Positions 1 through 64,000 of a stretch of DNA of 64,000 bases are shown in pieces. Position 1 is the stretch's first letter. Each line of letters starts with the position of its first letter. The stretch covers positions 1,488,001 through 1,552,000 of the forward strand of contig NZ_CP045417.1 in NCBI RefSeq assembly GCF_009363755.1, read 5' to 3'. Made by a program: the position numbers and the translations under genes. The stretch is from Halomonas sp. THAF5a (GTDB lineage Bacteria; Pseudomonadota; Gammaproteobacteria; Pseudomonadales; Halomonadaceae). The notes beneath the pieces are model-generated. The model was given only the letters and a program-made list of their open reading frames with translations, was not told the origin of the DNA and made no database searches.

Positions 1-909
1 CTGCTCGATGCCTTCTATGCCGAGTTCCAGAAGGAGCTCGCCGTGGCCGAGAGCGAGGAGGGGATGCGTCCCAATCAGCCGGTGCCGACCGACATCGACT
101 GCCCGAGCTGCGGGCGCAAGATGCAGATCCGCACCGCCTCCACCGGCGTCTTCCTGGGCTGCTCCGGGTACAACCTGCCGCCCAAGGAGCGCTGCAAGAC
201 CACCATCGACCTGCTGCCCGGCGACGAGGCGGTGGCGGCCGATGCCGGCGAGGATGCCGAGACCGACGCGCTGCGCGCCAAGCACCGCTGTCCCAAGTGC
301 GGCACCGCCATGGACAGCTACCTGATCGACGAGACGCGCAAGCTGCATATCTGCGGCAACAGCCCGGACTGCGACGGCTACGAGATCGAGCAGGGCAAGT
401 TCCGCATCAAGGGCTACGAAGGCCCGACCATCGAGTGCGACAAGTGCGGCAGCGAGATGCAGCTCAAGTCGGGGCGCTTCGGCAAGTACTTCGGCTGCAC
501 CAGCGACAGCTGCAAGAACACCCGCAAGCTGCTCAGAAGCGGCGAGGTGGCGCCGCCCAAGATGGATCCCATCCCCATGCCGGAGCTCGCCTGCCAGAAG
601 GTCGAGGATCACTACGTGCTGCGCGACGGGGCCAGCGGCCTCTTCCTGGCGGCCAGCAAGTTCCCCAAGAACCGCGAGACCCGTCCGCCGCTGGTCGCCG
701 AGCTCAAGGCCCACGCCGAGGAGCTGCCCGAGAAGTACCGCTACCTGCTGGACGCCCCCGACGCGGATCCGGACGGCCGTCCGGCGCAGATCCGCTTCTC
801 GCGCAAGGCGAAGGAGCAGTTCGTGATGACCGACGAGGGCGGCAAGGCCACCGGCTGGAAGGCCACCTTCGAGGGCGGCAAGTGGCACGTGGAGGACAAG
901 CGCAAGTGA
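1..909 (+). CDS. topA: DNA topoisomerase I, C-terminal part (5' end outside window)
   Basis: The reading frame is open from base 1 and ends at TGA 907-909, giving the last ~302 residues of type IA topoisomerase I, which relaxes negative supercoils. What is visible is the zinc-ribbon tail: CPSCGRKM, then [14 protein letters not shown], then [11 protein letters not shown], each followed by a second cysteine pair, and a final basic segment with [14 protein letters not shown]. The order and spacing match the E. coli-type TopA C-terminus, so the catalytic Tyr domain lies upstream of the window. It overlaps the next gene by 4 bases (GTGA), which suggests translational coupling. I am confident of the identity; the N-terminus cannot be assessed. 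Confidence 0.97.
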
Positions 910-1367
910 CCCCGAGAGCCCGCACCAACCAGCTGCTCTACCAGGCCGAGCTGCTGCTCGCGCTGCCCGCCGGCGACGACGAGCACGCCACGGCGCGCCG
1001 CATGGCCGCGGAGGAGGGGGGCTTGGCGCTGCTCGAGCTGGCGCTGGAGTCGCTGCTGCGCGAGGTCACCGAGCATGCCCACCTCGGGCGCCACGACTGG
1101 CGCGAGCTGCTCGGCCCCGAAGGGGCCGGCATCGCCGAGCTGCATCGCCTGCGCGAGTTGGCCGCCCGCCCCGATAGCTGGCTCTCCCGGCTGCTCGCCC
1201 GCCTCGAGGCGCTGCACGGCACCGACGGCGTCGCCCGGCGCCGGTCTGGCAACCCGGGGCTGATCGCCGTGGGCGGCGGGGCGTCTCTCTCCGAGGAGCT
1301 CGCCGAGTGCGTGGGCGAGGCCAAGCGCGAGCTCGCCGCGCTGCGCGAGACCAGCGAGGAGTGGTAG
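906..1367 (+). CDS. DUF6586-type conserved hypothetical protein
   Basis: A 153-residue protein with a GTG start (906-908) overlapping the topA stop. It begins [17 protein letters not shown] and is predicted to be almost entirely alpha-helical and acidic, with no signal peptide, membrane segment or catalytic motif. A small protein of this kind directly follows topA in pseudomonads (the DUF6586 group, from memory), which is the main basis for the name. Function is unknown. Its tail overlaps the start of the NYN-domain gene, so topA and these two genes look like one transcription unit. An ATG-initiated alternative is not available near the start. Confidence 0.7.
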
Positions 1368-1861
1368 CGGCGTCCGGCGACGCCGTCAGGGAGCGCGTCG
1401 CGCTGCTGGTCGACGTGCAGAACGTCTACTACACCGTGCGCCAGGCCTTCGGTCGTCACTTCGACTACCACGCCTTCTGGCGCCGCTTCGCCGCCGGCCG
1501 CGAGGTGGTCGTGGCCAACGCCTACGCCATCGATCGCGGCGACCCCAGGCAGCGCCAGTTCCAGGCGATCCTGCGCGGCATCGGCTTCTCGGTGCATCTC
1601 AAGCCCTTCATCCAGCGCCGCGACGGCTCCGCCAAGGGCGACTGGGACGTCGGCATCGCCCTGGACGCCATGGAGGCGGCGCCGCACGTCGACCGACTGG
1701 TACTGGTCTCCGGCGACGGCGACTTCGACCTGCTGGTCGAGCGGCTGCGCGAGCGCCACGGCGTGACGGTGGAGGTGGTCGGCGTCGAGCGCCTCACGGC
1801 CGAGTCGCTGATCCGCGCGGCCACCCGCTTCGTGCCCATCGAGGGCGACCTGCTGCTCTAA
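1361..1861 (+). CDS. NYN/PIN-like domain protein (putative RNase)
   Basis: A 166-residue protein of the LabA/DUF88 NYN group, a PIN-fold family of predicted metal-dependent ribonucleases. Acidic residues expected at the metal site are present: ALLVDVQNVYY near the N-terminus, KGDWDVGIALDAM in the middle and LVSGDGDFDLLVERL afterwards. The start is taken as GTG 1361, preceded by GCGAGGA and overlapping the previous stop. An in-frame ATG at 1307 would add 18 arginine-rich residues lying inside the upstream gene, so it is unlikely. The substrate is unknown. Co-transcription with topA is suggested by the overlap. Confidence 0.85.
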   Translation: MVAASGDAVRERVALLVDVQNVYYTVRQAFGRHFDYHAFWRRFAAGREVVVANAYAIDRGDPRQRQFQAILRGIGFSVHLKPFIQRRDGSAKGDWDVGIALDAMEAAPHVDRLVLVSGDGDFDLLVERLRERHGVTVEVVGVERLTAESLIRAATRFVPIEGDLLL

Positions 1862-1898
1862 GTGGAAGGCCATTTGGAACGGATCATTGAGAGGAAGC

Positions 1899-1990
1899 CG
1901 GGGGCAGGCCGGAGAAGAGGTCCTACGCCATGGATGGCGTCGGAAGCGCCCAGGGAAGGGTTCACAGCGCCTCTTCGGAGGCCTGCCGAC
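1899..1990 (+). repeat. Dispersed intergenic repeat, family B, copy 1
   Basis: This segment is bounded by outer arms GGCAGGCC (1903-1910) and GGCCTGCC (1980-1987). Inside is a small hairpin, ACGCCA-TGGA-TGGCGT. The same sequence, inverted and about 15 bases longer, is found at 32125-32235. The shared parts include GGTCCTACGCCA, GGATGGCGTCGG, AGCGCCCAGGGA and GGGTTCACAGCGCCTC. It lies downstream of the NYN gene and 95 bases before ybiT. It does not encode a protein and resembles a non-autonomous repeat. Confidence 0.85.
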
Positions 1991-2084
1991 GGATCCTGGA
2001 GTAATCCCCAAGAGGGTCAGGATGTGAGCGGCGGCGATTAACGGGTACAATCGCGCCCCCTTCACGCACTGACTGGACGCTTCA

Positions 2085-3677
<1,593 letters not shown>

Positions 3678-3826
3678 TCCGGCGGCCCGGCGCCCCGGCG
3701 TGACGCCGCTCGCCAACGCCGCGAGCGTATATCGGATGATCTGCATCAAGCGTAATGCCGACGGCTTGGCTAGGCTGAAGGCAGGATCATTCGCCCGCGT
3801 CGGGGCATCACCGGGAGGAGCGACTC

Positions 3827-4291
3827 ATGCGCTTTCATCAGGTCAAGGAGCTGGTCGCCTGGGCGGCCGACTATCACCGCGGGCTTGCCGAGCGCTACGC
3901 GCGGCTGGCAGGCGGTGACGTCAGTGATCGGGTCCGCATGGCCCTGGACTATCTGGCCGAGCATGAGCGCAAGATGCAGACCGAGCTCATGCGCTATCTC
4001 GAGGAGGGTGGGGACCACCGCAAGGTCCTCGAGACCTGGTTCGATGACCCGGCCGACTTTCCCCATGCGCCCGCCCTCGATCGCCTTCCCGAGCGGATGG
4101 GCTGCGACAGCGTCCAGGACGTGCTGGCCACCGCCCTGACCATGCATCGCACCCTGCAGGACCTCTATGCTCACCGCACGGCGCAGGCCTCGATCGAGGC
4201 GGAGCGTGAGTTCTTCGCTGCGCTGGCCAGTGGCCACGAGGCCGAGGTGCGCCGCCTGGCCCGCGACATGCAGCGGCTCGAGGACTACTGA
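3827..4291 (+). CDS. Small all-helical protein upstream of GspE-like ATPase
   Basis: 154 residues, started at ATG 3827 behind a strong GGGAGGAG site. The sequence is rich in helix formers, with histidines and glutamates spaced along the helices (DYHRGLAERY, YLAEHERKMQ, TMHRTLQDLY, EREFFAALASGHEAE). That pattern resembles ferritin-like four-helix bundles, but I cannot assign metal ligands with certainty. It has no signal peptide or membrane segment. It sits 17 bases upstream of the ATPase gene and probably shares its transcript. Function unknown; a ferritin-like or stress-related role is only a guess. Confidence 0.7.
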   Translation: MRFHQVKELVAWAADYHRGLAERYARLAGGDVSDRVRMALDYLAEHERKMQTELMRYLEEGGDHRKVLETWFDDPADFPHAPALDRLPERMGCDSVQDVLATALTMHRTLQDLYAHRTAQASIEAEREFFAALASGHEAEVRRLARDMQRLEDY

Positions 4292-4308
4292 CGACAAGGA
4301 GACGTCCA

Positions 4309-5562
4309 ATGGGTAGCGAAGAAGCATCGTGGCGGGCAGCCCTGCTGCCCCGCCTGCAGGACCGTCAGGCGTCCGAGGGGCATGACGTCGAAAGCGAGGC
4401 GCTGGCGGCCCACCTGCTGATCGAGGATGCCATCCGGGCCCGGGCCAGCGATATTCATCTCGACCCTGCCGTGGATCACTGGCAGGTTCGCCTGCGTATC
4501 GACGGCCGGGTTGTCGACGCCCTGGTCCTCGAGTGGGGCGAGGGCGTGGCGCTGGTCAACCAGCTCAAGGTGCTGGCCGGCCTCGACCCGGTGCCGTCCC
4601 GGGTGGCCAGTGAGGGCAGCCTGAACTGGTCTGGCGAGGATGAGGCGCACCGCCCGACCTTCCTCAGGATCACGGCGGTGAACTGCGTCGCCGGCGAGAA
4701 ACTGGCCGTGCGTTTCCTGGCGCCGCCGCGGGCCTTCCACGACCCCCTCGCCCTGGGCGTCGGGAAGCAGGGCGCACGGGGCATTCGGCACTGGATGGAT
4801 GCCACCGGCGGCATGCTGCTGGTGGCGGGGCCCACTGGCGCCGGCAAGACCACCACGCTCTACACCCTGCTCCACCAGCTGCGGCTCGGTGACAGCCACG
4901 TGGTGACCCTCGAGGATCCGGTGGAGTACGCCATCCCCGGGATCAACCAGATCCAGGTGGATGTCGAGAACGGCCTCGATTTCGCCACCGGTACGCGCTC
5001 CCTGCTGCGTCTTGACCCCGACTACGTGCTGATCGGCGAGGTCCGGGATCCCGAGTCCGCGGCCGCCGCGGTCAGCGTGGCCGGCAGCGGCCGCTCGCTG
5101 ATGGGGACCCTGCACAGCCGAGATGCCGTGGGTGTTGTCTCTGCATTGCGACAGCTGGGATTAGTCGATGCCGAGATCAGTGCCACCCTGGGCCTGGTGA
5201 TCGCCCAGCGGCTGGTGCGTCGGCTCTGCGAGCACTGTCGAGAGCGACGCTCGACCGAGTCCCAGGACGTCGAATGGCTTGAGGCGGTGGGGCTCCCGGT
5301 GCCGCAGGAGGCCTGGTATCCCGTCGGCTGCGAGCGCTGTGACGGCCTGGGCTACCGGGAGCGTACGGGGGTGTTCGAGATCTGGCAGCCGACGCCCCAG
5401 GATCATGCCCTGCTGCTCCGGCACGCCGATGACGCCGTCTTGCGACGCGCCCTGCGCGAGCGGGGCGAGACGCTGATGCTCGCCGATGGGCTGGAGAAAG
5501 CGGCGGACGGCATCACCAGCCTGCGTGAGATCTATCGCATGGGGGCGATCCTGCCCGCCTGA
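4309..5562 (+). CDS. Orphan GspE/PilB-type secretion ATPase
   Basis: A 417-residue ATPase of the type II secretion/type IV pilus family. Walker A GPTGAGKT is at residues 174-181, with an aspartate/histidine box (LEDPVEYAIPGINQIQV), a Walker B region (LLRLDPDYVLIGEVRDPES) and MGTLHSRDAVG. A C-terminal zinc site is formed by CEHC and CERC. An N2-like domain precedes the core (ASDIHLDP, VRLRIDGRVVD), but the long N1 domain of GspE/PilB, which contacts the membrane platform, is absent. A GspE of this class normally needs GspF, GspL or PilC partners; none lie nearby. AAGGAG precedes the ATG. It probably forms an operon with the helical protein upstream. Confidence 0.88.
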   Translation: MGSEEASWRAALLPRLQDRQASEGHDVESEALAAHLLIEDAIRARASDIHLDPAVDHWQVRLRIDGRVVDALVLEWGEGVALVNQLKVLAGLDPVPSRVASEGSLNWSGEDEAHRPTFLRITAVNCVAGEKLAVRFLAPPRAFHDPLALGVGKQGARGIRHWMDATGGMLLVAGPTGAGKTTTLYTLLHQLRLGDSHVVTLEDPVEYAIPGINQIQVDVENGLDFATGTRSLLRLDPDYVLIGEVRDPESAAAAVSVAGSGRSLMGTLHSRDAVGVVSALRQLGLVDAEISATLGLVIAQRLVRRLCEHCRERRSTESQDVEWLEAVGLPVPQEAWYPVGCERCDGLGYRERTGVFEIWQPTPQDHALLLRHADDAVLRRALRERGETLMLADGLEKAADGITSLREIYRMGAILPA

Positions 5563-5605
5563 GCGTCCCCGCTGGCCCTGACCGCTCGCGCCTCGCCGGC
5601 CGCGC

Positions 5606-5634
5606 CTGACAGGGTCGACGCAATGCGGTATAAC
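5606..5634 (+). promoter_or_regulatory. Sigma70-type promoter for the L,D-transpeptidase gene
   Basis: CTGACA (5606-5611) and TATAAC (5629-5634) are separated by exactly 17 bases, a good match to the sigma70 consensus. Transcription would begin near 5641, about 40 bases before the ATG at 5683. Confidence 0.65.
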
Positions 5635-5682
5635 ATCGGCCCAGGTCTGCGCTTCATTTCACCACCTCCAGAGACGGTCCCG

Positions 5683-6294
5683 ATGAATCATCTCTCTCGC
5701 CGCCGCTTCGGCCAGCTGGCGCTGGGCTCCCCCCTGCTGCTGCTCGGCACGCCCGCGTCCGCCAGCCTCATGGATGACCTGCTCTCCCGGGCGGTCGAGC
5801 CTCGCCACGGTGGCGAGCGCTGGGTGCTGGTCGACGACGCCGAGACGAGTCTCGAGGTCCTCCAGGGTAACCGAGTGCTGGAACGCTTTCCGTCGGTGGC
5901 GCTGGGGCGTGGCGGCGCCAGGCCCCAGCGTCGACAGGGCGATCGGGCCACGCCGCTGGGCGAGTTCCGGGTCAATCGCTTCAACCATCGCAGCAAGTTC
6001 CATATCTTCATCGGCCTGGACTATCCCACCCCGACCCATGCGCGCATGGCCCTGGAATCCGGGGTCTACTCGCAGCAGGACTATGACGACTACTTCTCCT
6101 ATTACCGCCGTCACGGCTATCCGCCCCAGGACACGGCGCTCGGTGGTTTTATCGGGATTCACGGCCTGGGAGAGGGCGATCCCGACATTCACCGGCGCTT
6201 TCACTGGACCGATGGCTGCGTCGCGGTGACGGACCCGGAGGTGGAACGCCTGTCGTCGCTGATCGACATTGGCACGCGCGTCGTGATCCGCTAG
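5683..6294 (+). CDS. Periplasmic L,D-transpeptidase (YkuD/YafK-like)
   Basis: 203 residues. The N-terminus is a twin-arginine-like signal (SRRRFGQLALGSPLLLLG, then ASA), so the protein is exported. The YkuD domain carries the catalytic block IGIHGLGEG...FHWTDGCVAVTDPE with nucleophile Cys179 and a TDGC in place of the commoner S/THGC, as in YafK/ErfK-like COG3034 members. It should act on peptidoglycan stem peptides (cross-linking, or lipoprotein attachment or removal); the exact reaction cannot be told from sequence. The ATG at 5683 is chosen because it starts the signal peptide; an upstream in-frame ATG at 5623 lies at the promoter. The adjacent Lpp-like gene suggests a shared role in murein anchoring. 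Confidence 0.88.
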   Translation: MNHLSRRRFGQLALGSPLLLLGTPASASLMDDLLSRAVEPRHGGERWVLVDDAETSLEVLQGNRVLERFPSVALGRGGARPQRRQGDRATPLGEFRVNRFNHRSKFHIFIGLDYPTPTHARMALESGVYSQQDYDDYFSYYRRHGYPPQDTALGGFIGIHGLGEGDPDIHRRFHWTDGCVAVTDPEVERLSSLIDIGTRVVIR

Positions 6295-6483
6295 TCTTTA
6301 CATGCGCAAGGGGCGTTCCAAGCTAAGGATAAGCGCCGTGACGTCGTCCAAGACGTACTCTAGATCAGCGTTTGACTCCCCATGCTTCGCAGCCGAACTC
6401 GCTGCAAGAAGTCCTGCACCTGCAGGAAGCCTGATTTCCAGGCAACATCAACGCAGTACCAAGGAAGACTCAAGGAGAACACC

Positions 6484-6747
6484 ATGACTCTGAAGACTAC
6501 CCTGAAGCTGACCGCCGCTGCCGCTTCTCTGGCCGTTCTGGCTGGTTGTGCCTCCACTGGCGCCCTGGAAGAAGTCCGCATGACCGCCGAGTCTGCCCAG
6601 GCTGACGCTGCAGAAGCTCGCAGCATCGCCACCCAGGCGCAGAACACCGCCAACCAGGCGCAACGCGACGCTCAGGCGGCGCTGGAGATGTCTCAGCAGA
6701 ACCGTGAAGAGATGAACCGCATGTTTGAGCGTTCCATGCGCAAGTGA
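6484..6747 (+). CDS. oprI: Lpp/OprI-family alanine-zipper lipoprotein
   Basis: 87 residues. The signal peptide ends in lipobox LAGC, with the lipidated Cys at residue 22. The mature part is a continuous Ala-rich heptad helix (SAQADAAEARSIATQAQ...), expected to trimerise, and it ends in SMRK. The terminal lysine is the residue that L,D-transpeptidases couple to meso-diaminopimelate in Lpp/OprI proteins, tethering outer membrane to peptidoglycan. AAGGAG lies 8 bases before the ATG. Codon use is strongly biased (CTG, CGC, GAA), as expected for a very abundant protein. It stands alone, with a hairpin terminator downstream. Confidence 0.93.
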   Translation: MTLKTTLKLTAAAASLAVLAGCASTGALEEVRMTAESAQADAAEARSIATQAQNTANQAQRDAQAALEMSQQNREEMNRMFERSMRK

Positions 6748-6790
6748 TCGTTCTCCACCGCCCGGTCGGGCGGTAGTGGAACCATCGGTC

Positions 6791-6819
6791 AGAGGCCTCG
6801 CCATGTTGGCGAGGCCTCT
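6791..6819 (+). terminator. Hairpin downstream of the Lpp/OprI gene
   Basis: Perfect 12-bp stem (AGAGGCCTCGCC against its complement) with a 5-base loop. The T tract after it is weak (GTCGTTGG). It lies 44 bases after the stop codon and could also serve the convergent gene ending at 7034. Confidence 0.6.
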
Positions 6820-7033
6820 GTCGTTGGTGCGTGCTGCTTGATGACGGCGGCCGTCTGCCGTTTCCGCGAGAGCGACCGGCGCCCCGCCTCGACGCCGCTT
6901 CGCAAGGCGGGAGGCGGCGACCGCCGGGTCACGCGGGGCGCCCGGCGGCGCCAGGGCGATCCAGGGACCGCTCCCGCCGCTGACAGGTGGCCCTGAGGCC
7001 TTGCGGGAGCGAATGGATCGGATCGGCAGGGGA

Positions 7034-8080
7034 TCAGCTTTCCTCGGCCGAAACGGTGCGGTCGGTATCGGCGGCGATCAGCTTCAGGCGGTCCCACAGG
7101 GTTTCAGGGGCGGGTTCCGGAGCGCTGACTTCCAGGGGCGTGGGCATGCCGCGGGGAACCTCGACGACCTCGCGCAGCCGGGCATAGTCCACCGGGTAGT
7201 CGAGACCGCTGATGGCGGTATCGACCTCGGAGAGCGCCTCGGTGATGCGCTGGATGGAGGTGCCATCCTCCTCGTCGAGATAAGGGTAGGCCTGAACGTG
7301 CAGCACGCCGTCGGCCCAGCCCAGCTTCAGGGTCTCGTTGATCAGCTTGACCTGGGTGCCGATGGGCAGGCGCGGGAAGAGCGCCTCGATGTCCTCCGGC
7401 AGCATGCGGATGCAGCCGTGGGTGACCCGCATGCCCACGCCTTCGGGGCGGTTGGTGCCGTGGATCAGGTAGCCGGGGATGCCCAGGCGCATCTTGCGGG
7501 TGCCCATCGGGTTGTCGGGGCCCGGTGGCACCACGCTGGGCAGGGGGTCGCCGGCTTCCGCATGCTCGCGCCGGATCGACGCGGGCGGGTACCAGGACGG
7601 ATTCTTGACCTTCTCGGTGATGCGGGTCTCGCCCAGCGGTGTCTTCCAGTCCATGCGACCCACGGCGATGGGGTAGGTCTCGACCCGGGGCGTCTCGCCC
7701 TCCTCGGTGGGCGGGTAGTAGTAGAGGCGCATCTCGGCCACGTTGACCACGACGCCCTCGCGGGGGCCTTCGGGGAGGATGAAGCGCCCCGGGATCACCA
7801 CCTCGGTGCCCTCGAACGGGGCCCAGATGCTGATGTCGGGATTGGCGCGCACCATCTCCTCGTAGCCGATGCCGTGCTCGTGACCGATGTCGATCAGCGT
7901 GTCCTCGGGTTCGGTGACGACGGTGTAGACCTCGCCGACGAGATCGCCCTCCTCGGGTAAGGGATAGTGGCCGCGCGGCCAGTCGTCGGTGTCGGCCTGC
8001 AGGGGGGCGCTCAGGGCGGCGAAGAGCCCCAGTGCGGTGGCGAAGCGGGCGGAGCGCCCGAGCGGGGAGTAGTGCGTCAT
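7034..8080 (-). CDS. L,D-transpeptidase with LysM-like region (ErfK/YbiS/YcfS type)
   Basis: 348 residues with a cleavable signal peptide (ATALGLFAALSAPLQA). A LysM-like stretch (YTVVTEPEDTLIDIGHEHGIGYEEMVRANP...VVIPGRFILP) precedes the YkuD catalytic domain, which has HGTNRPEGVGMRVTHGCIRM with nucleophile Cys223. The arrangement and the intact THGCIRM motif match E. coli ErfK/YbiS/YcfS, the enzymes that attach Lpp to diaminopimelate. Its convergent position to an Lpp/OprI gene fits that job, although YkuD enzymes can also make 3-3 cross-links. A ~90-residue acidic C-terminal extension follows the domain. It starts at ATG 8080, transcribed away from mfd on the same strand. Confidence 0.92.
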   Translation of the reverse strand: MTHYSPLGRSARFATALGLFAALSAPLQADTDDWPRGHYPLPEEGDLVGEVYTVVTEPEDTLIDIGHEHGIGYEEMVRANPDISIWAPFEGTEVVIPGRFILPEGPREGVVVNVAEMRLYYYPPTEEGETPRVETYPIAVGRMDWKTPLGETRITEKVKNPSWYPPASIRREHAEAGDPLPSVVPPGPDNPMGTRKMRLGIPGYLIHGTNRPEGVGMRVTHGCIRMLPEDIEALFPRLPIGTQVKLINETLKLGWADGVLHVQAYPYLDEEDGTSIQRITEALSEVDTAISGLDYPVDYARLREVVEVPRGMPTPLEVSAPEPAPETLWDRLKLIAADTDRTVSAEES

Positions 8081-8183
8081 CGAGTCATGTCTCGTGGTTA
8101 CCGGTCATCGGGGGCTGCGATGGGCCCGTCCTGGGCGTCGACCCTATAGTATCGCCCGACGCGACCGGTTTCTGCCAGATGGA

Positions 8184-8215
8184 GCGGGTGGATCGCCATC
8201 GGCGCATCCACCCGC
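8184..8215 (-). terminator. Possible hairpin terminator after mfd
   Basis: A perfect 10-bp inverted repeat (GCGGGTGGAT with its complement, 12-base loop) begins 11 bases past the mfd stop. No T tract follows on the minus strand, so intrinsic termination is uncertain. Confidence 0.4.
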
Positions 8216-8225
8216 GGTGCGTCGC

Positions 8226-11200
8226 TCAGGCCGCCTCGGCCTTGCGGTTGAGGGTCTCGAGGAGCCGCTCCACCGCCGCGAAGCGCGCTTCCTCCTGCGC
8301 CATGTCCGCCTCGAAGCGCAGGGTGTCGGCGCCGTCGAGGCGGTAGTGATCGGGCGCCTGCTGGATCAGCTGGACCAGCACCAGCGGGTCGACCGCCGTC
8401 TGGGCGGAGAAGATCACTCGACCCTTCTCCGGGCCCGCCTCCAGGCGGGCGATGCCCAGGCGCTCGGCGCGCTGGCGCAGCCGCGTCTGACGCAGCAGGG
8501 TCTTGACCGGCGCCGGCAGCAGGCCGAAGCGATCGGTCATCTCCACCTGCAGCTCCTTGAGCTCCGCCTCGTCGGCGGCGCTGGCGATGCGCTTGTACAT
8601 CACCAGGCGCTGCTGCACATCGTGGAGGTAGTCGTCGGGGATCAGCGCCGGCAGGTTGAGACTGACCTCGACGCCCTGGTCGAGCGGGGCCTCGATGTTA
8701 GGCGTCTTGCCCTCGCGGATCGCCTTCACCGCGCGGTCAAGCATCTGCATGTAGAGGCCGTAGCCGACGGCCTCCATCTGGCCGCTCTGCTCCTCGCCGA
8801 GCAGCTCGCCGGCGCCGCGAATCTCCATGTCGTGGCTGGCCAGGGTGAAGCCGGCACCCAGGTCCTCGGCGCCGGCGATCGCCTCCAGGCGCTTGACGGC
8901 ATCCTTGCTCATGACCCGCGGCGGCGGGGCGAGCAGGTAGGCATAGGCCTGGTGGTGGCTGCGGCCGACGCGACCGCGCAGCTGGTGGAGCTGGGCCAGG
9001 CCGAACTTGTCCGCGCGCTCGATGACGATGGTGTTGGCGCTGGGCACGTCGATGCCGGTCTCGATGATGGTCGAGCACACCAGCACATTGAAGCGCTTGT
9101 GGTAGAAATCGGACATGATCCGCTCCAGCGAGCGCTCGGGCAGCTGGCCGTGGGCGACGCCGACCCGCGCCTCGGGCACCAGCTCGCGGACCCGCTCCGC
9201 GGCGGTCTCGATGGTCTTGACCTCGTTGTGCAGGAAGTAGACCTGGCCACCGCGCAGGATCTCGCGCAGGACCGCTTCCTTGATGACCGCCTCGTCGCGC
9301 TGCTGGACGAAGGTCTTGACCGAGAGGCGTCGAGCCGGCGGGGTGGCGATGATCGAGAGGTCGCGGATGCCGCTCATGGCCATGTTCAGCGTCCTCGGGA
9401 TCGGCGTGGCCGTCATGGTCAGGATGTCCACCTCGGCGCGCAGGCTCTTCAGGCGCTCCTTCTGGGCCACCCCGAAGCGGTGTTCCTCATCGATGATCAA
9501 CAGCCCCATCCTGGGCAGCCGGGTGCTCTTGGAAAGCAGCTTGTGGGTGCCGATGACGATGTCGGCCTGGCCCTCCTCGATGCGCTTCATGGCGTCGGCC
9601 TGCCCCTTGCCGGCGGTGAAGCGCGAGATCAGCTCGATGTTCACCGCGGTGTCGGCGAACCGGTCGCGGAAGTTCTCGAAGTGCTGGCGGGCGAGCAGGG
9701 TGGTGGGCACCAGCACCACCACCTGGCGCCCGGCGTGCACCGACAGGAAGGCGGCGCGCATGGCAACCTCGGTCTTGCCGAAGCCGACGTCGCCGCAGAC
9801 CACCCGGTCCATGGGGCGCGGGGCGGTCAGGTCGCCGATCACGGCCTGGATGGCGGCGCGCTGGTCCGGGGTCTCCTCGAAGGGGAAGCTGGCGGCGAAG
9901 CGGGCGTACTCCTCGTCGGGCGCTGGACAGGCGACGCCCTCCCGCGCCTCGCGGCGGGCATAGATGTCGAGCAGCTCGGCGGCGGTGTCGCGAATCTTCT
10001 CGGCGGCGCGGCGGCGCGCCTTCTCCCACTGGTCGGAGCCCAGCCGATGCAGCGGGGCGAGCTCGTCGTCGGCCCCGGCGTAGCGCGAGATCAGGTGCAG
10101 GCTGTCCACCGGCACGTAGAGCCGCGCGCCCTCGGCGTACTCCAGGGTCACGAACTCGGCGGCCTGACCGCCGGCCTCCAGGGTCTCGAGGCCCTTGTAG
10201 CGGCCCACGCCGTGGGCCTGGTGAACGACCGGCGCGCCCGGGCGCAGCTCCGAGAGATGCCGGATCGCCAGCTCGCCGTCGTCGGTGGCCCGCTCGCGAC
10301 GCCGGCTCTGGCGCACCACCTCGCCGAAGAGCTCGGTCTCGCTGATGACCGCGAGGTCGGGGTCGGTCAGCCACAGGCCGGCGTCGATCTCGCCCTCGGT
10401 GATGGCCAGGCGCGCCTCGCTCGCGAGGAAGGCGGCGAAGTCGTCGACATGGGGCAGGGCGAGGCCCAGCGGCGCCAGGGTCTCCTCCAGGGCCTCGCGC
10501 CGGCCGCGGGACTCGGCGACGAACAGCACCCGGGTGGCGGGGTGGTCGTCGAGGAAGGTCGAGAGGGCCGCCAGCGGCTGCCTGGCCCGGGCGTTGACCG
10601 TCACCGTGGGCGGGGCCTGGCTGGCCGGGGTCACGGCGTGGCGGTGCTCGGTCTCCTCGGTCAGCGCCACGCGGGGATGGCGCTTGATGCCCGAGAAGAC
10701 CTCGGCCACCGGCACGAAGGCCCGGTGGGGCGGCAGCAGCGGACGCGTCGGGTCGACGCCGAGGTTCTCGAAGCGGCTCTCGATGGCGGCCCAGTGGTGC
10801 TCGGCCGCGTCGAAGACGCCGGGCAGCATGGCCACCCGGGTGCCCTCGGCAAGATGCTCGAACAGGGTGGCCGTCTCGTCGAAGAAGAGCGGCAGGTACT
10901 GCTCGAGGCCGGGGGAGGGGATCCCCTTGAGGGCGTCCACATAGAGGGGGCACTGGCGCGGGTCGACGTCGAACAGCGTCTCGAACCCCTCGCGGAAGCA
11001 GGCGATGGCCGAGCGCGACAGCGAGTACTCGTGCGCCGGCAGCAGCTCGACCCGGTCGACCCGGTCGGCGCTGCGCTGGGTGTCGGGATCGAAGTGACGC
11101 AGGGTGTCGATCTCGTCATCGAACAGGTCGATGCGCAGCGGCGACTCGGCGCCCATGGGGAAGAGGTCGATCAGCGCGCCGCGCAGGGCGTACTCGCCGG

Positions 11201-11675
11201 GCTCGAAGACCGTCTCCACCGCGCGATAGCCGGCGCGCGACAGGGCGTGGCGGAAGCCCTCGCGATCGAGCGTCTCTCCCGTCGCCAGGGTCATCACTCG
11301 CCCGGCGATGTAGTCCACCGGCGGCAGTCGCTGCATCAGGGTGTTGATGGCCACCAGCACGATGCCGTGCTCGCCGTCCTGCAGGCGGCGCAGGGTGCGA
11401 AGCCTCGAGGAGACGATGTCCTGATGCGGCGAGAAGCTGTCGTAGGGCAGGGTCTCCCAGTCGGGGAAGGGCATCACCGGCAGCCGGCCGTAGAAGCCCA
11501 GGTCGCTTTCCAGGCGCTGGGCCGAGGCGGTGTCCGGGGTGATCACCAGCAGCGGCGCGTCCTCGGCGAGGTGGGCCAGGGACAGGGCGGTCGCGCTGCC
11601 GGGCGGCGTCTGCCAGTAGAGGGTGTCGCGCAGCCCCTGGGGGCGTGGCGGGTCGAGCGGCGAGAAATTCGACAT
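8226..11675 (-). CDS. mfd: Transcription-repair coupling factor
   Basis: 1149 residues, the usual Mfd length. It displaces RNA polymerase stalled at DNA lesions and recruits UvrA. The N-terminal UvrB-like part begins TLYWQTPPGSATALSLAHLA. A central RNA-polymerase-interacting domain (GAPVVHQAHGVGRYKG) precedes the RecG-like translocase with Walker A GDVGFGKTEVAMR, DEEHRFG, TATPIPRTL and GRVGRSHHQAYAYLL. The C-terminal TRCF domain is intact. The start ATG is at 11675, and the promoter region is shared divergently with gap. Placement beside gap and nqr is as in Pseudomonas. Confidence 0.97.
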   Translation of the reverse strand: MSNFSPLDPPRPQGLRDTLYWQTPPGSATALSLAHLAEDAPLLVITPDTASAQRLESDLGFYGRLPVMPFPDWETLPYDSFSPHQDIVSSRLRTLRRLQDGEHGIVLVAINTLMQRLPPVDYIAGRVMTLATGETLDREGFRHALSRAGYRAVETVFEPGEYALRGALIDLFPMGAESPLRIDLFDDEIDTLRHFDPDTQRSADRVDRVELLPAHEYSLSRSAIACFREGFETLFDVDPRQCPLYVDALKGIPSPGLEQYLPLFFDETATLFEHLAEGTRVAMLPGVFDAAEHHWAAIESRFENLGVDPTRPLLPPHRAFVPVAEVFSGIKRHPRVALTEETEHRHAVTPASQAPPTVTVNARARQPLAALSTFLDDHPATRVLFVAESRGRREALEETLAPLGLALPHVDDFAAFLASEARLAITEGEIDAGLWLTDPDLAVISETELFGEVVRQSRRRERATDDGELAIRHLSELRPGAPVVHQAHGVGRYKGLETLEAGGQAAEFVTLEYAEGARLYVPVDSLHLISRYAGADDELAPLHRLGSDQWEKARRRAAEKIRDTAAELLDIYARREAREGVACPAPDEEYARFAASFPFEETPDQRAAIQAVIGDLTAPRPMDRVVCGDVGFGKTEVAMRAAFLSVHAGRQVVVLVPTTLLARQHFENFRDRFADTAVNIELISRFTAGKGQADAMKRIEEGQADIVIGTHKLLSKSTRLPRMGLLIIDEEHRFGVAQKERLKSLRAEVDILTMTATPIPRTLNMAMSGIRDLSIIATPPARRLSVKTFVQQRDEAVIKEAVLREILRGGQVYFLHNEVKTIETAAERVRELVPEARVGVAHGQLPERSLERIMSDFYHKRFNVLVCSTIIETGIDVPSANTIVIERADKFGLAQLHQLRGRVGRSHHQAYAYLLAPPPRVMSKDAVKRLEAIAGAEDLGAGFTLASHDMEIRGAGELLGEEQSGQMEAVGYGLYMQMLDRAVKAIREGKTPNIEAPLDQGVEVSLNLPALIPDDYLHDVQQRLVMYKRIASAADEAELKELQVEMTDRFGLLPAPVKTLLRQTRLRQRAERLGIARLEAGPEKGRVIFSAQTAVDPLVLVQLIQQAPDHYRLDGADTLRFEADMAQEEARFAAVERLLETLNRKAEAA

Positions 11676-11767
11676 GCGATTCGGTTACCCAACCGTGTTC
11701 GTGAGCAGTGTGTAGATGGGCCTCATCATACCAGCCCCGGCGTGGCGCTGTAGTCGAGGGCGAGTTT

Positions 11768-11784
11768 CTGTAAAACCCCTACAG
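11768..11784. promoter_or_regulatory. Candidate operator upstream of gap
   Basis: Dyad CTGTA-N7-TACAG lies 21 bases upstream of the gap -35 element. Its outer bases (TGTAA...CTACA) resemble HexR-type sites that control central carbon genes in gammaproteobacteria, but the centre differs from the published consensus as I remember it. Assignment to HexR is inference. Confidence 0.35.
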
Positions 11785-11804
11785 CGACTGCGACCATCCT
11801 GCGA

Positions 11805-11833
11805 TTGCCCCCGGACGCATCGCCCCGGATAAT
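11805..11833 (+). promoter_or_regulatory. Sigma70-type promoter for gap
   Basis: TTGCCC (11805-11810) and GATAAT (11828-11833) are separated by 17 bases, and sit 44 bases before the GTG start of gap. Confidence 0.6.
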
Positions 11834-11877
11834 GCCATTCACTTATCCTCACTATTCTCACCCAGGAGAGGCCACCC

Positions 11878-13341
11878 GTGAGCCAGCAGTCCCCCGATAC
11901 CGTCTTCCAGGAATGGCACGACAACCAGGCGATCGCCGAGCAGATGATCCCGATGATCGGCAGCCTCTATCGCCACAACAATGTGGTCGTGACCATGTTC
12001 GGGCGGTCGCTGTTCAACCGTAGCGTGATCCGCATCCTCAAGGACCATCGCTTCGTGCGTAAGGTCGAGGGGACCGAGCTCTCCGTGCAGGACACCTTCC
12101 CCCTGGTCAAGGCCATGATGGAGCTGAACCTGGGGCCGGCGCATGTCGATGTGGGCAAGCTGGGTGTGGCCTTCAAGCAGCGCGGCGGCAGCGACGCCGA
12201 GGCCTTCCTGCGCGACGAGCTCAGCGAGATCGTCGATGCCCACGACCCGGATGCCGGCAATGGCGAGCCCAAGGACGTGGTGCTCTACGGCTTTGGCCGC
12301 ATCGGCCGCATCCTCGCCCGCGTGCTGGTCGAGAAGGCCGGCGGCGGCAACCTGCTTCGCCTGCGCGCCATCGTGGTGCGTGGCCGCGGCGACATCGCCA
12401 AGGATCTCGAGAAACGGGCTAGCCTCCTGCGCCGCGATTCGGTCCACGGCCCGTTCAACGGCACCATCAGCGTCGACGTCGAGTCGCGCACCCTGATCGC
12501 CAACGGCAACGCCATCAAGGTGATCTACGCCGACTCGCCGGCCGAGATCGACTATACCGCCTATGGCATCGACAACGCCGTGGTGGTCGACAACACCGGC
12601 ATCTGGCGCGATGCCGACGGCCTGGGTCAGCACCTGGCCTGCCAGGGCGTGGCCAAGGCGCTGCTGACCGCCCCGGGCAAGGGCGACGTCAAGAACATCG
12701 TCTACGGCATCAACCACCAGGACATCCTCGACGAGGATCGCATCATCTCGGCGGCCTCCTGCACCACCAACGCCATCGTGCCGGTGCTCAAGGTGCTCAA
12801 CGACGAGTTCGGCGTCGAGCATGGTCATGTGGAGACCGTCCACTCCTACACCAACGACCAGAACCTGATCGACAACTACCACAAGGGCGATCGTCGCGGT
12901 CGCAGCGCCCCCCTCAACATGGTGCTCACCGAGACCGGTGCCGCCAAGGCGGTGGCCAAGGCGCTTCCGGAGTTCGAGGGCAAGCTGACTGGCAACGCCA
13001 TCCGCGTGCCGACCCCCAACGTCTCCATGGCGATCCTCAACCTGCGCCTGGACAGGGAAACCGACGCCGAGACGCTGAACAACTTCCTGCGTCGCATGTC
13101 CCTGGAGTCGCCCTACCAGAAGCAGATCGACTTCGTCGACTCGCCGGAGGTGGTGTCCACCGACTTCGTCGGTAACCGCCATGCCGGCATCGTCGATGCC
13201 AAGGCGACCATCGCCAACGGCAAGAACGCCGTCCTCTACGTCTGGTACGACAACGAGTTCGGCTACAGCTGCCAGGTGATTCGCATCCTGCAGCAGGTCT
13301 CCAACGTGCACTTCCTCAAGCTGCCCCGCGCCCAGGCCTGA
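11878..13341 (+). CDS. gap: Glyceraldehyde-3-phosphate dehydrogenase, long N-terminally extended form
   Basis: 487 residues against ~335 for classical GAPDH. Residues 1 to ~130 form a helical extension (TVFQEWHDNQAIAEQMIPMI...). The Rossmann NAD domain starts at DVVLYGFGRIGR, and catalytic Cys295 lies in SAASCTTNAIVP. HSYTNDQ and the C-terminal WYDNEFGYS are intact. This long form is encoded next to mfd and nqr in Pseudomonas (PA3001 type). It catalyses phosphorylating oxidation of glyceraldehyde-3-phosphate or the reverse; direction and cofactor preference cannot be read from sequence. GTG 11878 has AGGAGAGG about 8 bases upstream. It is monocistronic, with a terminator behind it. Confidence 0.92.
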   Translation: MSQQSPDTVFQEWHDNQAIAEQMIPMIGSLYRHNNVVVTMFGRSLFNRSVIRILKDHRFVRKVEGTELSVQDTFPLVKAMMELNLGPAHVDVGKLGVAFKQRGGSDAEAFLRDELSEIVDAHDPDAGNGEPKDVVLYGFGRIGRILARVLVEKAGGGNLLRLRAIVVRGRGDIAKDLEKRASLLRRDSVHGPFNGTISVDVESRTLIANGNAIKVIYADSPAEIDYTAYGIDNAVVVDNTGIWRDADGLGQHLACQGVAKALLTAPGKGDVKNIVYGINHQDILDEDRIISAASCTTNAIVPVLKVLNDEFGVEHGHVETVHSYTNDQNLIDNYHKGDRRGRSAPLNMVLTETGAAKAVAKALPEFEGKLTGNAIRVPTPNVSMAILNLRLDRETDAETLNNFLRRMSLESPYQKQIDFVDSPEVVSTDFVGNRHAGIVDAKATIANGKNAVLYVWYDNEFGYSCQVIRILQQVSNVHFLKLPRAQA

Positions 13342-13405
13342 GGCCTGGCGGCTGCCCTCCTCGAGGGGCCGGCAGCCGCCCGCGGTCAGGCGTGACACGC
13401 CCGTG

Positions 13406-13440
13406 AACCCCCGCCGGAGCCTGGCTCCCGCGGGGGTTTT
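13406..13440 (+). terminator. Intrinsic terminator after gap
   Basis: GC-rich hairpin (AACCCCCG outer arm, with a further inner GGAGC/GCTCC stem) ending in TTTT, 65 bases past the gap stop. Together with the nqr promoter it accounts for most of the ~340-base gap-nqrA interval. Confidence 0.8.
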
Positions 13441-13524
13441 GCGTGGCGCCCGCGGCAGGGCACGGCAAGGCCTGCGACATCGTTACCCCTTGCAGGACGG
13501 CGCGCCTTGCGACCTAAGGGCAGG

Positions 13525-13553
13525 TGGTCATCCCTGACGCTTGTCTTTATAAT
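13525..13553 (+). promoter_or_regulatory. Promoter of the nqr operon
   Basis: TGGTCA (13525-13530), 17 bases, then a perfect TATAAT (13548-13553). Transcription would begin near 13560, leaving a ~120-base leader before nqrA. The leader contains TTCGAATCCATTCGAA at 13622-13637, a small TTCGAA-N4-TTCGAA repeat of unknown meaning. Confidence 0.7.
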
Positions 13554-13680
13554 GCGGTGGATTTTTCGGGGTGGTTCGAGCGAGCCTCGGGCCTGTCTGG
13601 TAACGTACTGAAAACAGAAGAATTCGAATCCATTCGAACCCCCTTTCTTCATCTATCCGATCCATCAACTGGGCGAGACT

Positions 13681-15030
13681 ATGATCGAAGTCAAGAAAGG
13701 CCTGGATCTCCCCATCGCGGGGACACCGGAGGCGCGTATCGAGGACGCGCGTCCGGTGCGCCATGTGGCCGTCCTGGGCACCGACTACGTCGGCATGAAG
13801 CCGACCATGGAGGTCCGTGAGGGAGACAGGGTCAAGCTTGGCCAGCTTCTCTTCACCGACAAGAAAATCGATGGCGTACGCTTCACGGCCCCGGCGGCCG
13901 GCGAGGTCGTCGCCATCAACCGCGGCGAGAAGCGCAAGCTGCTGTCAGTGGTGATCAAGGTCGATGAGTCCGAGGAGGCGGTCGAGTTCACCGCCCACGG
14001 CCGCGACAAGCTGGAGAGCCTGGAGCGTCAGACCGTCGTCGACCAGCTGGTCGAGTCGGGGCTGTGGACGGCGCTGCGCACGCGTCCCTTCTCGCGCACG
14101 CCGGCCATCGACAGCACGCCGACCGATATCTTCGTGACGGCCATCGATACCCATCCGCTGGCCGCCGATCCTGCCGTGATCATCAACGAGCAGGCCGAGG
14201 CCTTCGAGGATGGCCTGAAGGTGCTGACCCACCTCACCGAGGGGCAGGTCTACCTCTGCACGGCTCCCGAGGCGCGCGTGCCGGGCGGTGACCTCAAGGG
14301 CGTCCAGCAGGAGACCTTCTCCGGTCCGCATCCGGCGGGCCTGGTGGGCACGCACATCCACCATCTCTCGCCCGTTGCCCTGCACAAGCGCGTCTGGCAC
14401 CTCGGCTATCAGGATGTCATCGCCTTCGGCAAGCTGTTCGCCGAGGGCAAGCTCGACGTCAACCGCGTGATCGCCGTGGGCGGCCCGCGCGCCGAGAATC
14501 CGCGCCTGCTGCGCACCCGACTCGGGGCCAGCACCGAGGAACTGCTCGACGGTGAAGTCGTCGAACCCACTGGAACCCGTGTGATTTCCGGTTCGGTGTT
14601 TTCAGGATTCACCGCCGAGGGGAGCCTGTGCTACCTGGGGCGCTTCCACCATCAGATCAGCCTGCTCGAGGAAGGCAACAAGCGCGTCTTCATGGGCTGG
14701 CTGTCGCCCGGCGCCAACCGCCACTCGGTGCTCGGCATCTACCTCTCGAAGTTCAAGGGGCTCAGCAACTATGCCCCGACCACCTCGACCAATGGCTCCG
14801 AGCGCGCCATGGTGCCGGTGGGCGCCTACGAGAAGGTGATGCCGCTGGATATCCTGCCCACCCAGCTGCTGCGGACGCTGATCGTCGGCGATATCGAGAC
14901 GGGAATGTCACTGGGCTGCCTGGAGCTGGATGAAGAGGACCTCGCGCTGTGCACCTATGTGTGCCCCGGCAAGTACGAGTACGGTCCCATCCTGCGTGAC
15001 AATCTCACCATGATCGAGAAAGAGGCCTGA
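13681..15030 (+). CDS. nqrA: Na+-translocating NADH:quinone reductase subunit A
   Basis: 449 residues, soluble, no membrane span, the usual NqrA length. It begins [17 protein letters not shown] and contains [26 protein letters not shown], characteristic of the family. NqrA sits on the cytoplasmic face and contributes to quinone binding in the six-subunit Na+ pump. It is first in nqrABCDEF, 128 bases downstream of the promoter. The Shine-Dalgarno before ATG 13681 (GGCGAG) is mediocre. The stop overlaps the nqrB start by one base. Confidence 0.96.
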
Positions 15031-16256
15031 TGATGGCTATCCGACAGACACTCGATAATCTCGAGCCGCACTTCCACAAGGGTGGCAAGTACGAGAAGTT
15101 CTACCCTCTCTACGAGGCGGTGGACACCATCTTCTACACGCCGCCCAGCGTGGCCAAGACCACGGCCCACGTGCGCGACGGGATCGACCTGAAGCGCATC
15201 ATGATCACCGTCTGGATGTGTACCTTCCCGGCGATGTTCTTCGGCATGTGGAACGCCGGCTGGCAGGCCAACCTGGCCATCGCCGAGGGTTTCGGTGCCC
15301 CGACCGGGCTGCGCGAGGCCATCGTCACCACGCTGACCGCCGGGCATGACCCGAGCAGCCTGTGGGCCAACTTGGTGCTCGGCGCCACCTACTTCCTGCC
15401 GATCTACCTGGTGACTTTCGTGGTCGGCGGCTTCTGGGAGGTGCTGTTTGCCATCAAGCGTGGTCACGAGGTCAACGAGGGCTTCTTCGTCACCTCCGTG
15501 CTCTTCGCCCTGATCCTGCCGGCCACCATCCCGCTGTGGCAGGTGGCGCTCGGCATCACCTTCGGCGTGGTGATCGGCAAGGAGATCTTCGGCGGCACCG
15601 GCAAGAACTTCCTCAACCCGGCGCTGACCGGTCGTGCCTTCCTTTACTTCGCCTATCCGGCGCAGATCTCCGGTGACGCGGTGTGGGTCGCGGCCGACGG
15701 CTACACCGGCGCCACGGCGCTCTCCCTGGCGTTCCAGGATGGCATGGCGGCTCTTTCCGACAAGTTCAGCTGGTCGGACGCCTTCCTCGGCTTCGTGCCC
15801 GGTTCGGTGGGTGAGGTCTCGACCCTGGCCATCTTCATCGGCGCCGCGGTGCTGCTGTGGACCCGGATCGCCTCCTGGCGGATCATGCTCGGCGTCTTCC
15901 TGGGCATGGTGGCGACCAGCACGCTGTTCAACCTGATCGGCTCCGACACCAACACGATGTTCGCCATGCCCTGGTATTGGCACCTGGTGGTTGGCGGCTT
16001 CGCCTTCGGCATGGTCTTCATGGCCACCGACCCGGTCTCCGCCGCGATGACCAACCAGGGTCGCCTGCTGTTCGGTGCCCTCATCGGCGTCATGACCGTG
16101 CTGATTCGCGTCGTCAACCCGGCGTTTCCCGAAGGCATCATGCTGGCGATCCTGTTCGCCAACCTGTTCGCCCCGCTGATCGACCACTTCTTTGTTCAGG
16201 CCAACATCAAGCGCCGCCAGCAGCGCACCGGTGTGCCGGCCGAGGAGACTGCCTGA
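15030..16256 (+). CDS. nqrB: Na+-NQR subunit B
   Basis: 408 residues with about ten membrane segments. The covalent-FMN motif is [10 protein letters not shown], giving Thr229 as the flavin-linked residue. NqrB carries FMN and riboflavin and forms the main Na+ channel. Two ATGs overlap the nqrA stop (15030 and 15033); the first is used here. The C-terminus [11 protein letters not shown] runs straight into nqrC by a one-base overlap, so translation is probably coupled. FMN attachment needs the ApbE flavin transferase, which is not encoded in the window. Confidence 0.96.
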
Positions 16257-17077
16257 TGGCACAGAGCAACAACTCCATCAAGAAGATCCTGACGGTGGCG
16301 TTCGCACTTTGTATCGTGTGTTCGATCATCGTCTCTACCGCTGCCGTCGCGCTGCGCTCCAAGCAGCAGCTCAACCAGGAGCTCGACCGCAAGTCGAACA
16401 TCCTGGCCGTGGCCGACCTCTATGAGCCGGGCATGGACGTCGAGGACGCCTACAGCGAGCAGATCACGCCGCGCGTGGTCAACTTGGAGAGCGGTGAGTA
16501 CTCCGACGAGTTCGACCCTCAGAGCTATGACAGCTTCCAGGCGGCCAAGGACCCGGCCCAGTCCCGCACGCTCTCCGGCGAGAAGGACATCGCCGGCCTG
16601 TCGCGGCTGGAAAAGTACAGCACCGTCTATCTGGTGGGCGACCCGGATGATCCCCAGCAGCTGATCCTGCCGGTCCGCGGCCAGGGGCTGTGGGGTCTGA
16701 TGCGCGGCTACCTCTCCGTGCAGGGCGACGGCAACACCATCAACGGCATTACCTTCTACTCTCACTCCGAGACCCCCGGTCTGGGCGGCGAGGTGGACAA
16801 CCCGCGCTGGAAGGCCCAGTGGGAAGGCAAGGAGATCTTTGCCGAAGATGACAGCGTGCAGCCGGACATTCAGCTCGTGAAGGGCGGTGCCCGCGGCGAG
16901 ACCGAAGTCGACGCGCTCTCCGGTGCCACGCTGACCAGCAAGGGGGTCACCAACCTCCTGCAGTTCTGGCTCAGCCCGCAGGGGTTCGGCGAATACCTGG
17001 CGAGGTTCCGCGAGGACATCTCGCGCTCCGAAGCCCAGGCGCTGGCCACCGCGTCCGACGATACCGAAGGAGCTTGA
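16256..17077 (+). CDS. nqrC: Na+-NQR subunit C
   Basis: 273 residues, one N-terminal membrane anchor (ILTVAFALCIVCSIIVSTAAV) and a periplasmic FMN domain. The flavinylation motif DALSGATLTS puts the covalent FMN on Thr225, the same number as in Vibrio cholerae NqrC. NqrC passes electrons from the NqrD/E Fe-S site to NqrB. The start ATG overlaps the nqrB stop. An upstream in-frame extension inside nqrB exists but is plainly a shadow frame. Confidence 0.95.
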   Translation: MAQSNNSIKKILTVAFALCIVCSIIVSTAAVALRSKQQLNQELDRKSNILAVADLYEPGMDVEDAYSEQITPRVVNLESGEYSDEFDPQSYDSFQAAKDPAQSRTLSGEKDIAGLSRLEKYSTVYLVGDPDDPQQLILPVRGQGLWGLMRGYLSVQGDGNTINGITFYSHSETPGLGGEVDNPRWKAQWEGKEIFAEDDSVQPDIQLVKGGARGETEVDALSGATLTSKGVTNLLQFWLSPQGFGEYLARFREDISRSEAQALATASDDTEGA

Positions 17078-17080
17078 TTC

Positions 17081-17749
17081 ATGTCTGCCCCGACTGCCAA
17101 GGGCGTCCTGACGACGCCCATCTTCAAGAACAACCCCATCGCCCTGCAGATCCTGGGGATCTGTTCGGCGCTGGCGGTGACCAGCAGCATGAGCGTGTCG
17201 CTGGTCATGTCCATGGCGGTGATCTTCGTCACCTCGCTGTCGAACCTGTTCGTCTCGCTGCTGCGCCACCAGATCCCGTCGGCCATCCGCATCATTGTGC
17301 AGATGACCATCATCGCCTCGCTGGTCATCGTGGTGGACCAGATCCTCAAGGCCTACGCCTATGAGATGTCGAAGCAGCTCTCGGTCTTCGTCGGCCTGAT
17401 CATCACCAACTGCATCGTGATGGGGCGCGCCGAAGGCTTCGCCATGCAGAACCCGCCGATGCTGAGCTTCCTCGACGGCATCGGCAACGGCCTCGGCTAC
17501 GGCTTCATCCTGATGGTGGTGAGCTTCTTCCGCGAGCTGCTTGGCTCCGGCAGCGTGTTCGGCTTCACCGTGCTCGAAACCGTGCAGAACGGCGGCTGGT
17601 ACGTGCCCAACGGCCTGCTGCTGCTGCCGCCCTCGGCGTTCTTCATCATCGGCCTGATCATCTGGGTGCTGCGCGCCTTCAACCCGGAACAGGTCGAGGA
17701 GAACGAGTTCACCATGAAGGCCAACACCCAGCCGAAGGAGGCCGTGTAA
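17081..17749 (+). CDS. nqrD: Na+-NQR subunit D
   Basis: 222 residues, six predicted membrane helices. Conserved cysteines (LGICSALAV and [11 protein letters not shown]) match those that, with NqrE, hold an iron-sulfur centre in the membrane. GAAGGAG lies about 10 bases before ATG 17081. It is paralogous to NqrE (both have TNC and an RNF-like fold). RnfA/E-type annotation is excluded by the complete NqrA-F context. Confidence 0.95.
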
Positions 17750-17750
17750 C

Positions 17751-18368
<618 letters not shown>

Positions 18369-18437
18369 GACGGCTCGTTCCTGCCGGCGGCGTCCGCGCC
18401 GCCGGTGACCAGGCAACGCAAGCAATAGGAAACCGAC

Positions 18438-19670
18438 ATGGTTGATACATCAGTCATCTTGCTGGGTGTGGTCATGTTCACCGTGATCATCATCGGTCTG
18501 ACCGCGGTGATCCTGGCCGCACGCAGCAAGCTCGTCAGCACCGGGGACGTGACCATCGAGGTCAACGGCGACCCCGAGCACACCCTGACCACCCAGGCCG
18601 GCGGCAAGCTGCTCAATACCCTCGCCGCCAACGGCATCTTCCTCTCCTCCGCCTGCGGTGGCGGTGGCTCCTGCGCCCAGTGCAAGTGCCGGGTCGAGGA
18701 GGGCGGGGGCTCCATCCTGCCCACCGAGGAGTCGCACTTCACCCTGCGCGAGAAGAAGGAAGGCTGGCGCCTCTCCTGCCAGGTGCCCGTGAAGCAGGAC
18801 ATGAAGATCGAGGTGCCCGAGGAGGTCTTCGGCGTCAAGCAGTGGGAATGCGAGGTCATCGAGAACCCCAACGTGGCGACCTTCATCAAGGAGCTCAACC
18901 TCAAGCTTCCGGAAGGCGAAGAAGTGGCCTTCCGCGCCGGCGGCTACGTGCAGCTGGTGGCGCCGCCCTACGACATCAAGTTCTCCGACTTCGATATCGA
19001 GGAGGAGTATCGCGGCGACTGGGAGAAGTTCGGCCTGTTCGACATCTCCCACAAGAACAGCGAGGAGATCATCCGCGCCTACTCCATGGCGAACTACCCG
19101 GAAGAGAAGGGTATCCTCAAGTTCAACATCCGTATCGCCACGCCGCCGCCCAACTCCAGCCATCCGCCGGGCCTGATGTCCACCTACGTCTTCTCCCTGA
19201 AGCCGGGTGACAAGGTCACCGTGATGGGGCCTTTCGGCGAGTTCTTCGCCAAGGACACCGATGCCGAGATGATCTTCATCGGCGGCGGTGCGGGCATGGC
19301 ACCGATGCGCAGCCACATCTTCGATCAGCTCAAGCGTCTTAATAGCGATCGCAAGATCAGCTTCTGGTACGGCGCGCGCTCCTGGCGCGAGACCTTCTAC
19401 AACGAGGAGTACGACCAGCTGGCGGAGGAGTTCCCGAACTTCGAGTGGCACCTGGCGCTCTCCGACCCGCAGCCGGAGGACAACTGGGAGGGGCCGACCG
19501 GCTTCATCCACAATGTCCTCTACGAGAACTACCTCAAGGACCATCCGGCCCCCGAGGACTGCGAGTACTACATGTGCGGGCCGCCCATGATGAACGCCTC
19601 GGTGATCAAGCTGCTCGTCGACATGGGCGTCGAACCCGAGAACATCCTGCTGGACGACTTCGGCGGCTGA
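18438..19670 (+). CDS. nqrF: Na+-NQR subunit F (NADH dehydrogenase/2Fe-2S flavoprotein)
   Basis: 410 residues. An N-terminal membrane helix is followed by a ferredoxin domain with ligands in [15 protein letters not shown] (Cys73, Cys79, Cys82) plus a fourth in LSCQV near residue 114. The FAD/NADH reductase part has [27 protein letters not shown] and the C-terminal YYMCGPPMM. This is the NADH entry point of the pump. 69 bases separate it from nqrE, the only sizeable gap inside the operon. A hairpin follows the stop. Confidence 0.96.
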
Positions 19671-19692
19671 TCTCGCTCGACAGCGGCATCCC

Positions 19693-19718
19693 GGGCCGGC
19701 CGAGAGGCCGGCCCCTTT
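19693..19718 (+). terminator. Hairpin after nqrF
   Basis: Perfect 9-bp GGGCCGGCC stem with a GAGA loop, followed by CTTT. The T tract is short, so it may only attenuate transcription into nqrM. Confidence 0.5.
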
Positions 19719-19881
19719 GCATCGGGGCCTGCGCGATCAGCGCCCCGCTTCTGCCGCCCGACATGACGATCGGCCTCGGTCGTCATCTCAGGCATCAGAA
19801 GACTAACGCCATGGACCTCAAGCGGTCTCATGCTGTCACATATGGCAAGCCCAGCTCTTTTCGCACTCTAGGAGACACGAC

Positions 19882-20136
19882 ATGACCCTTTTCCTGGTGG
19901 TATTCGCCTTCATGCTGCTGATCGTCGCCGCGATGGCCGTCGGCGTGATCATGGGGCGCAAACCCATCGCCGGTACCTGTGGCGGCCTCAACCAGCTCGG
20001 GCTCAAGGAAGGGTGCGACGTCTGTGGCGGCAAGGACGAGGTCTGCGAGGAGGAGAATCGCAAGCGCGGCAGCGCCCGCCGCCGCAGCGACGAGAGCCGC
20101 GGCGCCGACCTAGGGTACGACGCGACCCGGCGTTAA
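19882..20136 (+). CDS. nqrM: Na+-NQR maturation factor
   Basis: 84 residues: one N-terminal membrane helix, then GTCGGLNQLGLKEGCDVCGG with four cysteines in all, and a charged tail. This is the DUF539/NqrM pattern; NqrM is needed to install the iron-sulfur centre between NqrD and NqrE. AGGAGA precedes the ATG. It lies 211 bases after nqrF with no apbE between. The interval holds a hairpin and no other gene I can support. Confidence 0.93.
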   Translation: MTLFLVVFAFMLLIVAAMAVGVIMGRKPIAGTCGGLNQLGLKEGCDVCGGKDEVCEEENRKRGSARRRSDESRGADLGYDATRR

Positions 20137-20164
20137 CGGCGTCGACGGGCAAGCAGTAAGCAAT

Positions 20165-20201
20165 AAGGCTCAAGGGCGCTGCCGCCCTTGAGCCTTTTTT
20201 T
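20165..20201 (+). terminator. Strong intrinsic terminator of the nqr region
   Basis: A perfect 14-bp stem with a CTGC loop, followed by seven T residues (20195-20201). It closes the nqr-nqrM unit and faces the convergent DUF488 gene. Confidence 0.93.
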
Positions 20202-20231
20202 GGTGCTGCAGTTGAGCAGGAACTGGGCGCG

Positions 20232-20672
20232 TTATGCCTCGGGGGCCTGCCCGTCCCTGAGTCGATGGGCCAAACAGGGCGGCGAGGCCGGTTCCCTGTC
20301 CTCGGCGTCTTCGTCATGCAGTGCCTGCAGGATCGCCTCGCGCAGGATCGGCAGGTGTGAGGCGTCCAAGTGGCGCGCCGCCGAGAGCAGCGTGAGGCGC
20401 CCGTGACGGGCGTGGCGCATCAGGGGCAGCAGGTTCTCCGGCGAGTCCCTGAGCTCGCCCCGGTAGCGGGCGGCGAATACCTCCGCGCTGATCGCCTCTT
20501 GGTGAAACTGCCGGCGCAGGGCCGGCGAGGGGGAGGCATCCCGGTACCAGTCGGTCAAGGCGAGGCCTTCGCGGCGCTTGCCACGGGGCCAGAGCCGGTC
20601 GACCAGCACCCGGGCGCCGTCCTCGTCGTCGACCTCCTGATAGATGCGCTTGAGCACGATGTCGTAGTTCAT
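20232..20672 (-). CDS. DUF488 family protein (YeaO-like)
   Basis: 146 residues of the YeaO/DUF488 family: MNYDIVLKRIYQ, then VLVDRLWPRGKRRE, WYRDASPSPALRRQFHQ and GRLTLLSAARHLDASHL. Members are small soluble proteins of unknown biochemical role; conserved Arg/Trp/Asp positions suggest a ligand-binding pocket. ATG 20672 is the first codon of the family's conserved start. It lies 28 bases downstream of the peptidase gene on the same strand, so co-transcription is likely. The last ~25 residues are less conserved. Confidence 0.85.
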   Translation of the reverse strand: MNYDIVLKRIYQEVDDEDGARVLVDRLWPRGKRREGLALTDWYRDASPSPALRRQFHQEAISAEVFAARYRGELRDSPENLLPLMRHARHGRLTLLSAARHLDASHLPILREAILQALHDEDAEDREPASPPCLAHRLRDGQAPEA

Positions 20673-20699
20673 GGTCAGTTTCTCTCGATCAGCTCGGCG

Positions 20700-21680
20700 T
20701 CAGCCGGCCCGCCGCGGCAGGTCCGCGAGGGCCTCCTGCGCCTGTGCCTGCCAGGGGCCGGGGAGGTCGGCGGCCCGCTCGAGGGCGGCTCGCGCCTCGT
20801 CGGCGCTACCCTGGCCGCGGTGCAGCAGTCCCAGGTTGAGCCAGGCCACGGCCAGCTCGGGATCCGCCTCCACGGCGTCCGCGAAGGCCTCGCGGGCGCC
20901 ATCGGCGTCGCCGGCCGCATGGCGGGCACTGCCCAGGGCGAAATGGCCCATGGCCAGGTCTGGGTGGTGCTCCACCAGTGCCGTCCAGGCGGGCAGCGAG
21001 GCCGATACCCCCTGGACGCGCTCGAAGTCGGCGATGGCGTCCAGTGCCGCCCGGCCGTCGCCGGTGGCCGGCAGCTGGCCTGGCGGCAGGGCGATGAAGG
21101 CCCAGCGCTCGCTGCGGGCCCAGGTGGCATCGAAGCGCTTGAAGGACTCGAGGCGCTCGGGCTCCATGCCACTGTGCAGCGTCAGGGTCTTCTCGCCACG
21201 GTCGAAGCCGATGGCCACGGCGTAGTGCCAGACCGGCCAGGCCGGCAGCGAGAGGTTCTGCATCACCACCACCGGGTGGCCGGCATTGATCTCGGTGAGC
21301 AGGGCATCGAGGCTGCCGTCGATCCGGAAGGGAATGCGCCCCTGGCGGCGCACGGTGCCCAGCATCTCGGGCTGGACGCTGCCCTCCCGGCCGGGCAGGA
21401 AGACCTGGGGGATCAGGGTGTCGACCGTCACCGGCACGCCGGCGGCGTTGAGCACCATGGCCAGTGACGCGGGGCCGCACTGGTAGTCGCGCTGCCCATG
21501 GAAGGGCACCTCCTCGAGGAGAGCCTGACGGGGCAGGTGTTGCCGGGTGGATTCCGCCAGCTGCGGCGTGGAGGCGCAGCCGCTTACCACGAGCATCAGC
21601 ATGACCAACGCGAGAACGCCCGCGAGGCGGGCGTTCTGATGGGAGGCGCTGGCACGGTGGCGGTCAGGGCATGCCATCAT
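20700..21680 (-). CDS. PA2778-family lipoprotein: C39-like cysteine peptidase with TPR region
   Basis: About 326 residues. The signal ends in the lipobox VSGC. A C39-like papain-fold domain has YQCGPASLAMVLNAAG (Cys nucleophile) and WPVWHYAVAIGFD (His). The C-terminal half has tetratricopeptide-like repeats (GHFALGSARHAAGDADGAREAFADAV, WLNLGLLHRGQGSADEARAAL). It is probably a cell-envelope protein processing or binding a partner, perhaps the small membrane protein encoded just upstream. The ATG at 21680 is used; a GTG at 21692 (directly after the upstream stop) and an ATG at 21677 are alternatives. The substrate is unknown. Confidence 0.82.
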   Translation of the reverse strand: MMACPDRHRASASHQNARLAGVLALVMLMLVVSGCASTPQLAESTRQHLPRQALLEEVPFHGQRDYQCGPASLAMVLNAAGVPVTVDTLIPQVFLPGREGSVQPEMLGTVRRQGRIPFRIDGSLDALLTEINAGHPVVVMQNLSLPAWPVWHYAVAIGFDRGEKTLTLHSGMEPERLESFKRFDATWARSERWAFIALPPGQLPATGDGRAALDAIADFERVQGVSASLPAWTALVEHHPDLAMGHFALGSARHAAGDADGAREAFADAVEADPELAVAWLNLGLLHRGQGSADEARAALERAADLPGPWQAQAQEALADLPRRAG

Positions 21681-21692
21681 GCGGGTTCTCAC

Positions 21693-22091
21693 TCAGCGCG
21701 TGAACGGGAAGACGTTGGTCAGCCCGAGGATATCGGTCACCAGCAGGATCACGAAGACGGCGAACAGGGCGCCGACCACGCTGGCCCCGGCGGGGAGCTG
21801 CTCGAGCTGGTCGGCCATCTGGGCGGCTTCCGCATCGGAGAGCGCGGCCACGCGGGCCTGGACCTCGGCGGGATCGACGCCCTGGGCGACCAGTTGCTCC
21901 TGAACGTCGTCGCGGGCGAGGACGGCCTGGATGCGTTCGCGGTCGCTCTGCGAGCGCTCGGCGCTCAGGACGTCCTGAGTGGTGACGAGCTGGCTGCCCG
22001 GGTTCGCCGGTGCGGCGGCCACCGGCAGGCTGCCCAGCACCAGGGCGACGATCAGCAGCGGGCTCAGGTAACGGCAGATCTTCTTCATCAT
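21693..22091 (-). CDS. PA2779-family small membrane protein
   Basis: 132 residues: signal peptide (YLSPLLIVALVLGSLPVAAA), a charged middle (SERSQSDRERIQAVLARDDVQEQLVAQGVDPAEVQARVAALSD is split by helical heptads) and one C-terminal membrane helix (VVGALFAVFVILLVTDILGL). AAGGA precedes the ATG pair at 22091/22088. It directly precedes the C39-like lipoprotein gene; the two families are found together in Pseudomonas as PA2779-PA2778. Function is unknown. A minus-strand -10-like TATACT near 22182-22187 may drive the pair. Confidence 0.8.
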   Translation of the reverse strand: MMKKICRYLSPLLIVALVLGSLPVAAAPANPGSQLVTTQDVLSAERSQSDRERIQAVLARDDVQEQLVAQGVDPAEVQARVAALSDAEAAQMADQLEQLPAGASVVGALFAVFVILLVTDILGLTNVFPFTR

Positions 22092-22293
22092 CTCGGTGTT
22101 CCTTCTTCTTGGGGTTGGCTTCCGGCTCCAGGCTCCGTCAGCGCTGCGTCCTTGCAGCCCGGCAGAGTGCGATGCCCGTCCAGTATAGGACGAAATGATG
22201 TGAATTTTCATGCCTTTGTCGCGCCCCTGTGGGGGCTCCCCACGAATGAGGTGACGATATCGACATGTTCGAAGGTGGTGGTGCCTCATGCGA

Positions 22294-22399
22294 GCACGGT
22301 GCCGCGCCCTTGGGGTCTGACCCCGCTACTGCGTGTTCCACCAATCTTTTAAGATAACTGAGAAATCAACAGCATGGGGGTCAGACCCCAAGGGCTACG
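22294..22399 (+). repeat. 105-bp palindrome-bounded element, copy 1
   Basis: Two 13-bp cores, GGGGTCTGACCCC (22312-22324) and GGGGTCAGACCCC (22377-22389), face each other 52 bases apart. Outside them are GCACGGTGCCGCGCCCTT on the left and AAGGGCTACG on the right. The same organisation in reverse orientation is at 38546-38650. The element lies in the 370-base gap between holA and the PA2779-type gene; the rest of that gap (22092-22293 and 22400-22461) shows only a GTGGGG/CCCCAC hairpin at 22228-22243 and a possible promoter. Confidence 0.88.
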
Positions 22400-22461
22400 T
22401 CGAGCCCTCGGGCGTCCAGCGGGACAGGAGCTCTCAGGGGCTGATCCACGGGGCCGTGCCA

Positions 22462-23517
22462 TCAGCCGACGCGGTAGGAGGAGGGCAGCTCGGCCAGCAG
22501 GCCCCGCCCGCCGGCCAGCGTCAGCGCCAGGTCGTGCAGGCCGTCCCACAGCGGCACGCGGCTGCCGCCCTTGATGGCGAGGTCCAGGCGCTGGGCGAAG
22601 AGCAGCAGCTTGTGCAGCCGCTTCAATGGCAGCCGGGCGATGGCCTGCTGGTAGGCGGGGCGGCGTTTCTCGAAGATCGGCGGTTTCTGGGCCTTGCAGG
22701 CGTGCTCCAGGCTCTGGCCCTGGTCCAGATGCTGGTGCAGGGAGAGCAGGATGCGCAGCTCCCGGGCCAGGGCCCACAGCACGATGGGCGCCTCGACGCC
22801 CTCGCCGCGCAGGCCGGCCACGATGCGGGAGACCCGGGCGCGCTCGCCCTTCAGGCAGGCGTCCATCAGGGTGAAGACGTCGTAGCGGGCGCTGTCCTCG
22901 ACGCCGCCGGCCACCTCGCGGGGGCCGACGCGGGCGCCCGGCGGCAGCAGCAGGGCGAGCTTCTGCAGCTCCTGGTCGGCGGCCAGCAGGTTGCCCTCGG
23001 TGCGCTCGCCGAGCAGGCGGGCGGCATCGAGGTCCAGCGTGAGGCCGTGGCGACCGGCCCGGTCGCGCAGCCAGTAGCCCAGTCGCGAGGCGTCCACGGG
23101 CCAGACCGGGACGAAGAGCCCGGCCTTGTCCAGCGCCTTGAACCAGGCGCTCTTCTGCTCGCGATAGTCGAGCTTGCCGGTGGAAAGCAGCAGGATATCG
23201 TCGCCGCTCAGGGTCTCGGCGTACTCGCGCAGCGCCTTGCCGCCCTCCTGGCCCGGCTTGCTGCTGCCCAGGCGCACCTCGATGAGTCGGCGCGTGGCGA
23301 ACAGCGACAGGCTGGCGGCCGCCTCGGTCAGCCGGCCCCAGGCGAAGTTGGCCTCGACGTGCAGGACCTCCCGCTCCTCGACCCCCGCCTGGCGGGCCGC
23401 ATGGCGCACGGCGTCGCAGGCCTCCATGTGCTGCAGCGGCTCGTCGCCGGCGACGATCACCACCGGCGGCAGCTTCTTGGCCAGCGCGCCCTCGAGCTTG
23501 TCGGGGAAGACTTTCAT
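22462..23517 (-). CDS. holA: DNA polymerase III subunit delta
   Basis: 351 residues. Delta is the clamp-loader wrench that opens the beta sliding clamp. It begins MKVFPDKLEGALAKKLPPVVIVAGDEPL, matching the HolA N-terminus. LSLFATRRLIEVRLGS carries the beta-binding region and RTEGNLLAADQELQKLALL the lid. The length is normal. In related genomes leuS-lptE-holA is a tight operon; here 98 bases holding three palindromic repeats separate lptE from holA. Confidence 0.95.
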   Translation of the reverse strand: MKVFPDKLEGALAKKLPPVVIVAGDEPLQHMEACDAVRHAARQAGVEEREVLHVEANFAWGRLTEAAASLSLFATRRLIEVRLGSSKPGQEGGKALREYAETLSGDDILLLSTGKLDYREQKSAWFKALDKAGLFVPVWPVDASRLGYWLRDRAGRHGLTLDLDAARLLGERTEGNLLAADQELQKLALLLPPGARVGPREVAGGVEDSARYDVFTLMDACLKGERARVSRIVAGLRGEGVEAPIVLWALARELRILLSLHQHLDQGQSLEHACKAQKPPIFEKRRPAYQQAIARLPLKRLHKLLLFAQRLDLAIKGGSRVPLWDGLHDLALTLAGGRGLLAELPSSYRVG

Positions 23518-23535
23518 GGATGTCTCTTCACAGGC

Positions 23536-23606
23536 CCTTGGGGTCAGACCCCAAAGGAGGCTTTAGGGTCAGACCCTTAAGGATGCTTTGGGGTCTGACC
23601 CCGCCG
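23536..23606. repeat. Three-unit palindromic array between lptE and holA
   Basis: Cores at 23540-23552 (GGGGTCAGACCCC), 23565-23577 (AGGGTCAGACCCT) and 23590-23602 (GGGGTCTGACCCC). Starts are exactly 25 bases apart. The two 12-base spacers, AAAGGAGGCTTT and TAAGGATGCTTT, extend each palindrome by AAAG/CTTT arms. Any lptE-holA transcript would carry three successive hairpins here. Confidence 0.92.
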
Positions 23607-23615
23607 GCGTTTGCG

Positions 23616-24104
23616 TCATTCGCCCAGGGCGCGGAGGCGGTTCAGCAGCTGCCGGGTCGCCTCGCCACGCAGCCGCTCGCGCACGGCCTCGCGCTCGACG
23701 TCCTGGGACAGCAACTCGTCGTCGTTGACCGTCAGCCGTTCGCTGACGGACAGGCGCTGCTGATCGAGCAGGTAGGCACCGTCGACGCGGCGCTGGACCG
23801 AGAAGGGGACCTCCAGGGTCATCTCCAGCTCGCGCGGCCCGCTTTCGAGCCCGCCCAGGCGCCGCTCGCTGAAGGCCTCGTTGCCGAGGGTGAGCACCCG
23901 CGGGGCGTCGTCATGCAACCGGGTGCCGGCACCTTCGAGGCGCCGGGTGACCAGGCGACGAAGCGCGGTCTCCGGCCCCGCCAGGGCCAGGGCGTCGAGG
24001 CTCACCAGTGGCTGGTCGTAGCCGCGCAGGCGAAAGCCGCAACCGGCAATCGCCAGGGAGGCGCCGGCGGCGAGGCCGAGGCGCAGGAGGTGTCGGCGCT
24101 GCAT
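23616..24104 (-). CDS. lptE: LPS-assembly lipoprotein LptE
   Basis: 162 residues. The N-terminus RRHLLRLGLAAGASLAIAGC is a lipoprotein signal with lipobox IAGC, followed by GFRLRGYDQ, the usual LptE opening. LptE plugs the LptD barrel and delivers lipopolysaccharide to the outer leaflet. Overall identity is supported mainly by the signal/GFxLRG start and the position between leuS and holA. ATG 24104 is 38 bases from the leuS stop. Confidence 0.92.
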   Translation of the reverse strand: MQRRHLLRLGLAAGASLAIAGCGFRLRGYDQPLVSLDALALAGPETALRRLVTRRLEGAGTRLHDDAPRVLTLGNEAFSERRLGGLESGPRELEMTLEVPFSVQRRVDGAYLLDQQRLSVSERLTVNDDELLSQDVEREAVRERLRGEATRQLLNRLRALGE

Positions 24105-24142
24105 GGGTCAGTCTCCCGTCTGGCGCAATGAGGGGTGGGCGA

Positions 24143-28829
<4,687 letters not shown>

Positions 28830-28903
28830 ATGGTGAGCAGTCTAAACAATTCGCCGCCGGGCTGTCTCGGGCCCGGCGGCGGGCATCTGGACGGCGTCCG
28901 GCC

Positions 28904-29797
28904 TCAGCCCCACGCCCGGGCGGCCGGCTCCCGGGCCTCGTCGAGCTGTGCGAGCATCGCCCGGGCGGCATTGGAGCGGGTGCGGCTGCGGTGGACGAGA
29001 TAGCCCAGCGGGCGATGGATCGGCGGATGGTCCACCGCCAGCTCGTGCAGCTCGCCCGCCACCAGGCGCTCGGGCAGCAGGCTCCAGCCCAGGCCGATGG
29101 CGGTCATCATCTTCAGGGTCTCCAGGTAGTTGGTGGAGAGTGCCACGGGAAGCGTTAGGCCGGCCGAGGCGAAGCGCGACTCGATCAGGCTGCGGGTGAA
29201 GGTCAGCGGCCCCGGCAGCACCGCATCGAAGGCGCAGAGCTCGTGGAGTCCCAGCCGGCCGTGCTCGGCCAGGGGATGGTCCGGGGCGCAGACGAAGCAG
29301 AGCCGGTCGATCCATACCGGCACCGCCTCGAGCTGTGGGTCCGGGTGGGGGGCGAGGGTCACCACCGCGAGCTCCAGTTCGCCGTCCAGTACCCCCTGGT
29401 AGGCCTGCTCGGAGTCCAGGAAGTGCAGGTCGAGGCGCACGTCCGGGTGCTGGCCGGTATAGGCCTTGAGCAGCGGCGGCAGCCGATGCAGACCGATATG
29501 GTGGCTGGTGGCCAGGGTGAGGCTGCCGGCCACGCTGTCTTCGAGGTTGCCCAGGGCCCGGCGGCTGTCGTCGACCATCACCAGGATCTGCCGGGCCCGG
29601 GGGAGCAGCACCCGGCCGGCCTCGGTGAGGCTCACGCGACGGCCGATGCGATCGAAGAGGCGGGCGTCGATCTGCCCCTCCAGCACCGCGATCCGCTTGC
29701 TCACCGCCGGCTGGGTGAGGTGCAGCTGCTCGGCGGCCCGCGAGAAGCTGCCGCTGTCCGCCACCGCGAGAAAGGCCTGCAGGCTCTGGGTATCCAC
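28904..29797 (-). CDS. LysR-family transcriptional regulator, divergent from leuC
   Basis: 297 residues. The N-terminal winged helix-turn-helix (SLQAFLAVADSGSFSRAAEQLHLTQPAVSKRIAVLE) and a periplasmic-binding-like effector domain are complete. The start is GTG 29797 (protein MDTQSLQAF...), since AGGAGA lies 7 bases upstream; an in-frame ATG at 29815 has no ribosome site and would add MLRRPG. A LysR gene divergent from leuC is also present in Pseudomonas. It is likely to control leuCD, possibly with an isopropylmalate-type co-inducer, by analogy with LeuO/LeuR-like systems; that is inference. The TATGGA/TCCATA dyad at 29879-29896 is a candidate site. Confidence 0.9.
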   Translation of the reverse strand: MDTQSLQAFLAVADSGSFSRAAEQLHLTQPAVSKRIAVLEGQIDARLFDRIGRRVSLTEAGRVLLPRARQILVMVDDSRRALGNLEDSVAGSLTLATSHHIGLHRLPPLLKAYTGQHPDVRLDLHFLDSEQAYQGVLDGELELAVVTLAPHPDPQLEAVPVWIDRLCFVCAPDHPLAEHGRLGLHELCAFDAVLPGPLTFTRSLIESRFASAGLTLPVALSTNYLETLKMMTAIGLGWSLLPERLVAGELHELAVDHPPIHRPLGYLVHRSRTRSNAARAMLAQLDEAREPAARAWG

Positions 29798-29820
29798 GCC
29801 GGGTCTCCTAAGCATCCATT

Positions 29821-29858
29821 GGGGTCAGACCCCACGGTAAACTTTGGGGTCTGACCCC
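29821..29858. repeat. Two-unit palindromic array in the lysR-leuC interval
   Basis: Cores GGGGTCAGACCCC (29821-29833) and GGGGTCTGACCCC (29846-29858), 25 bases start to start, with spacer ACGGTAAACTTT. The array begins 24 bases upstream of the LysR GTG and so would sit in its 5' leader or promoter. Confidence 0.92.
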
Positions 29859-29878
29859 GAAGGAAGGATAAATTCCTG

Positions 29879-29896
29879 TATGGAATCCAATCCATA
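29879..29896. promoter_or_regulatory. Candidate LysR operator
   Basis: Perfect dyad TATGGA-ATCCAA-TCCATA in the divergent lysR-leuC region. It fits the T-N11-A architecture typical of LysR-type sites. It lies 89 bases before the leuC ATG. Confidence 0.5.
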
Positions 29897-29984
29897 AATA
29901 ACATGAATTGCTTTTATGAGCGAGTGGCAGGACACTACCCTCGAGACCGGACAAGTGAGGGCCCGAGAGCCCGGGAGAAACGAC

Positions 29985-31430
29985 ATGGCAGGCCAGACAC
30001 TCTACGACAAGCTGTGGTCGCAGCACCTCGTCAAGGAGCGCGATGACGGCACCGCGCTGATCTATATCGACCGCCAGCTGCTCCACGAGGTGACCTCGCC
30101 TCAGGCCTTCGAGGGGCTGCGCCTGGCGGGCCGCCGGCCGTGGCGCCTCGACGCCAACCTGGCGACCCCGGATCACAACGTGCCCACCACCGTGAAGGAG
30201 CGGGCCGAGGGCAACGCCGGCATCAAGGACCCGGTGTCGCTGATCCAGGTGCAGACCCTCGACGACAACTGCGTCGAGTTCGGCATCGAGGAGTTCAAGA
30301 TCAACGACCCGCGCCAGGGCATCGTCCACGTGGTGGGTCCGGAGCAGGGTGCGACCCTGCCCGGCATGACCGTGGTCTGCGGCGACTCCCACACCGCCAC
30401 CCACGGCGCCTTCGCGGCGCTGGCCCACGGCATCGGCACCTCCGAGGTGGAGCACGTGCTCGCCACCCAGTGCCTGCTGGCGCAGAAGATGAAGAACATG
30501 CAGGTGCGCGTCGAGGGCCGCCTCGGCACCGGCGTCACCGCCAAGGACGTCGTGCTGGCGATCATCGGCCGCATCGGCACCGCGGGCGGCACCGGCTACG
30601 CCATCGAGTTCGCCGGCAGCGCCATCGAGGAGCTCTCCATGGAAGGCCGCATGACCGTGTGCAACATGGCCATCGAGGCGGGCGCCCGGGTCGGCCTGAT
30701 CGCCGTGGATGACACCACCATCGACTACCTGCGCGATCGCCACTACGCCCCGTCGGGCGAGCAGTGGGAGGCCGCCGTGGCCGACTGGCGACAGCTCGTC
30801 TCCGACGATGACGCCGCCTTCGACACCGTGGTGACCCTGGACGCCGCCGAGATCGAGCCGCAGGTCTCCTGGGGCACCAGCCCCGAGATGGTGACCGGCA
30901 TCTCCGGCGAGGTCCCCGACCCCGCCGAGGCCGCCGACGAGACCACCCAGCGCGGCTACACCCGGGCGCTGGAGTACATGGGGCTCGCGCCGAAGCAGAA
31001 GATCACCGACATCCGTCTCGACAAGGTGTTCATCGGCTCCTGCACTAACTCGCGCATCGAGGACCTGCGCGAGGCGGCCAGGGTGGCGCGCGGCAAGAAG
31101 GTGGCCGACTCCATCAAGCTCGCCATGATCGTGCCGGGCTCGGGCCTGGTGAAGCGCCAGGCCGAGGCCGAGGGACTCGACAAGGTCTTCATCGAGGCGG
31201 GCTTCGAGTGGCGCGAGCCCGGCTGCTCCATGTGCCTGGCCATGAACGCCGACAAGCTCGGCGCCGGCGAGCACTGCGCCTCCACCTCGAATCGCAACTT
31301 CGAGGGGCGCCAGGGCTTCGGCGGGCGCACCCACCTCGTCAGCCCGGCCATGGCGGCGGCCGCGGCGATCGCCGGTCACTTCGTCGACGTCCGCCGGGTC
31401 GACGCCTCACCCGTTGCCCAGGAGGCCTGA
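29985..31430 (+). CDS. leuC: 3-isopropylmalate dehydratase large subunit
   Basis: 481 residues of the aconitase superfamily. The 4Fe-4S ligands are in [10 protein letters not shown] and [10 protein letters not shown]. With LeuD it converts 2- to 3-isopropylmalate in leucine synthesis. ATG 29985 is chosen (GGGAGA upstream; [14 protein letters not shown] is the usual start); an in-frame ATG at 29916 would add 23 unrelated residues. It heads leuCDB; leuA is not in the window. Confidence 0.97.
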
Positions 31431-31433
31431 GCC

Positions 31434-32087
31434 ATGAACAAGTTTGAACGCGCCGAGGGCCTCGTGGCCCCGCTCGATCGGGCCAATGTCGACACCGACC
31501 TGATCATTCCCAAGCAGTTTTTGAAGTCGATCAAGCGCACCGGCTTCGGCGTCAACCTCTTCGACGAGCTGCGCTATCTCGACGAGGGCCAGCCGGGTCA
31601 GGACGTCGCCCACCGCCCGATCAACCCGGACTTCGTTCTCAATCAGCCGCGCTACCAGGGTGCCAGCGTGCTGCTGGCGCGGCGCAACTTCGGCTGCGGC
31701 AGCTCCCGCGAGCACGCGCCCTGGGCGCTCGAGGACTACGGCTTCCGGGTGGTGATTGCCCCGAGCTTCGCCGATATCTTCTACAACAACGCCTTCAAGA
31801 ATGGCCTGCTCCTGGTGACCCTGCCGGAGGAGACCGTAGACCGTCTGTTCGCCGAGGTCGAGGCCAAGGAGGGCTACCGGCTCGACGTGGACCTCGAACA
31901 TCAGCGGGTGATCACCCCCGCCGGCGAGATCCTCGAGTTCGAGGTCGACGCCTTCCGCAAGCAGTGCCTGCTGGAAGGCCTGGACGATATCGGCATCACC
32001 CTGAAGGACGAGGAGGCCATCCGCGCCTTCGAGGAGAAGCACCGCGCCGCGCGTCCCTGGCTGTTCCGCGACTCCGCGCGAGCCTGA
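31434..32087 (+). CDS. leuD: 3-isopropylmalate dehydratase small subunit
   Basis: 217 residues, the swivelling small subunit that completes the LeuC active site. [21 protein letters not shown] and the substrate-binding [15 protein letters not shown] loop are intact. Three bases separate it from leuC, with GGAGG upstream. A 187-base gap with a dispersed repeat follows before leuB. Confidence 0.97.
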
Positions 32088-32124
32088 CACTTTCCTGCTG
32101 CATCTAGCCCGGCAACGGGGCTGA

Positions 32125-32235
32125 TCCGGCGGCAGGCCTGCGGAGGGCCGCCCCACGATGAGGCGCTGTGAACCCATCCCTGGGCGCTACCGACGCCATC
32201 CCTGGCGTAGGACCTCCTCTTCGGCCTGCCGCCGG
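32125..32235 (-). repeat. Dispersed intergenic repeat, family B, copy 2 (inverted)
   Basis: Reverse-complement copy of the element at 1899-1990, bounded by GGCAGGCC (32131-32138) and GGCCTGCC (32223-32230). Against copy 1 it has an extra ~14 bases near the left arm (TGCGGAGGGCCGCCCC region). It sits inside the leuD-leuB gap, so the operon transcript reads through it. Confidence 0.87.
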
Positions 32236-32274
32236 CGCCCCTCGGCCCGGTGATAGTCGAACAAGGACCACGTA

Positions 32275-33354
<1,080 letters not shown>

Positions 33355-33372
33355 CGGCAGAATGGGCAGAAT

Positions 33373-33460
33373 GGGGTCAGACCCTTAAGCAGGCTTTGGC
33401 ATGAAATGCCAAAGCCTGCTTAAGGGTCTGACCCCTGTGCCTTTTTAAGGGTCTGACCCC
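33373..33460. repeat. Four-unit palindromic array including a perfect 30-bp-arm cruciform
   Basis: Bases 33373-33402 and 33406-33435 are exact reverse complements with loop GAA. The array reads as four 13-bp palindromes at 25-base steps: GGGGTCAGACCCT (33373), GGCATGAAATGCC (33398), AGGGTCTGACCCC (33423) and AGGGTCTGACCCC (33448). It lies between leuB and asd and could terminate or stabilise the leuB transcript. Confidence 0.95.
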
Positions 33461-33544
33461 AAGTTCGCTTAAAGCCGGCCCGCCTGCCAGGCGAGGCCGG
33501 CTCGTGTATAGTATTTCGCACATTCGATTGCTGGAGGACTTCAC

Positions 33545-34657
33545 ATGTTGAAAGTCGGTTTTGTCGGTTGGCGTGGCATGGTCGGTTCCGTGCTGATGCA
33601 GCGGATGCTCGATGACGGCGACTTCAAGGGCATCGAGCCGGTCTTCTTCACCACCTCCCAGGTCGGCCAGGCCGGTCCCGATGTCGGCGTCGACGTGCCG
33701 CCGCTCAAGGATGCCTTCGACCTCGAGGCCCTCAAGGCGCTGGACGTGGTCGTGACCTGCCAGGGCGGCGAGTACACCGAGAAGGTCTACGCCGACCTGC
33801 GCCAGGGCGGCTGGAAGGGCTACTGGATCGACGCCGCCAGCACCCTGCGCATGACCGACGAGGCGACCATCGTCCTCGATCCGGTCAACCGCGGCGTCAT
33901 CGACGCCCAGCTGGCCAAGGGTTCCAAGACCTTCGTCGGCGGCAACTGTACCGTCAGCCTGATGCTGATGGGCCTGGGCGGACTCTTCGAGGCCGACCTG
34001 ATCGAGTGGATGACCTCCATGACCTATCAGGCCGCGTCCGGCTCCGGCGCCAAGCACATGCGCGAGCTGCTCAACCAGATGGGCGGCCTGCGCGACAGCG
34101 TGGCCGGCGAGCTCGCCGACCCGGCCAGCGCCATCCTGGATATCGACCGCAAGGTCACCGCGGCCATGCGCTCGGGCGACTTCCCCACCGACAACTTCGG
34201 TGCTCCGCTGGCCGGCAGCCTCCTGCCCTGGATCGACAAGCCGATGGAGAACGGCCAGAGCAAGGAGGAGTGGAAGGGCTCCGTGGAGACCAACAAGATC
34301 CTCGGGCTCGACGAGCGCCCGATTCCCATCGACGGCCTCTGCGTGCGCATCGGCGCGATGCGCTCCCACAGCCAGGCCTTCACCATCAAGCTCAAGAAGG
34401 ACGTGCCGATCGACGAGATCGAGGATCGACTGGCGCGCCATAACGAGTGGGTCAAGGTCATCGCCAACGACAAGGACGCGACCATCGACGGCCTGACGCC
34501 GGCGGCCGCGACCGGCACCCTGACCGTGCCCGTCGGTCGCCTGCGCAAGCTGGCCATGGGGGGCGAGTACCTCTCCGCCTTCAGCGTCGGCGACCAGCTG
34601 CTGTGGGGCGCCGCCGAACCGCTCAAGCGCATGCTGAAGATCCTGCGCGAGCAGTAA
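33545..34657 (+). CDS. asd: Aspartate-semialdehyde dehydrogenase
   Basis: 370 residues. [18 protein letters not shown] is the NADP-binding start and [11 protein letters not shown] holds catalytic Cys135, the same residue number as in E. coli. It supplies aspartate semialdehyde for lysine, diaminopimelate, methionine and threonine. Located after leuB and before fimV as in Pseudomonas. GGAGGAC lies just before ATG 33545, and a terminator follows. Confidence 0.97.
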
Positions 34658-34701
34658 GGCACGGCCTCGGCGGCGGGCGGCCACCGTCACGCCGGCCATG
34701 T

Positions 34702-34733
34702 GCGGGGCGTCTCCTCAGGAGGCGCCCCGCCTT
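34702..34733 (+). terminator. Intrinsic terminator after asd
   Basis: GC-rich hairpin (GCGGGGCG outer arm, inner CTCCT/AGGAG) followed by CTTTCG, 45 bases past the asd stop. Confidence 0.7.
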
Positions 34734-34921
34734 TCGTTGGTGGCGACGATTCGCGGCGCCCATGATCCATGTCGTATGTTGCAGAGTATGGGATTCGTTG
34801 AGGTGCCGTGATGGCGCGCCATTGAGCGGAATGTGTTACACAGACATCGATGCCACTAAGCATATATGACCAGCCCGTCGCCCGGCTCGAGGCGTCGGCA
34901 GCAACGACGCAAGGGACCCCC

Positions 34922-37582
34922 ATGAAACGCAAGCTGACACTCGCCATGCTGCTTTCGCTCTCCACCGCCAGTCCCCTGGCGTTGGCCCTAGGCCTGGGGG
35001 AGGCCGAGGTCAATTCGACGCTCAGTGCGCCGCTGCGGGCCAGCATCCCCCTGACCGACAGTGCCGGCCTGCAGCCCGGGCTGCTCAATGTTTCCGTGGC
35101 GGACGCCGAGGCCTTCGCGGCCGCCGGCCTTCCGCGCACGCCGCTGGCGGCCAGCGTCAAGATGGCGGTGACGAGGCGCCAGGGCCGCCTGATGCTCGAC
35201 CTGACCACCGAGCGCGCCGTGCGCGAGCCCTGGGTCGACCTGCTGCTGCGGTTCGATTGGCCTGGGGGTCGTCAGCTGCGGGAGGTGACCCTGCTGCTTG
35301 ATCCAGCGGACTACGAGCGACTGCCGGCCCTGGTCGCGGCCCCCACGGCGGCGCCGGCGGTGTCGCGAGAGCCCTCCACGCCTCGGGCATCGGACGCCAC
35401 GCCGCGCCCGGTGGCCCGTCCCCCGGCCGCAGCCGAGGCGGGCGCTCCCGCCTGGGTGCGTCCCGGCGATACGCTGTGGTCCGTGGCCGGCCGGCTGCGC
35501 CCGGACAGCGGCATCAGCATCGACCAGATGATGGTCGCCCTGGTCGAGGCCAACCCGGAGGCTTTCCCCTCCGGCAATATCAACGCCATGCGCGCCGGCT
35601 TCACCCTGGTGGTGCCGCCCCGCGAGGCCATCGCGGCACGTTCCGCCACTCGGGCCGATGAGCTCGTCCAGGCCATGAACCAGGCCTGGGCCAATCGGGG
35701 CGGCGGCGCTCCGGCGAGGGTGCCCCTGGGCGATGCCGAGTCGGCGGCGGCCGTGGCCAGCGCCGGGGTCGAGACCGGGGCCGAGGCGTCAGCGCCCGAA
35801 GGCGAGGTATCCGGGGTGGCGTCGACGGCCGAGGCCGGCGAGCCTGACGGCGAGGGCGGCCAGCGACTGACGCTCCTGAGCGACGCCGATCTCGCCGCCG
35901 AGGGTGGGCCCGCCTCGGCGGAAGCGGCCGAAGGGGAAGCGGCCGAAGGGGAAGTGGACGTGGCTGCCGTCTCGGCACGGGAAGCGGGCGATGCGCCGGC
36001 GCTCGCCCTCTCGCCGGCGGAGCGGGGCGAGGGACAGGCCATCGACCCCGACGTGCTGGCGATGATCCAGGGCGGCGGCGAGCTGACCGAGGACCAGCGC
36101 CTGCTGCGCCTCGAGGCGCGCTGGCAGCAGAGCCAGGAGGACCTGGAGGCGGTGCGCAGCGAACGGGATGCCCTGCAGGCGGCGCTCGGCGATCTGCGCG
36201 AGGAGGTGGAGGCCATGCGCGAGCAGCTGGCGAGCCTCGCCGCCGGCGGCAACGGCGCGGATGCCGCCGGGACGGGCGGCGTGGTGGCGCCGGGCAGCGC
36301 ATCCTCACAGACCCCGCCGACCCCCTGGTGGGGTGCCCTCTATCAGGGCGCCATGGATCGCCCCCTGATGCTGGGCGGTGCCGGCCTGGCGGCCCTGCTG
36401 GCGCTCTGGGCCCTGGTGCGCCGTCGGCGGCGCGAAGAGCCGGCGCCGGTCTTCAATGAGGCGCGTCCGGTGGATCCCGCGACCAGCCGTGTGGTGATGC
36501 CCGGCGCCGATGGTCGCGTCGTCGACGAGACGCCCGCCGCCGGGCGCGAGGAGCCGCCAAGGACTTCGGCGCGTGCCTCCATGCCCGAAGCCGAGGCCAT
36601 CAACGAGGTAGATATCTTCATCGCCTATGGGCGTTATGACCAGGCGCGCGAGCTGCTCGAGGCGAGCCTGGTTCGCGAGCCCGGTCGCGACGATCTGAGG
36701 CTCAAGCTGCTGCGGGTGCAGCTGGAGCAGGGCGATCGCGGCGCCGCGGCGCGCCAGGCGGAGCAGCTGCGCGCCGGCGGGGATCCCGATGTCCAGGCCG
36801 ACGTGGCCGCGCTCATGCAGCGTCACGCGGTACACGCCGCCTCCGCCGCGCCCGAGCGGGCCGTGTTTCCCGAGGCTGACGAGCAACAGCCGCGTCATTT
36901 CGATGAGCCTGACGCCCCGGACGAGGAGGGGGTGACCGGCGATGCGGAAGAGGCGGCGTCGCCTGCTTCCACGCCGGCCGCCGGCGACGAACCGCGCCAC
37001 GACGACAGGGCGGCCGATTCTCAGGCTGCCTATCGTCGGCCCGAGCTGGCTGCCCCCGCCGAGTCGGAGCCCGCTGCCGCGACCTCCGATACCGGCGAGT
37101 CCGTCGAGGCCCACGAGGCGTCGGCAGAACCCGACGAATCCGCGCCCGCGTCGTCCCTCGCCGCGGTGCCGCTCGAGACCGTGAAGACCGAAGAGGGGCG
37201 CGATATCATCGACTATCGCCCCCCCTCCCTGGAGGCGACGCCCGAGCCGCGGGAAGAGACGCCCATGCAGCCCAGCGTGGACTTCACGCCGTCCGGCTTC
37301 GGCGGGGATGAGGCGCCCTCGGCCACGCTGGGGGGGCGTGATGAGCGCACCCTGTCCGAGGAGTGGGACGTCGAGGAGGTGGCCTTCCCGCCGCTGTCAC
37401 GCGATAATGCCCACTTTTCCGCGGCGGCCTCCCCGGCGTCGACACTCGCCGAGGCGCAGCACCTGTTCGATGCCGGCGAGCGCGCCCAGGCCCGAGCGCT
37501 GCTCGAGAGCCTGATCGACGAGACCGATGACTCGGATGCCCGGCAGGAGGCCCGCGAACTGCTGGATCAACACCTGCCATGA
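34922..37582 (+). CDS. fimV: FimV/HubP-type cell-pole scaffold protein
   Basis: 886 residues. A signal peptide is followed by the FimV N-terminal domain (LGLGEAEVNSTLSAPLRASIPL). A LysM-like peptidoglycan-binding module follows around residues 178-230 (AWVRPGDTLWSVAGRLRP), then an acidic Ala/Glu-rich linker and a coiled coil (LLRLEARWQQSQEDLEAVRSERDALQ). A membrane helix lies near 480-500 (LMLGGAGLAALLALWALVRRR), and the cytoplasmic tail holds a TPR-like region and the conserved C-terminal FimV motif (AEAQHLFDAGERAQARALLESLI). These proteins organise chemotaxis, flagella and type IV pili at the pole. ATG 34922 starts the signal peptide; an in-frame ATG at 34850 is less likely. Confidence 0.92.
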   Translation: MKRKLTLAMLLSLSTASPLALALGLGEAEVNSTLSAPLRASIPLTDSAGLQPGLLNVSVADAEAFAAAGLPRTPLAASVKMAVTRRQGRLMLDLTTERAVREPWVDLLLRFDWPGGRQLREVTLLLDPADYERLPALVAAPTAAPAVSREPSTPRASDATPRPVARPPAAAEAGAPAWVRPGDTLWSVAGRLRPDSGISIDQMMVALVEANPEAFPSGNINAMRAGFTLVVPPREAIAARSATRADELVQAMNQAWANRGGGAPARVPLGDAESAAAVASAGVETGAEASAPEGEVSGVASTAEAGEPDGEGGQRLTLLSDADLAAEGGPASAEAAEGEAAEGEVDVAAVSAREAGDAPALALSPAERGEGQAIDPDVLAMIQGGGELTEDQRLLRLEARWQQSQEDLEAVRSERDALQAALGDLREEVEAMREQLASLAAGGNGADAAGTGGVVAPGSASSQTPPTPWWGALYQGAMDRPLMLGGAGLAALLALWALVRRRRREEPAPVFNEARPVDPATSRVVMPGADGRVVDETPAAGREEPPRTSARASMPEAEAINEVDIFIAYGRYDQARELLEASLVREPGRDDLRLKLLRVQLEQGDRGAAARQAEQLRAGGDPDVQADVAALMQRHAVHAASAAPERAVFPEADEQQPRHFDEPDAPDEEGVTGDAEEAASPASTPAAGDEPRHDDRAADSQAAYRRPELAAPAESEPAAATSDTGESVEAHEASAEPDESAPASSLAAVPLETVKTEEGRDIIDYRPPSLEATPEPREETPMQPSVDFTPSGFGGDEAPSATLGGRDERTLSEEWDVEEVAFPPLSRDNAHFSAAASPASTLAEAQHLFDAGERAQARALLESLIDETDDSDARQEARELLDQHLP

Positions 37583-37588
37583 GGCCGC

Positions 37589-38509
37589 ATGACCCTTTTC
37601 AGATCCCTCGATGAACGTCACTCCCTGAGCGGCCGCCTGGCCATGGCGGTAGAGTACGACGGCAGCGACTACTGCGGCTGGCAGCGCCTCAAGCACGCTC
37701 CCTCCGTCCAGGGGGCCGTCGAGGCCGCGCTCTCGAAGGTGGCGGCCGGGCAGGCGATTACCGTGCACTGCAGCGGGCGGACCGACTCCGGCGTCCACGC
37801 GACCCGCCAGGTCATCCACTTCGATCCCCCGGTCCCTCGTTCGGAGAAGGCCTGGGTGTTCGGTGCCAATGCCAACCTCCCGCGCGACGTCGCGGTGCGC
37901 TGGGTTAAGCCGGTCGCCGATGACTTCCATGCCCGCTTCAAGGCCCTGGCCCGGCGCTACCGCTATGTGATCCTCAACCAGCCGAGCCGGCCGGTGCTGG
38001 AGCGCGCCAACGCCACCTGGTGTCGCGACCCCCTGGACGCCGACGCCATGCACCGGGCCGCCCAGGCGCTGGTGGGCGAGCACGACTTCTCGAGCTTCCG
38101 TGCGGCCGGCTGCCAGTCGAAGACGCCCTGGCGCCACCTCCACTTCATCGAGGTGCATCGCCACGGCCCCCTGGTGGTCGTCGACGTCCAGGGCAACGCC
38201 TTCCTGCACCACATGATCCGCAATATCGTGGGGGCGCTGGTCACGGTGGGGCGGGGCGAGCGGGGCGACGACTACCTGGCCGAGCTCATGGCTCTGAAGG
38301 ACCGTTCCCTGGCCGATGTGACCGCGCCCGCCTGCGGCCTGCACTTCGTCGACTCCCTCTACGACGAGCGCTGGGGCCTGCCCCGTGAGCCGCTGGGCCC
38401 CAACCTGCTCGCCTTCCTCGGCGAGTGGACCGGCGAGCGGACCCTGCCCGATTGCCCGATGGTCGAATTTCGTCGTGGCCGTCCGGTGGCGGCAGGAGAG
38501 CACGCCTGA
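37589..38509 (+). CDS. truA: tRNA pseudouridine(38-40) synthase
   Basis: 306 residues. The core domain has AVEYDGSDYCGWQRL and the catalytic aspartate Asp66 in CSGRTDSGVHA; FHARFKALARRYRY and FLHHMIRNIVG are also standard. It modifies uridines 38-40 in the anticodon arm. It starts 6 bases after fimV and is followed by the 105-bp repeat element. Confidence 0.97.
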   Translation: MTLFRSLDERHSLSGRLAMAVEYDGSDYCGWQRLKHAPSVQGAVEAALSKVAAGQAITVHCSGRTDSGVHATRQVIHFDPPVPRSEKAWVFGANANLPRDVAVRWVKPVADDFHARFKALARRYRYVILNQPSRPVLERANATWCRDPLDADAMHRAAQALVGEHDFSSFRAAGCQSKTPWRHLHFIEVHRHGPLVVVDVQGNAFLHHMIRNIVGALVTVGRGERGDDYLAELMALKDRSLADVTAPACGLHFVDSLYDERWGLPREPLGPNLLAFLGEWTGERTLPDCPMVEFRRGRPVAAGEHA

Positions 38510-38545
38510 TGCCTTCGGTATCACGCATGATTGGTAAGCGGCGAG

Positions 38546-38650
38546 CGTAGCCCTTGGGGTCTGACCCCCAGGCGTTGAGTGCTCAGTCATCTCGGTGTGT
38601 TGACGCAATAGGCAGCAGCGGGGTCAGACCCCAAGGGCGCGGCACCGTGC
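38546..38650 (-). repeat. 105-bp palindrome-bounded element, copy 2 (inverted)
   Basis: Cores GGGGTCTGACCCC (38556-38568) and GGGGTCAGACCCC (38620-38632) 51 bases apart, flanked by CGTAGCCCTT on the left and AAGGGCGCGGCACCGTGC on the right. Reverse-complemented, both ends match copy 1 at 22294-22399 while the interior is largely unrelated. It lies between truA and trpF. Confidence 0.88.
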
Positions 38651-38723
38651 CGTCACGTAAATTCTGGGGAGGCCCTGGGGCTACGCCGAGCTCTTGGACC
38701 CACCATCAGCAAAGGTTTCTCTA

Positions 38724-39359
38724 ATGGCGCTTCGCACCCGTATCAAGTTCTGTGGCCTGACCCGCGAGGCGGACGTCGACGCCGCCGTGGCCGCCGGCGC
38801 GGACGCCCTCGGCTTCGTGCTCTGGCCGGGCAGCAAGCGCGCCATCGACGAACAGCGGCTCGCCGAGCTGAGTGCCCGGGTGCCGGCTTTCGTCACCCGG
38901 GTGGGGCTCTTCGTCGACCCGGCACCCTCCCTGGTCGAGCGCTGTGCGCCGCACCTGGATCTGCTGCAGTTCCACGGTGACGAGACTCCGTCCGCCTGCG
39001 AGGCGGCCGGGCGCCCCTGGATCAAGGCCCTGCGCATGCGCGAGGGCCTCGACCTGCCCGCCGTCGCCGCGGCCTATGACGGTGCCCGGGCGCTGCTGCT
39101 CGACGCCTATCGGCCCGGCGTGCCGGGCGGCACGGGGGAGACCTTCGACTGGTCGCGAATCCCCGCAAGCCTGGCAAAACCTGTTATCCTCGCCGGAGGC
39201 CTGACGCCGGACAATGTCGGCGCGGCGATCGCGGCCGTCGGTCCCTTCGCGGTGGATGTCTCTGGCGGCATCGAGAGCGCGCCCGGCGTCAAGGACGCCA
39301 CCCGCATGGCGGCCTTCCTGCACGCCGTGCGCCGGGCCGACGAGCGGCGCGCTCGCTGA
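38724..39359 (+). CDS. trpF: Phosphoribosylanthranilate isomerase
   Basis: 211 residues, a single TIM barrel. [16 protein letters not shown] carries the catalytic cysteine, [26 protein letters not shown] and [11 protein letters not shown] complete the family pattern (catalytic Asp in LLLDAY). It performs the Amadori rearrangement in tryptophan synthesis. ATG 38724 is used; a TTG at 38694 would add ten residues. It is followed by trpB and trpA, unlike Pseudomonas, where trpF stands next to accD. Confidence 0.96.
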
Positions 39360-39418
39360 GCCCGCGGCGTCTCCGTTCCCCCTTCACCCCCTTCTGGCGA
39401 CCCTGTGAGGTGTCTTTC

Positions 39419-40633
<1,215 letters not shown>

Positions 40634-41452
40634 ATGACGGCCCACACCATGAATCGTATCGACCAACGCTTCGCGGCGCTCAAGGCCGAGGGCCGGCGCG
40701 CGCTGATTCCCTACATCACCGCCGGCGATCCGGCGCCCCAGTATACCGTCGGCTTCATGCACGCCCTGGTGGCGGCCGGCGCCGACGTCATCGAACTCGG
40801 CGTGCCGTTCTCGGACCCCATGGCCGACGGGCCGGTGATCCAGAAGGCCTGCGAGCGAGCCCTCAAGAAGGGCGTGCGGCTCAGCCACCTCTTCGAGATG
40901 GTCAGCGAGTTTCGCCGCACCGACGCCGAGACGCCCGTCGTGCTGATGGGCTACCTCAACCCGGTGGAGCGCCTCGGCCTCGAGGCCTTCGCCGACCAGG
41001 CCGCCGCCGCCGGCGTCGACGGCGTGCTGATCGTCGACATGCCGCCGGAGGAGGCCGACGAGGTCGGACCGCTGCTCAAGGCGCGCGGCCTGGCGTCGAT
41101 CTTCCTGGTCGCCCCTACCACTTCGCGTGCCCGGGCCGCTACAATATGCGCCCACGGCGAGGGCTACCTCTACTATGTTTCGCTGAAGGGCGTGACCGGC
41201 TCGGCGACCCTCAATGCCGACGACGTGGCCGAGCATCTGGCGCCGCTGCGTGAGATGACCGATCTGCCGCTGTGCGTGGGCTTCGGCATCCGCGATGGCG
41301 CCTCGGCCGCCGAGGTGGGCAAGGTGGCCGACGGCGTGATCGTCGGCTCGGCGCTGGTCAACCGCATCGCCGAGAACGCCGAGCAACCCGAGGCGATCCC
41401 TGCCGCCCTCGAGGCGGTCCTGGAAGAGATGCGCCAGGCGCTGGACGCCTGA
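40634..41452 (+). CDS. trpA: Tryptophan synthase alpha subunit
   Basis: 272 residues, TIM barrel cleaving indole-3-glycerol phosphate. The catalytic glutamate is in [19 protein letters not shown] and the second acid in [20 protein letters not shown] and GFGIRDG bind phosphate. The ATG at 40634 abuts the trpB stop; ATG 40649 ([15 protein letters not shown]) aligns better with other TrpA starts and may be the true one. TrpB and TrpA form the channelling complex. Confidence 0.96.
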
Positions 41453-41525
41453 TCCTCCTCGCCAACGAATCGACCCTGCTCCCGGCGCCGTCGGGGGCAT
41501 CAGCCTATACGGAAGTGTTTCTGAC

Positions 41526-42542
41526 ATGAGCTGGCTAGACAAGATCGTGCCCTCGGTGGGCCGCATCCAGCGCAAGGATCGTCGCGCGAGTGTCCCCGAC
41601 GGCCTGTGGCGCAAGTGCCCCAAGTGCGAAGCGGTGCTCTATCTCCCCGAGCTGGAAAAACACCATAGCGTCTGCCCCAAGTGCGACCATCACCTGCGCC
41701 TGACCGCGCGCAAGCGCCTCGACTGGTTCCTGGACAAGGAGGGCCGCGAGGAGATCGCGGCCCAGCTCGAGCCGATCGATCGCCTCAAGTTCCGCGACTC
41801 CAAGAAGTACCGGGATCGCCTGGTGGCGGCGCAGAAGGCCACCGGCGAGAACGATGCGCTGGTCGCCATGCGTGGCTCCCTGGAGGGCCTGCCCGTGGTC
41901 GCGGTCGCCTTCGAGTTCACCTTCATGGGCGGCTCCATGGGTGCCGTGGTGGGGGAGAAGTTCGTGCGCGCCGCCACCGTCGCCCTCGACGAGGGCATCC
42001 CGCTGGTCTGCTTCGCGGCCTCGGGCGGGGCGCGCATGCAGGAGGCGCTCTTCTCGCTGATGCAGATGGCCAAGACCTCGGCGGCCCTGGAGAAGCTCAA
42101 GCAGGCCGGCGTGCCCTACATCTCGGTGCTTACCGATCCGGTGTTCGGCGGCGTCACGGCGTCCCTGGCGATGCTGGGCGATCTCAACGTGGCCGAACCC
42201 AACGCGCTGATCGGCTTCGCCGGGCCGCGGGTCATCGAGCAGACCGTGCGCGAGAAGCTCCCCGAGGGCTTCCAGCGCAGCGAGTTCCTGCTCGAGCACG
42301 GCACCGTGGACATGATCGTCCATCGTGCCGAGATCCGCTCGCGCCTCGGTGGCGTGCTGCGCAAGCTGACCCACCAGCCGCTGGTCGGCGAGGCGCCGGT
42401 CGCCGATGAGCCGGACCTGGTGCAGGTGGCCGAACAGGCCGAGCAGGAGGAGCTGCCGGCCGCGGCACCCGCCGAGGGTGAACCGCAGGACGCCGCAAGC
42501 GACGCCGAGCCGAACGCAGAGCGTTCCGACGCGGCGCGCTGA
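41526..42542 (+). CDS. accD: Acetyl-CoA carboxylase carboxyltransferase subunit beta
   Basis: 338 residues. The zinc ribbon uses Cys31, Cys34, Cys50 and Cys53. The carboxyltransferase core has [23 protein letters not shown] and the [10 protein letters not shown] oxyanion region. The last ~45 residues form an acidic Ala/Glu-rich tail beyond the usual E. coli end, consistent with a halophile. It works with AccA (not in this window) in fatty-acid synthesis. Confidence 0.97.
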
Positions 42543-42550
42543 CCCAGCCC

Positions 42551-43942
42551 ATGAGCGAAGATGCCCTGCCCACGACGCTTCCTGCCTGGCTGGCCCGGCT
42601 GGAAGCGGCTCACCCGGTCGGTATCGACCTCGGCCTCGAACGCGTGGCCGAGGTCGCACGCCGCCTGGGGCTTCTCGAGGCGTCGCCGGCGGCGCGGGTC
42701 ATCACCGTCGCCGGCACCAACGGCAAGGGGTCGACCGTGGCCATGCTCGAGGCCCTGGCTCGGGCCCACGGCCTCTCCACGGCGACCTACACCTCGCCCC
42801 ACCTGCTGCGCTACAACGAGCGCCTCCGGCTCGACGGACGGCAGGCCGATGACGCCACCCTGATCGCCGGTTTCGAGGCGGTCGAGGCGGCGCGGCTCGA
42901 CGGCGAGCCGATCAGCCTGACCTACTTCGAGATGGGCACCCTCGGGGCGCTATGGGCGATCGCCCGCCAGCGTCCGGCGCTGGCGATCCTCGAGGTAGGA
43001 CTGGGTGGCCGCCTGGATGCCGTCAACGTCATCGATCCCGACGTCGCGGTGATCACCACCGTGGCCCAGGACCATGCCGCCTTCCTGGGCACCGACCTCG
43101 AGGGCATCGGCCGCGAGAAGGCCGGCATCCTGCGCCCCGGCCGACCCGCGGTGCTGGGCAGCACGACCCTGCCGGCGAGCGTACGCCGGGTGGCCCGCGA
43201 GCGCGGGGCCGACGTCTACGCCCTGGGCGAGGCCTTCCAGCGTGACAGCGATGGCGAGACCTGGCGCTTTTGGGGTCAGACCCCTAAGGAATCCTTGGGG
43301 TCAGACCCCAATGGATACTTAGACAGCAAGGGATGCATCGGTGCGGATGGTCGCATCGCGCTCGCCGAGCTGCCCGACCCGGGGCTGCCGCTGGACAATG
43401 CCGCCAGCGCGCTGCAGGCCCTGGCGCTCGCCGGGGTATCGCTGGAGGCGGCGGCCTGCCGCCAGGCGCTGGCGAGCGTGCGGCTGCCCGGGCGCATGCA
43501 GTGGCTCGGCCCCTGGTGCCTGGATGTCGGCCACAACCCCCACGCCGCCGCCTACGTGGCCGACCGGCTCGCGGCACGCCCCTGCGCCGGGCGCACCATC
43601 GCCCTGATCGGCATGCTCGCCGACAAGGATGCCGATGGAGTGATCGCCGCCCTGGCGCCGTCGGTGGATGCCTGGGTGCCGGCGAGCCTCGAGGGGGAGC
43701 GGGCGCGCACGGCCGATGACCTGGCCGAGCGCCTGGCCCGCCACGGCGCCACGGTCTGGCACCGCGGCACGTCGCCGGCCGAGGCCGCCGACTGGCTGAG
43801 CGCGCGCCTCGCGCCCGAGGATCGCGTGCTGGTCTGCGGCTCCTTCTTCACCGTTGCCGCCGTGCTGGCCTGGCATCAGGCCGATGGCCCGAGCGCGGCG
43901 GCGACGGCCGAGCGGGCCACGCGCAGCGAGGAAGCGAGATGA
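42551..43942 (+). CDS. folC: Folylpolyglutamate/dihydrofolate synthase with repeat-derived insertion
   Basis: 463 residues, Mur-ligase fold. ATP loop VAGTNGKGSTVAML, TYTSPHLLRYNERLRL and DVGHNPHAAAYVAD are intact. FolC adds glutamates to folates and makes dihydrofolate. Around residues 240-262 the protein reads WGQTPKESLGSDPNGYLD, which is the translation of two copies of the palindromic repeat (43272-43309). The insertion keeps the frame, so the protein is probably functional, with an extra surface loop. ATG 42551 lies 8 bases after accD; the last 4 bases overlap the next gene. Confidence 0.95.
   Translation: MSEDALPTTLPAWLARLEAAHPVGIDLGLERVAEVARRLGLLEASPAARVITVAGTNGKGSTVAMLEALARAHGLSTATYTSPHLLRYNERLRLDGRQADDATLIAGFEAVEAARLDGEPISLTYFEMGTLGALWAIARQRPALAILEVGLGGRLDAVNVIDPDVAVITTVAQDHAAFLGTDLEGIGREKAGILRPGRPAVLGSTTLPASVRRVARERGADVYALGEAFQRDSDGETWRFWGQTPKESLGSDPNGYLDSKGCIGADGRIALAELPDPGLPLDNAASALQALALAGVSLEAAACRQALASVRLPGRMQWLGPWCLDVGHNPHAAAYVADRLAARPCAGRTIALIGMLADKDADGVIAALAPSVDAWVPASLEGERARTADDLAERLARHGATVWHRGTSPAEAADWLSARLAPEDRVLVCGSFFTVAAVLAWHQADGPSAAATAERATRSEEAR
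43272..43309. repeat. Two-unit palindromic array inside folC
   Basis: Cores GGGGTCAGACCCC at 43272-43284 and 43297-43309, 25 bases apart, in direct orientation; spacer TAAGGAATCCTT is itself an inverted repeat. Unlike the other copies it is within a coding sequence, and the two cores are read in different frames. Confidence 0.95.
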
Positions 43943-44610
43943 AGTACGGAATGCGAGAGCGCCTGAGCGGGGCCGTGATCCTGATCGCCCTGGCGGTAAT
44001 CTTCCTGCCCATGCTCTTCGAGGATCCGGCGCCGCGCGGCGAGCGGCCCCAGCCGGTGATGACCATCGAGCAGCCGGTCGAGGTCTCGCGCCGCGAGCTG
44101 CCGGACCCGCAGCCTCCGGAGAGCCTCGATCGTGGGGCCGGGGACGAGGCCGCCCCCGAGCCTGCCTCCGCGGCCACCGCCGCATCGCAGGCGACGCCGG
44201 AGGACACGCCGACGCCCGAACCCGCGTCTGAACCGGCGCCCGAGCCGGCCGCGACGTCGCCCGAGCCCGCCGACGCGCCGGCCGAAGATCCCATCGCCGA
44301 GCTGGCCCGCGCCGCCGACGAGCGCCTGGCGAGCCAGCCCCAGGCGTCCGGCACGCCGGTCGAGGCCGCGCCCGCCGGGGAGTGGGCCGTGCAGGTGGGC
44401 AGCTTCGGCGAGGCCGCCAACGCCGAGCGCCTCGAGGCGAAGCTCACCAAGCAGGGCCTGCCCGTCTATCGCCGCGCCCGCGACAACGGCCTGACCACCG
44501 TCTACGTCGGTCCCTTCGCCTCCTCCCGGGAGGGCGAACGGGTGATGGGTGAGCTCAAGGCCCGGGACAATCTCCAGGGCCTGCTGGTGCGCGTGGACAG
44601 CGGTTCATGA
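43939..44610 (+). CDS. dedD: SPOR-domain cell-division protein (DedD-like)
   Basis: 223 residues: cytoplasmic MKYGMRERLSGA, one membrane helix (VILIALAVIFLPMLF), a Pro/Ala/Glu-rich periplasmic linker and a C-terminal SPOR domain from ~145 (EWAVQVGSFGEAANAERLEAKL ... VYVGPFASSREGERV). SPOR domains bind denuded glycan strands at the septum. The ATG overlaps the folC stop (ATGA). folC-SPOR-cvpA-purF order is conserved in Pseudomonas and E. coli. Confidence 0.92.
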   Translation: MKYGMRERLSGAVILIALAVIFLPMLFEDPAPRGERPQPVMTIEQPVEVSRRELPDPQPPESLDRGAGDEAAPEPASAATAASQATPEDTPTPEPASEPAPEPAATSPEPADAPAEDPIAELARAADERLASQPQASGTPVEAAPAGEWAVQVGSFGEAANAERLEAKLTKQGLPVYRRARDNGLTTVYVGPFASSREGERVMGELKARDNLQGLLVRVDSGS

Positions 44611-45191
44611 CACTGACCTGGATCGACTGGATCTTCGTGGCGGTGCTGGTGGTGACCGGGCTTGCCGGCTTCATGCGCGGCCTGGTCCGCGAGGCCCTGG
44701 GACTCGCCGCCTGGATCCTCGCGCTGCTGGCGGCCCGCTTGCTGGCCCCGCCGGTGGCGGACCTGCTCGCCGGCGTCATCGACAGCGCGGATGGTCGTCT
44801 GGTGCTGGCCTTCGTGCTGGTGATCTTTGCGGTGATCCTGCTCTGCGGCCTGATCATCCGCATGGTGCATGCCGCCGTGGAGTGGGTGGGCATGGGCCTG
44901 TTCAACCGGGTGACCGGCACCGCCTTCGGCCTGGCCAAGGGCACGGCGATCCTGGTCCTGGTGACCGTCCTGCTGAGCCTGACGCCGCTGGTGCAGCTCC
45001 AGGCCTGGCAGGAGGCGACGCTGCGCCCGACCTTCGAGCGTCTCCAGACCTGGGCGGTGAGCCAACTGGCGGCCTGGGAGGGACGCCTGCCCGAGGCGTC
45101 CTCGCTGCGGGAGCTCTCCCTGCCCCAGGCGACGCCGGCCACGTCCGCCGAGGCCGAACCGGACGACGCCGATGAGGCGACGCCCCCCTGA
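44607..45191 (+). CDS. cvpA: CvpA family membrane protein
   Basis: 194 residues with four membrane helices (WIDWIFVAVLVVTGLAGFMRG at the start is typical). CvpA is linked to colicin V production and bile-acid/envelope stress tolerance; the mechanism is unclear. It overlaps the SPOR gene by ATGA and precedes purF, as usual. The last ~35 residues are an acidic, low-complexity tail. Confidence 0.93.
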   Translation: MTLTWIDWIFVAVLVVTGLAGFMRGLVREALGLAAWILALLAARLLAPPVADLLAGVIDSADGRLVLAFVLVIFAVILLCGLIIRMVHAAVEWVGMGLFNRVTGTAFGLAKGTAILVLVTVLLSLTPLVQLQAWQEATLRPTFERLQTWAVSQLAAWEGRLPEASSLRELSLPQATPATSAEAEPDDADEATPP

Positions 45192-45277
45192 CACCTGACG
45201 CAGGGACGGCGCCACCCGCCGTCCCGACCCTTCACAGCAAGCCCGGACATCAGGTCCGGCAAGAGAGGTAAGGTAGA

Positions 45278-46798
<1,521 letters not shown>

Positions 46799-46808
46799 GG
46801 GGCCCGTC

Positions 46809-48005
46809 ATGCAGCAAGACCAGACATCCGCGCCGGAGTGGGAGTTCGAGACCCTGGCCATCCGCGCCGGGCACCGGCGCACCCACGAGCAGGAGCACAG
46901 CGAGCCGATCTTCCCGACCTCGAGCTTCGTCTACGGCAGTGCCGCGGAAGCAGCGGCCAAGTTCGGGGGGGAGGAGCCGGGCAACATCTACTCGCGCTTC
47001 ACCAATCCCACCGTGCGCACCTTCGAGCAGCGTCTGGCGGCCATGGAGGGCGGCGAGCGCTGCGTGGCCACCAGTTCCGGCATGGCGGCGATCATGGCCA
47101 CGGCGCTGGCGCTGCTCTCCGCGGGCGACGAGATCGTGGCCTCGCGGTCGCTGTTCGGCTCCACGGTCAGCCTGTTCGACAAGTATCTGGGCAAGTTCGG
47201 CATCACCACCCGCTACGTGGAGCTGTCGAACCTCGAGGAGTGGGAGGCGGCCGTCGGCCCGTCGACCCGGCTGCTGTTCGCCGAGACGCCCTCGAACCCG
47301 CTCTCCGAGGTGGTGGACATCGCGGCCCTGGCCGAGATCGCTCACCGCCAGGGGGCCTGGCTCGCCATCGACAACTGCTTCCTGACGCCGGCACTGCAGC
47401 GGCCGCTCGCGCTGGGGGCGGACCTCGTGATCCACTCCGCCACCAAGTACCTGGATGGCCAGGGCAGGGCGGTCGGCGGGGCCGTGGTCGGTCGCGACAA
47501 GGAGCTCGAGGAGGTGTTCGGGGTGGTGCGCACCTGCGGGCCCTGCCTGAGCCCCTTCAACGCCTGGGTCTTCACCAAGGGCCTCGAGACCCTGAACCTG
47601 CGCATGCGCGCCCACTGCGAGAACGCCGGGCGGCTGGCCGAATGGCTGGAGGGCCATCCGGCCGTGGCGAGGGTCCACTATAGCGGCCTGGCGAGCCACT
47701 CCCAGCACGAGCTCGCTGGCCGTCAGCAGCGAGGCTACGGCGCGGTGGTCGGCGTCGAGGTGAAGGGCGGCCGCGAGGCGGCCTGGTCGGTGATCGATGC
47801 CACGCGCATGGTCTCGATCACCGGAAACCTTGGCGACGTCAAGACCACCATCACCCACCCCGCGACCACCACCCACGGTCGCCTCTCCGACGACCAGAAG
47901 GCCGCGGCCGGGATCAGCGAGGGCCTGATCCGCCTGGCGGTGGGGCTGGAAGCGCTGGAGGACATCCGCGACGACCTGGCCCGTGGGCTCGACGCCCTGG
48001 TCTGA
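46809..48005 (+). CDS. metZ: O-succinylhomoserine sulfhydrylase
   Basis: 398 residues, Cys/Met-metabolism PLP family. The PLP lysine is Lys213 in IHSATKYLDGQGR; SRFTNPTVRTFEQRLAAMEGG and SSGMAAIMA are typical. It replaces the succinyl group of O-succinylhomoserine with sulfide to give homocysteine. Position right after purF matches Pseudomonas metZ, the main reason for choosing it over other family members. ATG 46809 has GAGGGG upstream. Strong terminator after it. Confidence 0.93.
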   Translation: MQQDQTSAPEWEFETLAIRAGHRRTHEQEHSEPIFPTSSFVYGSAAEAAAKFGGEEPGNIYSRFTNPTVRTFEQRLAAMEGGERCVATSSGMAAIMATALALLSAGDEIVASRSLFGSTVSLFDKYLGKFGITTRYVELSNLEEWEAAVGPSTRLLFAETPSNPLSEVVDIAALAEIAHRQGAWLAIDNCFLTPALQRPLALGADLVIHSATKYLDGQGRAVGGAVVGRDKELEEVFGVVRTCGPCLSPFNAWVFTKGLETLNLRMRAHCENAGRLAEWLEGHPAVARVHYSGLASHSQHELAGRQQRGYGAVVGVEVKGGREAAWSVIDATRMVSITGNLGDVKTTITHPATTTHGRLSDDQKAAAGISEGLIRLAVGLEALEDIRDDLARGLDALV

Positions 48006-48029
48006 CGCCCCTCGTCCCGGAAGCATCGC

Positions 48030-48060
48030 GCGCCTGTCCCTCGTGGCAGGCGCTTTTTTT
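48030..48060 (+). terminator. Intrinsic terminator after metZ
   Basis: Hairpin GCGCCTG with its complement, followed by seven T residues (48054-48060), 25 bases past the stop; it ends the long asd/fimV-to-metZ gene series. Confidence 0.92.
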
Positions 48061-48117
48061 GGTCCATCGCATTTTGGCGTGAAGCCGTTTGGCAAGAAAT
48101 GAGGTAGGCAGCTTTCC

Positions 48118-48227
48118 TGTGGGAGCGATGCTTGCATCGCGAAAGAAGGCCGAAGGCCTTCCCGGCTCCAGGCACAAACCCCGGGGCGCCTATCGGCGCC
48201 AATCGCGGTGCAAGCACCACTCCCACA
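48118..48227. repeat. Inverted REP-type pair after metZ
   Basis: TGTGGGAGCGATGCTTGCAT...(48118-48143) faces its inverted counterpart ending GCACCACTCCCACA (48201-48227). Between them are the hairpins AAGGCCGAAGGCCTT and GGCGCC-TATC-GGCGCC. The pattern is that of paired REP sequences in pseudomonads and relatives. Together with the terminator it fills the 354-base gap between metZ and the DJ-1-like gene; nothing else is visible there apart from the Shine-Dalgarno of the next gene. Confidence 0.85.
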
Positions 48228-48359
48228 AGGCTTTCTCGCCCCGTTCACGATGATCTGCGAAGAACCCCTTTTTTTGGTTTTTCGTCGTGTCCTTGAACTC
48301 CTCGCCCGCGTCTCCATCTCATTTAGGCACGCATGCACCAACGCCCGAGGAGGGCCGCG

Positions 48360-49050
48360 ATGAAGATCCTGATGGTACTGACCTCCCATGACCGCATGGG
48401 CGACACCGACCACAAGACCGGCTTCTGGCTCGAGGAGTTCGCCGCGCCCTACTACGTGTTCAAGGATGCCGGCGCCGAGATCACCCTGGCCTCGCCCAAG
48501 GGCGGGCTGCCGCCGGTGGACCCCAACTCCCAGGCCGAGGAGGCCCTCACCGAGGAGACCCGGCGCTTCGAGGCGGACGACCAGGCCAAGGCGCAGCTCG
48601 CCAGCACGCGCCGGCTCGCCGAGGTCGCGGTCGATGACTTCGACGCCATCTTCTATCCTGGCGGTCACGGCCCGCTGTGGGACCTCACCGGAAATGCCGA
48701 CTCCCGGCGCCTGATCGAGGCCTTCCTGGCCGCCGAGCGCCCGGTGGCGACCGTCTGTCACGCGCCCACGGTGCTGCTCGACGCTCGAACGCCCGAGGGC
48801 GAGCCCCTGGTCAAGGGGCGTCGGGTCACCGGCTTCGCCAACAGCGAGGAGGAGGCGGTGGGGCTCACCGGCGTCGTGCCGCACCTGCTCGAGGATGCCC
48901 TCAAGGAGCAGGGGGGGGCATTACGAGCGCAGCCGCGACGACTTCGCGCCCTTCGAGGTCCGTGACGGGCTGCTGGTGACCGGCCAGAACCCGGCCTCCA
49001 GCGCCTCCACCGCGAAGCTGCTGCTCGAGGTGCTGGCCGAGCGCCACTGA
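48360..49050 (+). pseudogene. DJ-1/PfpI family protein, frameshifted at a poly-G tract
   Basis: Residues 1-183 read as an intact DJ-1/PfpI (Hsp31/YhbO-like) protein: KILMVLTSHDRMGDTDHKTGFWLEEF, YPGGHGPLWDL and nucleophile Cys133 in TVCHAPTVLL. At 48911-48918 eight Gs occur where seven would keep frame. After the shift the continuation HYERSRDDFAPFEVRDG...NPASSASTAKLLLEVLAERH is found in the +1 frame to TGA 49050, and in the original frame translation ends at 48965 with an unrelated tail. The family acts as glyoxalase, deglycase or protease-like chaperone. Homopolymer length could be a sequencing error, a true mutation or slippage. GGAGGG precedes ATG 48360. Confidence 0.85.
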
Positions 49051-49224
49051 GCCTCGCCGGCCTCGGACACGCGCCGCCCTTGCCTGCCATGCCGCTCGGC
49101 ACGCCCCGTCGTGTCGGCGGCATGCGGTTTTATTGAATGCGATGTTCGGGTTTATTCGCGGATGTCGATCCCGCGCTGGGGTATCCTGAGCGCCCAACAT
49201 CAACGGCAGGGAGGCAGCGAGATC

Positions 49225-49779
49225 ATGTGGAGAAATACCCGTCGCGGCTGGGGGCTGACCAGCATCCTGCTGCACTGGGTCTGTGCCCTGGCCGTCATCG
49301 GCCTCTTTGCCCTGGGCTGGTGGATGACCGGGCTCGACTACTACGACCGCTGGTACAACCTCGGCCCCTGGTGGCACCGTTCGGTGGGCATGCTGCTGCT
49401 GTTGGCCACCCTGATTCGCCTGGTCTGGCGGGCCGCGCAGCCCACGCCCGAGGCGCAGGGACCGCGCCTGGAGCGCCTGGCCGCCCACCTGGGTCACCTC
49501 GGACTCTATGCGTTGATGCTGGTGGTCCTGATCAGTGGCTACCTGATCTCCACTGCCGAAGGGCAGGGGATCCGGGTATTCGACGTCATCGAGGTGCCGG
49601 CGCTGATCAGCGATCTGCCGGATCAGGCCACACTGGCCGGCCGGGTCCACTGGTACGGCGCCCTGGCGCTGATGCTGCTGGCCGGGGGCCATGCCCTGGC
49701 CGCCCTGAAACACCACTGGGTCGATCGCCATGATGTCCTCATGCGGATGATCGACCCGCGTCGTTCTCGTCGCCCCTGA
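49225..49779 (+). CDS. Cytochrome b561 family protein
   Basis: 184 residues with four membrane helices and candidate haem histidines in SILLHWVCAL, WWHRSVGML, HLGLYALML and VHWYGALALMLLAGGHAL. Members oxidise membrane quinol or pass electrons, for instance CybB as superoxide:ubiquinone oxidoreductase. The start ATG 49225 is preceded by AGGGAGG. It is followed 37 bases later by a YceI gene, the same pairing as in E. coli yceJ-yceI, implying a shared function in the periplasm. Confidence 0.92.
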   Translation: MWRNTRRGWGLTSILLHWVCALAVIGLFALGWWMTGLDYYDRWYNLGPWWHRSVGMLLLLATLIRLVWRAAQPTPEAQGPRLERLAAHLGHLGLYALMLVVLISGYLISTAEGQGIRVFDVIEVPALISDLPDQATLAGRVHWYGALALMLLAGGHALAALKHHWVDRHDVLMRMIDPRRSRRP

Positions 49780-49816
49780 GGCGATGATCCCCCGAAGCGA
49801 TCTGCAAGGAGCCGTC

Positions 49817-50401
49817 ATGATCAAGAAGACCGCCATCGCCGCCGCCCTGGCCGCCACCGCCCTGGTGCCGCTGACCCAGGCCCAGGCCGCCGACTATGCC
49901 ATCGACACCGAGGGCCAGCACGCCTTCATCCAGTTCAAGATCAGTCACCTGGGCTTCTCCTACATCCTCGGCAGCTTCGAGGAGTTCTCCGGCAGCTTCC
50001 ACTACGACCCGGAGAACCTGGAGGCCTCGGCCGCCAACCTCGAGGTCGACGTGACCAGCCTCACCAGCAACCACGCCGAGCGCGACAAGCACATCAAGAG
50101 CGATGACTTCCTGGCGACCGGCGAGTATCCGACCGCGACCTTCACCTCCACCGGCTTCGCGCCCAGTGGCGACAACGAGGGCGTGTTGAGCGGCGAGCTG
50201 ACGCTGCATGGCGAGACCAACGCGATCGAGATGCCGGTGACCCTGATGGGCGAGGGCGAGGACCCCTGGGGCAACTACCGTGCCGGCTTCGAGGGTTCCA
50301 CGACCCTGGTCCTCGCGGACTACGGCATCGACATGAGCCAGTTCCCCGAGTCGATGCACGAGCTCGAGCTCTACGTTACCCTCGAGGGCATCCGCCAGTA
50401 A
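49817..50401 (+). CDS. yceI: YceI family periplasmic isoprenoid-binding protein
   Basis: 194 residues with a signal peptide (AAALAATALVPLTQAQA) and a full YceI lipocalin-like barrel: ADYAIDTEGQHAFIQFKISHLGFS, LEVDVTSLTSNHAERDKHIKSDDFL and VTLEGIRQ at the end. YceI proteins bind polyisoprenoids such as ubiquinone-like lipids; the role beside cytochrome b561 may be carrying quinone. AAGGAG precedes ATG 49817. It is the last gene before a strong terminator. Confidence 0.93.
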   Translation: MIKKTAIAAALAATALVPLTQAQAADYAIDTEGQHAFIQFKISHLGFSYILGSFEEFSGSFHYDPENLEASAANLEVDVTSLTSNHAERDKHIKSDDFLATGEYPTATFTSTGFAPSGDNEGVLSGELTLHGETNAIEMPVTLMGEGEDPWGNYRAGFEGSTTLVLADYGIDMSQFPESMHELELYVTLEGIRQ

Positions 50402-50432
50402 GCCGCCCCGGGTCCCTGACCGAGCCGACAAT

Positions 50433-50470
50433 GACACGCCCCCCGGGAGCCTCCCGGGGGGCGTGTCTTT
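50433..50470 (+). terminator. Intrinsic terminator after yceI
   Basis: Perfect 16-bp stem with a 3-base loop, then TTTG. It lies in the 305-base interval before the next gene. Confidence 0.88.
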
Positions 50471-50601
50471 GTAGATGACAGGCGTTGCCGGCACCGAGCC
50501 GAGGCCATCCAGGCGGGAAAGGACATGAGACACCTCGGCCTCATGCGACTAAGTTTCTAGAGAAAACGAGGGAGCGAGAGTCGAGACGACGGTGCCATGC
50601 C

Positions 50602-50620
50602 ATGTAATATTCGTTTACAT
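50602..50620. promoter_or_regulatory. Dyad upstream of the PAS-GGDEF-EAL gene
   Basis: ATGTAA-N7-TTACAT, a perfect 6-bp-arm dyad, lies 86 bases before the ATG. TTTACA (50614-50619) inside the right arm may also be the -35 of a weak promoter, so the dyad would be well placed for an operator. The regulator is unknown. Confidence 0.4.
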
Positions 50621-50706
50621 TGTAGGGCATAGGGTACGCTGGGTTGGCGTCCACGGCCTTGTGTGTTCAGGGGCCGGTGGTACCCCCAGGCGATGGGAGG
50701 GTCGCT

Positions 50707-52533
50707 ATGAGCGGTCGTGATACCCGCATAGGGAAATGGCTGGCCGGTCGCTGGCGGCAGGCAAGGGCCGGATGGTGCGCCTTCTGCGAACGCGCCTCCC
50801 GGGACGACGTGGATCGTGTGCGCCGCCAGTACCTGGAGAGCGAGCAGCGCTTTCGGGCGCTGCTCGAGAGCCTTCCTCGTGTCGCCGTGCAGGGCTACGA
50901 TCGCCATCGTCGGGTGATCTACTGGAACGATGCCAGCCACCGGCTCTACGGCTATGCCCCGGACGAGGCCCAGGGCCGTCTGCTCGAGGACCTGATCATT
51001 CCCGCTCCCATGCGAGAGCCCGTGATCCTGGCGCATCGCGCCTGGGTCGAGCAGGGCGTCGAGATCCCCGCCGATGAGCTCGAGCTCCAGCACAAGAGCG
51101 GGGAGCCGGTATCGGTGTTCTCGCACCATGTGATGCTCAATGAGCACACCGACGACCCCCTGATGTTCTGCGTCGACGTGGATCTCTCGGATCAGAAGCG
51201 CGCCCATCGCGAACTGGAGTTCGCCCAGCGCTTCGATGCCCTGACGCACCTGCCCAATCGCCAAACCTTCGAGTCACAGCTCGATGAGCTCCTGGCTCAC
51301 TCTCGAAGCCAGGACAGCGTGCTGGCGCTGGTCTACCTGGACATCGACCGTTTCGTCGAGATCAACGACGCCCTCGGCTACGAGCACGGTGATCGCCTGT
51401 TGCTCGAGCTGAGCCGTCGCCTGCATCGCATCAAGGGAGGCGTCGACCTGTTGGGGCGCCTCTCCAGCGACGAGTTCATCATCGCCTTCCCGGGCGTGCG
51501 TCGCGAGGAGGTCGCGGCGCAGCTGGTACAGAGGGTCCAGCAGGCCCTGCGGGCTCCCTTCGTGATCGACGGAACGCGCCGCCAGGTCACGGCCTGTCTC
51601 GGGATCAGCTGCTATCCCGACAACGGCGAAACGGCGCGGGAACTGGTTCATCACGCGGATGTGGCCAAGAATCGGGCCAAGCTCGACGGCCGCGGAAGCG
51701 TCTGGTTCTTCGATCAGCGCCTGCACGACGACCTGCTTCACCAGCATCGGCTCGTCGAGCGCCTGGAGCGGGCGCTCGACCGCGACGAGCTCACCCTGCA
51801 CTATCAGCCCCAGGTGTCGGCAGACAGCGGGGAGATCAAGCATCTCGAGGCACTGCTGCGCTGGCAGCCGGCAGAGGGCGCGTCCATCTCGCCAGCCGAA
51901 TTCATCCCCCTGGCCGAGCAGTCCGACCTGATCCACCGCCTCGGCGACTGGGTCATGGAGGTCGCGTGCCGCCATCGGGCCCGGTGGCGAGAGGCCGGCC
52001 TGCCGCTGGGGCGCATCGATATCAACTTCTCGGGACGGCAGATGAGCCGCCCCGATCTCTTCGCGCGCTTCGAGGCCTGCCTGGCCCGTCACGGCCTGGG
52101 GGCGGGGCATATCGGCATCGAGCTGACCGAGCATGTGCTGATCGAGGCCGACAACAGCATCCTCGAGGAGTTGCGCCGGCTTCACCGCCTGGGCTATCAC
52201 ATCGCCATCGATGACTTCGGCACCGGCTACTCGTCGCTGAGCTACCTCAAGCACTTCCCGATCACCGCGCTCAAGATCGACCGCGCCTTCGTTCGAGATG
52301 CCCCGGAACTCCCCGATGATCAGGCCATACTGGAGGCCGCGGTCTTCATCGGTCATCGGCTGGGACTCGAGGTGGTGGCCGAGGGGGTCGAGACGCCCGA
52401 GCAGCTGGCACTGGTCCAGTCGATGCACTGCGACCTGATTCAGGGATTCCATTTCTTCCGCCCCATGCCCGCCGCACGGATCGAGCGTCTCCTGACCGAG
52501 CGGGTCGAGGCACAGGAGGGGAGGCCGGGCTGA
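50707..52533 (+). CDS. PAS-GGDEF-EAL protein with degenerate cyclase motif
   Basis: 608 residues, no membrane span. Order: coiled N-terminus, PAS (~58-180), GGDEF domain, EAL domain. The GGDEF motif reads SSDEF (residues 253-257), so diguanylate cyclase activity is not expected. The EAL part keeps EALLRW (EAL at 381-383), [27 protein letters not shown] and EGVET, so cyclic-di-GMP phosphodiesterase activity is likely, with the GGDEF domain perhaps an allosteric GTP or c-di-GMP sensor. GGGAGG precedes ATG 50707. The MATE gene follows after 54 bases. Confidence 0.9.
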
Positions 52534-52587
52534 GTCCTGTGCCGCCATGGCGTAGAATGCCTGGCCCCGACCGATCCCGGAGTCCGT

Positions 52588-53931
52588 GTGAATTCCCTCG
52601 ACGCATCCCGTTCCTCCCTCGGCCTCACCCTGTGGCGCCAGACCTGGCCGATGGCCATCGGCGTGCTGGCGCTGCTCGGCTTCCAGCTGGTGGACAGCGC
52701 CTTCATCGCCCGCCTGGGCACGGCGCCGCTGGCCGCCCAGTCCTTCACCTTCCCGCTCTCGTTCCTGGTCATCGGCATCCAGGTGGGCATGGGGATCGCC
52801 ATCGCCGCGCTGATCTCACGGGCCCTGGGTGCGGGGGAGGCGTCACGCGCCCGCCGGCTGGGCAGCCTGGTGCTGCTGGTCGGCACCGTCACCATCGCGC
52901 TGCTGGCGCTGTTGCTGTGGGTCATCCAGGCGCCGGTGTTTGCCCTGCTGGGCGCCGATGCGGCGTCGCGGGCGCTGATTCGCGACTACTGGGGCCCGCA
53001 GTTGCTCGCGGCCTGGCTCGGGGCGGTGCTCTACTTTGGCTACAGCCTGTTTCGGGCCCATGGAGATACCTGGCTGCCGGGCAAGATGATGGTGATCACG
53101 AGCCTGGTGAACCTGCTGCTCGATCCGCTGCTGATCTTCGGGCTCGGTCCCTGGGCGGGGCTGGGGCTGCCGGGGGCCGCCTGGGCGACAGCGATCGCCT
53201 TCGCCGTCGGCCTCGCGTTGCTGGCCCTGCGCCTGCGGGACAAGGCCTGGCTCGCCGCCCAGGGGCTGGTCGCGGAGCTCAAGCGCTCGCTCGTGCCCTT
53301 CGTCGGTATCGCCGGCCCGGCGATGATCAGCCAGCTCATGCCGCCGCTGGCCGCGATGCTGGCGATCTCGGTGGTCGCCTCCCTGGGCGAGCCCCAGGTG
53401 GCGGCGTGGGGCCTGGCCAGTCGTCTGGAGACGCTGTCGCTGATGGTGGTGCTGGCCATGACGATGTCGTTGCCACCCTGGCTCGGGCGCTGCTACGGGG
53501 CGGGGGACTGGGCGCAGGTGCATCGGCTGATGCGCCTGGCGCTCAGGGTGGTGGTGGTCTGGCAGCTGTCGCTGGGGGCCATCATGGCGCTGGCATCGCC
53601 GTGGCTCGCGCTGGCACTGTCCGGCAACCCCGAGGTGCAGGACGACCTGGCGATCCTGATCCGCTTCCTGCTGCCGAGCTACGCGGCGCTGGGGGTCTGC
53701 ATGCTCGTGGTCTCGGCCGGCAATGCCCTGGGCTGGCCGCTGCGGGCCATGCTGATGTCCGGCGCGCGGCTCTTCCTCTTCTACCTGCCGTGCCTGGGGC
53801 TGGGCGCCTGGCTCGGTGACCTGGCGGGCCTGGCGATGGGGGCGGCCATCGGCAACCTGCTGGCGGGCCTGGCGGCCTGGCGGCTGCTGAGACGGATCCT
53901 GGCGAGCCCGCGCCGCCGGCCCGCTGATTAA
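52588..53931 (+). CDS. MATE family efflux transporter
   Basis: 447 residues with about twelve membrane helices in two halves, opening LWRQTWPMAIGVLALLGFQLVDSAFIARLG and a second half starting IAGPAMISQLMPPLAAMLAISVVASLG, the MATE pattern. MATE exporters swap cationic drugs or metabolites for Na+ or H+. The start is GTG 52588, with CCGGAGT upstream. Co-transcription with the preceding c-di-GMP gene is possible. Substrate cannot be told. Confidence 0.9.
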   Translation: MNSLDASRSSLGLTLWRQTWPMAIGVLALLGFQLVDSAFIARLGTAPLAAQSFTFPLSFLVIGIQVGMGIAIAALISRALGAGEASRARRLGSLVLLVGTVTIALLALLLWVIQAPVFALLGADAASRALIRDYWGPQLLAAWLGAVLYFGYSLFRAHGDTWLPGKMMVITSLVNLLLDPLLIFGLGPWAGLGLPGAAWATAIAFAVGLALLALRLRDKAWLAAQGLVAELKRSLVPFVGIAGPAMISQLMPPLAAMLAISVVASLGEPQVAAWGLASRLETLSLMVVLAMTMSLPPWLGRCYGAGDWAQVHRLMRLALRVVVVWQLSLGAIMALASPWLALALSGNPEVQDDLAILIRFLLPSYAALGVCMLVVSAGNALGWPLRAMLMSGARLFLFYLPCLGLGAWLGDLAGLAMGAAIGNLLAGLAAWRLLRRILASPRRRPAD

Positions 53932-54102
53932 CCTCAGGATGATCCGCTGAAAATGAGTCGTTAAAGATACGTGTTTGTTGTTAAAAAAAGTAAAAACGTG
54001 CTTTAAGGCTAACAAAGGGAAGATATTCGGGCGAATTTACTGTCGTGTTATCCCTATACTGCGTGACTCGTTGATCTCACCACCCGGCAGAAGGGGAAGC
54101 GC

Positions 54103-55362
54103 ATGAAGGTTCTGATTCTCGGCAGCGGCGTCGTCGGCGTCACCAGCGCCTATTACCTGGCCCGGCAGGGCCACGAGGTCACGGTGGTGGACCGCCAGCC
54201 CTCGCCGGCGATGGAGACCAGCTACGGCAATGCCGGCCAGGTCTCCTTCGGCTTCTCCTCGCCCTGGGCGGCTCCGGGCATTCCCCAGAAGGCCCTCAAG
54301 TGGATGTTCCAGGAGCACGCCCCGCTCAAGATCCAGCCCAAGATGGACCCGAGCATGGCGCGCTTCATGACGCAGATGCTGGGCAACTGCACCCCCGAGC
54401 GCTACATGGTCAACAAGGAGCGCATGGTGCGCGTGGCCGAGCACAGCCGTGCCTGCATCGATGCCCTGCGTGACGAGACCGGCATCCGCTACGAGGATCG
54501 CCAGCGCGGCCTGATGCAGCTGTTCCGTCACGAGAGCCAGGTGGAGGCGGTGGCCAAGGACATGAAGGTCCTGGAGCAGTGTGGCGTACGCCACACGCTG
54601 CTGGGCGCCGATGATATCGCCAAGGTCGAGCCGGCGCTCGCGCGGGTGCCGGGCAAGTTCGTCGGCGGGCTGCACCTGCCCGACGACCAGACCGGGGACT
54701 GCTACCTCTTCACCAACCGCCTGGCCGACTACTGCCGGGAGCACCTGGGCGTCGAGTTCCGCTTCAACGTCGAGATCCAGCGCCTCAAGCGCAGCGCCGG
54801 GCGCATCGAGAGCGTGCTGACCAGCGAAGGCGAGCTGACCGCCGATGCCTACGTGGTCTGCCTGGGCAGCTATTCGCCGTTCCTGGTGAAGGACATGGAC
54901 ATTCGGCTGCCGATCTACCCGGTCAAGGGCTACAGCCTGACCGTGCCGGTCACCGACGACGGCGGTGCCCCGCAGTCCACGGTGATGGACGAGACCTTCA
55001 AGGTGGCGATCTCGCGTTTCGATGACCGCATCCGGGTGGGCGGCACCGCCGAACTCGCGTCCTTCGACCTGAGCCTGCTGGAGAAGCGCCGCGCCACCAT
55101 CGCCATGGTGGTGCGTGACGTCTTCCCCGAGGGCGGCGACGTGAGCCGCGCCGAGTTCTGGACCGGCCTGCGCCCCATGACTCCGGACTCCACCCCGATC
55201 ATCGGTGCGACCCGGGTCGACAACCTGTGGCTCAACACCGGCCACGGCACCCTGGGCTGGACCATGAGCTGCGGCAGCGCCCAGCTGCTGGCCGACCTGA
55301 TGAGCGGCAAGTCGCCGGCCATCGATCCTGCCGGCCTGGACGTCTCGCGCTACGCGGCGTGA
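54103..55362 (+). CDS. dadA: D-amino acid dehydrogenase
   Basis: 419 residues, FAD-binding DadA type. The dinucleotide fold is [20 protein letters not shown] with the glutamate-like acid following in [27 protein letters not shown] and [20 protein letters not shown] are family signatures. DadA oxidises D-alanine and other D-amino acids into the respiratory chain. The upstream interval (53932-54102) is unusually AT-rich with a TATACT near 54055, a likely promoter. No alanine racemase (dadX) follows. Confidence 0.94.
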
Positions 55363-55379
55363 TCGTCCCGCCGTAACGC

Positions 55380-55410
55380 ACGACGCCCGGGCCAATGGCC
55401 CGGGCGTCGT
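55380..55410. terminator. Shared hairpin between dadA and the aminotransferase gene
   Basis: Perfect 14-bp stem with an AAT loop between two convergent genes. No T tract on either strand, so a Rho-dependent or RNA-stabilising role is possible. Confidence 0.6.
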
Positions 55411-55432
55411 CGCTTGGGGAGAACGGCTGGGG

Positions 55433-56620
55433 TCAGTTGACCGCGGCGATCGCCTTGGCCAGGTAGGGCAGGTTCTCGTGGGAGAAGCCGGCCACGTTGG
55501 CGCGGCCGGAGCGCACCATGTAGATGCTGAACTCGTCGCGCAGGCGGTCTACCTGTTCCGGTGTGAGGCCGGTGTAGGAGAACATGCCGCGCTGCTCGGC
55601 CACGTGGGCGTACTTCTCGTCCAGGCCGTACGGCTTCAGGGCCTCGACGAAATCGCGGCGCAGGGTGTTGATGCGGTCGCGCATCTCGGTGAGCTCCTCG
55701 CGCCAGAGGGCGGTCAGCTCGTCGGAGTGCAGGATCTCGGAGACGATGGCGCCGCCGTGGGCCGGCGGGTTGGAGTAGTTCTCGCGGGCGACGATGGCCA
55801 CCTGGGAGCGCACGTTCTCCATCTGCTCGGCGTTCTTGGCGACCATGATCAAACAGCCGGTCCGCTCGCAGTAGATGCCGAAGTTCTTGGAGCAGGAGCT
55901 GGTGATGATCACCTCGTCGAGGTGCTCGGCCAGCAGGCGCGGCGCGAAGGCGTCCTCGTCCAGGCCCTCACCGAAGCCCTGGTAGGCGAAATCGACCAGC
56001 GGCAGCAGCTGGCGCTCCTTGAGCACTTCCATCACCTGCTTCCACTGATCCTGGGACAGGTCGAAACCGGTCGGGTTGTGGCAGCAGGCGTGCAGCAGCA
56101 CCACGTCGCCTTCCGGGATCTGCTTCAGGGCGCCGAGCATGCCGTCGAAGTCCAGGCGGTTCTCGGCGTCGACGTAGGGGTACTTGTGCAGGGTCAGGCC
56201 GGCGGCCGGGAAGATGCCGAGGTGGTTCGGCCAGGTCGGGTCGCTGACCCAGATGTCCTTGCCGGGAAGCTGCTTGGCGATGAAGTCCGCCGCCAGGCGC
56301 AGGGCGCCGGTGCCGCCGGGGGACTGGGTGGCGCTGGCGCGACCGGTCTCGAGCACCGGCGAGCCCTCGCCCAGCACCAGAGGCAGCACCGCCTGGCCAT
56401 ACGCCGGCGCGCCGTGCGAGCCGATGTAGGTCTTGGTGGTCTCGTTCTTGAGCAGCAGGGCCTCGGCTTCCTTCACGGCGCGCATCACCGGGGTGTTGCC
56501 CTGGTCGTCCTTGTAGACGCCCACGCCGAGATCGACCTTCTGGGGATTGGTGTCCTTCTTGAAGGCCTCGATCAGACCGAGGATGGCGTCCCCGGGAACC
56601 CGCTCAATGTTGTCGAACAT
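55433..56620 (-). CDS. phhC: Aromatic amino acid aminotransferase (PhhC/TyrB-like)
   Basis: 395 residues, class I PLP aminotransferase of the AspC/TyrB group. The PLP lysine lies in SSCSKNFGIYCERTG; FNPTGFDLS is replaced by CCHNPTGFDLS, and the C-terminal Arg of SGRANVAGF binds the substrate carboxylate. An aromatic preference is inferred from the gene directly upstream (phhB; the start follows its stop codon with no gap), as in Pseudomonas phhABC. AspC-like activity is also likely. ATG 56620. Confidence 0.88.
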   Translation of the reverse strand: MFDNIERVPGDAILGLIEAFKKDTNPQKVDLGVGVYKDDQGNTPVMRAVKEAEALLLKNETTKTYIGSHGAPAYGQAVLPLVLGEGSPVLETGRASATQSPGGTGALRLAADFIAKQLPGKDIWVSDPTWPNHLGIFPAAGLTLHKYPYVDAENRLDFDGMLGALKQIPEGDVVLLHACCHNPTGFDLSQDQWKQVMEVLKERQLLPLVDFAYQGFGEGLDEDAFAPRLLAEHLDEVIITSSCSKNFGIYCERTGCLIMVAKNAEQMENVRSQVAIVARENYSNPPAHGGAIVSEILHSDELTALWREELTEMRDRINTLRRDFVEALKPYGLDEKYAHVAEQRGMFSYTGLTPEQVDRLRDEFSIYMVRSGRANVAGFSHENLPYLAKAIAAVN

Positions 56621-56959
56621 TTACGTCGCTACCTCGTCAGTTCTGGCGGCAAGAATGAAATCGTTCTTGTGCAGGCCCTGCATCTCGTGCGACCACCAGG
56701 TCACGGTGACCCTGCCCCATTCGGTCAGCAGGGCCGGATGGTGGCCGGCCCGTTCGGCGATCTCGCCGACACGATTGGTGAAGTCGAGGGCCTGCTGGAA
56801 GTCGCGAAACGTGAAGCTTCGCTCGAGCTTCATGATGCCATCGCGCTCGACGATCCGCCACTCGGGGATCTCGGGGCGGTAGCGCTCGATCTCGGCCTGG
56901 GTCACCTGGGGAGCGTCCGCGCGGCAGGCCTCGCAGGTCTGGTCGGAAAGCTGGCTCAT
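56621..56959 (-). CDS. phhB: Pterin-4a-carbinolamine dehydratase
   Basis: 112 residues. The DCoH fold motif is [22 protein letters not shown] with catalytic histidines in [29 protein letters not shown]. It regenerates tetrahydrobiopterin for phenylalanine hydroxylase. ATG 56959 has AGGAGGAG upstream; longer forms reaching to 57052 are excluded. The phenylalanine hydroxylase gene (phhA) is not in this window; the neighbour upstream is recQ. Confidence 0.94.
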
Positions 56960-57108
56960 GGTCTCCTCCTGGTCGTCGACATGGGCGTTCTTGGCGCGTC
57001 GGCGCGCCGGTCTCCTGCCGAGAAAGGTCGTGCAGCGGCGGCGCCTCGTCAAGCCGGTCTCGGTTCTCTCCGGGCGATGCCGGTGCGTCGCCCGCCGGCG
57101 CGGGCGGG

Positions 57109-59070
<1,962 letters not shown>

Positions 59071-59165
59071 GGGGCGCTCCCTGCCTGGGCGTTGGAGGTG
59101 TACTGGGGATCCATCCAGTATACGGGGCCAGGGCGTCCCCGTCCTCCCGCCGACCGAGTGGCGGC

Positions 59166-60080
<915 letters not shown>

Positions 60081-60307
60081 GCGGGTGTCCTTGTATTCCT
60101 GCTACGCGCAGCGAGTGTCGTTGTTGTCCTGCCCAGCGAGAGGCCGGAGGGCGCGCTCATCGCATGGCGCGTCGCTTGTCGAGTGAGCGCATTATCGCGC
60201 CCCCATAGGGTACTGCCTATCCGCCTTCGGGTGTAGGCGATTGCCGACAAAATGCCTTAGGCCATCTGCTACATGCGCGCTCCGGGCGGTGTCGGCAAGC
60301 CCGTCGA

Positions 60308-61459
60308 TCAGCGGGGGGCGTCGTAGCGTCGTGCCCGGCCGCGGGAGAATACCACCTGCCAGAGCTGGATGTGGCGGGCGCGGAAGGCGCCGGCGCAGAC
60401 CGACAGGTAGTAGCGGAACATCCGCCGGGTGCGCTCGTTGTAGCGCGGGGCGATCTCGTGCCAGCGGGCATCGAAATTGGCGAGCCAGGCCATCAGCGTG
60501 CGGTCGTAGTCCGGGCCGAAGTTCTGCCAGTCCTCCATGAGCAGGTGATCCTCGCTCTCCCGCGCGATCTGCATGGCCGAGGGCAGGGTGCCGTTGGGGA
60601 AGATGTAGCGATGGATCCAGGGGTCTGCCGCGATCTCGGAGCGATTGGAGCCGATGGTGTGGAGCAGGAAGAGCCCATCCGACGGCAGCAGGCGCCGGAC
60701 GGTCTCGAAATAGGTGGCGTAGTTGCGGTGCCCCACGTGCTCGAACATGCCGATGGAGACGATGCGGTCATACAGGCCCCCGAGGTCGCGATAGTCCTGC
60801 AGCAGGATCTCGACCGGCAGGCCCGCGCAGCGTTCCCGGGCCAGCGCCGCCTGCTCCCGGGAGATGGTAATGCCGGTGACCGAGACGCCGTGATGGCGGG
60901 CCGCGTGTTCGGCGAAACTGCCCCAGCCGCAGCCGATGTCGAGGACCTTCATGCCCGGCCTCAGGTCGAGCTTCCGGCAGGCCAGCTCGAGCTTGGCCCG
61001 CTGGGCGTCACCGAGATGCTCGGCGTCCTTCCAGTAGCCGCAGGAGTAGCACATGGTCTCATCGAGCATGCGTTCGAAGAGGTCGTTGCCCAGGTCGTAG
61101 TGGGCCTCGCCGACCATGTAGGCCCGGGTCCGGCTCTGCAGGTTGCGAAACCCCGACTGCAGGCGGTACATGAGCCTTTCCGACGGCGTGCGCGCGTGCT
61201 GTCCCAGGCCGTGCAGCAGCATGAGGTGAGCCATCTTATCGATGCGCTCGCACTCCCACCAGCCCTCCATGTAGGTTTCGCCGAGGCCCAGGGTGCCCTG
61301 GTGCAGGAGGCGCCGGAAGACGTCGGGATGCAGCACGCGAATGTCCTGGGGGGCATCGCCGTTCAAGGTGACCCCCGAGCCCGCCAGCAGGCGCTCCACG
61401 ATGCGCCGGGATCGGGTGTCGGTCAGGGCGATCGGGCCGATCGGGGTGTCGCTGGTCAT
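60308..61459 (-). CDS. cfa: Cyclopropane-fatty-acyl-phospholipid synthase
   Basis: 383 residues, class I SAM methyltransferase. The SAM motif is VLDIGCGWGSFAEHAA; the substrate-side signatures YDLGNDLFERMLDETMCYSCGYW and GMFEHVGHRNYATYF are family marks. It converts unsaturated phospholipid acyl chains to cyclopropane forms, which strengthens membranes under osmotic and acid stress. AGGAGGG precedes ATG 61459. The 227 bases between it and the cyclase gene hold no gene I can support. Confidence 0.95.
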   Translation of the reverse strand: MTSDTPIGPIALTDTRSRRIVERLLAGSGVTLNGDAPQDIRVLHPDVFRRLLHQGTLGLGETYMEGWWECERIDKMAHLMLLHGLGQHARTPSERLMYRLQSGFRNLQSRTRAYMVGEAHYDLGNDLFERMLDETMCYSCGYWKDAEHLGDAQRAKLELACRKLDLRPGMKVLDIGCGWGSFAEHAARHHGVSVTGITISREQAALARERCAGLPVEILLQDYRDLGGLYDRIVSIGMFEHVGHRNYATYFETVRRLLPSDGLFLLHTIGSNRSEIAADPWIHRYIFPNGTLPSAMQIARESEDHLLMEDWQNFGPDYDRTLMAWLANFDARWHEIAPRYNERTRRMFRYYLSVCAGAFRARHIQLWQVVFSRGRARRYDAPR

Positions 61460-61650
61460 GGTGCCCTCCTGGTCGCATGCCGCCTGACGGGCTGACGCGC
61501 GCGTCGATGCCGCGCCGATGCCACTTTGCTCACCAGCATAGACCAGCGGGCCGGCGCCGTGCCCGACCCTGCCGCCCCGAGGCGAGGGCATCGCAGCTTC
61601 GTCGCCTTTCTCGGCGAAAAGGCAGCATGATCGGCCGTGCGTCTGCCCAA

Positions 61651-61668
61651 TGACGATAAAATCCGTCA
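61651..61668. promoter_or_regulatory. Dyad upstream of the NSS transporter gene
   Basis: TGACG-N8-CGTCA lies 63 bases before the transporter ATG, in the 272-base divergent region with cfa. It could be an operator; the cognate regulator is unknown. Confidence 0.3.
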
Positions 61669-61731
61669 CAATAGGCGCCTGGTGGCGATACCTTGCGGTG
61701 TCGGAAAGAACCCCGGTGATCCTGGTGTGAT

Positions 61732-63192
61732 ATGACAACGACTGCACAACCCCGAACCCAGTGGCTCGGCCGCTGGGGCTTCATCCTGGCGGCGACCGGC
61801 TCCGCGGTGGGCCTGGGCAATATCTGGAAGTTTCCCTATATCACCGGCGAGTTCGGCGGTGGCGCCTTCGTCCTGGTCTACCTGGCCTGCATCCTTGCCG
61901 TGGGCGTGCCGGTGATGATGACCGAGATCGCCCTGGGGCGGCGCGGACGCGGCAGCCCCGTGGATGCCCTGCGCCGCGTCATCGCCGAGTCGGGCCGCGG
62001 CTCGGCCTGGTCGCTGCTCGGCTGGATGGCCATGCTGTGCGGTTTCCTGATCCTGTCGTTCTACGTGGTGGTGGCCGGCTGGTCCTTCGCCTATCTCTGG
62101 AAGATGCTGACCGGTGGCCTCGCGGGCTCGAGCGTCCACGAGATGGCGGCGATCTTCGCCGCCAACAACGCCAGTCCCCTGAACCTCGGCTTCTGGAGCA
62201 CCCTGGTCACGGTCGCCACCATGGTGATCGTCGGCAAGGGTGTTCAGGCCGGCATCGAGAAGAGCGTCAGCTGGATGATGCCCGGCATGGTGCTGATGCT
62301 GCTGCTGCTGATCGGCTACGGGGTGTTCTCCGGCGGGTTCCCGGCGGCGGTCGACTTCCTGTTCTCCTTCGATGCCGGCCGTCTCTCCAGCGAAGGCATG
62401 CTGGCCGCGCTCGGCCACGCCTTCTTCACCCTGTCGCTGGCCTCCGGCGCGATTCTCACCTACGGCAGCTACCTGCCCGCGACCACCTCCATCGCCCGCA
62501 CGACGCTCTCCGTGGCGCTGGCCGATACCGTGGTGGCGCTGATGGCCGGGCTGGCGATCTTCCCGGTGATCTTCGCCAACGGCATGAGCCCAAGCAGCGG
62601 TCCCGGCCTGATCTTCATGAGCCTGCCGCTGGCCTTCCAGGCCATTCCCCTGGGCAACCTGTTCGGCGCCCTCTTCTTCGTGATGCTCTCCATGGCCGCG
62701 CTGACCTCGTCGATCTCCATGGTCGAGGCTACTGTCTCCTGGCTGACCGACAACAAGGGCATCTCGCGGCGCGCCGCCTCCTGGGGCACCGGCATCGTGC
62801 TGTGGCTGATCAGCACCCTGGCGATGCTCTCCTTCAACGTCGGCGCCGACTGGACCCTGGCCGGCAAGCACTTCTTCGACTGGCTCGACTACCTGACCTC
62901 GCGCTGGATGATGCCGCTGGGCGGGCTCGGCATGGTGGTGCTGGCCGGGTTCGTGCTGAGAAGCGAGACCTTCCGCGAGGAGCTCGGCCTGTCGCCCGTC
63001 TGGCAGGCCCTATGGCTGTTCATGGTGCGCTACGTCAGCCCGCTGGGGATCCTGATGATCTTCGTCGACGCCCTGGGCATCACCCGGGTCGAGTTCGGCC
63101 TGCACTGGCCCTGGCTGCTGGCGCTCCTGGTGGCCGTGACCCTGGTCGGCGAGCTGGCCAGCCCCCGCCTCAGGCGCACGCTCTGCCCCTGA
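61732..63192 (+). CDS. Neurotransmitter:sodium symporter (NSS) family transporter
   Basis: 486 residues, about twelve membrane helices. The first helix ILAATGSAVGLGNIWKFPYI carries the unwound GLGNIWKFP motif that forms Na+ and substrate sites in the SNF/LeuT family. Substrates are typically amino acids; the exact one cannot be told. A Na+ symporter fits with the Na+ gradient made by Nqr. The ATG at 61732 has a weak ribosome site. A terminator follows. Confidence 0.93.
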   Translation: MTTTAQPRTQWLGRWGFILAATGSAVGLGNIWKFPYITGEFGGGAFVLVYLACILAVGVPVMMTEIALGRRGRGSPVDALRRVIAESGRGSAWSLLGWMAMLCGFLILSFYVVVAGWSFAYLWKMLTGGLAGSSVHEMAAIFAANNASPLNLGFWSTLVTVATMVIVGKGVQAGIEKSVSWMMPGMVLMLLLLIGYGVFSGGFPAAVDFLFSFDAGRLSSEGMLAALGHAFFTLSLASGAILTYGSYLPATTSIARTTLSVALADTVVALMAGLAIFPVIFANGMSPSSGPGLIFMSLPLAFQAIPLGNLFGALFFVMLSMAALTSSISMVEATVSWLTDNKGISRRAASWGTGIVLWLISTLAMLSFNVGADWTLAGKHFFDWLDYLTSRWMMPLGGLGMVVLAGFVLRSETFREELGLSPVWQALWLFMVRYVSPLGILMIFVDALGITRVEFGLHWPWLLALLVAVTLVGELASPRLRRTLCP

Positions 63193-63215
63193 GCCCGCCG
63201 CGCCTTGGTGTGTCC

Positions 63216-63240
63216 ATCGCCCCCGTCCTGCGGGGGCGAT
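63216..63240 (+). terminator. Hairpin after the NSS transporter gene
   Basis: Perfect 10-bp ATCGCCCCCG stem with a 5-base loop, then GTCGTTT. Moderate T tract, 24 bases past the stop. Confidence 0.6.
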
Positions 63241-63381
63241 GTCGTTTCGGGCCGCCGCCGCGCCCCGTGCCGGCCATGAAACCAGCAGTTATAGCCTTGT
63301 GCCGAGGGAGTCGTGGTATACGTGGCGACTATTAATTACCATAATGAATAACTCGCCAATCAAGACTGAGGTTTTTGGAAT

Positions 63382-64000
63382 ATGAGAACCGGTTCCGAGC
63401 ACGCGGTGGGGCGTGACGAGGCGCCATGGGGGCCGCTCGAAGGCTCGGCCTTTCCCCAGGGCTGCGTCAGCCTGGTTGGGGCCGGCCCGGGCGATCCGGA
63501 GCTCCTGACCGTGAAGGCCCTGCGACGCCTCCAGGCCGCCGAGGTGATCCTCCATGACCGGCTGGTGAGCGACGAGATCCTGTCGCTGGCGGCGCCGGAG
63601 GCCTTTCGCCTCTACGTCGGCAAGGAGCGCTCGCTGCACAGCGTGCCTCAGGATGGCATCAACCAGGCCCTGGTCGACTGGGCCCGGGCAGGCAAGCGAG
63701 TGGTGCGCCTCAAGGGGGGCGATCCCTTCATCTTCGGCCGCGGGGGCGAGGAGCTCGAGACGCTGGTCGAGGCGGGCATCATGGTGGAGGTGGTGCCCGG
63801 CATCACCGCGGCGTCCGGCTGCGCGGCCTATGCCGGCATTCCGCTGACCCATCGCGATCATGCCCAGTCGGTGCGCTTCGTCACCGGCCACCTGCGCAAC
63901 GGCAGCAGCGACCTGGACTGGCCGACCCTGGCGAGGCCCGGCCAGACCCTGGTGTTCTACATGGGGCTCGGGAGCCTGTCGCTGATCGGCGAGCAGCTGC
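63382..64000 (+). CDS. cobA: Uroporphyrinogen-III C-methyltransferase (3' end outside window)
   Basis: The frame is open from ATG 63382 to the window end (206 codons). SUMT signatures are clear: [52 protein letters not shown] and [22 protein letters not shown]. It methylates uroporphyrinogen III at C2 and C7 with SAM, leading to sirohaem and cobalamin. There is no CysG-type N-terminal dehydrogenase domain, so this is the single-domain CobA/NirE form, unless fused downstream. An AT-rich region with a GGCGA/TCGCC dyad (63324-63357) lies upstream. Confidence 0.93.

Follow-up and report, generated by a model that had tools for sequence, protein, structure and literature searches.

The window, a stretch of 64,000 nucleotides from Halomonas sp. 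THAF5a (positions 1488001-1552000 of the 3,806,748-bp, one-contig genome that was searched), carries palindromic cores of a GGGGTC family at six loci. Downstream of holA, a T-then-A core pair 65 bp apart (22312..22389) forms the centre of a ~200-bp element, the left end of which is near 22236. Three cores at exact 25-bp steps lie between an lptE-like gene and holA (23540..23602). A 25-bp inverted core pair (29821..29858) is found between a LysR gene and a divergent aconitase-family (leuC-like) gene. Between leuB-like and asd-like genes, a 50-bp pair, which is one long hairpin, is accompanied by a third core 25 bp further (33373..33460; folding z = -13.5). Another ~200-bp element, with a T-then-A pair 64 bp apart (38556..38632), lies downstream of a truA-like gene. 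Finally, a 25-bp core pair (43272..43309), translated as WGQTPKESLGSDPN, lies in frame within a folC-like gene with Mur ligase domains (42551..43942, forward strand), which we read as folC.

The 14 core starts given by the initial annotation were all found to be exact (14 matches to GGGGTCWGACCCC at up to two mismatches), while 100 shuffles of the window yielded a mean of 3.86 such matches (sd 1.86, maximum 8). Core enrichment, which had been proposed as a test, also extends to the whole genome, with 25 exact matches to RGGGTCWGACCCY and 0 to the reversed-pattern control. When two mismatches are allowed, 96 matches are found genome-wide, as opposed to 66 for the control, and degenerate single copies are thus indistinguishable from background. 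Sixteen of the 25 cores are inside 43 kb, in a dense cluster at 1510-1553 kb, with the family extending beyond the window to 1552807/1552871 and to four distant loci near 1052, 1912, 3254 and 3509 kb. Neither Rfam nor tRNA scanning of the window gave a match.

When THAF5a is compared with its relatives, sites are found that hold the repeat in one species but lack it in another. At the sites of the 22312..22389 and 38556..38632 elements, H. gemina (G015) has about 30 bp and about 25 bp, respectively, where THAF5a has about 240 bp. The triple at 23540..23602 has its orthologous place at the H. gemina triple at 761561, and the pair at 29821..29858 is orthologous to the H. gemina pair at 755023. 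As relatives have empty sites, the inverted doublet may replicate as a unit. In-frame core pairs occur at the same folC-like linker in G000, G003, G013 and G015, this site being common to four Halomonas species, and in-frame copies are found in a recB-like gene as well. The folC-like gene is an addition to the genes known to hold an in-frame palindrome.

Spacing, spacers and folding of the doublets

The repeats had been described as following a strict 25-bp period, with a 25-bp peak in the distance histogram as the test. This peak is present. Core distances of up to 120 bp in THAF5a are 25 (seven times), 50 (twice), 51 (once), 56 (once), 64 (twice) and 65 bp (once). The listed cores of six genomes, to which G019 contributed the 100 of its 151 cores that were among the matches listed, give 49 distances of 25 bp, none of 22-24 or 26-33 bp, 18 of 49-51 bp, 56 of 64-69 bp and 20 others up to 120 bp. 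In the window, however, the 25- or 50-bp step holds at four of the six loci, as 22312/22377 and 38556/38620, at 65 and 64 bp, depart from it; these two are members of a different, ~200-bp version of the repeat. The principal unit, a 38-bp inverted doublet composed of GGGGTCAGACCCC, 12 nt and GGGGTCTGACCCC, is capable of forming a hairpin, although longer doublets (49-51 and 64-69 bp) also occur. Folding z was -4.2 or lower at all ten loci folded (range -4.2 to -13.7), and what had been taken for a different 13-bp palindrome at 33398 proved to be the apex of the single long hairpin at 33373-33435.

Spacer and orientation statistics were based on 75 pairs from relatives, taken among the matches listed, and the 7 THAF5a pairs. 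Within this sample of listed matches, the orientation is A..T in 67 of the 82 25-bp pairs and T..A in 1/82, and the 12-nt spacer is constant in length while presenting 68 distinct sequences. Spacers had also been said to begin with AAG and end with CTT. This survives as a tendency, as AG at spacer positions 3-4, CT at positions 9-10, or both are seen in 78/82 of these listed pairs, yet both together in 32/82. Unit copying and a spacing constraint probably both contribute to this regularity, given that the spacers differ in sequence but keep a length of 12 nt.

Slippage or gene conversion could, in principle, make 25-bp arrays by tandem copying, rendering a transposase unnecessary. Triples at 25-bp steps, such as those at 23540 in the window and at 604682 in G019, are in line with this explanation, but the listed 25-bp loci are for the most part isolated doublets, many of them separated by kilobases, and both the spacer diversity of the listed pairs and the empty sites in relatives speak against it. 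We thus consider tandem copying extremely improbable.

RAYT genes in relatives and their absence from THAF5a

The search for a RAYT gene with this core in its flanks, as suggested in the initial annotation, succeeded in relatives but not in the THAF5a genome. RAYT-size Y1 transposases of G019, H. gemina, H. getboli (G022) and H. heilongjiangensis are bracketed by exact cores, which for the most part form pairs or triples at 25 bp; in H. gemina, a single core lies just upstream of the gene and a pair 0.4 kb upstream. In 90 genomes of the genus, 14 of 27 RAYT matches have cores in flanks of up to 1.5 kb, which supports, by way of the relatives, the proposed relation to REP/RAYT repeats. The half-site GGGGTCWGA is found within 1 kb of RAYT in 29/80 relatives, mostly pointing inward, as compared to 0/80 for the reversed control. 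The RAYT proteins match the Pfam Y1_Tnp profile (E 3e-11 and 9e-11) and contain, as HVH and YIELNP, the HuH and Y---NP motifs given for Y1 transposases in the part of PMC6006769 used here, with scores of 72.1, 65.4 and 55.2 bits against the NCBIfam RAYT model being below its cut-off of 80. In a RAYT tree, built from open frames that were either trimmed at MAR/MVR or used in full, not from curated starts, and with fragments excluded, 13 core-flanked Halomonas RAYTs and one that is not (G060a) group together, apart from a clade of seven without cores. Among the matches listed, core-flanked RAYTs are without the GRR..PGRK tail found in the other clade. Spacing is 25 in most RAYT lineages and 21-24, with one case of 27, beside the identical RAYTs of G093 and G060.

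Pairs at 25 bp are present in 12/12 genomes with a core-flanked RAYT (a figure partly built in, as this group was chosen by its flanking cores), in 1/9 in which all RAYTs lack flank cores, namely G040, and in 11/69 without RAYT, defined as having no match at E<=1e-20. Considering only pairs outside the RAYT flanks, the comparison becomes 10/12 versus 11/69 (Fisher p 9e-6), as all 25-bp pairs of G065 and G092 sit in RAYT flanks. With any RAYT of this kind, pairs occur in 13/21 genomes, versus 11/69 without; the pairs of these 11 genomes and of G040 speak against the association. This tracking of RAYT presence is relevant to another reading, in which the dyad GGGGTC-W-GACCCC serves as operators or phased sites that recruit a regulator or nucleoid protein at fixed spacing. 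The perfect dyads and fixed 25-bp step would fit such a role, as would the pair at 29821, which is located in a divergent promoter region and is common to H. gemina. However, DNA turns once every 10.5 bp, and distances of 25, 50 and 65-68 bp do not correspond to a whole number of turns. Copies moreover lie in the reading frames of the folC-like and recB-like genes and past a stop codon, and relatives have sites without the repeat. The phased DNA-binding protein suggested earlier is accordingly disfavoured, and we find binding sites of this sort very unlikely.

THAF5a itself yielded no Y1_Tnp match at E<=0.001 in a profile search of the genome, and a RAYT search of the genome gave none above noise, with two weak matches of 16.6 and 13.9 bits. 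The 16.6-bit match covers the beginning of a glutaredoxin-like frame together with the gap that precedes it, at a locus without cores; it was dismissed as noise rather than a degraded RAYT. The THAF5a repeats are orphans. The RAYT place of H. gemina corresponds to THAF5a 1912 kb, where a cysQ-like gene is followed by the pair 1912754/1912779, the ortholog of the H. gemina pair 0.4 kb from RAYT, the next small gene being shared too. A RAYT home syntenic with the THAF5a cluster was not found in the stretches compared, nor, in the THAF5a stretches compared, was the elyC-like gene that adjoins RAYT, taken as a guide to the locus. As the dense cluster lies about 360-400 kb from the H. gemina RAYT place (in H. 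gemina, about 116-175 kb separate the matching segment from RAYT), considering the cluster a former RAYT home is unsupported. THAF5a may have shed the gene or, on a less simple view, may never have carried one.

Crowding around RAYT and a proposed mechanism

Cores located 1-30 kb from RAYT number 28 of 100 listed in G019 (expected 1.2), 12/53 in H. gemina (expected 0.8) and 23/56 in G022 (expected 0.9). In G042, where RAYT is at 38 kb, 21 cores are found in the first 62.5 kb around the gene and 0 in 63-103 kb. For 25-bp pairs alone, 10/17 pairs of G019 beyond 1 kb sit within 30 kb of RAYT, with proximity in G022 not being significant (1/5, p = 0.076). Crowding could also arise because mobile DNA is tolerated in, or drawn to, a certain region, such as that of the replication terminus, rather than through RAYT action near its own gene. 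The RAYTs of H. gemina, G019 and G022 all have the same gene block (599-604 kb in H. gemina) at a distance of up to about 5-28 kb, and these three places are therefore not independent. The 1.5-1.9 Mb region of THAF5a is near the likely terminus, as the contig begins at a dnaA-like gene; the core belts of G004, G007 and G019 contain an IS4-like element as well as other repeated segments of ~1.2 kb, and G004 and G007 show such belts without a RAYT of the core-flanked type. Nonetheless, the concentration of G019 pairs is sharper than expected for a terminus domain, and the G042 RAYT region contains little of the shared block, yet is crowded with cores. A terminus search by dif-like site and GC skew gave one five-mismatch site (in H. 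gemina) and THAF5a skew samples of mixed sign, with the G042 contig start not being dnaA. A regional explanation seems possible, if rather unlikely.

Returning to RAYT, we hold it highly probable that the cores are REP-type palindromes of the GGGGTC family, the cognate enzymes of which are RAYT-like Y1 (HuH) single-strand transposases of one Halomonas clade. RAYT would bind the folded doublet as single-stranded DNA, cut near it, with the conserved AG/CT as the candidate cut position, and seed new copies mainly near its own gene. An ancestor of THAF5a would have had RAYT and then lost the gene, leaving orphan copies, some of which are orthologous to H. gemina copies. Fixed spacing is the least explained feature of the repeats. 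Tentatively, RAYT might act as a molecular ruler, with two active subunits holding two mini-hairpins exactly 12 nt apart, a lineage-specific length, such that spacer length stays fixed while spacer sequence drifts; with copying near the gene, repeat density might record the RAYT site even after its loss.

Comparison with known systems

TIRYTs (TIRtrons) consist of a Y1 transposase between inverted repeats, some with GGGGWSAS, with some ends being double-palindromic and many occurring as dimers or clusters, according to the part of Di Nocera 2013 (PMC3733652) considered here. The GGGGTCAG of core-flanked RAYT loci fits GGGGWSAS. Unlike in TIRYTs, the Halomonas end forms a full 13-bp palindrome that frequently comes in twos at a constant distance of 25 bp, and the richest genomes contain 25 to 151 cores. 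In the part of PMC6006769 considered, TIRYTs are assigned mostly to TnpA-Y1 subclass 2.1, near the genes of which REP-like sequences are reported absent. For the C-terminal HTH/DnaA_C-like domain, a trait of this subclass, no Pfam HTH match was found at E<=10 in three RAYT proteins.

As in REPIN/RAYT systems, to the extent described in the parts of Nunvar 2010 (PMC2817692) and Bertels and Rainey 2011 (PMC3116915) drawn on, inverted REP doublets fold as hairpins, RAYT is flanked by its own REPs, repeat number tracks rayt presence and repeats accumulate near rayt in some genomes. Unlike in REP/RAYT, the Halomonas 25/50-bp doublets have no GTAG/GTGG head (GT[AG]G occurs within 10 nt outside the core in 0/19 cores of THAF5a 25/50-bp-type loci); three THAF5a ~200-bp copies each have GTAG 5 nt outside one of their two cores. 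The doublet spans 38 bp, whereas common inter-REP spacings in SBW25 are 71 and 110 bp (same parts of PMC2817692 and PMC3116915), and copies are fewer than those of REPINs, at 25 in THAF5a. In-frame repeats inside genes, recBCD included, resemble intragenic REPs and Rickettsia palindromic elements as covered in part of PMC3733652, but the sequence family is another and the folC-like site is common to four Halomonas species.

Accumulation of copies near RAYT, ends with GGGGWSAS, loss of RAYT and REPs within genes have already been published for other bacteria, and the cited part of PMC3116915 stated, as of 2011, that much about the mechanism of RAYT transposition was to be discovered. The GGGGTC family offers a minimal unit of 38 bp that has one predominant geometry, species of a single genus that either have or lack the enzyme, a second RAYT clade whose flanks hold no repeats and which can serve as a natural control, and a steep rise in copies close to the gene, and with it the ruler, cis-action and loss become directly testable. 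Although the kind is known, apparently tiny mobile hairpins left by a copying enzyme that THAF5a lacks and some relatives retain beside the same hairpins, fixed geometry together with crowding near the enzyme gene makes this family a useful test case.

Geometry and distribution of the core doublets

All 14 positions in the window at which the initial annotation had placed the 13-bp palindromic core GGGGTC-A/T-GACCCC were exact, and the whole genome of Halomonas sp. THAF5a contains 25 cores at 11 loci. Seven of these loci, with 16 of the cores, lie within 1510312-1552883; when 11 loci were placed at random in 200,000 trials, such a window held at most 5, and 7 was never reached. The other four loci lie near 1052, 1912, 3254 and 3509 kb. 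The proposed strict 25-bp period holds, as a 25- or 50-bp step, at four window loci but fails at 22312/22377 and 38556/38620, where the cores are 65 and 64 bp apart. Among the listed cores of six genomes, a spacing of exactly 25 bp occurred 49 times and spacings of 22-24 and 26-33 bp never, with a further 18 spacings of 49-51 bp, 56 of 64-69 bp and 20 of other values up to 120 bp.

The 25-bp doublet has the sequence GGGGTCAGACCCC, 12 nt, GGGGTCTGACCCC. We compared 82 such pairs, 75 from those listed in relatives and 7 from THAF5a. The central bases of the two cores were A..T in 67, T..T in 8, A..A in 6 and T..A in 1, and the 68 distinct spacers carried AG at positions 3-4 or CT at 9-10 in 78 of the 82 pairs. 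Core-proximal spacer bases tend to pair (offset 4, 74/82), and the two central offsets paired in just 11/82 each, less than the quarter expected by chance. Folded as single-stranded DNA, all ten loci considered gave stable hairpins (z from -4.2 to -13.7).

The two wider pairs, in T-then-A order, form the middle of an element of about 200 bp, of which THAF5a has a third copy at 1552807; further copies occur in stretches fetched from Halomonas gemina (G015) and the relative G004. All three THAF5a copies are absent from H. gemina, and no clean target duplication was seen at the element. GTAG lies 5 nt outside one core in each of the three, and GT[AG]G was found within 10 nt outside none of the 19 cores of 25/50-bp-type loci. 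In these ~200-bp copies the GTAG, which is the classical REP head, is at the foot of the longer stem (window 22377-22399 and 38547-38568; 798-819 of the fetched stretch L017). As the outer end (window 22236-22247), CTCCCCACGAAT, has the same letters as the end of an IS4-like element in the relative G007, the ~200-bp element may have arisen from an IS as a miniature form that carries a core pair.

A further interspersed repeat, unrelated to the cores and about 100-130 bp long, carries CCGGCGGCAGGCCTGCG and, in some copies, TGTGAACCCATCCCTGG; it lies at window 1897-1993 and 32118-32244, near 1569.5 kb in THAF5a and at about 1917-2028 of the fetched stretch L075.

Association of cores with RAYT genes

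A REP-associated Y1 transposase (RAYT) gene flanked by the same core, which had been proposed as a check, was found in G019, H. gemina and H. getboli (G022), where a RAYT-like gene of ~220 aa has cores on both sides, but not in THAF5a, which gave no match to the Pfam domain Y1_Tnp at E<=0.001. H. heilongjiangensis has the same arrangement. Y1_Tnp matched in 23 of 38 genomes searched, the most core-rich being G019 (151), H. getboli (56) and H. gemina (53). When named relatives were scanned and the best 80 kept, the full palindrome lay within 1 kb of a RAYT at 4/80 loci, three of them in H. gemina, H. getboli and H. heilongjiangensis, and the half-site GGGGTCWGA lay near the RAYT at 29/80, mostly pointing inwards (reversed control, 0/80).

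Across 90 genomes of the genus, THAF5a included, 21 have such a RAYT and 24 a 25-bp pair, while the reversed control gave no such pair in any. Pairs were present in 12/12 genomes with a core-flanked RAYT, a figure partly built in since this group was chosen by its cores, versus 11/69 without a RAYT (Fisher p 2e-8), and in 1/9 genomes whose only RAYTs have no cores in their flanks (three of the nine being fragments). Two fairer counts are therefore given: with the fetched RAYT flanks set aside, pairs still occur in 10/12 (p 9e-6 against 11/69), and any RAYT against none gives 13/21 versus 11/69 (p 9e-5).

In a tree of 22 proteins, seven core-less RAYTs form a supported clade (98/96). Thirteen of the other fourteen have cores, on a branch whose support (91/95) we do not treat as firm. 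The fourteenth, G060a, contains stop codons; a core also lies near the outgroup RAYT, from G032. G032, from another family of the order, holds 26 cores, and its 48%-identical RAYT has a core about 0.1 kb off (stretch L059, 1697). Some RAYT genes end in codons supplied by the core doublet itself (GSDP, GQTP; L053 2651-2688 at the 3' end of the H. gemina RAYT, and L054), and core-flanked RAYTs do not have the GRR..PGRK tail seen in the other clade. Spacing varies between lineages, as cores adjoining the G093 and G060 RAYTs, which have one and the same sequence, are 21-24 bp apart, with one at 27, and one G086 copy is at 26, instead of 25; G093 has four 25-bp pairs elsewhere.

With the first kilobase left out, 28/100 listed cores of G019, 12/53 of H. 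gemina and 23/56 of H. getboli lie within 30 kb of the RAYT, about 1 being expected in each. For 25-bp pairs alone, the counts are 10/17, 3/8 and 1/5 (the last not significant), and 2/3 in the relative G042, where the RAYT lies at 38 kb and 21 cores occupy the first 62.5 kb and none the next 40 kb. The 66-69-bp pairs of G019 are scattered over five of the listed contigs. However, the RAYTs of these first three genomes adjoin one shared gene block, which counts against their independence, and local crowds of cores occur in G004 and G007, which have no RAYT of this kind. That repeats accumulate near rayt has been reported before, from three marine gammaproteobacteria and from Thauera (PMC2817692).

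Shared loci, probable RAYT loss and cores inside genes

THAF5a 1508-1572 kb is collinear with H. gemina 683-770 kb, and two loci in it, a triple at 1511540 and a pair at 1517821, are matched by orthologues in H. gemina; both therefore predate the split of the two. The THAF5a pair 1912754/1912779 lies downstream of a cysQ-like gene, as in H. gemina, and the next small gene is common to both; beyond it, H. gemina has a RAYT and THAF5a none. With orthologous copies in place and the enzyme retained in the relative, loss of the RAYT here is the simplest reading, though not proof. The dense cluster is about 360-400 kb from this place, as compared to 116-175 kb in H. gemina. REPINs (REP doublets) without a RAYT are known in E. 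coli genomes (PMC8049555). A parallel is found in G007: next to an elyC-like gene, beside which G042 has a RAYT, there is just a doublet whose loop holds an IS4-like element (L098, about 8841-10170; G007 1913841-1915170; inverted ends CCTCCCCACGAAT). Elsewhere in this genome, single cores separated by 1319 and 1512 bp suggest further insertions of this sort.

The names cysQ, recB, folC, elyC, dnaA and IS4 are our reading of the proteins rather than Pfam assignments. FolC, compared across 15 genomes, carries in-frame core pairs in G000 (25 bp), G003 and H. gemina (68 bp) and G013 (67 bp), each within the linker that precedes LPDPGLPLD; the insert is absent from the protein alignment in the other 11, 5 of which were also scanned for cores. 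Four cores in THAF5a recB, one of them degenerate, are spanned by an open frame; REPs have been described in recBCD genes and, in two Xanthomonas, at roughly the same place within recB (PMC3733652).

Proposed mechanism and relation to known repeats

Association, geometry, orientation, proximity and empty sites are the observations at hand. The RAYT would recognize the mini-hairpins on single-stranded DNA, cut at a nearby dinucleotide and copy or move the doublet, for the most part to places nearby. TnpA-REP cuts at CT in E. coli and Stenotrophomonas and at CT and CA in Marinomonas (PMC8266576); the spacer AG/CT is a candidate cut site only. Among the titles listed for open-licence papers that contain a core letter string, or that mention both Halomonas and repetitive extragenic palindromes, none pointed to a published description of the GGGGTC family, which does not prove that none exists. 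The system works like REPIN/RAYT. The GTAG head is missing from the 25/50-bp doublets, which sets them apart from classical GTAG REPs, and the family fits the GGGGWSAS type called TIRYT (PMC3733652; PMC6006769, PMC3116915).
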